The notes under the pieces were generated by a model, which had not been told where the DNA came from, did not search any database, and saw nothing but the letters and a program-made list of their open reading frames with translations. From the NCBI GenBank assembly GCA_031292455.1, contig JARLHC010000076.1, forward strand, positions 1 to 39,215: a DNA stretch of 39,215 nt, in the 5' to 3' direction. Positions 1 to 39,215 of this stretch are shown one piece after another. How positions within the stretch are numbered: the stretch's first letter is position 1; every line of letters starts with the position of its first letter. The translations under genes and the position numbers were made by a program. The stretch comes from Ignavibacteriaceae bacterium (GTDB lineage: Bacteria > Bacteroidota > Ignavibacteria > Ignavibacteriales > Ignavibacteriaceae).

Positions 1-463
1 TAACCGGATAGCCCTTGCTGATGCATCCGAAAGGATTAATCTTTCCAAATATCTTTTAGTAAGTAAAAACCTGTCAAACTCATTTACAAATGGATCCAGG
101 ACAGTATTATGTGATGCGCTTGAAGCATTAATAGGAGCGATATACCTGGATAATGGACTTATACCTGCCAAAGAATTCGTTTCCAGGGTTTTAATAGAAC
201 CAAATTCCAAGGAAGGTGAGTTTCTTCTTGATGAAAATTATAAAAGCCAGCTATTGGAGTTTTCTCAGGCAAGTAAGATGGAGAATCCAGTTTATTCAGT
301 TATTAATGAAGAAGGTCCGCAGCACAACAGGTTATTTACTATAAAGGTATCGATAAATAATGTAGATTATGGTGTAGGAACAGGGAGAAATAAAAAAAGT
401 GCTGAGCAGAAAGCTGCCCAGGCTGCTATGAACGTCCTCAATCAGAAATCCGCTACAATTTAG
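1..463 (+). CDS. rnc: Ribonuclease III, C-terminal part (5' end outside window)
   Basis: Open frame 2 runs from the left edge without a start to a TAG at 461-463, so the gene begins upstream of the window. RNase III cleaves double-stranded RNA in rRNA maturation and decay. The visible part holds the end of the catalytic domain (LCDALEALIGAIYLDNG, with the acidic D..E pair of the RIIID signature), then a short linker and a complete dsRNA-binding domain ending in GTGRNKKSAEQKAAQAAM. A TTG at 254 could be taken as a start, but the RIIID signature lies upstream of it in the same frame, so that would cut the gene short. An 80-bp gap separates it from gcvP. Identity is secure; the first half cannot be judged. 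Confidence 0.93.
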   Translation, partial: NRIALADASERINLSKYLLVSKNLSNSFTNGSRTVLCDALEALIGAIYLDNGLIPAKEFVSRVLIEPNSKEGEFLLDENYKSQLLEFSQASKMENPVYSVINEEGPQHNRLFTIKVSINNVDYGVGTGRNKKSAEQKAAQAAMNVLNQKSATI

Positions 464-543
464 TTTCATTCCCCTTTCTGGTATAAATTCTTTAATTTTC
501 ATATTCAAATTTTTCCAAATAAGAACTTAAGAGAGATCTCTAT

Positions 544-3441
544 ATGAATATTTTTGAACACCCGGATAATTTTGTTAACAGACATATCGGTCCAGACCAA
601 AATGATGTCAGTGAAATGCTAAAAACTATTGGCGTTGACAATTTTGATCAACTAATTAATGAAACAATACCTGCATCCATAAAATTAAATAGTAACTTAA
701 AATTAAGTGAACCTGTAACCGAATACAGATTTATAGAAAATCTGAAGAAGATTGCAGGAAAGAATAAGGTATTTAAATCCTATATCGGAATGGGATATTA
801 CAATACAATTACTCCTGCTGTAATACAGAGAAATATACTTGAAAATCCAGGCTGGTATACTCAGTATACACCATACCAGGCAGAGATTTCCCAGGGAAGA
901 TTAGAAGCGCTGATTAATTTTCAGACAGTAATTGCTGATCTGACAGGTTTAGAAATAGCAAATGCATCTTTACTTGATGAGGGAACAGCGGCTGCAGAGG
1001 CTATGATAATGTTTCATACAATCAGGAAAGAGAAAGAGGCGCATCAATTTTTTGTATCGGAAGAATGTTTTCCACAGACGATAGAAGTTCTGAAAACACG
1101 TTCCAAACCGTTAGGAATTGAACTGGTGATTGGAGATCATAAGAAGGCGGGATTAAATAAAAGTATATTCGGACTGTTGGTTCAGTATCCATCTGACAGC
1201 GGGGAAATTTATGATTACAGTGATCTTTTCAAAGAAGCTAAAAAAAATAATATATATACAGTTACAGCAGCTGATCTTCTGAGTCTTTGTCTGCTTACTC
1301 CTCCGGGAGAATTTGGTGCCGATTGTGCTGTGGGAAATTCACAAAGATTCGGTATTCCAATGGGATATGGAGGCCCGCATGCAGCATACTTTTCTACAAA
1401 GGATGAATATAAAAGATACATACCCGGACGAATAATCGGAGCATCAATTGATCTTAATAAAAAACTCGCGTACAGGATGGCTCTGGGTACAAGAGAGCAG
1501 CATATCAGAAGAGAAAAAGCTACAAGTAATATCTGCACTGCACAGGTTTTGTTAGCTATTATGGCCGGGATGTATGCGGTGTATCATGGACCAAACGGAT
1601 TAAAAAGAATTGCAGGTAAAATCCATAAGCTTGCAAAGGTCCTGGACAAGTCGTTGAGAAATCTTGGCTATGAGCAAATAAATAAAAATTACTTCGATAC
1701 TCTTCATATACACCTTGGTGATAATTCAATTCAGAAACTTACACGCATTGTTGAAAATGCCACTAAAAATGAAATGAACTTCCGTTATTTTAAGGATGGC
1801 TCTATAGGAATATCACTTAATGAATCTACTGACTATTCAAATATTCTGGATATAATATCTGTATTCGCGTCTGCCGTAAATAAAAAGGTGGATGAAAATA
1901 CAATTAGAAATCTGGGTGAAAATGTTACTATTGATTACCCGGCCTCATTTGCCAGAACAACTGAATTTCTACAATTTCCGGTATTCAACTCTTATCATTC
2001 TGAAACTGAGATGATGAGATATATTAAAAGTCTGGAGAACAAAGACCTTTCCCTAATGCACTCAATGATCTCATTGGGTTCCTGCACTATGAAACTTAAT
2101 GCTACAACTGAAATGCTTGGCATAACCTGGCCTCAGTTCAGCAAGATACATCCTTTCGCACCAGTAGAACAGGTAAAAGGATACAGGCAGATATTTGATG
2201 AGCTCGAGAAGGACCTTTCTGAAATAACCGGATTCAAAGCAGTATCACTCCAACCAAACTCCGGAGCGCAGGGTGAATATACGGGTCTTATGGTTATTCG
2301 TGAATACCACATTAGCAGAGGAGAGGGACACCGTAACGTAGTTGTTATACCGGCTTCGGCTCATGGTACAAATCCTGCAAGTGCTGCTATGGCTGGTATG
2401 AAGGTGGTAGTGGTAAATTCAACTGCAGAAGGGAATATTGATATTGATGATCTGAAAAAGAAAGTTGAACAGAATAAAAATAATCTGGGTGCTCTGATGA
2501 TAACATATCCATCTACTCACGGTGTCTTTGAGGAAGATGTAAAGGAGATATGCAGCATAATCCATCAGAACGGTGGACAGGTTTATATGGACGGCGCCAA
2601 CATGAATGCACAAGTAGGACTAACCAGTCCGGCAATGATAGGAGCTGATATCTGCCATCTTAATCTGCATAAAACATTTTGCATACCGCACGGTGGAGGA
2701 GGACCCGGAGTAGGGCCTATTGCTGCATCTGAACATCTTGCACAATTTCTTCCCAATCATCCTATAATTGATCTTGGCCATGAAAAGGGGATTCATTCTG
2801 TATCTTCGGCACCGTGGGGAAGCGCAGGTATTTTAGTAATATCGTATGCCTATATTAAAATGATGGGAAGCAGCGGATTAACAAAAGCTACTATGAATGC
2901 TATTCTAAATGCCAACTACCTTCAGGCAAAACTTGGATCGACATTTAATGTGCTATACTCCGGCAAGAGAGGAAGAGTTGGTCATGAACTAATATTCGAT
3001 ATGCGCAATTTCAAAGACTCTGCTCAAATTGATGTAGAAGATATAGCAAAAAGATTAATGGACTATGGATACCATGCTCCAACAGTCTCCTTCCCTGTGC
3101 ATGGCACTTTAATGATTGAACCTACCGAAAGCGAATCAAAGTCAGAACTTGACAGATTCTGTGAAGCTCTTCTTTCAATAAGAGAGGAAATCAGGGAAAT
3201 AGAAACAGGGATTGCCGATCCTATAGATAACGTCCTGAAGAATTCGCCCCATACTGCCGAATCGGTTATTTCCGGTGATTGGAACCATCCTTATTCAAGA
3301 GAAAAAGCAGTATTTCCCACTGCATGGACAAGAGTACGTAAGTTCTGGCCTGCTGTAGGCAGAATTAACAATGCTTATGGTGACAGGAACCTTGTATGTA
3401 CCTGTGCTCCCGTTTCCTCTTATAGTGAAGAATCTGTATGA
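544..3441 (+). CDS. gcvP: Glycine dehydrogenase (aminomethyl-transferring), P-protein
   Basis: A 965-residue full-length P-protein of the glycine cleavage system. It decarboxylates glycine with PLP and passes the aminomethyl group to lipoylated H-protein. Both halves of the homodimeric form are fused in one chain (N-terminal half roughly 1-450, C-terminal half roughly 480-965). The PLP-binding lysine is K710 in [18 protein letters not shown], next to the glycine-rich loop. The N-terminal sequence NRHIGP is typical of the family. The ATG at 544 follows GAGAGA, which lies inside a perfect 10-bp palindrome at 532-541. Its stop overlaps the next start by 4 bp (ATGA), so the two are probably translationally coupled. 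No glycine riboswitch fits in the 80-bp leader. Other gcv genes are not in the window. Confidence 0.97.
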
Positions 3442-3830
3442 GAACAATTTGTGAAATAATAAAAGAATCGAAGACTATTGCTGTTGTTGGTATTTCTAAT
3501 AAACCCGGAAGGGATAGCGGAAGGATAGCTGTATTTCTAAAAGCTCGCGGATATAATGTAATCGGCGTTAATCCTGTGCAAAAAGATTTCGATGGAATTA
3601 AAATCTATAAAAAACTTTCTGACATTGAACAGGATATCGATATTGTGGATGTATTCAGGAATTCAGATTCTATTCCGGAGCTAATACCCGATGTTTTGAT
3701 TAAGAAACCAAAAGTGCTGTGGCTGCAGCTCGGAATAAGAAATGATGATGCAGTAAAACCTGCCGAAGAAATGGGAATCCAGGTAATTCAGGATAAATGT
3801 ATTGCTATCGAATACAACTTTTGCAGGTAA
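3438..3830 (+). CDS. CoA-binding domain protein (YccU-like)
   Basis: A 130-residue single-domain protein of the CoA-binding Rossmann family (YccU type). The N-terminal nucleotide-binding stretch is [19 protein letters not shown], followed by GYNVIGVNP, a VDVFRNS segment and the C-terminal [12 protein letters not shown] and QDKCIAIEY blocks, all characteristic of the family. The biochemical role of these small proteins is not established; they bind CoA or a related nucleotide in solution. It is joined to gcvP by an ATGA overlap. No membrane segment or signal peptide is visible. Family assignment is confident, function is not. Confidence 0.88.
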
Positions 3831-3841
3831 AATATTCATCT

Positions 3842-5170
3842 ATGTCCAAATATTTCTTTCTATCTATATTATTCCTAATCTGCCTGAAAGTGTATGCACA
3901 GGAAAATGATTCAACAGTTATTACAGGCAATTATTCAATAAAAGTTGATACGATTATTATAAAGGGGAATAAAATAACAAAGGATTATATTATCCTGCGA
4001 GAACTTACTTTTAAGCAGGGGGACTCCCTTAATACTAAACTTGCCGCTTATAATAAAGATAGGGTTTACAGTCTTGATATCTTTAATCAGGTTAAAATTT
4101 ATCCCGTCAGCTATAATAGAAAAATATTTGTGGTAATAGAAGTCGATGAATCATGGTATATATGGCCCATTCCCTTCGCCGAATTAAAAAACGGTGATTG
4201 GAAAAAAATCTCCTATGGAATAGACCTTGCCATTAAAAACTTCAGGGGAAGGAATGAGACTGTCAGAGTAAAAGCAGGACTGGGATATGACCCTTCATTA
4301 ACACTTGAATATATAGTTCCGGTCTTAAATTATAATGAGAATGTATACCTGAGTACTCTTCTTTCATATAATTATGTGCAGAATAAAAGTATTCTCGCCG
4401 AAAATAAGTATGGCTCTGTGTTCGATCAGAAGATGATAAACGCTCAGATATCTCTGGGAAAACGTATTGCTTTATTTCATAATATCTCAATAACTACCGG
4501 CTTTAATTATATTGAAACTCCTTTATATTTCCCCGGAATAAATGCTTCGGATCAACGCATAGATAGACTTATGTTCCTCGGTGCAAGTTATGTCTACGAT
4601 ACAAGGGATCTTGCTCAGTTCCCAAGAAACGGGATATTAGGCTCCGCATCTGTTCTATTAAAAGGACTCGGAATAAAGGATATTAATTATCAGATTTATC
4701 AGTTCGATTTCAGAGAGTATAGACCTTTATTCTGGGATATATTAAGTAAATGGCGCTTTACTTCAAGAATAACAGCAGGTAAGTCTATTCCTTATTATGA
4801 TTATTCCATTCTTGGTTACCAGGAAAGGATCCGCGGATATCTGCACGATGTAAGGGAAGGAAATGACTATTTACTTACTTCCCTTGAGTTTTACCATCCT
4901 CTTGTTAAAGATATTGATATTAACCTGAACTTTATTCCTGTTGTGCCTAAACAATTCTTATCATACAGGGTTGCCCTATATACACAAATTTTCGGAGATG
5001 CCGGTACTGTAAAACAACTTGGTAAAGAAGTGGGCCTTAGGGATTTCGATTCAGGATTCGGTTTTGGATTCACTTTCCTTTTTCTTCCTTATAATATAAT
5101 GCGGATCGAGCTGGCGTTTAATGATCGGCTTAAGTCCGAAATAGTACTGGATCTTGGAATCTCATTTTAG
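3842..5170 (+). CDS. One-POTRA outer-membrane beta-barrel protein (BamA/TamA superfamily)
   Basis: An exported protein of about 442 residues. The start at 3842 is chosen over an in-frame ATG at 3797 because it gives a clean signal peptide (MSKYFFLSILFLICLKVYA before QEND) and avoids a long overlap with the previous gene. After the signal comes one POTRA-like domain (about 25-110; VDTIIIKGNKITKDYIILRE and VYSLDIFNQVKIYPV are typical). The rest alternates hydrophobic and polar residues as in a surface-antigen (Omp85) barrel, ending in an aromatic residue (VLDLGISF). Canonical BamA has five POTRAs and TamA three, so this is a short Omp85 paralogue with an unknown substrate, possibly insertion or secretion of envelope proteins. 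Confidence 0.85.
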   Translation: MSKYFFLSILFLICLKVYAQENDSTVITGNYSIKVDTIIIKGNKITKDYIILRELTFKQGDSLNTKLAAYNKDRVYSLDIFNQVKIYPVSYNRKIFVVIEVDESWYIWPIPFAELKNGDWKKISYGIDLAIKNFRGRNETVRVKAGLGYDPSLTLEYIVPVLNYNENVYLSTLLSYNYVQNKSILAENKYGSVFDQKMINAQISLGKRIALFHNISITTGFNYIETPLYFPGINASDQRIDRLMFLGASYVYDTRDLAQFPRNGILGSASVLLKGLGIKDINYQIYQFDFREYRPLFWDILSKWRFTSRITAGKSIPYYDYSILGYQERIRGYLHDVREGNDYLLTSLEFYHPLVKDIDINLNFIPVVPKQFLSYRVALYTQIFGDAGTVKQLGKEVGLRDFDSGFGFGFTFLFLPYNIMRIELAFNDRLKSEIVLDLGISF

Positions 5171-5223
5171 ATTTATTAGTTTCACACATTATCGTTCTGA
5201 CTTAATTTTTATGTCGTACTACA

Positions 5224-5922
5224 ATGAATGATTTATATTTATCCAATATTGAGCTTTACTATTCTCCGGCCGGATTAGTCAATGGCATTTTACATATAGT
5301 CGGTGAGGATTTTTATCATATATCAAAAGTAATGAGACATATCAGGGGGGATATCATTTTTATAACTGATGGTAAAGGGAATATCTTTGAATCTGAAATA
5401 AAGGATATTGATAAATCTTACCTTTCTGTTAAACCCCTTAATTCATACCATTATAAAAATGAAAAAAGCAATCTGATATTCTGCATACCCAAATTAAAAA
5501 ATCCTGACCGGTTTGAATTTGCATTGGAAAAATGTGTTGAGCTGGGTATTACTCACTTTATAATATTTGAATCAAGAAGATCAGTATCAAAAGGGGATAG
5601 GATTGACCGATGGAATAAAATATTAATCGCCGCAATGAAACAATCCCTAACCAGTTTCCTTCCGGAAATTAAAATTGTGAGTTCTATAAATGAAATATTT
5701 TCTGCAGCAGGGGAGAAGATAGGATTCGAACAGAATACTTCAAAAAAGATCGGCACTCTTAAAATTAAACCTGGTATAAACTATTACTTTGTATTCGGTC
5801 CTGAAGGCGGGCTCGATGAAGATGAACTGGAATTGTTTAACGCTGATAACCTGTATAACCTGGCCGGTAACAGGTTAAGGACAGAAACAGCTGTAATCAA
5901 AGCTGCTTCTATATTGCAATAA
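5224..5922 (+). CDS. rsmE: 16S rRNA (uracil(1498)-N3)-methyltransferase
   Basis: A 232-residue SPOUT-class methyltransferase that methylates U1498 of 16S rRNA using SAM. The N-terminal PUA-like part carries HHISKVMRH-type sequence (HISKVMRHIRGD). The C-terminal knotted SAM site is clear: FVFGPEGGLDEDELELF and, at the very end, RLRTETAVIKAASILQ. Length is normal for the family. ATG at 5224 is the natural start. It is followed after 4 bp by the RlpA-like gene, suggesting co-transcription. Confidence 0.94.
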   Translation: MNDLYLSNIELYYSPAGLVNGILHIVGEDFYHISKVMRHIRGDIIFITDGKGNIFESEIKDIDKSYLSVKPLNSYHYKNEKSNLIFCIPKLKNPDRFEFALEKCVELGITHFIIFESRRSVSKGDRIDRWNKILIAAMKQSLTSFLPEIKIVSSINEIFSAAGEKIGFEQNTSKKIGTLKIKPGINYYFVFGPEGGLDEDELELFNADNLYNLAGNRLRTETAVIKAASILQ

Positions 5923-5926
5923 TCAG

Positions 5927-6409
5927 ATGAAAGTTTTTATCCCTTTATTATTTGTAATGTTCATTATAGGATGCGGCAGTTCCTCCAGGTATGGTTCCAA
6001 TGATAACAAAAGACCTAGTTCTCCGTATGAGGAAAGAAAGTTAAAAAGGGATAATAAAGTACAGGACCCCGTTATGAAAGATGACTACAGTAATTTGCCT
6101 GTACTTGAATCCAAAACCGGTGTGGCATCTTATTACAGTGAGAAATATGACGGGGAAAAAACTACCAGCGGAGAGGTTTTCAGGAAAAATGATCTTACAG
6201 CCGCCCATCTTACTTATCCATATAACACAATATTACGCGTAATAAACCTGCTGAATAATAAATCCGTTATTGTTAGAATAAATGACAGAAAACCTGATTT
6301 TAACGGACGTATAATCGATGTATCCTTTGGTGCTGCCAAGAAACTGGATATGATCAAAAATGGTATTACCGAGGTAAAGCTTGAAGTATTAAAATGGGGA
6401 GCCAGGTAA
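5927..6409 (+). CDS. RlpA-like double-psi beta-barrel lipoprotein
   Basis: A 160-residue probable lipoprotein. The signal MKVFIPLLFVMFIIGCGSSS contains a lipobox with Cys16. After a polar linker comes an RlpA-type double-psi beta-barrel (about 60-155): GVASYYSEKYDGEKTTSGE, then LRVINLLNNKSVIVRINDR and GRIIDVSFGAAKKL, which match the RlpA core. RlpA proteins act in the envelope as lytic transglycosylases on stripped peptidoglycan, or as structural relatives. No SPOR domain is present, so it is a short form. Enzyme activity is inferred from the family only. A bidirectional-type hairpin follows the stop. Confidence 0.85.
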   Translation: MKVFIPLLFVMFIIGCGSSSRYGSNDNKRPSSPYEERKLKRDNKVQDPVMKDDYSNLPVLESKTGVASYYSEKYDGEKTTSGEVFRKNDLTAAHLTYPYNTILRVINLLNNKSVIVRINDRKPDFNGRIIDVSFGAAKKLDMIKNGITEVKLEVLKWGAR

Positions 6410-6421
6410 ACTTACCTATAC

Positions 6422-6454
6422 GTACTCATTCAGATATAAAACCTGAATGAGTAC
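6422..6454. terminator. Perfect 12-bp hairpin between convergent genes
   Basis: GTACTCATTCAG (6422-6433) and CTGAATGAGTAC (6443-6454) form a perfect 12-bp stem with a 9-nt loop. It sits in the 53-bp gap between the RlpA-like gene on the plus strand and the small exported protein on the minus strand. It can act in both directions, although no long T run follows on either side. Confidence 0.7.
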
Positions 6455-6462
6455 TGAATTAC

Positions 6463-6771
6463 TTATTTGGATTGCTGCGATATCGATAGGAGCCAGTCTT
6501 TTTTAATAATGTTAAACTTCTCTTTCTGTTTATCATTTAACAGGCTTATTACCTTTGTTTCAAGTACACTGGTCTTGTTTTCCTTTATCTGAGTGTAGTT
6601 TTCTATAACAAGGTTCTTTATCTTTTCAGTCTGATCATTAGATAGTAATAGTTTCTGCTGCAGCCTTACAGTTACCTTCTGCGCCTTATCAACAATATCT
6701 TTATTCCCCTGAGCGTAAATAACCATTACACCCATCAATAAAATAAAGAATATTTTAAGAAGATTTTTCAC
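6463..6771 (-). CDS. Small exported helical protein, Spy/CpxP-like
   Basis: A 102-residue protein with an N-terminal signal peptide (MKNLLKIFFILLMGVMVIYAQ) and a charged, helix-rich mature part. Two LTxxQ-like segments are visible (LLLSNDQTEKIKNL and ISLLNDKQKEKFNIIKKDW), as in the Spy/CpxP family of periplasmic chaperone-like proteins and their many Bacteroidetes-group relatives. Family membership is tentative because the motif is degenerate. It is divergent from rnhC across a 158-bp gap and converges on the RlpA-like gene. Confidence 0.7.
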   Translation of the reverse strand: MKNLLKIFFILLMGVMVIYAQGNKDIVDKAQKVTVRLQQKLLLSNDQTEKIKNLVIENYTQIKENKTSVLETKVISLLNDKQKEKFNIIKKDWLLSISQQSK

Positions 6772-6929
6772 AGCTAACTCCTGTCATTTGTTATTAATAA
6801 ACTAATAGTATATAGTGCTAATGTCAATTTTCATTTATATTGTATCAAACTTTATACCATAATATTTAGTTGCAGTTCCAAGCAATAGTATGAAAAAATC
6901 ATTATTTTTATAACTTAAAAAAATACTAA

Positions 6930-7835
6930 GTGTATATTATACAAGAATCAGCCAGGAAAATAGTAGAATCTTATACCGCAAAACTGAAGGATCTGTCATT
7001 TATTGTCTCTGCTCCTGAATTAAATGATTATAACTATGAGCTCCGGGTCAATAATGGAAAAGAAAAGTTAAAGATACTTGTATATTTTGGTAAAAAGGGG
7101 AATAAGACTGTTATTCAGGGTAATAAAGATTCTCAGATTTATTCAGAAATAAATAACCTGTTATCTGATAATAAATCAGTTTACCAAAAGAATGAAATAC
7201 CGGAACCGTCCTGTTATATAGGTACGGACGAATCTGGCAAAGGCGATTATTTCGGACCCCTTGTTGTCGCGGGAGTTATTGTTGATGAATCTACTTCCGC
7301 TCAGCTTAAGAAAATAGGTGTTAAAGATAGCAAGCTCTTGAGCGACGTTATCATTAAAAAATTGTCGCCTGAAATTAAAAGGATTATTGGCAATAAGTTT
7401 AATATTATTGTCATTACTCCTGCAACATATAATAATCTTCATGCAAAGATGAAGAATGTTAACAGGATACTTGGATGGTCTCATGCTAAGGTGATTGAAA
7501 ATCTTCTTGCCAACGATAATGTTAATGACGCAATAAGTGATAAGTTCGGCGATGAAAAATTGATAAGAAATTCACTGCAGGAAAAAGGTAAGCAAATAAA
7601 CCTTATGCAGTTTACCAAAGCGGAAAAGTATACTGCAGTAGCTGCCGCATCTATACTTGCACGAAACAGGTTTAATGAATGGTTCGATGAACAGGCAGCT
7701 AAAAATAATCTTATACTCCCTAAAGGCGCATCAAAAATTGTTGACCTCAGGCTTAAGGAGATTAAGAATCAGTTCGGTATGGAATATCTGAATGAAATAG
7801 CAAAAGTGCATTTTAAAACAACTAATAAAATATAA
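6930..7835 (+). CDS. rnhC: Ribonuclease HIII
   Basis: A 301-residue enzyme that cleaves the RNA strand of RNA-DNA hybrids. The N-terminal ~90 residues match the TBP-like substrate-binding domain specific to RNase HIII. The catalytic domain starts at YIGTDESGKGDYFGPLVVAG, the D-E-S-G-K-G-D signature that separates HIII from HII. Further blocks are VKDSKLLSD and AAASILARNRF. The start is a GTG at 6930 with only a weak ribosome-binding site (AAAAAAATACTAA). Length is typical. It is 11 bp upstream of the phosphofructokinase gene, so probably co-transcribed with it. Confidence 0.93.
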   Translation: MYIIQESARKIVESYTAKLKDLSFIVSAPELNDYNYELRVNNGKEKLKILVYFGKKGNKTVIQGNKDSQIYSEINNLLSDNKSVYQKNEIPEPSCYIGTDESGKGDYFGPLVVAGVIVDESTSAQLKKIGVKDSKLLSDVIIKKLSPEIKRIIGNKFNIIVITPATYNNLHAKMKNVNRILGWSHAKVIENLLANDNVNDAISDKFGDEKLIRNSLQEKGKQINLMQFTKAEKYTAVAAASILARNRFNEWFDEQAAKNNLILPKGASKIVDLRLKEIKNQFGMEYLNEIAKVHFKTTNKI

Positions 7836-7846
7836 AAACGAATCAC

Positions 7847-8944
7847 ATGGCACAATCAAAAGTAAGACGAATTGGTATACTAACAGGGGGAGGCGATTGC
7901 CCCGGCCTAAATGCAGTCATAAGAGGGGTTACAAAACCGGCCCAGGATTATGGAATGTCGGTTCTTGGTATCCTTGATGGATTTGAAGGATTGGTAGAAG
8001 GGCGTGCAAAAGAACTGACAAATGAAGATGTATCCGGTATTCTTGCCCGTGGAGGCACTATTCTGGGCTCCTCAAATAAAGGAGATCCATTCCATTGGCC
8101 TGTAAATAAAGACGGCGTAATTGAAATTCTCAATAAATCTGCCGCGGCTCTTAAGAATTACCAGGCCTGGAACCTCGATGCTCTGATCGCTATCGGCGGC
8201 GACGGTACTATGCATATCTGCCAGAAACTCGGCGAAATGGGTATGAATATGGTAGGTGTCCCCAAAACTATCGATAACGATCTTGAAGCTACTGACCAGA
8301 CCTTCGGACATGATTCCGCTGTCTGGGTCGTCTCGGAAGCATTGGACCGGCTACATACTACCGCTTCCTCTCACCATAGGGTTATTGTCGTTGAGGTTAT
8401 GGGACGCTATGCCGGATGGATAGCCCTTAACGGCGGCATTGCAGGCGGTGCCGATATTATCCTGATCCCTGAAATTCCTTTCTCTTGGGATAAAGTATAT
8501 GAAAAAATATTGATGAGAGAATTAATGGGTAAAAAATTCAGCCTCGTTTGTGTCGCTGAAGGCGCAAAACCTATTGACGGATTAATGGTTACTAAAGGGT
8601 TGGATATTAAACGACACGACCCTGTTCAGCTTGGTGGTATCGGTGAGGTTGTATGCAAAAAAATAGAAGATAATACCGGTAGGGAATCAAGAGTTACAGT
8701 CCTGGGGCATGTTCAAAGAGGCGGCAGCCCTACTCCTTATGATCGTATACTGTCTACAAAGTTCGGCGCCTTCGCTATAGAACTAGCTGCACAAAGGAAA
8801 TATGGCAGAATGGTTGCACTTAAAGGAAGCGAAATTAAAAACGTTAGAATAGAAGATGCTATCGCCAGGCAGAAACTGGTACGCCTCGATACTCAGGCAG
8901 TAATTGTTGCTAAAAAAGTAGGTATCTCTTTTGCCGAAGGATAA
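7847..8944 (+). CDS. pfkA: 6-phosphofructokinase, mixed-substrate subgroup
   Basis: A 365-residue soluble phosphofructokinase that phosphorylates fructose 6-phosphate in glycolysis. Landmarks are GILTGGGDCPGLNAVIRG at the N-terminus, IGGDGTMHI (GGDG at 116-119) and VPKTIDNDL (138-145, catalytic base D142). In this family a Gly at the end of GGDG favours ATP, while Lys in PKTIDND is common in PPi-type enzymes. The Gly plus Lys combination marks the mixed-substrate subgroup, which contains both ATP- and PPi-using members. ATP use is more likely but unproven. The gene is followed by a hairpin and then tRNA-Asp. Confidence 0.93.
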   Translation: MAQSKVRRIGILTGGGDCPGLNAVIRGVTKPAQDYGMSVLGILDGFEGLVEGRAKELTNEDVSGILARGGTILGSSNKGDPFHWPVNKDGVIEILNKSAAALKNYQAWNLDALIAIGGDGTMHICQKLGEMGMNMVGVPKTIDNDLEATDQTFGHDSAVWVVSEALDRLHTTASSHHRVIVVEVMGRYAGWIALNGGIAGGADIILIPEIPFSWDKVYEKILMRELMGKKFSLVCVAEGAKPIDGLMVTKGLDIKRHDPVQLGGIGEVVCKKIEDNTGRESRVTVLGHVQRGGSPTPYDRILSTKFGAFAIELAAQRKYGRMVALKGSEIKNVRIEDAIARQKLVRLDTQAVIVAKKVGISFAEG

Positions 8945-8955
8945 ATAATAAACTG

Positions 8956-9017
8956 ATATATTAGAGAGAAAAATTTGATTTTTCAGTCACTCTCCTATAT
9001 ATTTCGGTCTCTTTTTT
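8956..9017 (+). terminator. Probable terminator after pfkA
   Basis: Imperfect inverted repeat between 8956-8968 and 8990-9002 (13 positions, two adjacent mismatches), followed by a seven-T run in CTCTTTTTTTAACG at about 9009-9018. It lies between the pfkA stop and tRNA-Asp, so it should separate the two units. Confidence 0.5.
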
Positions 9018-9038
9018 TAACGTTCTTTTTAATAGTTC

Positions 9039-9112
9039 GGGGTCGTAGTTCAGTTGGTTAGAACGCCTGCCTGTCACGCAGGAGGTCGCGAGTTCGAGTC
9101 TCGTCGGCCCCG
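9039..9112 (+). tRNA. tRNA-Asp (anticodon GTC)
   Basis: A complete cloverleaf. The acceptor stem GGGGTCG (9039-9045) pairs with CGGCCCC (9105-9111) with one G-U pair. The anticodon stem CCTGC/GCAGG encloses loop CTGTCAC with anticodon GTC at 9073-9075. The T arm contains GTTCGAGTC. The discriminator base is G73 (9112), as expected for tRNA-Asp. The 3' CCA is not encoded in full. Confidence 0.97.
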
Positions 9113-9118
9113 CAATCT

Positions 9119-9153
9119 AAATCCTCTTAAGTTTATGCTTATGAGGATTTTTT
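9119..9153 (+). terminator. Rho-independent terminator after tRNA-Asp
   Basis: AAATCCTCTTAAG (9119-9131) pairs with CTTATGAGGATTT (9138-9150) with one mismatch and a 6-nt loop, running directly into a T tract (9148-9153). It lies a few bases past the tRNA 3' end. Confidence 0.8.
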
Positions 9154-9545
9154 ATTTTAAGCATCTATTCCATCTCTAAACCCTCAATTTGATCATCAAA
9201 CCCCCTCAAATCTATCTCAATATAAAACACTGTAGAAATTTACATCACTTGATCGGGAGATGAGTATGAGATGAACGAGAGATGAACGACTTTGTAGCGA
9301 CTCAGATATATTCCTACTACCCGAAAAAACATGCGAAAATTAAGCAAAAATGCACCCCATTATCTCCTTTCTCAATTCTGATAATGAGAAACTCTATCCC
9401 AACCCATAGACATTTTCCCGTCCCATTCACCTCAATCTAACCTTAAATAATTAACTGAGAATTTCTTTTTAATCCATAGATTCCTATTTTATTATCACGA
9501 TTCCCAAACGAATTTCTTTAATTCTTATTTAAGGATTGAAAAGCC
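9154..9545. other. Gene-free accessory stretch
   Basis: About 390 bp between the tRNA terminator and the secreted hydrolase gene. No coding frame of convincing composition is visible on either strand. Its one clear structure is the 11-bp tandem repeat at 9257-9289. A tRNA 3' flank is a common integration site, but no attachment-site duplication or integrase is seen here. Confidence 0.6.
9257..9289. repeat. Three 11-bp direct repeats, unit GAGATGAACGA
   Basis: GAGATGA begins at 9257, 9268 and 9279, exactly 11 bp apart. The 4-bp spacers are GTAT, ACGA and ACGA. A 7-bp core plus 4-bp spacer repeated at helical-turn spacing resembles sites bound by OmpR/PhoB-type regulators. It could also be a simple expansion. 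It lies about 260 bp upstream of the hydrolase gene. Confidence 0.7.
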
Positions 9546-10559
9546 ATGAAACACTTCCTCACTTTCCTGATATTCCTGTGCTTCTTCATAACTATTATAA
9601 ACGCCCAATCGGATGTAAAACCTCATAAGTCCAAACATGAAGACCTGAATAATTCTGTTCTTCAAATTCAGGAGGGTTATATCGATGCAAACGGTGTTTT
9701 AATTTATTATACAACATTCGGAAAGGGCGCTCCACTATTTATTGTGCATGGAGGACCCGGCGCTTCTCACGATTATTTCCTTCCTTATCTTATTCCTCTT
9801 GCCCGGAATAATCGCCTTATCTTTATTGATGAACGTGGCTCGGGCAAATCCCAGAAGCTGGAGGATGTTTCCGCTTATACTGTTGCCAATATGGTGGAAG
9901 ATGTTGAGGCAGTAAGAAAGGCACTTAATTTGGGAAAGATAAATCTTCTGGGACATTCTTACGGCGGAGTGCTTGCCCAGGCTTATGCATTAAAATATCA
10001 GAAGAATTTATCCCGCCTTATTCTATGCAGTACTTTTCACAGCACCAAAAAGATGAATGAAGTATTTAATAAAATGAAAGAGAATATGACTCCTGAACTG
10101 CGCAATAAAATTAACTCTCTTGAAAAAGCAGGATTATACGGCAATGGAAAAGATTACGAAAAACAACGCTACACTCAGGAGTATATGATTTCCGCATGGG
10201 GCGACGGTTATTTCCCTTACCTTTATCAAAACCATCCCGATGCGAATTATGACCCTTTGACCTCCGGAATTATGTCATGGGATCTTTACCGCCAAATGTG
10301 GGGATCAAATGGAGAATTTATTATTGACGGCAACCTGAAATCAGTTGAGTACGCTGAACTTCTTCCGTCCATTAAAGTTCCAACACTAATTACTGTGGGC
10401 GATCATGATGAATGCGCCCCTTCCTTATCGGAGGAAATGCATAAGTTAATCGTAGGTTCCGAACTTTTTATCCTGCCCAAAAGCGGACATATGACCTTTG
10501 TAGATCAACCGGATCTGTTCATAAATAAAATTAATAAATTCCTTCACCCCGGATTTTAA
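9546..10559 (+). CDS. Secreted alpha/beta hydrolase, proline iminopeptidase-like (S33)
   Basis: A 337-residue protein with signal peptide MKHFLTFLIFLCFFITIINA. The mature part is an alpha/beta hydrolase of the S33 proline-iminopeptidase type. It has the oxyanion motif HGGPG (from H68), a DERGSGKS strand, nucleophile elbow GHSYGG (S138), an acid at D286/D288 in VGDHDECAP, and catalytic H315 in KSGHMTFVDQP. These enzymes release N-terminal proline or hydrolyse related amides and esters. The signal peptide implies action outside the cytoplasm, which is less usual for the family. It could instead be a general esterase. It is 21 bp upstream of the membrane glycosyltransferase gene. Confidence 0.85.
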   Translation: MKHFLTFLIFLCFFITIINAQSDVKPHKSKHEDLNNSVLQIQEGYIDANGVLIYYTTFGKGAPLFIVHGGPGASHDYFLPYLIPLARNNRLIFIDERGSGKSQKLEDVSAYTVANMVEDVEAVRKALNLGKINLLGHSYGGVLAQAYALKYQKNLSRLILCSTFHSTKKMNEVFNKMKENMTPELRNKINSLEKAGLYGNGKDYEKQRYTQEYMISAWGDGYFPYLYQNHPDANYDPLTSGIMSWDLYRQMWGSNGEFIIDGNLKSVEYAELLPSIKVPTLITVGDHDECAPSLSEEMHKLIVGSELFILPKSGHMTFVDQPDLFINKINKFLHPGF

Positions 10560-10580
10560 AATATTATTAAAATAAACATC

Positions 10581-11939
10581 ATGAAAAAAAATAATTTCTA
10601 TCAGTTGTTTAATACCAAAGGACTGCTTCTGATTATTCTTTTGGCTTTTATAATTAGAATGATATTTTTTATTGCATTGCAGCCCTGGGAAAATGAGGTT
10701 ATAAATAAGACTATCTTAGTAAAGGATGCCGCCGGATACCATCAATTAGCATTATCGTTATTATCTAAGAAATCTTTTGAAGATTTTGATACTTTCCGAA
10801 CCCCGGGTTATCCATTATTTGTTGCAATGATCTATGCTATTTCTTCATGTAAGATATGGCTTGTGCTATTTTTGCAGATAATAATGAATATAGCTTCGCT
10901 CCTGTTATTATATAAAATTGCATCAGCAATATTTTCCCGGAATATTGCCTTATTATCTGCTTTTCTTTTTGCTATCGATCCTCTACAGATAATTTATTCC
11001 GTTCAATTATTAACCGATACTTTATTTGTTTTCTTGTTCCTTGTGTCTACGTATTATCTGTGTAATGGAATTATAAGAAAAAATTATACATTCCTGATCA
11101 TCAGCGCTTTAGCATTAGGATTAGCAACTTTAGTGCGACCTATATCCTATTTATTCCCTTTAGTCATTATTATATTCATTTTTTTGTTCTCTAACATTAC
11201 GGTAAAATTAAAACTATTATATTCAGTAGTATTTACGGTTATATTTATAGCAGCAATTTCTCCTTGGCTATATCATAATTATTCAAAATATGGTGAGGTA
11301 AACCTATCTTCAATATCTGGTTATAATCTGTTATTTTATAATGTTGCATCTACAGAATCATATAAAACAGGAATGCCGATTGAAGAAGTACGCAATAAGT
11401 TTGATAAGTTAGCACTTCAAAGAGGTTACGATACTACAGAGTTAAATCCCTATAAAAACTCACGGATTTTCTCGAACATTGCCGGGGAATATATCAGAGA
11501 CAATTTTATCTTGTACTGTAAAAGGCAATTGATGGGAGTTGTATATTTATATTGTGCATCCCCTTCGGGTGTAATTGCTTCAAACTTTCATCAGGAATCC
11601 AGGTATGACGGTACAGGAAAATATTCTGCCAATTTCCGGTATCTTAATATGTTCATGAGTATGTCACTGGCAGAAATTGTAATTACGATAAGTATATTTT
11701 TATTTCTGCTGATAAATTATCTCTATTCCTTATATGGAATTTATTTATCAGCTAAGCTTAAGAATAAGTATGTTTTCCTCTTGATATTCATAATATTGTA
11801 TTTTACAATACTAACGGGTGCTGTCGGAGGAAGTAGATATAGGTTGCCCTTTATGCCGTTTATTAATATACTGTGTGCTGCCGGCATTCTATATCTTTAT
11901 TCTAAGATTAAAGACAAATTCCGGTCTGTTAAGAAATAA
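10581..11939 (+). CDS. Membrane glycosyltransferase, GT39/ArnT-like
   Basis: A 452-residue multi-pass membrane protein with about ten hydrophobic segments. Features of the GT-C (GT39/PMT/ArnT) superfamily are the acidic first periplasmic loop (KDAAGYHQLA), the FRTPGYPLFVA motif just before the second membrane segment, DPLQIIYSVQLLTDTLF, and a late GGSRYRLPFMPF motif. Such enzymes move a sugar from a polyprenyl-phosphate donor to a protein, lipid or glycan on the periplasmic side. The acceptor is not predictable. It precedes the exported beta-helix proteins, but these are on the opposite strand, so no operon is implied. Confidence 0.8.
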   Translation: MKKNNFYQLFNTKGLLLIILLAFIIRMIFFIALQPWENEVINKTILVKDAAGYHQLALSLLSKKSFEDFDTFRTPGYPLFVAMIYAISSCKIWLVLFLQIIMNIASLLLLYKIASAIFSRNIALLSAFLFAIDPLQIIYSVQLLTDTLFVFLFLVSTYYLCNGIIRKNYTFLIISALALGLATLVRPISYLFPLVIIIFIFLFSNITVKLKLLYSVVFTVIFIAAISPWLYHNYSKYGEVNLSSISGYNLLFYNVASTESYKTGMPIEEVRNKFDKLALQRGYDTTELNPYKNSRIFSNIAGEYIRDNFILYCKRQLMGVVYLYCASPSGVIASNFHQESRYDGTGKYSANFRYLNMFMSMSLAEIVITISIFLFLLINYLYSLYGIYLSAKLKNKYVFLLIFIILYFTILTGAVGGSRYRLPFMPFINILCAAGILYLYSKIKDKFRSVKK

Positions 11940-12023
11940 TTAATCGATTTATCATTAGGTTCAATTACTCAAACCACATTGAAAATCAGCCATTGGTTAT
12001 CCATGTTATTCGAATAAAATTAA

Positions 12024-13430
12024 TTATTTGTTCTGAATTGCACCTCTGTCCCATTCTGTCGCTTCTGGTCTGATTGTGCCTGTTATATCTGTTGTAAAAT
12101 ATTTAGATAAATTAACCCCATGGCCGGTTCCGCCTGTAAGCCGATAATCGGTAATTTTGCTCCCCCATATATTAACAAATGAAGGTTGACTGCTCGATCC
12201 GTGAATATCACAATGAGTCCCGTTATAATTATGTTTCCTTTGCCATTCTGACTTTGTAAGATTAGAATTTTCAGCTCCCGAAACATCCCCCGTATCTATA
12301 ACAGCTTCTCCTGTATTACCATTATAATATTGGTTATAATCAATATCCTTAACAATAGGAGTAAATCCGTCCCGGTCGGAGTACCATATGTTTTCATTAT
12401 TGGAATCTGTCATGTAGAAAATATTATTCTTCATTACAAGCGTATCTGTATTGCCGATTTTTGCATTATATCCGTTATTGTTAATAAAGGTATTGTTTAA
12501 TATGTATGCGCTTGATTTACCATTATAAGTAAGCTCATCATAATTGTCATATAAGGCAATGCCTGTATTCCCATGAGCTCGTTCAACAATAATATTATTA
12601 TAAATGATCCATCTTAAGGGCTGGGTATTGTCACTATTGATACCTGCAACCATAACAATATTTGTATCAAGAGCCATCATAAAATTATTTGCTATCGTGG
12701 TAGTAAGTCTTTTTGTACCAACCCGGCCTCCATAAGCCCCGAATTGCAGTAAATCTTTATGAAAATAAGGATGGCCCAATAATCCACCCTGAATTAGGGT
12801 ATTGCCTGTAATTGTATGTCCGCCGCCATAACCTGCCATATGGATAACATCGCACTCAGATGTTTTAGTATTAGTTAATACCTCTATTCTGTTACTTGAA
12901 ATAGTACATATTGAATCGGTATGCAAATATACCCCGCTTCCATTACCATTACTGATGATATTGCAATTATCCACTGTAATATTTGTACTTCCATCAGCAC
13001 GCACAGCAGCAGTAATGGATTTACCCTGATCGCCAGAATACAATGCTTTAATTGTCAGTTCTGTAAGTTTAATATTTTTACACTTAGATATGCCGATAGT
13101 ATGTATTCCCGCAATTGTAGTATTCTGAATAACTACTTTTCCATTGTGGCCATTATCCTTTCCTTTTGTAATTACCACAGTAGAAGAGGGAGCAAGCCCG
13201 GAAAAGGAGATTGATGCATATACCAGGGAATCTGTTCCTCCATCAAAATAAACTGAATCGCCGCCCGCCAGCCTGCTCCACTTAAAACTTGTATATACTT
13301 TCTTGTTTATCCAGCTGTTCCCTTTACCGGTTCCCGAAGAAGTAGTGGATATATAATAATTGGTGGCATACAGATTTCCCATAAAAAAGAGTAGAATCAA
13401 AGTACCATAGTAGAAAATTGATTTAAACAT
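12024..13430 (-). CDS. Exported right-handed parallel beta-helix protein (short paralogue, no sorting domain)
   Basis: A 468-residue protein with signal peptide MFKSIFYYGTLILLFFMGNLYA. The body is rich in N-N-x-F/I-type rungs (ITVDNCNIISNGNGSG, ILNNTFINNNGYN, KNNIFYMT), typical of pectate-lyase-like parallel beta-helices. It aligns end to end with residues 1-468 of the 1072-residue neighbour, including a 45-residue identical run and a further 27-residue run. It stops where the neighbour's second module begins (WDRGAIQNK versus WDRGAVQTAVAS). It has no C-terminal type IX sorting domain, so surface export by that route is doubtful; it may stay periplasmic or be a truncated copy. Carbohydrate binding or lysis is inferred. 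A good Shine-Dalgarno (AAAGGA) precedes the ATG. Confidence 0.85.
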   Translation of the reverse strand: MFKSIFYYGTLILLFFMGNLYATNYYISTTSSGTGKGNSWINKKVYTSFKWSRLAGGDSVYFDGGTDSLVYASISFSGLAPSSTVVITKGKDNGHNGKVVIQNTTIAGIHTIGISKCKNIKLTELTIKALYSGDQGKSITAAVRADGSTNITVDNCNIISNGNGSGVYLHTDSICTISSNRIEVLTNTKTSECDVIHMAGYGGGHTITGNTLIQGGLLGHPYFHKDLLQFGAYGGRVGTKRLTTTIANNFMMALDTNIVMVAGINSDNTQPLRWIIYNNIIVERAHGNTGIALYDNYDELTYNGKSSAYILNNTFINNNGYNAKIGNTDTLVMKNNIFYMTDSNNENIWYSDRDGFTPIVKDIDYNQYYNGNTGEAVIDTGDVSGAENSNLTKSEWQRKHNYNGTHCDIHGSSSQPSFVNIWGSKITDYRLTGGTGHGVNLSKYFTTDITGTIRPEATEWDRGAIQNK

Positions 13431-13576
13431 TTAGTCCTTTATTTAATCAATTATAAGTTACTCTTCAAATGTAAGAAGATCAGATTAGTCTATCTATAGG
13501 AATCTTTCAGAATTTGCATGAATTAATTGAGATGAGAATATTGTCTTATTACTGCTTCTTCTTTATACGCTGATAC

Positions 13577-13613
13577 TTAAAAGCCTATAAGGCAATTACT
13601 TACAGGCTTTTAA
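13577..13613 (-). terminator. Hairpin downstream of the large beta-helix gene
   Basis: TTAAAAGCCTATA (13577-13589) and TACAGGCTTTTAA (13601-13613) pair with one mismatch around an 11-nt loop. It lies 64 bp past the stop of the 1072-residue gene on the minus strand. The stem ends in TTTTAA but no longer T run follows. Confidence 0.5.
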
Positions 13614-13677
13614 ATGGAGATTTGTATTATCGGTCGTTGAACAACTCTTACCTCATCTTCTGAGGTTAATTATATCA

Positions 13678-16600
13678 TTATTTAATAAGACTCATTTTTA
13701 TAATTTTAGAACTCTTAGCACTACCGTTAACAGGGGATTCTATAATTGATAAGAAATATATTCCCGATGGATGATTATTTCCGTTCCAGTTTATCTCGTA
13801 TGTACCTGGCTGCTGTATATCATTCTTTAACTCTTCTATCTTTTCTCCGATTACATTATATATCACTAAGTTTATCATACTTTCAGAAGGAATGGTATAT
13901 CTTATTTTAGTCGAAGGGTTAAACGGGTTAGGATAATTACCTATTGAGAATCCTTCCGGAATAATGTTTATTGAAAGGATATTCGAATATTTAAAGTTAC
14001 CATTGTTATCTATTTGTTTCAGCCTGTACTGGATTTTGTTACCATTAGGATTATTATCTTCATATGAGTAATTATTTTTAGTAACACTGTTACCTTTCCC
14101 TGCAACAAATCCTATCTTCTCCCATGAAGAGTTTGAATTTCTTTGAATTTCAAATCCCTGGTTTTCTATCTCGGTAGCAGTACTCCATAAGAGATGTACA
14201 GAATTATTTATATAATTTCCCGTAAACGATGTAAGCTCAACCGGTAATGAACTGGATGTATGCTGAATTAAACCCATATCAGGGTTACTTGATGGAACAG
14301 CTGTTCCCATTATGTCAGTTGCTATACCCACATTAGTACCTGTGCTTATAGCCTTACTGCCGGTCTGGAGTGATAAATCCTTACTAGCATAATTGGTAAA
14401 TAACGGGTCAGAATAGAAACTGTTAGCATCGTAACCTATTGACTGCCATTGTGCTATCGAACTATATGTAGTACCATGTCTGTACCATAGGTGAGAGTTT
14501 GCCGAAGTCATGTAATATATATTATTAGTGATAGTCCAGGATCCCATTTGCCCTGAAACATCTTCATACAAGAAATATCCGGTATTGTTATCAGAATAGA
14601 ATATATTGTTTTTGAGGATCATTCCATTATTGACTCCCGACTTTGAATTAAGATGTATTGATGCTTCACTTCCATGAGTAATAATGGTATTATTATAATA
14701 TGAACCATTCCGGGTAGCATATGCATCATAAGTTCCGCTTCCGTCAGTATACAGGTAAATATTGATGTTAGTAGCTTCAAGAAGATTGTAATAAAATTCT
14801 GCTCCGGCAGAACCGTTGTCATCAATATTATCAAACCTTCCATTTTTTATAACATTATATCGTACTACTAACCCGTTGGCCATTCCTAAATCATTCGAAC
14901 CAAAGCTTACCTTTATATTTGAAAAATTGGCTATAAGAGTATCATATTCCATCACGGCATTATCGGTTCCATCTAAATAAACACCTAAATTACCCTGATT
15001 AGGATCGGATAAATTTTGTTGTCCGTAACTCAGAGTACTTTTTCTGATTGTTAGATAAGTTCCTTGCTCGTCATATAAACCAACTTTAGTTATATATCCG
15101 CCCTTACTGCTGTCTATATTGCAGGATTCAAATGTTATATGATTGCAATTCGATAATTTAATATTGGCCGAAGGATCAGTAGAACTGCCGGTAAACCCAT
15201 TAACAAACTTGAGACCGTTAAAATTAATATTGTTCCGGTTACTCATATTTACACATTGAATGGAAGAATGTCCGTCTATTACTGGTCTGTTTCCTGTGTT
15301 GTAACTGTTAAAAGTTAATCCATCGGTTGTTGGTGTAAGTGTGGCATCTGTAAATCTGTCTCCGCTTCTGAAGCTGATAATATCGCCTGAGTTAAATCCC
15401 TTTGAATTAACTTTGGTGATAGTTTTCCAGGGAGATAAAGCTGATGTGCCTGAATTAGCATCATTACCATTGCTTGCAACATAATAATGGTTTGAAGCAA
15501 CTGCAGTCTGAACTGCTCCTCTGTCCCATGGTGCTCCTGGTGGTCTTGTTGTTCCAATTATATCTGTTGTAAAATACTGTGATAAATTAGCGCCCTGGCC
15601 GGTTCCGCTTATAAGCTGATAATCGGTACTATTGCTCCCCCATATATTGGCAAATGCGGGTGGACTACTTGAACCCTGGATATCACAATGAGTCCCGTTA
15701 TAATTATATTTCGTCTGCCATTGTGCAAGAATAAGATTAGAATTTTCAACTCCGGAAGCATCCCCCGTATCTATGTCAGCTTCTCCGGTATGATTATCAT
15801 AATATTGGTTATAATCAATATCCTTTACAATAGGAGTAAATCCATCCCGGTCAGAGTACCAGATATTTTCATTATTGGAAGCTGTCATATAGAAAATATT
15901 ATTCTTCATTACAAGCGTATCTGTGTTTCCGATTTTTGCATTATAACCGTTATTATTAATAAAGGTATTATTTAATATGTATGCGCTTGATTTACCATTA
16001 TAAGTAAGCTCATCATAACTGTCATATAAAACAATACCCGTATTACCTTGTCCGCGTTGTGCTACTATATTGTTATAAATCATCCATCTTAAGGGCTGGG
16101 TATTATCACTATTGATACCAGCACTCAAAACAACATTTACATCAATGGTCAGCATTAGATTATTTGCTATCGTGGTAGTAAGTCTTGGAGTTCCTGCACG
16201 GCCGCCATAAGAACCAAACTGTAATAAATCAGGATGATAACCGGCATCTAATTTACCCTGAATCATTGTATTACCGATAATTGTATGTCCGCCGCCATAA
16301 CCTGCTATATGAATAACATCTGCTTCAGCGGTTTTAGTATTTGTTAATACTTCTATTCTGTTATTTGAAATAGTGCATATTGAATCAGTATGAAAATATA
16401 CTCCCGAACCATTACCATTACTTGTAATATTGCAATTATCTACAGTTATGTTTGTACTTCCGTCGGAACGTACAGCAGCAGTAGTGGATGAACCCTGATC
16501 GCCGGAATACATGGCATTAATTGTTAATCCTGTAAGTTTTATATTTTGACAATTAGTTATACCAATAGTATTAACAACAGATGCAGTATTCTGGATAATT

Positions 16601-16896
16601 GCTTTTCCGTTATGCCCTGAATCCTTTCCTTTAGTAATAACTATAATAGAGGTAGGTTTAAGTCCATAATAGGAGATTGGTGCGTATACAAGTGAATCAG
16701 TTCCTCCATCAAAATAAACTGAATCCCCGCCTGCTAAACTGCCCCAGTTAAAACTGGTATAAATTTGCTTGTTAGTCCAGCTGTTTGCATTACCGCTGCC
16801 CGATGAAGCGGTAGATATATAATAATTGGTAGCATAGGTATTTCCTGCAAAAAAGAGTAGAATCAAAGAGCCGAAGTAGAAAATTGATTTAAACAT
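13678..16896 (-). CDS. Large exported two-module beta-helix protein with type IX sorting domain
   Basis: A 1072-residue protein. The signal peptide is MFKSIFYFGSLILLFFAGNTYA. Module 1 (to about 468) is a parallel beta-helix nearly matching the neighbouring 468-residue protein. Module 2 starts near N469 with NHYYVASNGNDANSGTSA, a common opening of pectate-lyase-like helices, and runs to about 890. A fibronectin-III-like linker follows (LPVELTSFTGNY...HLLWSTATEIENQGFEIQR). The last ~90 residues (about 985-1072) form a type A sorting domain with IGNYPNPFNPSTKIRY, then IYNVIGEKIEEL and GIYFLSI. The protein is therefore probably sent across the outer membrane by the type IX system and anchored or released at the surface. 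A polysaccharide-binding or lyase role is inferred. The Shine-Dalgarno AAAGGA precedes the ATG. Confidence 0.9.
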   Translation of the reverse strand: MFKSIFYFGSLILLFFAGNTYATNYYISTASSGSGNANSWTNKQIYTSFNWGSLAGGDSVYFDGGTDSLVYAPISYYGLKPTSIIVITKGKDSGHNGKAIIQNTASVVNTIGITNCQNIKLTGLTINAMYSGDQGSSTTAAVRSDGSTNITVDNCNITSNGNGSGVYFHTDSICTISNNRIEVLTNTKTAEADVIHIAGYGGGHTIIGNTMIQGKLDAGYHPDLLQFGSYGGRAGTPRLTTTIANNLMLTIDVNVVLSAGINSDNTQPLRWMIYNNIVAQRGQGNTGIVLYDSYDELTYNGKSSAYILNNTFINNNGYNAKIGNTDTLVMKNNIFYMTASNNENIWYSDRDGFTPIVKDIDYNQYYDNHTGEADIDTGDASGVENSNLILAQWQTKYNYNGTHCDIQGSSSPPAFANIWGSNSTDYQLISGTGQGANLSQYFTTDIIGTTRPPGAPWDRGAVQTAVASNHYYVASNGNDANSGTSALSPWKTITKVNSKGFNSGDIISFRSGDRFTDATLTPTTDGLTFNSYNTGNRPVIDGHSSIQCVNMSNRNNINFNGLKFVNGFTGSSTDPSANIKLSNCNHITFESCNIDSSKGGYITKVGLYDEQGTYLTIRKSTLSYGQQNLSDPNQGNLGVYLDGTDNAVMEYDTLIANFSNIKVSFGSNDLGMANGLVVRYNVIKNGRFDNIDDNGSAGAEFYYNLLEATNINIYLYTDGSGTYDAYATRNGSYYNNTIITHGSEASIHLNSKSGVNNGMILKNNIFYSDNNTGYFLYEDVSGQMGSWTITNNIYYMTSANSHLWYRHGTTYSSIAQWQSIGYDANSFYSDPLFTNYASKDLSLQTGSKAISTGTNVGIATDIMGTAVPSSNPDMGLIQHTSSSLPVELTSFTGNYINNSVHLLWSTATEIENQGFEIQRNSNSSWEKIGFVAGKGNSVTKNNYSYEDNNPNGNKIQYRLKQIDNNGNFKYSNILSINIIPEGFSIGNYPNPFNPSTKIRYTIPSESMINLVIYNVIGEKIEELKNDIQQPGTYEINWNGNNHPSGIYFLSIIESPVNGSAKSSKIIKMSLIK

Positions 16897-17027
16897 ATGT
16901 TCCTTTTTTATAACCTTATCATTAACAGCAAGAAAATAGTGATTTGGAGTAGGGTGAGCTATAGGGAAAAACCTGAAAGTATTATAGGATTAACCTGAAT
17001 TTTTACAGAGAAAAAACAATGATTAGG

Positions 17028-17043
17028 AGTGATTCATATCACA
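17028..17043. promoter_or_regulatory. CRP/FNR-like palindrome
   Basis: AGTGA-TTCATA-TCACA matches the CRP-family consensus TGTGA-N6-TCACA at nine of ten positions. The inner GTGAT/ATCAC arms are perfectly inverted. It is about 130 bp upstream of the large beta-helix gene and 290 bp upstream of the kinase gene. No CRP-family regulator lies in the window, so this is a sequence match only. Confidence 0.35.
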
Positions 17044-17230
17044 GGCAGATAAAGGATATTGGTAACCTATTCTTAAGATAAAAAAATCAGAATATTCTTA
17101 GTAATTATTGATGTAACCCCAGTGATAATATCTCTTTATATTGTTATCTTAAAGTAAATGATTAGATATTATATGATCTTTACATTGATATTTCTATATT
17201 AAGCAGAGTCATATCATGTAGCTTAATTAG

Positions 17231-17259
17231 TTGACATTTTGATAATTAATAAATATTTT
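17231..17259 (+). promoter_or_regulatory. Sigma-70-like promoter for the kinase-regulator pair
   Basis: TTGACA (17231-17236), a 17-bp spacer and TATTTT (17254-17259). The -35 is perfect and the -10 matches four of six positions. The predicted transcript would start near 17266, about 65 nt before the ATG at 17332. The surrounding DNA is very A+T rich, so chance matches are possible. Confidence 0.4.
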
Positions 17260-17331
17260 ATATTAGGTTGTGAGAAAACGCATTCTTATTGTGGAATTTA
17301 ACCTTAGAAAATTAATTAGAGTTCTATTCTT

Positions 17332-18030
17332 ATGGAAATAACTCCACATGTTTTGAGTGAGAACTTCCAAAATGATCTTAACAGATATGCGTTTCTGGGA
17401 AAATTTGCATCTATTTTGTATCATGAGATAGGAAGCTCTCTTTGCAAAATAAAAATGAATCTGGATCTGTACAAGGACGAGTTTAACGGTAGTGTTGAAC
17501 TTGAAAGACTGTATAAGATATTTTATGAAGAAATTACCCGCCTTAACAAACTTTCGAATGAAATAAATCAATATTCACGGCATACTGAAGCAATCCCCAT
17601 AAATATAAATATATATAGGCTTTTTGAGAGTATTAGGGAAAATGTATCTAAAAAACTGAATGAAAAAGAAATAAATATTCTAAATTTTACTCAGGAGAGT
17701 ACAATAGTGGGGGATTATATAAAACTTCAGACCGCATTTCTAAGTTTTTTTAATTACTCTGTCGACTCATTGAATACAAATAGCAGTATAGAAATATCAT
17801 CACAAACATTGGGTGAATCAAATAAAATATCGATTATTGTTAAAAATAGTGGAGATGGAGTAGTAAACATGAGCCCGATATTTAATCCGGCTGATATTTC
17901 CAGATCCGGACTGAGTTTATTGATTTTTAAACAATTGATTATTGATCTGGGAGGTTCCATTAATCTCCTTTCCTCAGATAAGAATGATTCCATGTTAGAA
18001 GTTCAATTACCCGGTGTGTTAAATGGATAA
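17332..18030 (+). CDS. Sensor-less histidine kinase
   Basis: A 232-residue cytoplasmic protein with no membrane segment and no recognisable input domain. The DHp helix carries the candidate phospho-accepting H31 in ILYHEIGSSLCKIKMNL. A HATPase region follows. Its N-box is FNYSVDSL (Asn kept), the G1-like motif is NSGDGV (Asn instead of the usual Asp), and the G2-like motif is SGLSLLIFKQLIIDLGG, where GLGL has become GLSL. ATP-lid sequence is short. It may be a weak kinase, a phosphatase-biased protein or one that needs a partner for input. The next gene overlaps its last 8 bp, so the two form a two-component pair. Kinase identity is good; activity is uncertain. Confidence 0.78.
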   Translation: MEITPHVLSENFQNDLNRYAFLGKFASILYHEIGSSLCKIKMNLDLYKDEFNGSVELERLYKIFYEEITRLNKLSNEINQYSRHTEAIPININIYRLFESIRENVSKKLNEKEINILNFTQESTIVGDYIKLQTAFLSFFNYSVDSLNTNSSIEISSQTLGESNKISIIVKNSGDGVVNMSPIFNPADISRSGLSLLIFKQLIIDLGGSINLLSSDKNDSMLEVQLPGVLNG

Positions 18031-19357
18031 GATTCTCATAATTGATGATGATCCGAATATTAGAGAAACTTTAAAGGTTTTACTCAGTAAGGAATATAAA
18101 GTTATACTTGCTGAAAATGGTATTACAGGTATTCAGAAATTCAAAAGTGAAAGTCCTGATTTAATTATTACTGATTTAAAGATGGATGATTATGACGGGA
18201 TTCAAATCCTTAAAAAAGTAAAAGAGCTTAATAATGATATACCCGTTATTTTAATTACAGCTTATGAGGATATTCGATCTAGTATAGATGCGGTTCAGTT
18301 TGGAGCATATGATTACATTGGGAAACCTCTTGACATAGAAAAATTCAAAATATGCGTTAAAAGAGCTCTTAACTGTAAAAAGTTAAATGACAAAATTTAT
18401 AATATTGTATCTCAGGGGATAGATGAATATCAATCAGCATTTAATTTTGTAGCAGAAACCCCTTCGATGAAGCATATTGTTAAAAATGTCGGTCATGTTG
18501 CAATGAGCAGAATGAATGTTCTTATTCAAGGGGAATCTGGAACAGGAAAAGAACTTATTGCCAAACTCATTCATTACAGCGGCGTAACAAAAAACAGTCC
18601 TTTTATTGCTGTTAATTGTTCTGCATTGACGGATACGATACTGGAGAGCGAATTGTTCGGTCATGTTAAAGGAGCTTTTACTAATGCTGATAGAGATAAA
18701 AAGGGGAAATTTGAATTAGCTGGAGATGGAACCCTTTTCCTGGATGAGGTTTCGGAAATCTCTCTATGCAATCAGGTAAAGCTTTTACGGGTAATACAAG
18801 CAAAAGAATTCGAAAAGGTCGGTGGGGAGGAGACAATCCCTTTTAATGGTAGAATTATTACTGCTACAAATAAAAACCTGAAAGATTTAGTGCAAAAAGA
18901 AAAATTCAGGGAAGATCTTTATTTTAGATTAAAGGTATTTATGATTGAAATACCTCCATTACGTGAAAGAAAGGAGGTTATTCCGAGTCTTGTTACTTTT
19001 CTGATAAATAAGATTAACAGGGAATTGCACAAGAATATTAGGAAAGTCCCTTTTGATGTGATGGAAATTCTTATGAATTATCAATGGGTAGGGAATATAA
19101 GAGAATTGGAAAATACCTTATATCAGGCAATGGTACTCTCTACAACTGATGTACTTGAAAAGGAAAATATTTTACTCCCGGGCAGGTTTACTGATAATAC
19201 TTCTAAAAACCGGGCTGGCATGAGCATCGCCGAGGTTGAGAAAGAACATATCAAATTAGTTCTTGAAAGCACTAATGGAAATAAACATAAAACATGTGAA
19301 ATATTAGGTATTTCTATGGGGACACTTTATAATAAAATAGCTGAGTACAACTTCTAA
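18023..19357 (+). CDS. NtrC-family sigma-54-dependent response regulator
   Basis: A 444-residue activator in three parts. The receiver (1-120) has acidic pocket D8-D10, phospho-acceptor D51, T79 and K101. The AAA+ domain (about 140-370) has Walker A GESGTGKE (170-177), the sigma-54 contact loop at 217-222, Walker B GTLFLDEV and arginine-finger region REDLYFRL. The C-terminal Fis-type helix-turn-helix is ISMGTLYNKIAEY. The contact loop reads GAFTNA rather than GAFTGA. It is coupled to the upstream kinase by an 8-bp overlap. A near-consensus sigma-54 promoter lies about 90 bp past its stop, in front of the CheW-like and polysaccharide genes, which are therefore its likely targets. Confidence 0.93.
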   Translation: MDKILIIDDDPNIRETLKVLLSKEYKVILAENGITGIQKFKSESPDLIITDLKMDDYDGIQILKKVKELNNDIPVILITAYEDIRSSIDAVQFGAYDYIGKPLDIEKFKICVKRALNCKKLNDKIYNIVSQGIDEYQSAFNFVAETPSMKHIVKNVGHVAMSRMNVLIQGESGTGKELIAKLIHYSGVTKNSPFIAVNCSALTDTILESELFGHVKGAFTNADRDKKGKFELAGDGTLFLDEVSEISLCNQVKLLRVIQAKEFEKVGGEETIPFNGRIITATNKNLKDLVQKEKFREDLYFRLKVFMIEIPPLRERKEVIPSLVTFLINKINRELHKNIRKVPFDVMEILMNYQWVGNIRELENTLYQAMVLSTTDVLEKENILLPGRFTDNTSKNRAGMSIAEVEKEHIKLVLESTNGNKHKTCEILGISMGTLYNKIAEYNF

Positions 19358-19375
19358 CTTTATAATTTATAGAAT

Positions 19376-19389
19376 ATTTTTCGAAAAAT
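19376..19389. promoter_or_regulatory. 14-bp palindrome, candidate activator-binding site
   Basis: ATTTTTCGAAAAAT is a perfect palindrome centred about 90 bp upstream of the start site predicted from the sigma-54 promoter at 19446-19460. That is the usual distance for an NtrC-type enhancer site. It overlaps a competing outer repeat (TTATAATTT at 19360-19368 with AAATTATAA at 19386-19394), so it might instead be part of a terminator hairpin after the regulator gene. Confidence 0.4.
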
Positions 19390-19445
19390 TATAATCGCAT
19401 ATCAGACCCTTCTTCATTTCTTGCATATTTAACTACTTATCAAAT

Positions 19446-19460
19446 TGGCACCTTTATTGA
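19446..19460 (+). promoter_or_regulatory. Sigma-54 (-24/-12) promoter
   Basis: TGGCAC-CTTTA-TTGA matches the sigma-54 consensus TGGCAC-N5-TTGC with a single mismatch in the last base. The GG and the -12 element have the required spacing. The expected start is near 19472, leaving a leader of about 27 nt before the CheW-like ATG at 19499. It sits directly behind the gene for a sigma-54 activator, which strengthens the call. Confidence 0.72.
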
Positions 19461-19498
19461 AACAATATATGCACCTATAATAAAAATATGGAAATAGA

Positions 19499-19945
19499 AT
19501 GCAATGCGATTCCTATAAAAAGTGGATAGGAATTCTTGTCTTTTCGGCATCCTCTGTAGAATTCGGATGCAATATAACACGGGTTAATATCCTATCCTCA
19601 AAAAAACAAAATATGACTTCTGAAGGTCGGATTCTGTGCAATGGGAATGAAATACCGGTCTGCTACTTGGGGGATCTACTCAAAATAAAAAACAATACTC
19701 ATAATAAAAATAAACGGATTCTGATTTTCGAATCCAATAATGAGCAATTCGGTATCGGCATCGATGAAATAAAAGAAATATTGCCGCTGGATGATAAGTC
19801 TTTTGAAAATGAAGTAAAGTCAGAGAAAGGATCTGATAATAAATATATTCTTGGAAAAATAATTTTTGAAGGAAGGACTATTATTCTCCCGGACTTTGAT
19901 AAAATAATCGCTCGTGTTAAAAGTTTACAAAATGTATCGTTATAG
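19499..19945 (+). CDS. Stand-alone CheW-like domain protein
   Basis: A 148-residue cytoplasmic protein that resembles CheW, the scaffold linking chemoreceptors to the CheA kinase. Two SH3-like halves can be seen: ILVFSASSVEFGCNITRVN and RILIFESNNEQFGIGIDEIKEILPLDD, the latter being the typical CheW GIxVDxVxEVL region. There is also GKIIFEGRTIILPDFDKII near the end. No CheA, receptor or CheY gene is in the window. It is the first gene after the sigma-54 promoter and 93 bp before the sugar transferase gene. It may tie the glycan locus to a chemosensory array, or act as an adaptor for the kinase upstream; both are inferences. Confidence 0.8.
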   Translation: MQCDSYKKWIGILVFSASSVEFGCNITRVNILSSKKQNMTSEGRILCNGNEIPVCYLGDLLKIKNNTHNKNKRILIFESNNEQFGIGIDEIKEILPLDDKSFENEVKSEKGSDNKYILGKIIFEGRTIILPDFDKIIARVKSLQNVSL

Positions 19946-20038
19946 TAAGTTACCCGGATTCCTAAAGTTGAAGATAACCAGGGCTTTTATTTAATAAATT
20001 AAGGCGCAATTAGTTATTAAGGCTAATTACAAAAAAGT

Positions 20039-21616
20039 ATGAAAAGCTTTGCTGATAAAAGCAAAATATCAATTGAATATCTTATCGTTGATGGTTTCAT
20101 TTTAACATTATTCTGTTACTATGGAATTCTGTTAAATTTAAACCTGGCTGATATTAAAGGGAAGGAATATCTGTTATTCGCAGTAATTTATATCGGTTGG
20201 TTAATATCCGCTGCCACCACAAATAAATTCATTCCTGTAATATTTCCTACAAAAAGATGGAAAGCATTCGAATTCAAAATAAAATTTTATGTGTGGTTTA
20301 TTTTATTAATTGTTGTATCGATGATTTTTGTAAATATCCAGTTTCCCGGCTCGATCTATATTATTAAAACAATAATAGGCTATACTTTATTATCGTCATT
20401 AGTCTCTATGATTTTCTTTGTAATAAAGAAAGAAAATAAGACCGATGATGTGACTCTAACATTTTTAAAAGCCTATGAGTTAAAAGATCATGTAGTACCC
20501 TCCAATGGAAGGAAGCATAATATAAAGTACGCTATCAATGATACGGAACCTAATGAGTCTGTAATTAAGAAACCGCTGCAATTTGAATATTTGGAAGAAT
20601 ACGTCGATGTATTTTCGGTTCTTGACAATATTCTTGATTTCAAAACATTCGATACTCGTAAGGCTGTCATAATTAAATATAACGATCCTATTAATATCTC
20701 ATTATTATACGCTGATTCATATCAATTAATTGTTAATCTCCATTTTATGAATGATCAGAATAATCTGAATAAATTTCTATATGATACTAGAAGTGCATTA
20801 GCTCCCGGGGGTGTATTCGTCGGGATGTTACATCATGATTGTTACAGGTACAGCAAGTTCCTTAAAAAATATTATTTCTTAATCGGGAATATTCTTTATT
20901 GCTTTTATTTTATTTGGAAAAGAATATTTCCTAAGCTGCCCGTTACACGGGAGCTTTATTGGACATTTAGTAAAGGTAAAAACCGGGCTATTTCGCTTGC
21001 GGAAGGATTAGGAAGATTAATATACTCAGGTTTTAAAATATTAGATATTGCCGCATTAGACGATATTGTGTATTTGGCAGCTGTCAAAGATAAAGCCCCC
21101 ATCCCTGAAAAGAAAAATTTCTATAGCCTTTTCTTTAAAATGAAAAGAATCGGTAAAGGTGGAAAAACAATATATGTCTATAAGCTAAGAACTATGCATC
21201 CATATTCAGAATATATCCAGGATTTTGTATATGAGTTAAATGGGTATGGCGATAAAGGCAAAATAAAAGATGATTTCAGAGTTGCATCATGGGGAAAATT
21301 TTTAAGAAAATATTGGCTTGATGAACTGCCTATGCTAATAAATGTTCTGAAAGGTGACCTTAAGTTAGTTGGGGTCAGACCATTAAGCTGTAGTATGTTT
21401 AATCAATATCCTCCTGAATTGCAAAAATTACGTATAGCTTCAAAACCTGGTCTAGTGCCTCCATTTTATTATGATCTGCCTGTAACTTTTAATGAAATAC
21501 TGGAGTCGGAAAAAAAATATCTTTTATCTTATGAAAGAAACCCGGTTAAAACCGATATTAAATATTTCTTTAAGTGTTGGTATAATATTATAGTAAGAAA
21601 AGCAAGAAGTTCATAA
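20039..21616 (+). CDS. Polyprenyl-phosphate sugar-1-phosphate transferase (priming enzyme)
   Basis: A 525-residue membrane protein that probably starts each repeat unit by moving a sugar phosphate to undecaprenyl phosphate. Four N-terminal membrane helices lie at about 14-130. A central part (about 185-350) contains a methyltransferase-like stretch (SYQLIVNLHF...SALAPGGVFVGML) and a hydrophobic NILYCFYFIWKRIFPKLP segment that may be the reentrant helix. The catalytic domain follows (about 360-525): MKRIGKGGKTIYVYKLRTM, WGKFLRKYWLDELPMLINV and LKGDLKLVGVRPLS. After KLRTM the sequence is HPYSE instead of the usual acidic D-A-E type motif, which I recall from a Bacteroidetes-group subfamily. The Shine-Dalgarno is weak. 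Confidence 0.85.
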   Translation: MKSFADKSKISIEYLIVDGFILTLFCYYGILLNLNLADIKGKEYLLFAVIYIGWLISAATTNKFIPVIFPTKRWKAFEFKIKFYVWFILLIVVSMIFVNIQFPGSIYIIKTIIGYTLLSSLVSMIFFVIKKENKTDDVTLTFLKAYELKDHVVPSNGRKHNIKYAINDTEPNESVIKKPLQFEYLEEYVDVFSVLDNILDFKTFDTRKAVIIKYNDPINISLLYADSYQLIVNLHFMNDQNNLNKFLYDTRSALAPGGVFVGMLHHDCYRYSKFLKKYYFLIGNILYCFYFIWKRIFPKLPVTRELYWTFSKGKNRAISLAEGLGRLIYSGFKILDIAALDDIVYLAAVKDKAPIPEKKNFYSLFFKMKRIGKGGKTIYVYKLRTMHPYSEYIQDFVYELNGYGDKGKIKDDFRVASWGKFLRKYWLDELPMLINVLKGDLKLVGVRPLSCSMFNQYPPELQKLRIASKPGLVPPFYYDLPVTFNEILESEKKYLLSYERNPVKTDIKYFFKCWYNIIVRKARSS

Positions 21617-21809
21617 TAAAAAATCAACTATTATAGTAGTGATCTATCTCTATTAAATAATGATTCATAAACTTATACTTACAAATAAAAGCCTTAAGAA
21701 TCCCTATTGGGACTCACCAGGCGAAGCTGTGTAAAATTAAACAGATTAAATTAAACTATACTTCATTCAAAATAATTTCAACATTTTATAACAGTTATAC
21801 TAATTATAT
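21617..21809 (+). promoter_or_regulatory. 193-bp leader before the SLBB gene, possibly structured
   Basis: The gap is A+T rich apart from a less A+T-rich block at about 21691-21732. There GAATCCC-TATT-GGGACTC can form a 7-position stem with one mismatch, followed by CAG-GCGAAG-CTG. No known riboswitch class is recognised. It could be a leader structure or a terminator/attenuator between the priming enzyme and the export genes. Confidence 0.3.
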
Positions 21810-22331
21810 ATGAAAAATAATTACTTACTCCGCACCTTTATATTATTATCAATAGTATTAAGTACACATTTATTTGCACAGGAAGATATTCAAATAGGGA
21901 AAAGCCGGGGAAATATGCGTGATAACCCGGCATTATATGATTGTTCCGATCCGGATGGTATCAATATTAAAGTGATGATATGGGGCTATGTAAAATATCC
22001 GGGGCAGTATATTATTCCTTCTGCAAGCGGAGTGAATGAATTTCTTTCACTTGCGGGTGGACCGGTTCAGGATGCTGATCTGGATAATCTAAAGTTATTT
22101 AGAATTAACCCGGATTCGAGTCAAACAATAATTAATTTTAATTATAAAGACCTTTTAATGAATAACAGCGATTTATCAAAACCGCTTATAATTCCAAAAT
22201 TACATGCAGGTGATATTCTTCTGGTCCCCGGTTCACCCAAATGGTATCTAAGGGATTACCTGGGACTATTACTTTCAATTGTGGCAACCGTAGCGTCTAT
22301 AGCTACTCTTCTTGTTTATATCTATAAATAA
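21810..22331 (+). CDS. SLBB-domain polysaccharide export protein with C-terminal membrane anchor
   Basis: A 173-residue protein. It has signal peptide MKNNYLLRTFILLSIVLSTHLFA, then one SLBB domain (about 55-145): IKVMIWGYVKYPGQYIIPSA followed by VNEFLSLAGGPVQDADLDN and AGDILLVPGSP. A C-terminal hydrophobic helix follows (LGLLLSIVATVASIATLLVYIY). Canonical Wza-type exporters start with a Poly_export domain, have several SLBB domains and end in an amphipathic outer-membrane helix. This one lacks the first and ends in what looks like an ordinary inner-membrane helix. It probably works in the periplasm with the adjacent Wzc-like protein, 15 bp downstream. Confidence 0.85.
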   Translation: MKNNYLLRTFILLSIVLSTHLFAQEDIQIGKSRGNMRDNPALYDCSDPDGINIKVMIWGYVKYPGQYIIPSASGVNEFLSLAGGPVQDADLDNLKLFRINPDSSQTIINFNYKDLLMNNSDLSKPLIIPKLHAGDILLVPGSPKWYLRDYLGLLLSIVATVASIATLLVYIYK

Positions 22332-22346
22332 TAATAAGGGATTAAT

Positions 22347-24587
22347 ATGCAAAACAAAGATATTGATATTAAAAATTATACCTTCGGGGATACTAAATCA
22401 ACGATGGATTATATATTATTAATACGTACTAATCTTAAATCATTAACGGTTATTTCTTTAATTATATTTATTCTCTTTCTCTCTTATGCGTTATTAGCTC
22501 CCAGTATATATAAATCGACCGTTACTTTAAAAATTACTGTACAGCAGAAAACTGTTTTAAATTCCGGAACACAAGATGAAGTAAACACTGCCTATAGCGA
22601 TAGATTTATAGCAAATGAAATTGAAGTAATTCAAAATTATGATACCCGGGAAAAGGTTGCTTATGCTATAATTGATAGTATTGAAAATAACAGGGATAAA
22701 AGTATTTTTATTTTAATGGGTCTCAAAGAAAATACAAATGAAATAACCGGGCATAAAACACTTACTGATATAATTACTTTGTTGAAGACTAAGGTTAAAA
22801 CAGAGCAAATAGTGGGCATGGATGTTATTGATATCTCAGCGGAATCACCTTCACCAAAAGAAGCTGCACTGATAGCAAATACATATGCTGAACAATATAA
22901 AAAATTAAATCTTGAAGAAAACCGGAACCAGCTTAATGTCGTAAGGAAATTCCTGGAAAAACAAACCCAGGATAAATTATCTGAGCTGAATAAAGCAGAA
23001 AATGAATTGACAAGATTTAAAGAAAAAGGCGGAATAGTTGCCTTAGATGCTCAATCTTCAATTTTAATTACTCAGCTTTCGCAGTTAGATGCAGAGAGAG
23101 ATGCTGCTAAAATCGATTTGATGACTTCTAATGGAGTATTGGATCAATATAAAAAAGAAATAGGCCGACAGGATCCAATTCTTGTTAATTACCTTGAGGG
23201 TCAGACTTCACAGGCATACGTAGATGTCCTTCAAAAACAAATCGCTGATCTCCAGATGAACAGGGATATGGCTATGACTAATAAAAGCTCTGATATAGAT
23301 GTATCCGGTAAAATTAAAGATTATGACCGAAAAATAAGCGACCTGCAACAAAAATTGAATTCCAAGATAAACGAGATTAAGACCGGGGCATTTTCAAGCA
23401 GCCCCAATCAGATAAGGGACTTAACCCAAAAACTGATTGAAGAGGAAGTGAGAAATCATTCTCTTTCAATTAAATTAAATGAACTACAGACAATAATTGA
23501 TAAATATGAGGTAAACCTTAATAAATTACCCAAAAAATCTATGGATTTTGCCGGGTATGAAAGAAATATGGAATCTTTGCAGCAATTATATACTCTTGTA
23601 CAACAGAAGTACCAGGAAGCTTTTATAAATGAACTTTCCCAACCGGGGAATTCAACCATTATTGGTATTGGTAGGGTTCCGGATAGCCCTGCTAAACCAA
23701 ACAGATTATTAATAATTCTTTTGGGGATATTAGCTGGTCCCGTTATTGCTTTTGGATATATATTAATTAAGGATGCTTTCGATGATACAGTTCAAACACC
23801 CGATGATATTGAGAAAAACAATATTAGTTTCCTTTCATGGGTTCCTCACTCAATTTATAATATCAACAATTATCACAAAAATGAGGAATTATTGGCATTA
23901 TATGAATCTGATTCCCCTGTAAGTGAATCATTTCGAACCATTAAAGCACGTATTCAAACTTTTCGGGAGGATTCCGAATTTCCTAAAGTAATATTAGTGA
24001 CATCACCAGCAGAAGGCGAGGGTAAGTCTTTTGTATCTTTCAATTTAGCAGGGAATTTTGCTCAATCTAATAAAAGAACTTTGTTAATAGATTGTGATTT
24101 AAGAAGGCCTAAAATTCATACTATTTTAGGAGTTGATAAAAAACCAGGTCTCGTAGATTATTTATCTAATAAAGTAAAATTAGAAGACATAATAAGGAAA
24201 ACAAGAAAGAATAATTTAAGTTTTATCACTTCTGGTCCAATACCATTAAATCCAGCTGAATTGCTGGAATCTAAATTGATGCGCACTTTCTTAGATAAAG
24301 TGCGTGATATTTTTGATGTCATAATTTTTGATTCTGCTCCTATAGTTGCTGTAATCGATACTGAGATCGTGGCCAAGTTAGTTGACGGAACAATATTGGT
24401 CATATCAGCTGCTAAAACTAAAAACCAATTAATGCTTGATGCGGTTAAAATTATTAAACGCAACAATAGTTTATTCCTTGGGATTATACTGAATAACTTT
24501 ATATACAAGAATGGTTATGGCTACTATTTCAAATATTATTATAACTATTCATCTGAAGGGAAGGGTATTAAAAAGCATAGAGTTTGA
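22347..24587 (+). CDS. wzc: Polysaccharide co-polymerase and BY-type tyrosine autokinase (Wzc-like)
   Basis: A 746-residue inner-membrane protein that controls chain length and export in Wzx/Wzy systems. The first membrane helix is at about 30-50 (SLTVISLIIFILFLSYALLA), followed by a Wzz-type periplasmic domain with long coiled-coil stretches (about 190-420). The GNVR-like part precedes the second helix (about 453-475). The cytoplasmic kinase has Walker A TSPAEGEGKS (552-561, K560), Walker A' LLIDCDLRRP, Walker B VIIFDSAP and a C-terminal tail with eight tyrosines in 16 residues, the expected autophosphorylation cluster. A strong Shine-Dalgarno (AAGGG) precedes the ATG. No partner phosphatase lies in the window. 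Confidence 0.93.
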   Translation: MQNKDIDIKNYTFGDTKSTMDYILLIRTNLKSLTVISLIIFILFLSYALLAPSIYKSTVTLKITVQQKTVLNSGTQDEVNTAYSDRFIANEIEVIQNYDTREKVAYAIIDSIENNRDKSIFILMGLKENTNEITGHKTLTDIITLLKTKVKTEQIVGMDVIDISAESPSPKEAALIANTYAEQYKKLNLEENRNQLNVVRKFLEKQTQDKLSELNKAENELTRFKEKGGIVALDAQSSILITQLSQLDAERDAAKIDLMTSNGVLDQYKKEIGRQDPILVNYLEGQTSQAYVDVLQKQIADLQMNRDMAMTNKSSDIDVSGKIKDYDRKISDLQQKLNSKINEIKTGAFSSSPNQIRDLTQKLIEEEVRNHSLSIKLNELQTIIDKYEVNLNKLPKKSMDFAGYERNMESLQQLYTLVQQKYQEAFINELSQPGNSTIIGIGRVPDSPAKPNRLLIILLGILAGPVIAFGYILIKDAFDDTVQTPDDIEKNNISFLSWVPHSIYNINNYHKNEELLALYESDSPVSESFRTIKARIQTFREDSEFPKVILVTSPAEGEGKSFVSFNLAGNFAQSNKRTLLIDCDLRRPKIHTILGVDKKPGLVDYLSNKVKLEDIIRKTRKNNLSFITSGPIPLNPAELLESKLMRTFLDKVRDIFDVIIFDSAPIVAVIDTEIVAKLVDGTILVISAAKTKNQLMLDAVKIIKRNNSLFLGIILNNFIYKNGYGYYFKYYYNYSSEGKGIKKHRV

Positions 24588-24662
24588 AATGAAAAAAAAA
24601 GAAAAGCACATTCATGAATATTATTAGGTCTGTTTACACATCGAAGCGTTAAAGGCAAATCA

Positions 24663-24833
24663 ATGAGATGTTCAGACACAAAAAATGCTACACATCTGGA
24701 TTGCAGTGAGTGCGAAGAAGAATCAACTTGTGAATCATCCAGGTTGATGAGTAACTGGGATAGATTATTTTTGATATTTATTATAGGTATCGATTTATAT
24801 GTCCTTTACAGACTGGGATTGGTAATATTCTAA
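24663..24833 (+). CDS. Small Cys-rich single-helix membrane protein (56 aa)
   Basis: A short frame in the gap between the Wzc-like gene and the nucleotidyltransferase gene. ATG at 24663 is preceded by AAAGG at 24651-24655 with 7-nt spacing, and the frame ends in TAA at 24831-24833. The N-terminal half is acidic with four cysteines (C3, C14, C17, C23, including CSEC). The C-terminal half is one hydrophobic helix (LFLIFIIGIDLYVLYRLGLVIF). The Cys spacing could bind a metal, with the Cys-rich end in the cytoplasm. I do not recognise a family. The good ribosome-binding site, clear domain layout and position in the same direction as the operon support it as a real gene. Confidence 0.6.
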   Translation: MRCSDTKNATHLDCSECEEESTCESSRLMSNWDRLFLIFIIGIDLYVLYRLGLVIF

Positions 24834-24889
24834 TGAAATACTTTCAACTATTTAATAAAATTTAATATTAACAAATTCTTAAGTATTTT

Positions 24890-25597
24890 ATGAAAGCAGT
24901 AATATTAGCTGGCGGTTTAGGTACAAGGTTAAAACCATTTACTGAAATTATTCCGAAACCTTTATTGCCAATTGGTGAAAAAGCAGTACTTGAAGTACAA
25001 ATTGAGGCCTTAAGCCGGAACGGCTTTGATGAAATATATTTAGCTACTAATTATAAATCAGATTATATACAAAATTTCATCGGTAACGGCGATCGATACG
25101 GGATAAATATAATAATTAGCAAAGAGAAAAAACCGCTCGGTACTGTCGGGCCTTTGACTTTATTAAAAGATAAATTACAGGAACCATTTCTGGTAATGAA
25201 TGGGGATATATTAACACTCCTTAATTTCAGCAGCTTATATGAATTTGCAATTTCTACCCAAAGTCTATTAACAGTTTCCATAAAAGAATTTATTACTCCC
25301 TTTCAGTTTGGTAATATATTTTTTGATGGAGATTATGTAACTAAGATTGATGAAAAACCTAAAATTAAAACAAACATATTAGCAGGCATTTATATTTTTA
25401 AACCCGAAATATTTGAGTTAATTCCGGATGATGAATACTTTGGAATGGATATGTTAATAAATAAAATGTTGAATTTAAAAATTCCCATTTCCAAGTATGA
25501 AATTAAAGAATATTGGCTGGATATTGGACAGATTGATGATTTCCAATTAGCACAATTAATGTATAAAGAACATTTTACTTCATCAGACATATTATGA
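24890..25597 (+). CDS. Nucleotidyltransferase (NDP-sugar pyrophosphorylase)
   Basis: A 235-residue soluble enzyme that joins a sugar 1-phosphate to a nucleotide. The N-terminal signature is MKAVILAGGLGTRLKPFTE, followed by IPKPLLPIGEKAVLE. The metal-binding acidic motif is VMNGDIL, and EYWLDIGQIDDFQLAQ closes the fold. The short single-domain form resembles HddC-type and mannose-1-phosphate guanylyltransferase-like enzymes more than the longer GlmU or ManC. Substrate and nucleotide are not predictable. It overlaps the next gene by ATGA, so the two are probably made together. Confidence 0.9.
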   Translation: MKAVILAGGLGTRLKPFTEIIPKPLLPIGEKAVLEVQIEALSRNGFDEIYLATNYKSDYIQNFIGNGDRYGINIIISKEKKPLGTVGPLTLLKDKLQEPFLVMNGDILTLLNFSSLYEFAISTQSLLTVSIKEFITPFQFGNIFFDGDYVTKIDEKPKIKTNILAGIYIFKPEIFELIPDDEYFGMDMLINKMLNLKIPISKYEIKEYWLDIGQIDDFQLAQLMYKEHFTSSDIL

Positions 25598-26565
25598 GAA
25601 AAATACTGGTTACTGGAGCTGCAGGTTACATCGGCAGTGTGCTGGTTAGAAGACTATTAGAAAAAGGTTATAAAGTAAGAGGATTAGATACATTATTTTT
25701 TGGGGGCGAATCATTAATCTCTGTCTATAATAATACTAATTTTGAATTTGTTAAGGGAGATTTACGGGAATTTGATACTATTAAAAAAGGATTGGATGGG
25801 GTAACTGATGTCGTTCATCTTGCTGCTATAGTTGGTGACCCTGCATGTGCAAAACAACCAGAAATAGCAAAGCAAATAAATTGGGAAGCTTCCAGACGTT
25901 TATATGATGAATGTAATAAAGGAAAGATAGATCATTTTGTTTTTGCCTCAAGTTGCAGCAATTATGGGAAAATGCAAGATGATTCTTATATAACAGAGGA
26001 ATCGGAATTAAGACCTGTATCCCTCTATTCAGAGTTGAAGGTTAAATTTGAAAAGTATCTTTTAGAAAATCATATTAGAGGCACTTTTATTCCAACTATA
26101 TTAAGATTTGCGACAGTATACGGGTTGTCATCCAGAATGAGATTTGATCTTACGGTAAATGAATTTATTCGCGAAGTCGCTTTAGGTAACGAACTTAAAA
26201 TATTTGGAGAACAATTTTGGAGGCCTTATTGTCATGTAGAGGATTTATCTGAGTCTTGTATTAAGGTATTAGAATCTTCAGTGGAAAATGTTAAAAAAAA
26301 CGTTTTTAATGTTGGTGATACTAGTGAAAATTATCAAAAGGAAATGATTGCCAGAGAAATACTAAAGATTTTACCTCAGGCCAAAATAAAATATATTCAG
26401 AAAGATGAAGATCCAAGAAATTACAAAGTAGATTTTACGAAAATTAAAAATAAACTTGGATTCAAAATTACCAAAACTATACCGGATGGATTGAAGGAAA
26501 TTTATAATGTGTTAGAAAATGGTATAATTTCGGATCCATATTCATTGAAATATCAAAATATTTAA
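25594..26565 (+). CDS. NAD(P)-dependent sugar epimerase/dehydratase (extended SDR)
   Basis: A 323-residue extended short-chain dehydrogenase/reductase. The nucleotide-binding motif is GAAGYIG near residue 8, followed by GDLRE, VVHLAAIVGDP and FASSCSNYG. The catalytic YxxxK is YSELK. It should oxidise, epimerise or reduce an NDP-sugar. It lies between a nucleotidyltransferase and an aminotransferase, so it probably prepares the keto sugar for amination or modifies the product. It lacks clear 4,6-dehydratase hallmarks such as the TDE active-site triplet. Confidence 0.85.
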   Translation: MRKILVTGAAGYIGSVLVRRLLEKGYKVRGLDTLFFGGESLISVYNNTNFEFVKGDLREFDTIKKGLDGVTDVVHLAAIVGDPACAKQPEIAKQINWEASRRLYDECNKGKIDHFVFASSCSNYGKMQDDSYITEESELRPVSLYSELKVKFEKYLLENHIRGTFIPTILRFATVYGLSSRMRFDLTVNEFIREVALGNELKIFGEQFWRPYCHVEDLSESCIKVLESSVENVKKNVFNVGDTSENYQKEMIAREILKILPQAKIKYIQKDEDPRNYKVDFTKIKNKLGFKITKTIPDGLKEIYNVLENGIISDPYSLKYQNI

Positions 26566-26595
26566 TAAAGCCTATGAATAAAGAGGCATTATATA

Positions 26596-27786
26596 ATGTC
26601 TGATTTTATTCCATTATCGGTTCCTTCGATAAAAGGGAATGAATGGAAATATATTAAAGAATGTTTGGATACCGAATGGGTTTCCTCGGTGGGGAATTAC
26701 GTTGATCAATTCGAAAAGAAAATTGCAGAATACACTGGGACTAAATATGCTGTTGCATGTATTAATGGTACATCTGCTTTGCATGTTTCACTCTTGTTAG
26801 CCGGCGTAAAACCTGAAGATGAGGTAATAGTTCCAACTTTAACATTTATTGCTACTGTAAATTCTATAAAATATTGTGGAGCTTACCCGGTTTTTATGGA
26901 TTCTGACTGTTATTATAATTTAAATACCGAAAAAACTATAGAGTTTATAATAAAAGAAACCGAAATGAAGAAAACTAATATATCAGGAGGAAATGAAGAA
27001 TGGCGTTCTTATAACAAAAGAACGGGAAGATGTATATCCGCTATAATTCCAGTTCATATTTTCGGTAATGCGGTATGGCTTGATGATATATATAAAGTAT
27101 GTAAAGAAAAAAATATTAAGATAATCGAAGATGCTGCTGAAAGTTTAGGTACAAAATATAGTAAAGGTAAATTGAAGGGGAAAAATACCGGTTCAATCGG
27201 TGAATTGGGGTGTCTGTCTTTTAATGGAAATAAAATTATTACAGCAGGTGGCGGGGGGATGATAATAACTAATAATAAAAAATACGCAGAAAAAGCCAAG
27301 TATTTAACAACTCAGGCAAAAGATGATTCTGTAAGATTTATACATAATGAAATTGGTTTTAATTACAGGTTATCCAATATTCAGGCTGCTTTAGGGGTAG
27401 CTCAACTTGAGAAATTAGGTAGTTATATAAAAATCAAAAAGAATAATTATGATTTATATAAAAAATATATCCAAAAAATAGACGGGCTCAATTTAGCAGC
27501 AGTGCCTGAATATGCAGTTAATAATTATTGGATGTATGCTTTGCAAATTGATAAAGAAAGATATGGAAAAGATAAAAAACAATTAATGCGGCATTTACAT
27601 GATAATAATATCCAGTCGAGACCTGTTTGGTATTTAAATCATAAACAGAAAAAATATAAATGCTGCCAGTCTTTCTTTATTGAAGAGGCAGAAATATTGT
27701 ATCAAGAAACATTGAATATACCTTGTAGTGTTAATCTCAGAAAAGAAAGTATATTAAAAGTAATTGAGAAACTTAATGAAAGATAA
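26596..27786 (+). CDS. DegT/DnrJ/EryC1 sugar aminotransferase (LegC-like)
   Basis: A 396-residue PLP-dependent enzyme that aminates a keto sugar nucleotide. It has IPLSVPSIKGNEWKYIKECLDTEWVSS at the N-terminus, and GTSALHVSLLLAGV and VPTLTFIATVNSI, typical of LegC-type 4-aminotransferases. IEDAAESLGTKY supplies the PLP-stacking and binding residues, and K213 in SFNGNKIITAGGGG is the Schiff-base lysine. Length is usual for the family. A GAGG Shine-Dalgarno precedes the ATG. The next gene, an acetyltransferase, overlaps its end, consistent with amination followed by N-acetylation. Confidence 0.9.
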   Translation: MSDFIPLSVPSIKGNEWKYIKECLDTEWVSSVGNYVDQFEKKIAEYTGTKYAVACINGTSALHVSLLLAGVKPEDEVIVPTLTFIATVNSIKYCGAYPVFMDSDCYYNLNTEKTIEFIIKETEMKKTNISGGNEEWRSYNKRTGRCISAIIPVHIFGNAVWLDDIYKVCKEKNIKIIEDAAESLGTKYSKGKLKGKNTGSIGELGCLSFNGNKIITAGGGGMIITNNKKYAEKAKYLTTQAKDDSVRFIHNEIGFNYRLSNIQAALGVAQLEKLGSYIKIKKNNYDLYKKYIQKIDGLNLAAVPEYAVNNYWMYALQIDKERYGKDKKQLMRHLHDNNIQSRPVWYLNHKQKKYKCCQSFFIEEAEILYQETLNIPCSVNLRKESILKVIEKLNER

Positions 27787-28420
27787 AATTGTCGTTATCG
27801 GAGGCGGGGGATGGGGTAGAGTTATTATTAACGCTTTAAAAAAACTCAATATTTATGAGATATTGGGCTATACTGATCTGGTTGATAAGGGGACATTATT
27901 TGGAATTAGATATTTAGGAAACGATGATGTATTAAAAGATATAATTAAGAAATATACAAATTGTAATGCAGTTTTAGGGGTTGGTAATATTATAATTTCA
28001 AAAACCAGGATAGAATTATTTGAAAAAATAAAAAAAATAGGATTTATATTCCCTGTAATAATATCACCAAATGCTATTATAAATGAAGGGGTCGAAATCG
28101 ATGAAGGGACAGTAGTGCTTGACGGTGCAGTTCTGTGTACTTGTGCAAAAATCGGTAAATGTGCAATTGTAAGCTCGAATGTAATTCTTGAACATGATAG
28201 CTCGAGTGGTGATTTTGTGAATTTCTGTGCAGGAGCGATTCTAAGTGGCGGCGCAGCTATCGGGGATAATTCCTTGCTGGGCGTAAGTGCAATTATCGTC
28301 GGATTCAAAAAAGTTGGGAGGGATTGTTTTATAGGTCCTGGTTCAGTTGTAATTAAAGATTTGCTTCTACCTGGTACTTATTTCGGATCACCCGCTAGAA
28401 AAATAAGCATTTCGGAATAG
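27776..28420 (+). CDS. NeuD/PglD-like sugar N-acetyltransferase
   Basis: A protein of about 214 residues. The ATG at 27776 is preferred to the in-frame TTG at 27764 because it starts the family's first strand directly (MKDKIVVIGGGGWGRVI). The N-terminal ~80 residues form a Rossmann-like sugar-nucleotide domain. The rest is a left-handed beta-helix of hexapeptide repeats (INEGVEIDEGTVVLDG, IGDNSLLGVSAIIVG, VGRDCFIGPGSVVIKD). These trimeric enzymes acetylate an amino or hydroxyl group on a sugar with acetyl-CoA. It overlaps the aminotransferase by 11 bp, so the amino group made there is the likely acceptor. Confidence 0.88.
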   Translation: MKDKIVVIGGGGWGRVIINALKKLNIYEILGYTDLVDKGTLFGIRYLGNDDVLKDIIKKYTNCNAVLGVGNIIISKTRIELFEKIKKIGFIFPVIISPNAIINEGVEIDEGTVVLDGAVLCTCAKIGKCAIVSSNVILEHDSSSGDFVNFCAGAILSGGAAIGDNSLLGVSAIIVGFKKVGRDCFIGPGSVVIKDLLLPGTYFGSPARKISISE

Positions 28421-28480
28421 CAAAACCTAACCTTTATATTACCATTAATATTATAAACTGATTTATCCTAAAAGATTTAA

Positions 28481-29614
28481 TTGCATAATATTCACTTATT
28501 CTCATTAAAAGAAAGAAATAAATGGGCTGAATGTTTTAATAAACTTCCCTCTTCTATTCAAGATGTTTATTATACTCCGGAATATTACAATATATATGAA
28601 AAAAACGGGGAGGGTGATGCACGATGTTTTGTTTACGAAGATGGAATGAATATTGCGTTATATCCATTTATGATGAATAATGTTAATGTACTCGGATATG
28701 AGCTAGATGAATCATATTATGATATTCAGGGAGCTTATGGATATAATGGCGTAGTGACTTCTTCTTATGAACCACTTTTTATTAAAAAATTTTATTATGA
28801 ATTACAAAGATATTGTCTAAGTAATAATATAATTGCTGAATTTACAAGATTTCATCCTCTCCTAAAGAACGAAGAATTTTCGAGAGGTTATTTGGAAATA
28901 AATTATAACAGACCTACTGTATATATAGACTTAATAAATAGCTATAATGTAATTTATGAAAATTTTGCACATTCAGTAAAATCAAATCTAAAAAAAGCAA
29001 AAGAGAATAATTTATCGGCAAGTATTTATAAACATGAATATCCTTATAAAAAAGAATTCATTGAAATGTATAATGAAACAATGAAGAGGGTTAATGTTAT
29101 ATCAAAAAATGCTTATGATACAAACTTTTTTGAAAGAACATTTAATAATTTGCCGATAATTCACTTTGTTATATTTAAAGATAATATGCCTATCGCATCG
29201 GCTATATGTTTGGCCCACAATAATTATTTACATATACATTTAGAGGTATCCCGAAAGGAATATTGGTATTTACGCCCAAATGATTTATTGATTAAGGAAA
29301 TTATACAATATGGTTCGGATAATGGCTATACCAAGATTCATCTTGGTGGAGGCCGTACTGTGAGTCCTGATGATTCATTATTACGATTTAAGAAAAAATT
29401 TTCCAATTTGACGTCTGATTTTTATATAGGAGGAAAGATATACGATGAAAAGGTATATACCAATGTATGTAAACAATGGAATGATAGATATCAACACCTA
29501 GCAAATAAATATAAAAATAACATATTAAAATACAAATTTACGGATGATATAAATTATATCCAAGAAGATAGCGATCACTTATTCGACTATGACAAATATT
29601 TATTAAAAAAATGA
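28481..29614 (+). CDS. FemAB/GNAT-fold acyltransferase-like protein
   Basis: A 377-residue soluble protein starting at a TTG (28481), the first possible start after an in-frame stop. The C-terminal half fits the GNAT-like fold of FemAB and related families: VKSNLKKAKENN, MYNETMKRV, HFVIFKDNMPIASAICL, RPNDLLIKEIIQYGSDNGY and KIHLGGGRTVSPDDSLLRFKKKFS. FemAB enzymes pass an aminoacyl group from tRNA to peptidoglycan, and relatives in glycan loci may decorate sugars. Substrate is unknown. The next gene overlaps by 4 bp (ATGA), so the two proteins probably work together. Confidence 0.8.
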   Translation: MHNIHLFSLKERNKWAECFNKLPSSIQDVYYTPEYYNIYEKNGEGDARCFVYEDGMNIALYPFMMNNVNVLGYELDESYYDIQGAYGYNGVVTSSYEPLFIKKFYYELQRYCLSNNIIAEFTRFHPLLKNEEFSRGYLEINYNRPTVYIDLINSYNVIYENFAHSVKSNLKKAKENNLSASIYKHEYPYKKEFIEMYNETMKRVNVISKNAYDTNFFERTFNNLPIIHFVIFKDNMPIASAICLAHNNYLHIHLEVSRKEYWYLRPNDLLIKEIIQYGSDNGYTKIHLGGGRTVSPDDSLLRFKKKFSNLTSDFYIGGKIYDEKVYTNVCKQWNDRYQHLANKYKNNILKYKFTDDINYIQEDSDHLFDYDKYLLKK

Positions 29615-30675
29615 AATTTTTAATTGGTGGTGAGAGCTTTTACAATCCATTAACAATACTTGGAAGAAATATATTTAATATTAATGCATATCTTGACAAT
29701 AATTACGAATACCGATACAATTATTTTACAGGAGGAGGTATCTATTCCCTTTATTATATCCTTATGCATTTGGATATAATCTCAGAGGAATATTGTTTAT
29801 TGCCTTCATATATAAACCCGTCTATTCCGGAACTATTCGACAAATTAAAGATTCATTATAAATATTACAGGATAAATAGTAATCTTAAAATTGATCTTGA
29901 TTTCCTTGATAAAATTATTGATAAAAAATGTAAAGCGTTTCTTGTAATCGACTATTTCGGTTTTCACCATGATAATGAGACAAATCAGTATATCAATAAT
30001 ATAAAAATAAAAGGGATATCAGTTATACAGGATATAGTCCAGGCATTTCTACCAAAGTATAGCCTGATAGGTGATTATTGTTTTAATAGTTTTAGAAAAT
30101 TTATTCCGGTTGATGGTAGCGTAATCTTAAGCCGGAATAAATTAAATATTCAAAATAAACGGAAAAATTTAAGTTATTTGATATGTCGGCATTCTGCTAG
30201 AATTATAAGATTTCTTGAAGTCGAATTGAATATAAATACTTCAAAATTATATCTTTATTTGTATAACCTGTCTGAAACAAAATATTACAATTATTATAAT
30301 ATAAAATTTGACATCTATAATAAAACATTATTACAAAAAATAAATATTGATGATATTGTAAATAAAAGAAGAAGTCGTTATAACCAATTGTTAAATATAC
30401 TATACGAAAAGGCTCTTATAAAGGAAATGCCGGCAGATGTAATTCCCCTGGGATTCCCTATTATTACGGACAATAGAGATAAGTTAAAAAAAACTCTTGC
30501 AAAAATGAATATTTACTGCTCGGTGCATTGGGAATTATTTTCTAATATTTTGCAAAACAACCATTCAGAAAGTGTCTTATTATCAAATAATATCTTAACA
30601 TTTCCTATTAATGACTCGGTTAATGATTCTAATTTTTTGAGATATTTAGAAATAATTAAAAGTATGGTAAAATAA
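29611..30675 (+). CDS. Atypical DegT-like PLP-fold protein
   Basis: A 354-residue protein. It is shorter and more divergent than the neighbouring LegC-like aminotransferase, but the layout is of the same fold type. An N-terminal GGGIYSLYYIL segment fits the cofactor phosphate site, LPSYINPSIPELF is the usual substrate strand, and LVIDYFGFHHD and VIQDIVQAFLP mirror the DegT DxxG/EDxA motifs. K163 in NSFRKFIPVDGSVI sits at the Schiff-base position. A PLP enzyme is likely, but its substrate is unknown. It is coupled by ATGA overlap to the FemAB-like gene, suggesting synthesis and transfer of one unusual acyl or amino group. Confidence 0.7.
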   Translation: MKFLIGGESFYNPLTILGRNIFNINAYLDNNYEYRYNYFTGGGIYSLYYILMHLDIISEEYCLLPSYINPSIPELFDKLKIHYKYYRINSNLKIDLDFLDKIIDKKCKAFLVIDYFGFHHDNETNQYINNIKIKGISVIQDIVQAFLPKYSLIGDYCFNSFRKFIPVDGSVILSRNKLNIQNKRKNLSYLICRHSARIIRFLEVELNINTSKLYLYLYNLSETKYYNYYNIKFDIYNKTLLQKINIDDIVNKRRSRYNQLLNILYEKALIKEMPADVIPLGFPIITDNRDKLKKTLAKMNIYCSVHWELFSNILQNNHSESVLLSNNILTFPINDSVNDSNFLRYLEIIKSMVK

Positions 30676-30779
30676 AATTATTATGAAGAAACTTCTAATT
30701 GTAATATGTCGTGTTATTTAACTGGAAAAAATGCTATTTAAAATAACGGGATATTTAAATTAATATTTTCAGAAAATAT

Positions 30780-32135
30780 TTGGATGTACACAACATTATA
30801 AATAAGGTAGGAAATAATACACGGTCAGGTATTGCCAAAAAGAATATTATCGCCTCCATATTTATTAAAGGATGCAGTGTACTTGTTAATTTGTTATATG
30901 TCCCCCTATTAATTAAAACCTTAGGTAAAACCGAATATGGTATTTGGTTAATATTATCGTCATTAGTCGGGTGGTTTTCATATTTTGATATCGGTATTGG
31001 AAATGGATTAAGAAATAAATTTGCGGAGGCTGTATCACAAGGTGATTACAGATTAGCAAGGATATTCGTTAGCACTGCTTATGCTGTTGTAAGTATTATA
31101 TTTATTATAGTAGGGATGATCGGTATAATAATAATACCGTTATTAAATTGGAATAGTATCCTTAATACTAATGATATTTCAAATTCAGAACTGATTTCTA
31201 TTGTACTTATAGTATTTTCCTTCTTTATAATTAGATTTATTACACAACTTATTGCTGTAATACTTTTAGCCGATCAAAAAACCGCTTTATCCAGCAGTCT
31301 TAGTTTAATCGCAAATATAGTTACTCTCGTTGTGATATTTATATTAAATAAACTATCACTGGCAACCTTATTGGTAAGTAGTTTTATATTAAGTTCTGTA
31401 CCTGTTTTAGTATTTATATTATCTTCTTTTTATTTCTTTACTAAAGATTATAAAAGATATAAACCATCTATATATTTTATTAATTTTAGTTACAACAAGC
31501 AGCTATTTAGATTGGGGATTCAATTTTTTATAATACAATTATCGATGATTATATTTTACTCTTCGACTAATCTTTTAATAACACAATTTTTTTCACCGGA
31601 TGATGTAGCTGTCTATAATATAGGATTCAAATATTTTTCTCTAATTACAATGATATTCGGGATAATATTAGCTCCAATGTGGTCTGCAATAACTGAGGCA
31701 TATGCCGTTAAGGATTATGAATGGATTAAAAAGGTCATGAAGAAACTAAAGATAGCTGCTTTGCTTCTATGCTTGTTAGTATTCTTTATGTTACTGTTTG
31801 CAAATAAATTTTATGAATTATGGGTTGGAAAAATAATATTAATACCTATTAAACTGTCTGCCGTTCTGGCATTAACTACTATTGTTTATATATTTTTTAG
31901 TCCCTATAGTATATTTTTAAATGGTGTAAGTAAAATTAAACTAAATACATATTTAGTCATTTTGCAATCTGTACTTTATATCCCGGTAGCATATTTACTT
32001 GCTAAATATTATAATATGGGGATTTCCGGTATAATATTAGCTGGATTGTTATGTGAATTGCCATTGAGAATAACTCAGCCTCTGCAATATAAACTTATTA
32101 TGGAAAATAGAGCCTATGGTATCTGGAACAAATAA
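30780..32135 (+). CDS. wzx: Wzx-type polysaccharide flippase
   Basis: A 451-residue membrane protein of the MOP superfamily with about 12-14 hydrophobic helices. It moves lipid-linked repeat units across the inner membrane. The N-terminal VNLLYVPLLIKTLGKTEYGIWLILSSLVGWFSYFDIGIGNGLRNKFAEA stretch is characteristic (first membrane segment, then the TEYGIW and GNGLRN loops). The start is a TTG at 30780 because no in-frame ATG follows soon; the frame-shifted ATG at 30784 meets a stop at once. An 8-bp stem with a 3-nt loop ends on the first base of the start codon. The 104-bp gap upstream holds no gene. Confidence 0.92.
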   Translation: MDVHNIINKVGNNTRSGIAKKNIIASIFIKGCSVLVNLLYVPLLIKTLGKTEYGIWLILSSLVGWFSYFDIGIGNGLRNKFAEAVSQGDYRLARIFVSTAYAVVSIIFIIVGMIGIIIIPLLNWNSILNTNDISNSELISIVLIVFSFFIIRFITQLIAVILLADQKTALSSSLSLIANIVTLVVIFILNKLSLATLLVSSFILSSVPVLVFILSSFYFFTKDYKRYKPSIYFINFSYNKQLFRLGIQFFIIQLSMIIFYSSTNLLITQFFSPDDVAVYNIGFKYFSLITMIFGIILAPMWSAITEAYAVKDYEWIKKVMKKLKIAALLLCLLVFFMLLFANKFYELWVGKIILIPIKLSAVLALTTIVYIFFSPYSIFLNGVSKIKLNTYLVILQSVLYIPVAYLLAKYYNMGISGIILAGLLCELPLRITQPLQYKLIMENRAYGIWNK

Positions 32136-33048
32136 CCCTCTTGTTACGGTTATAACGATAACAAGAAACCGTGCATCTTTACTTAAGCGGGCAATATTAT
32201 CAGTTATAAATCAGACCTATAAGAATTTAGAATATATTATAATTGATGGGGCATCGGAGGATAATACCTCAGAGGTGGTTAATTCCTTTCAAGATAAAAG
32301 GATTATTTATATAAAACAGAGCCATAATAAAAATATATCATTATCATGCGACGAAGCCGTTCAATTATCAACTGGGAAATATATAACATTTCTTGATGAC
32401 GATGATAAATATTTGCCCATGAAAATAGAAAAACAAGTAAAACTTATTGAATCACTCCCTAATGACTATGGTCTTGTTTATTGCTGGATGGATTATTATG
32501 ACCAAGATAGTGGTAAAATGATTGGTGAACATCATCCCAATAATAGAGGATATATTTATTACGATTGTATTGAGAAGCAGTCCATGGGTGGGGAACCCAC
32601 ATTGTTTATGAGAAGAGAAGTTTATTTTGATGTTAATGGATGGAATAAGAACTTAAAATTAAGCAGTGACTGGGAATTTAATACCCGTATAGCTCGAAAA
32701 TATTTAATAGATTTTGTCCCGGAAGTGTTAGTCCATGTATATATAAATCATTCATTTTTAAGAATGACAGAAAGCTTTATTCCTAATTCAAGAGATAAGA
32801 TCATAAATTTAATAGAATATACAGAATATTATCTAAATGAATTTAAGGATGGGTTTCAGAAATATCCGGAGAAGAAGATTCCGCACTTAGTTCGTCTGGC
32901 GAAATTACATGCTAGACTAGGTGAAATAAATAATTGTATAATTAATATCAGGCAACTAATCCGTGAATTCGGATTTAATTTGAATATACAAGTAACAATA
33001 TTAAAGTCAATATATTTTTTGATTTCCGGATATTCAATTAGAAAATAA
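32116..33048 (+). CDS. Glycosyltransferase family 2
   Basis: A 310-residue GT-A enzyme that adds a sugar to the lipid-linked repeat unit at the cytoplasmic face. The N-terminal VTVITITRNRASLLKRAI strand, IIDGASEDNTSEV and the metal-binding FLDDDDKY (DxD) motif are clear, followed by GEPTLFMRREVY and LSSDWEFNTRIARKY, typical of acceptor-side GT2 sequence. Its start overlaps the end of wzx by 20 bp. Donor and linkage cannot be predicted. Confidence 0.92.
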   Translation: MVSGTNNPLVTVITITRNRASLLKRAILSVINQTYKNLEYIIIDGASEDNTSEVVNSFQDKRIIYIKQSHNKNISLSCDEAVQLSTGKYITFLDDDDKYLPMKIEKQVKLIESLPNDYGLVYCWMDYYDQDSGKMIGEHHPNNRGYIYYDCIEKQSMGGEPTLFMRREVYFDVNGWNKNLKLSSDWEFNTRIARKYLIDFVPEVLVHVYINHSFLRMTESFIPNSRDKIINLIEYTEYYLNEFKDGFQKYPEKKIPHLVRLAKLHARLGEINNCIINIRQLIREFGFNLNIQVTILKSIYFLISGYSIRK

Positions 33049-34322
33049 TGTTACCAAATAAAAAGACGGAAATAGTTAATGGGGTTAAATGGGATTATCT
33101 ATTAGTTTATTTGATAATAGCTACCTCTGCGATTCCATTTTTTTATCTATATATCGAATTTAAAATAATAAATTTAATAGTTGTACTTATAGTTTTCCTT
33201 TTAAGGGGTAAAACGATTGATAAGTCTATATTTATTTATATATTTTTAACATTAGTGATATTTCTTGGGCAATATTTAACATTCGGTATATTTACTTTTA
33301 CAGATTATTTATCGATAATTATTAGGATATTGATTGCATATTTTACGATAAAAACAGTTTCATTTCGTTTCTTCAATACTTACAGAAATCTAATCTATCT
33401 TTTTGCAATAATAAGTTTCTTCTTCTATTTACCCTCTGTAATTATACCTGGTTTTTCGGACTTTTTTATTTCAAAAATATCACCTTTTCTTAATCCACCT
33501 TTCCAGAACCCACTAAAATCAAGATTCACTCAACAGATAATTCTGTTTAATTTTACAGAAATAGATGAATTAAGAAACTCGGGTCCACTTTGGGAACCTG
33601 GGACATTTGGAGGATTTTTAGTTATTGCTATAATAATTAATACTATTATGAATGGCTCTTTGTTTGAAAAGAAAAATATCGTGATGATAATAGCCCTGTT
33701 GTCAACATTTTCAACTACAAATTATATTGCATTATTTCTCTTTATAATGATTTATTTCATTTTTATTGAAAAAAAATTAAATGCATTTATAATTGTGTTA
33801 CCATTGTTAGCTATTTTTATTGCAATATATTTTGAGGCTGATTTTTTGCAGAAAAAAATTAATTCACAAATAAATGATACCAATATGTATTATAAGTCTG
33901 GTATGGTAGGAAACAGATTTGTAAGTGCTAAAGTTGATATAGAAGACTTCCTTAAGTACCCTATTTTTGGCAAAGGAATAAGTAAAGAAATTAACAAACA
34001 AGTAAATTCCAAATTTGAGGGGCATAGAAGCAACGGTTTAGCAACATATCTCGCAAATTTTGGCATTATATTTTTTCTTTTTTACTTTTTTAATTTATAT
34101 AAATCATTCTTTAGGCTATGTTCATTATATGGATATAAAAAATATCTGAATTATGGAATATTCAGTATTTTGATGATAAGCGGATTTTCTGAGGAATATT
34201 ATAACTTTCCATTTTTTTATGCTCTCACCATGCTGCACTTAATTATCCCTAAAAACATATTGACCCACTTGGAATTTAAGAATAAAACAAAATCTCAAGT
34301 ATTAGTTTCCGAATATCAGTAA
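33048..34322 (+). CDS. wzy: Wzy-type O-antigen/exopolysaccharide polymerase
   Basis: A 424-residue membrane protein with about ten to twelve helices and one large periplasmic loop. It joins flipped repeat units. The loop contains NSGPLWEPGTFGGF (similar to the R/W-EPG motif of Wzy and ligase proteins) and a second region GISKEINKQVNSKFEGHRSNGLATYLANFG with the H-S-N pattern of this family. It shares one base with the preceding gene (TAATG), which implies coupled translation. Wzy proteins diverge strongly, so the call rests on topology, the motif and the locus. Confidence 0.85.
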   Translation: MLPNKKTEIVNGVKWDYLLVYLIIATSAIPFFYLYIEFKIINLIVVLIVFLLRGKTIDKSIFIYIFLTLVIFLGQYLTFGIFTFTDYLSIIIRILIAYFTIKTVSFRFFNTYRNLIYLFAIISFFFYLPSVIIPGFSDFFISKISPFLNPPFQNPLKSRFTQQIILFNFTEIDELRNSGPLWEPGTFGGFLVIAIIINTIMNGSLFEKKNIVMIIALLSTFSTTNYIALFLFIMIYFIFIEKKLNAFIIVLPLLAIFIAIYFEADFLQKKINSQINDTNMYYKSGMVGNRFVSAKVDIEDFLKYPIFGKGISKEINKQVNSKFEGHRSNGLATYLANFGIIFFLFYFFNLYKSFFRLCSLYGYKKYLNYGIFSILMISGFSEEYYNFPFFYALTMLHLIIPKNILTHLEFKNKTKSQVLVSEYQ

Positions 34323-34340
34323 CTGACAGGTAATAAGGAG

Positions 34341-35222
34341 ATGATACGAATTGCGGCTGTTATCCCGACTCATAATAGAATAAAATATTTGAAAAATATT
34401 TTAAATGATCTGTATAATCAAAAAGCAAGTAATTCTATTTTAGAAATAATTGTTGTCGTAGATGGATCAACCGATGGTACGTTGGAAATGCTAAAAAAAG
34501 AATATCCGAAAGTTAAGATTGTTTTAGGTAATGGTGAATGGTGGTATACCAAGAGTATGAACGAAGGATTTAAATTGGGTTTAAAGCTAAAAGAAGATTT
34601 TTTCCTTACATTAAATGACGATCTATCATTACCTGGTGATTACGTAAAAAAGTTACTTGACGATTATAATGGACTTGAAAAAAATAGTATTCTGGGGTCA
34701 ATATCTATATCTGATACCTTCCCTTATAGAATAACATTTTCTGGTGTAAAAAAAATTATTATGTGGAGATTAAAAGAAATACCGTATATAAAAAAATTTT
34801 CAGTGGTCTGTCCTGACGAATTATTTGGTATATTACCATCCCCAATTTTAAGTGGGCGTGGAATACTCATACCTGCAAAATTATTGACTGACTTAAATTA
34901 TTACGATGAGAAATTACCACAATATGGTTCTGAAACTGACTTTTGTTTAAGAGCATTCAAAAATAATATAAACATATATATTACATACAATGCACAAGTT
35001 TATGAAAACAAAAGTCTGACATCAAAAGGAGCTGCTTATAATAAACCAAGGCTATCAGAATTTGTAAGAAGTATGTTTGATATTTATTCCATTAATAGTA
35101 TTCGCAAATCCCTATATATGTATCGGAAACATTGCAATATGCTTGCAATACCAATCCTGTTTGTAATCCTTACTCTTGGTCTTTTTAAAGTCTATTATTT
35201 AAAATATCGATCATTAAAATAA
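34341..35222 (+). CDS. Glycosyltransferase family 2 (rhamnosyltransferase-like)
   Basis: A 293-residue GT2 enzyme. IAAVIPTHNRIKYLKNIL, VDGSTDGTLEML and the DxD-like LNDDLSLPGDYV are the nucleotide-sugar and metal sites. GNGEWWYTKSMNEGFKLGL and LSGRGILIPAKLL and YGSETDFCLRAFKN are typical of the rhamnosyltransferase-like branch. A hydrophobic C-terminal segment (LAIPILFVILTLGLFKVYYL) may bind the membrane. AAGGAG abuts the ATG with no spacing; a second ACAGG lies 10 nt further upstream. Confidence 0.9.
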   Translation: MIRIAAVIPTHNRIKYLKNILNDLYNQKASNSILEIIVVVDGSTDGTLEMLKKEYPKVKIVLGNGEWWYTKSMNEGFKLGLKLKEDFFLTLNDDLSLPGDYVKKLLDDYNGLEKNSILGSISISDTFPYRITFSGVKKIIMWRLKEIPYIKKFSVVCPDELFGILPSPILSGRGILIPAKLLTDLNYYDEKLPQYGSETDFCLRAFKNNINIYITYNAQVYENKSLTSKGAAYNKPRLSEFVRSMFDIYSINSIRKSLYMYRKHCNMLAIPILFVILTLGLFKVYYLKYRSLK

Positions 35223-35248
35223 TTTATGAAATAATATATAAAGGCAGA

Positions 35249-36253
35249 ATGAAAAATATTTCATTTGTAATTATCGGTCGAAACGAAGGATGGAAGCTGG
35301 ATGTTTCATTAAAAAGCGTATTTGATACATTATTACTGAACAATATTGCTGATGTCTCAGAAGTGATATACGTAGATTCAAATTCTACCGACAACAGTAT
35401 TGAAATAGCGAAAAAATATCCCCTGACTTTAATTATAAAAGTAACCGACAAACATATAAATGCAGCAATTGGAAGAAATATAGGTGCATCTTATTCTAAG
35501 GGAGACTATTTGATCTTTTTAGATGGGGATACCCAGCTAATACCTAAATTTATTTCTGAAATTATTGATCAGGATAAAACTTTAAAATATAGTTTTGTTA
35601 CTGGAAATATTATAGAATACTATTATGACGATAAATGGAAGTTTATAAAAAAATTATATAGAACGCCAAATGGAAAAGCTTATTTAAGAGATAAGTATGA
35701 AGCAAAGATTGGCGGGGTATTCTTTTGCGTTAAACGGTCTTTATGGGATGAGTTACATGGAATGGATAGTAGATTAAATAGATTAGAAGATACTGATTTT
35801 TCATTAAGGCTTTCCCAAAAAGGTATACCATTATTAAGGAAAAAGGAAGTAGCTGCAATTCATCATACAATTTCTTATGTATATCACGCTAGGTTAAAAA
35901 AAGAATTACTGTCTTTCGACTCAAAATATTATGGGCACCTTTATCATATGAATCTATTCAATCTAAAATTAATCAAGATAATCATAAGGTCAGAATTTAC
36001 CTTATTACTTTTTTTGTTTATGTTTTTATTGTCTTTCTATATCGGTGCATTTTGGCCTATAATATTGTATCCGCTTTTTGTGTTAATCAGGGTGTGGTAT
36101 CAATCAAGAAGAAGATTTTTTTCTGCTTTAGATGTCTTGCATATTATAAAGAGGGACATAATCGTTTTCTTTTCTTTCCTTTTCTATTTCCCCGTAAAAA
36201 GAAATATTGATCCTCAATGTTCAATAGTGTATGATAATAATGCAAACGTATAA
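35249..36253 (+). CDS. Membrane-associated glycosyltransferase family 2
   Basis: A 334-residue GT2 enzyme. It has FVIIGRNEGWKLDVSLKSV, VIYVDSNSTDNSIEIA, and the metal motif LIFLDGDTQLIPKF. NAAIGRNIGASYSKGDYL and LNRLEDTDFSLRLSQKG continue the family pattern. Two C-terminal hydrophobic segments (LLLFLFMFLLSFYIGAF and WPIILYPLFVLI) suggest membrane attachment. A clear AAAGG precedes the start with normal spacing. Sugar specificity unknown. Confidence 0.9.
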   Translation: MKNISFVIIGRNEGWKLDVSLKSVFDTLLLNNIADVSEVIYVDSNSTDNSIEIAKKYPLTLIIKVTDKHINAAIGRNIGASYSKGDYLIFLDGDTQLIPKFISEIIDQDKTLKYSFVTGNIIEYYYDDKWKFIKKLYRTPNGKAYLRDKYEAKIGGVFFCVKRSLWDELHGMDSRLNRLEDTDFSLRLSQKGIPLLRKKEVAAIHHTISYVYHARLKKELLSFDSKYYGHLYHMNLFNLKLIKIIIRSEFTLLLFLFMFLLSFYIGAFWPIILYPLFVLIRVWYQSRRRFFSALDVLHIIKRDIIVFFSFLFYFPVKRNIDPQCSIVYDNNANV

Positions 36254-36268
36254 TGATTAATCATTATT

Positions 36269-37444
36269 ATGGATACTATAAATATCAAAACAATATTTAT
36301 GATTAATAAACCTAAAATAGCAATGATTGGTTTAAAAGGACTTCCAGCATATGGGGGCGCCGCAGCCGTTGGTGAGAATATCATCAAGTATTCAAAAGAT
36401 GATTATGAATATACGGTTTATGCTACTTCAAGCCATACTGATATACAGAGCGGTAATTATGAGAATTATAAACAAATAGTATTTAAAAAAATACCCTTTA
36501 AAAAACTTAATATATTATATTATTATATTCTTTCTACCTTTCATGCCCTGTTATTTGGTAATTATGATCTAATTCATTTACATCATAGAGATGCCGCATT
36601 CGTTATTCCAATACTAAAATTAAAATATAAAGTTCTGAGTACAACACATGGAAGTTTCTGTGAAATGGAAAATGAGAAATATTATAATTGGTTTTTTAAG
36701 ATAAATGAAAAATATTTCATCAAATATTCAGACTATATTACATGTGTTTCCAGAATTGAACAGGAATTGTACAAAAAAAATGTAAAAATTAATGCTCTGT
36801 ACATTCCCAATGGTATCGAAAAAGTTAATGTTATGAAATTACCGTGTGTACCTTATGATGATTATATATTATTTGCTGCAGGAAGAATAATAAGAAGTAA
36901 AGGTTGTGAATATTTATTAAAAGCGCTGAACATAATAAATTATAATCGTAAAATTATTATTGCCGGTGATCTTTCACATTCAAATGGTTATATAAAGGAA
37001 TTATATAAGTTAAGTAATGGATTAGATGTTGATTATTTGGGGTTAATTAAAGATAAAAAATTATTATATAGCTATTTATATAATGCCAGGCTATTTGTTT
37101 TTCCTTCCGCAATTGAGGCTATGTCAATGATGCTATTAGAAGCAGCATCGGTTAAAGCTTCAATAATATGTAGTGATATTCAAAGCAACAAGGATATTTT
37201 CGAAGAAAGAGATATATTATATTTTAAGAGTGGTAATGTTGAGGATCTCGCCCAAAAGATAAATTATGCATTGGCAAATCCAGATAAAATGCTTGAATTT
37301 GCAGAAAGAGCATTCGAAAAAGTCAATTCATGTCATCGGTGGGATAAAATTGTTTCAAATTATACTAACGTATATAACATGCTGTTGGGGGATATAGCTT
37401 TAAGTAAACATAATATAAGAACAGAACGTAAAATAAATTCGTAG
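36269..37444 (+). CDS. Glycosyltransferase family 4 (GT-B)
   Basis: A 391-residue retaining GT-B enzyme. The acceptor domain begins IAMIGLKGLPAYGGAAAVGE, as in the GT4 subgroup with an extra DUF1972-like start, and has DLIHLHHRDA and STTHGSF. The donor domain contains LFAAGRIIRSKGCEYLLKAL, VDYLGLIKDKKLLYSYL and the E-x7-E motif in EAMSMMLLEAASVK. The start at 36269 is the earliest ATG; 36299 is possible and begins closer to the first strand. Neither has a strong Shine-Dalgarno. Confidence 0.92.
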   Translation: MDTINIKTIFMINKPKIAMIGLKGLPAYGGAAAVGENIIKYSKDDYEYTVYATSSHTDIQSGNYENYKQIVFKKIPFKKLNILYYYILSTFHALLFGNYDLIHLHHRDAAFVIPILKLKYKVLSTTHGSFCEMENEKYYNWFFKINEKYFIKYSDYITCVSRIEQELYKKNVKINALYIPNGIEKVNVMKLPCVPYDDYILFAAGRIIRSKGCEYLLKALNIINYNRKIIIAGDLSHSNGYIKELYKLSNGLDVDYLGLIKDKKLLYSYLYNARLFVFPSAIEAMSMMLLEAASVKASIICSDIQSNKDIFEERDILYFKSGNVEDLAQKINYALANPDKMLEFAERAFEKVNSCHRWDKIVSNYTNVYNMLLGDIALSKHNIRTERKINS

Positions 37445-37463
37445 TATTCCATACTCTTATTAA

Positions 37464-38393
37464 ATGATTAAAAAAAAAGGATATTGCTTGTTATCCAATG
37501 ATGTTGAAACGACATCAATATGGTACAATATATTAAGAGATGAAACTGGTAAAAAAATACTGGATGATGGATTACCTAAATTATTGGAGTTGTACCAATT
37601 AAATAATATAAAATCAACATTTTTTTTTACTGCCTATATTGCTAAAAGATTTCCTGAAATAGTGAAAATGGTAATTCCTTTTGGTCATGAAGTTGCGTCG
37701 CATGGTAAATCGCACATAAAAGAAAATGGTTTTGATGTAATGCCTTATGAAAGACAAAGAAGGCATTTGGAAGAAAGTAAAAAATTGTTGGAGGATATTT
37801 CCGGGCAGGAAGTAATATCTTTTCGGGCGCCTGCTTTAAGGATCAATCAGGATACTGTAGGGGCATTGATTGACTCCGGATTTAAAATTGACAGCTCCAT
37901 TGCATCCCAAAGATTTGATTTTTTCATGTCATTTGGTGGGATTAAAAAATTAAAATGGATGTTTGCCCCACGGTTACCTTATAAAACAACTGAAAAAAGC
38001 TTATTTAAAAGGGGAAATGGGCCAATTGTGGAAGTGCCCTTATCTGCTATGGTTTTACCTTATATCGGAACTACTATGAGAATGTTTCCTCATTTAACTG
38101 CACTTCAGCGTTCTTTTTTGAGTATGGAAAATAAAATAAATGGCAAACCAATTGTTTTTAATATCCATCCAAACGAATTGATTGACGAATCAGATGGAAA
38201 ACGGATTATTAATAGGAGGGTTAAAAACAGCTTTACTTATATTATTCAAGATTGGGCAAGAGCAAAATTGAAAGTAAAGAATTTAGGCGAAGCAGCTTTA
38301 TATTTATATGGGAAGGAAATTAAATATTTTAAAGAAAATAACTATTCATTTTCTACCATAAAAGATTATTGTAAAACTGTAGGACTAATCTAG
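37464..38393 (+). CDS. Polysaccharide deacetylase (NodB homology)
   Basis: A 309-residue enzyme that removes acetyl groups from amino sugars. The NodB signature is present: D13 in LSNDVE as first metal/catalytic residue, metal ligands H80 and H84 in SHGKSH, and the SFRAPALRIN block. The later INHP-type motif is NIHPNEL. Relatives of this type (with a short N-terminus starting at the catalytic strand) often occur in exopolysaccharide loci. No signal peptide is visible, so it may act on cytoplasmic lipid-linked intermediates. It is the last gene of the cluster; an IS relic follows. Confidence 0.9.
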   Translation: MIKKKGYCLLSNDVETTSIWYNILRDETGKKILDDGLPKLLELYQLNNIKSTFFFTAYIAKRFPEIVKMVIPFGHEVASHGKSHIKENGFDVMPYERQRRHLEESKKLLEDISGQEVISFRAPALRINQDTVGALIDSGFKIDSSIASQRFDFFMSFGGIKKLKWMFAPRLPYKTTEKSLFKRGNGPIVEVPLSAMVLPYIGTTMRMFPHLTALQRSFLSMENKINGKPIVFNIHPNELIDESDGKRIINRRVKNSFTYIIQDWARAKLKVKNLGEAALYLYGKEIKYFKENNYSFSTIKDYCKTVGLI

Positions 38394-38732
38394 GATATTG
38401 AAGGCCGTGTATCCTGTAATGTCATTTGGGGAAATAATAATACCCGAAGGATGTATGACCTGCCATTTCATTGTTCACATAGGATGATTTGTCTTTAAAA
38501 AGGAACTATCTCCTAAACTAAAACGAGGCTGTCTCAAAAGGATGGTCTCTTTTTGTTTTAAAAATAAAGAATGAATAGATTTACCTGAACAAAAACAGAA
38601 GAGAAAAAATGGGAAGATCAGGTAAAGTAGTATTTATGTCAAAAACCAGATTATTCCCCAGGGCTGGGTTCACATGATCACCTCACCCTAATTACTAAGA
38701 TACCGCTTTTATTTTAGCATTAAAAATACCTC
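38394..38732. other. Gene-free junction with IS-terminus-like sequence
   Basis: About 340 bp between the deacetylase gene and the istB relic. GAGGCTGTCTCAAAAG at 38526-38541 resembles the terminal repeats of several IS families and may mark the end of the element. Direct GTCTC copies follow within 20 bp. An 8-bp inverted repeat (TTACCTGA at 38581, TCAGGTAA at 38620) is also present. No convincing gene is seen. Confidence 0.45.
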
Positions 38733-39215
38733 CTAAGCGTTTGATTTTTTAATAGTGTTTTTCTTCCTATACGATTCTCCTTTGATAGTTATTTGATGTG
38801 CATTATGAGCTATTCTGTCCATAATGGCGTTAGCCATTACCGGATCAGGAAAGATTCCCATCCAGTCACCGATTACCCGGTTGGAAGTGAAGATTGTTGA
38901 ACGCTGTTGATATCTATCGTCAACAACGCTGTAAAGGTATTCGGCTAATTGGGGGGAGATTTTCTTAAAAGCAAAGTCATCTATTACCAGCAGATCGGAC
39001 TTGGATAATGTTCTTATTAAATAGCTGATCTTGTTTGAGAGTTCTGCTTTTGTTATCTCAGAGATCAGGTTTGCAAAGCTATAGAAGGATACCCTGAGGT
39101 TTTTTCTTCACGCAACATGATCAAATGCTTTTGCAACGTTTTTATTTACAACAACTTTAAAAACAACCACGAACAAATTAAGATCATTAAAAAAAAAACT
39201 TAGTTTTTGAAGTTA
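38733..39215 (-). pseudogene. istB: istB relic, IS21-family helper ATPase
   Basis: On the minus strand an open frame of 124 codons (39107-38733) encodes the C-terminal two thirds of IstB, the AAA+ helper of IS21 transposases. It has Walker B LLVIDDFAFKKIS, SVVDDRYQQRSTIFTSNR, WMGIFPDPVMANAIMDRI and the ending SYRKKNT. In the same frame, just upstream, is TGA (39110-39108) where the family has Cys in an A-C-R context. Beyond it the frame still looks like IstB (NVAKAFDHVA), but the expected GxxGxGKT loop reads VFKVVVNKN. The gene is therefore interrupted and its ATP site lost, or the sequence at this edge is unreliable. No istA is in the window. Confidence 0.85.

Follow-up and report, generated by a model that had tools for sequence, protein, structure and literature searches.

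The 39,215-nt stretch of contig JARLHC010000076.1 analysed here (from an Ignavibacteriaceae bacterium; hereafter the window) quite probably carries one copy of a module that recurs across the order Ignavibacteriales and consists of a sigma-54 activator gene, an RpoN promoter, a CheW-like first gene and a set of product genes. Sequence comparison across loci establishes the promoter element and its position, the pairing of one activator clade with the CheW-like gene and the interchangeability of the outputs, in a genome where neither CheA nor MCP was found. We infer that the CheW-like protein works in solution as a regulatory partner within the sigma-54 circuit and not as a link to chemoreceptors. 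The glycine dehydrogenase encoded in the window shares 69% identity with its counterpart in an Ignavibacteriaceae MAG and 61% with that in a Melioribacteraceae MAG, and this one protein makes Ignavibacteriales likely as the order. The features of the window are as follows.

544-3441, glycine dehydrogenase, a gene of the window outside the module
17332..18030, + strand, histidine-kinase-like protein of 232 aa, no sensor domain found (HisKA 23.6 and HATPase_c 23.8 bits, both below cut-off)
18023..19357, + strand, NtrC-type sigma-54 activator of 444 aa (Pfam receiver, Sigma54_activat (AAA+) and HTH_8, a Fis-type HTH)
19376-19389, no strand, 14-bp palindrome ATTTTTCGAAAAAT, read in the sequence
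19445-19460, + strand, predicted sigma-54 (-24/-12) promoter element TTGGCACctttaTTGA, kept ahead of the CheW genes of relatives
19499..19945, + strand, CheW-like protein of 148 aa (PF01584, 54.7 bits, cut-off 23.5)
20039..21616, + strand, priming sugar-phosphate transferase (Bac_transf, Pfam), the first glycan gene
21810..22331, + strand, SLBB-domain protein, polysaccharide-export-like (PF10531, 23.9 bits, below the cut-off of 27)
22347..24587, + strand, Wzc-type chain-length determinant and tyrosine autokinase (TIGR01007, 181.7 bits, cut-off 108.05)
24890..38393, + strand, rest of the glycan locus (Pfam, NCBIfam)
26596-27786, + strand, LegC-family aminotransferase (TIGR04181, 471 bits, cut-off 420)

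The sigma-54 element and the search for an enhancer

The bases at 19445-19460 read TTGGCACCTTTATTGA, with the -24 GG at 19447-19448 and GA in place of the consensus GC as the -12 dinucleotide (19459-19460). Against a TGGCAC-N5-TTGC-like consensus, in which the GG stands ten bases ahead of a G, nine of ten letters match and an A replaces the C after the -12 G. The element lies 88 nt past the regulator stop (19357) and 38 nt ahead of the CheW ATG (19499), and transcription from it would start near 19472. Within its own 141-nt gap, 3 of 1000 shuffles hold an element as good. Over the whole window, the promoter pattern with at most one mismatch has three matches against 0.93 expected, a count reached by 10 of 100 shuffles; this is not clearly rarer than chance, so the case for the element rests on comparison across loci.

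Across the 28 loci with a regulator and a CheW, the best upstream sites sum to a score of 229, while shuffled sequences give 172.3 ± 3.4 with a maximum of 186, and none of 300 shuffles reaches the observed value; the reversed consensus over the same loci sums to 170. This summed score is the decisive point for the element. The best site has at least 8 of 10 consensus letters upstream of the CheW in 23 of the 28 loci. Its distance to the aligned CheW start is 25-65 nt in 25 loci, against a mean of 7.5 loci in shuffled sequence, and 12, 79 and 95 nt in the remaining three. Counted on these score-chosen sites, the GG is present in 28/28 and the -12 G in 26/28. Taken singly, the best site is equalled by no more than 25 of 500 dinucleotide shuffles in 20 of the 26 same-strand gaps. 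Four loci (L325-L328; 250-461 of 500 shuffles as good) and L335 (201/500) are no better than chance, and L322 is borderline (49/500); the word TGGTCT-N5-TTG stands at 40-47 nt in all four of L325-L328. At the two loci with a divergent CheW (L267 and L268), an element matching nine of ten letters lies 29 nt ahead of the aligned CheW start. In the window's own genome, TGGCAY-N5-TTGNW has 35 matches against 7 for a reversed control pattern, and both module CheWs of that genome are preceded by sites among the 35. On this comparison we regard the sigma-54 element at 19445-19460 as confirmed. The preliminary description, which had proposed a one-mismatch -24/-12 element at this distance from the CheW gene, holds here: the element is read directly, it is conserved over the 28 loci and mostly kept (clearly in the 23) by relatives with the same gene order, and rpoN is present in the genome (435.8 bits against a cut-off of 277.35).

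It is very improbable that the element is a chance match, the CheW a relic carried along with the regulator, and the glycan genes served by an ordinary promoter. The weak single-window statistics and the long branches in the CheW clade would fit such a history, as would the sigma-70-like sites of the region, whose number matches chance expectation. Against it stand the 28-locus score, the clustering of the site positions, and a CheW frame that is open at all 28 loci. No terminator-like site was found on the + strand of 17000-20600.

The palindrome at 19376-19389 has its centre about 89 nt before the expected start and had been taken for an enhancer. A spacer-free palindrome as long occurs in 8 of 300 shuffles, and an arm as long, with a spacer allowed, in 44 of 200. 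No counterpart was found in the other module gaps, which hold unrelated inverted repeats instead, some of them longer. Of 344 loci, five contain this exact word: four are copies of the window, and in L335 it lies inside the CsgG frame. The palindrome is therefore present and placed as described, but we reject it as a conserved enhancer, being near chance and unconserved across gaps. Of the promoter, palindrome and CheW gene, whose joint conservation had been suggested as a check, the promoter and the CheW do recur; the analysis located no enhancer for the activator.

A second inverted repeat, TGTAAA-N5-TTTACA, matches 12 of 12 letters in L067 and 11 of 12 in each of three loci from other phyla (L097-L099), where it stands in each gap (L097:7356-7514, L098:7335-7450 and L099:7335-7453). 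It is a candidate enhancer of the wider regulator family. As an enhancer shared with the window it was rejected, since the best match there has 8 of 12 letters and is at chance (426 of 500 shuffles as good).

The activator clade and the module loci

A first survey, in which 59 genomes (the window's own included) were searched with the window CheW and kinase, found kinase matches next to CheW matches in several genomes. Nine further loci had the order regulator, gap, CheW, with a TGGCA-type element in every gap. Because choosing loci by their CheW was to be avoided, we then searched 164 genomes of the order with an alignment of module regulators. This yielded 81 matches of at least 599 bits, the next being at 558.8 and 518. 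A CheW lies next to the regulator on the same strand at 26 of the 81 loci and divergently at L267 and L268. The stretches read at the other 53 loci, three of which have less than 1.5 kb behind the regulator, yielded no CheW-like frame at E 1e-3.

A quick tree covered 79 of the 81 clade regulators and eight outside regulators; L286, a near copy of L285, and L298, whose regulator is at a contig end, were left out. Of the 79, 49 form one sister clade (SH-aLRT 99), and none of these adjoins a CheW in the stretch read. Among the other 30, 28 adjoin a CheW, L082 ends 608 nt past its regulator, and L266 has none adjoining; the genome of L266 (G019) has a module-like CheW elsewhere, which precedes SLBB and Wzc genes but has no clear element of its own. 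Efflux or metal-oxidase-type genes lie behind the regulator at four of five sister-clade loci scanned, namely L290 (OEP, HlyD with heavy-metal-binding domains, and AcrB types), L304 (OEP and AcrB), L300 (AcrB) and L279 (multicopper oxidase), and a DNA polymerase was found at L270. Judged from these five loci and the gene sizes in the rest, the sister clade appears mostly tied to efflux. Many sister-clade gaps also hold a good sigma-54-like site.

The window regulator matches Sigma54_activat with 218.3 bits, and its loop reads GAFTNA in place of GAFTGA. Such departures occur in three of the 81 clade regulators: the window, L082 (GSFTNA) and L328 (GAFTDA). In the window and L082, the altered loop and the TTGA-for-TTGC element may be a co-adapted pair. 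The best NCBIfam similarity of the regulator is to AtoC, of the AtoC/ZraR-type response regulators, at 417 bits; it falls below that family's cut-off of 714 and, unlike it, is paired with a CheW and other outputs. Regulator relatives were also sought in named genomes, and among the best 80 of 594 candidates no CheW-like frame (E 1e-5) was found in those 80 loci. At the three loci from other phyla (L097-L099), a related regulator is followed by a sigma-54-like element, read by eye, and then by a receiver protein; ten proteins were scanned behind these loci, and none marks a glycan locus.

The preliminary description had given the order kinase, activator, CheW, sugar transferase, and the genes are as named by Pfam, the kinase falling under both of its cut-offs. 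The kinase-like protein keeps its His box (YHEIG). Compared with seven kinases of related loci, the Asp of DxGxG (G1) is replaced by Asn, and GTGLGL (G2) and the FxPF box are gone; the set of H, N, G1, F and G2 boxes that marks a catalytically complete histidine kinase is incomplete. From these motifs the protein is probably weak or inactive. A kinase adjoins the regulator at 15 of the 26 same-strand loci, none does so at nine with at least 1 kb read, and two cannot be judged. With the eroded ATP-lid motifs and the nine relatives with no kinase beside the regulator, the earlier view of the adjacent kinase as a plain input is not supported. The kinase beside L082, the locus of the window regulator's best relative, keeps its ATP-site motifs. 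Where no kinase adjoins, a MORN-repeat gene can lie divergently beside the regulator (L052:10449-11846 and L055:2940-4283).

Regulator, element and CheW are constant across the 28 loci, and the output genes differ. Glycan genes lie behind 15 of the CheWs (the window, L054, L062, L067, L068, L267, L268, L269, L280, L322, L325-L328 and L330), the call for L267, L268 and L269 resting on one gene each. Curli assembly genes follow at four loci (L055, L069, L320 and L335). Six loci, from family f2 genomes, have acyl-AMP-ligase or type I polyketide synthase genes: L271, L295, L314 and L334 were scanned, L294 was scanned in part, and L277 was called by its length, equal to that of L271. One output, at L066, is a 1207-aa frame with no Pfam match, and two loci (L052 and L053) have no same-strand gene directly behind the CheW. 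A switch for glycan only, as first proposed, is at odds with the same module standing ahead of curli and polyketide-type genes.

In the window, 93 nt separate the CheW gene from the transferase gene. Proteins similar to the SLBB protein occur in L054, L063, L068, L072 and L280. The remainder of the locus (24890-38393) encodes a nucleotidyltransferase, an epimerase, a LegC-type aminotransferase, acetyltransferases, a flippase, glycosyltransferases, an O-antigen-ligase-type protein and a polysaccharide deacetylase; the frame at 29611-30675 has no Pfam match. The LegC match is over its cut-off and lies beside a NeuD-like acetyltransferase (0.1 bit under its own NCBIfam cut-off); a legionaminic-type or related amino sugar may therefore be part of the glycan.

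The transferase, SLBB and Wzc genes are also present in G001, a genome from the same genus, where a sigma-54-like TTGGCACtttaaTTGG stands 202 nt ahead of the transferase frame (L072:9442). At the cut-offs applied, searches of G001 gave neither a module CheW nor the kinase nor a clade regulator, and its three CheW-domain frames all belong to another cluster. Loci were found with the regulator as bait, which under-samples module-like CheWs away from such a regulator, and these do exist (L063 and L338-L342). The CheWs of L338-L342 score 51-102 bits; the stretches read around them contain no clade regulator, and L338 and L340 have a common degenerate upstream word, ACGGTATGnTTTTTG.

Points that speak against the module reading include the five loci with no element better than chance, the replaced -12 C and the GAFTNA loop in the window, and G001, in which no module part was found at these cut-offs. 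In the literature, covered in part and judged by titles and the openings of abstracts, we found no description of a regulator-element-CheW module.

The CheW-like clade and chemosensory partners

The 29 module CheWs (those of the 28 module loci and L063) split from 20 other CheWs of the order with 100/99 support, in a tree that has many long branches. The 20 are those lying in fetched stretches, from 77 matches, and are called chemotaxis-type by lying outside the module. The NLRG motif, presumably receptor-binding, is found in none of the 29 and in all 20 of the others. The residue after EF is Cys in 19 module CheWs, Ala in nine and Gly in one, that of the window; it is Gly in 20/20 others. By raw identity, the window CheW is no closer to the module set (16-26%) than to the others (23-29%), so its placement rests on the tree and the motif. 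Relatives of the window CheW were sought in named genomes, and none was confirmed there. In a phylum-wide CheW search (395 genomes), the matches of at least 160 bits were only proteins of the query alignment. Module CheWs outside that alignment score 62-126 bits and other CheWs up to 97 bits, an overlap that leaves the search uninformative on whether the module also occurs outside the order.

We then looked for chemosensory partners. No match to the CheA dimerisation domain (PF02895) or to MCP (PF00015) was found in the window's own genome (G000), which is 96.7% complete, while each search was positive in 7 of 14 control genomes. PF02895 by itself was considered too unsafe a basis for calling CheA absent, since the domain misses CheW-domain frames of 754-771 aa in G001, G028 and G437; that PF02895 can miss CheA is also stated in a passage of a published study (PMC10782961). 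The number of CheW-domain proteins in a genome was therefore used beside it as a better test, since CheA itself carries a CheW domain. The only PF01584 matches in the window's genome are two, both short module CheW frames. Among 24 genomes, only module CheWs are present in six: G000 (two) and G005, G012, G029, G036 and G425 (one each). Their completeness is 96.7%, 82%, 99%, 100%, 95% and 100%, respectively, and G012 and G036 are listed with 8% contamination. PF02895 has no match in any of the six. The MCP search among them covered G000, G005, G012, G029 and G036; it found none in G000, G005, G012 and G036 and one weak match (7.7e-5) in G029.

These results bear on the proposal that the CheW ties glycan production to a chemosensory array or a scaffold of receptors, which we consider most unlikely. 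The fold family is indeed that of CheW, and CheA and MCPs do occur in some other module genomes, G011, G044 and G050 among them. The proposal is opposed by the window's genome, with no MCP, CheA or other CheW domain found, by the five genomes that show a module CheW alone, and by the lack of NLRG throughout the module CheWs. The coupling to a signalling scaffold put forward in the preliminary description fails on the same points, and for this genome it is already largely refuted. Since no chemotaxis kinase or receptors were found in the genome, this relative of an adaptor protein probably has a new job. It has the Pfam domain PF01584 in common with chemotaxis CheW and the CheA P5 domain, and differs from them in these missing partners, in the motif and in its separate clade. 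Chemosensory control of exopolysaccharide is found in the Dif system of Myxococcus xanthus, where a CheW homologue influences exopolysaccharide; CheA and MCP homologues are present there, whereas none was found in the window's genome.

Proposed circuit and its meaning

As activator gene, element, CheW and outputs recur as a unit in the order, the arrangement looks like one switch. The single switch of the preliminary description survives for these four parts, but not for the palindrome, the plain kinase input, the chemosensory scaffold or the restriction to glycan. In the circuit that we propose, some kinase would phosphorylate the activator, which would drive an RpoN promoter from a site upstream of it. 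This promoter lies directly after the activator gene or, in two loci, divergent from it. The promoter at 19445-19460 would thus answer to the neighbouring activator. The CheW-like protein would be made first and the product enzymes after it, with the CheW and glycan genes on one transcript in the window. The output genes would serve to make a product that is exported or secondary, in the case of the window an exopolysaccharide.

The CheW accompanies the regulator whatever the product type, which makes a partner in the regulatory circuit more likely than one in the product machinery; the regulator was the search bait, and this weakens the argument. Feedback on the activator or its kinase appears the most likely role and a gate on the product machinery a less likely one. 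Put specifically, the CheW may bind the sigma-54 activator, or the kinase of that activator, and as a feedback or adaptor protein set how active the circuit is, a tentative reading to which we give slightly less than an even chance. It fits the constancy of the regulator as the CheW's neighbour while glycan, curli and polyketide-type outputs all occur, and the persistence of the regulator-CheW pair in the 9 of 26 loci where no kinase adjoins. It is weakened by the use of the regulator as bait, which favours just such a pattern, and by the AlphaFold model of the window CheW from its single sequence, which is poor (pLDDT 43.7), so that no interface could be judged.

A possible though rather unlikely role is a downstream one, in which the CheW would gate the extracellular product as SypA does in the syp system of Vibrio fischeri. 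There, the sigma-54 regulator SypG switches on a locus that opens with sypA, the gene of a small signalling protein required for biofilm (PMC4517449). The syp layout (SypG, SypE, SypA) is similar to that of the window: a sigma-54 response regulator, a small single-domain signalling protein first, then polysaccharide genes (PMC4517449). It is difficult to think of a partner that the machineries for polysaccharide, curli and polyketide-type products would have in common, which counts against a product gate. SypA is a STAS-domain protein, whereas the window protein is CheW-like, and module outputs elsewhere are also curli and polyketide-type genes. The syp locus is the nearest working analogue found, and the CheW may have a SypA-like role.

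The PrsK/PrsR PEP-CTERM exopolysaccharide systems also resemble the window, with a kinase and a Fis-type sigma-54 regulator beside exopolysaccharide genes, and the RpoN-dependent pepA promoter is described as having TGGCAC and CTGCTT motifs (PMC9850573). The passages on these systems mention no CheW gene (PMC9850573). We rejected the window regulator as a member of the family, as its TIGR02915 match (363.2 bits) is below the cut-off of 502.6.

With moderate confidence, we propose that a clade of the CheW fold departed from chemosensory systems and now serves a sigma-54 response regulator as its dedicated partner. Regulator, RpoN promoter and CheW would together make up a portable output head, joined within one bacterial order to exopolysaccharide, curli and polyketide-type gene sets. 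If true, such a clade would contradict the published statement that the CheW domain is found only in chemosensory systems. Six genomes with members of this clade yielded no CheA, and no receptors were found in four of the five that were searched for them. A CheW clade tied to a transcription activator would be a small case of a scaffold protein in a new role, and the module would point to a switch that recurs ahead of genes for matrix and secondary products in an order that has been little studied.
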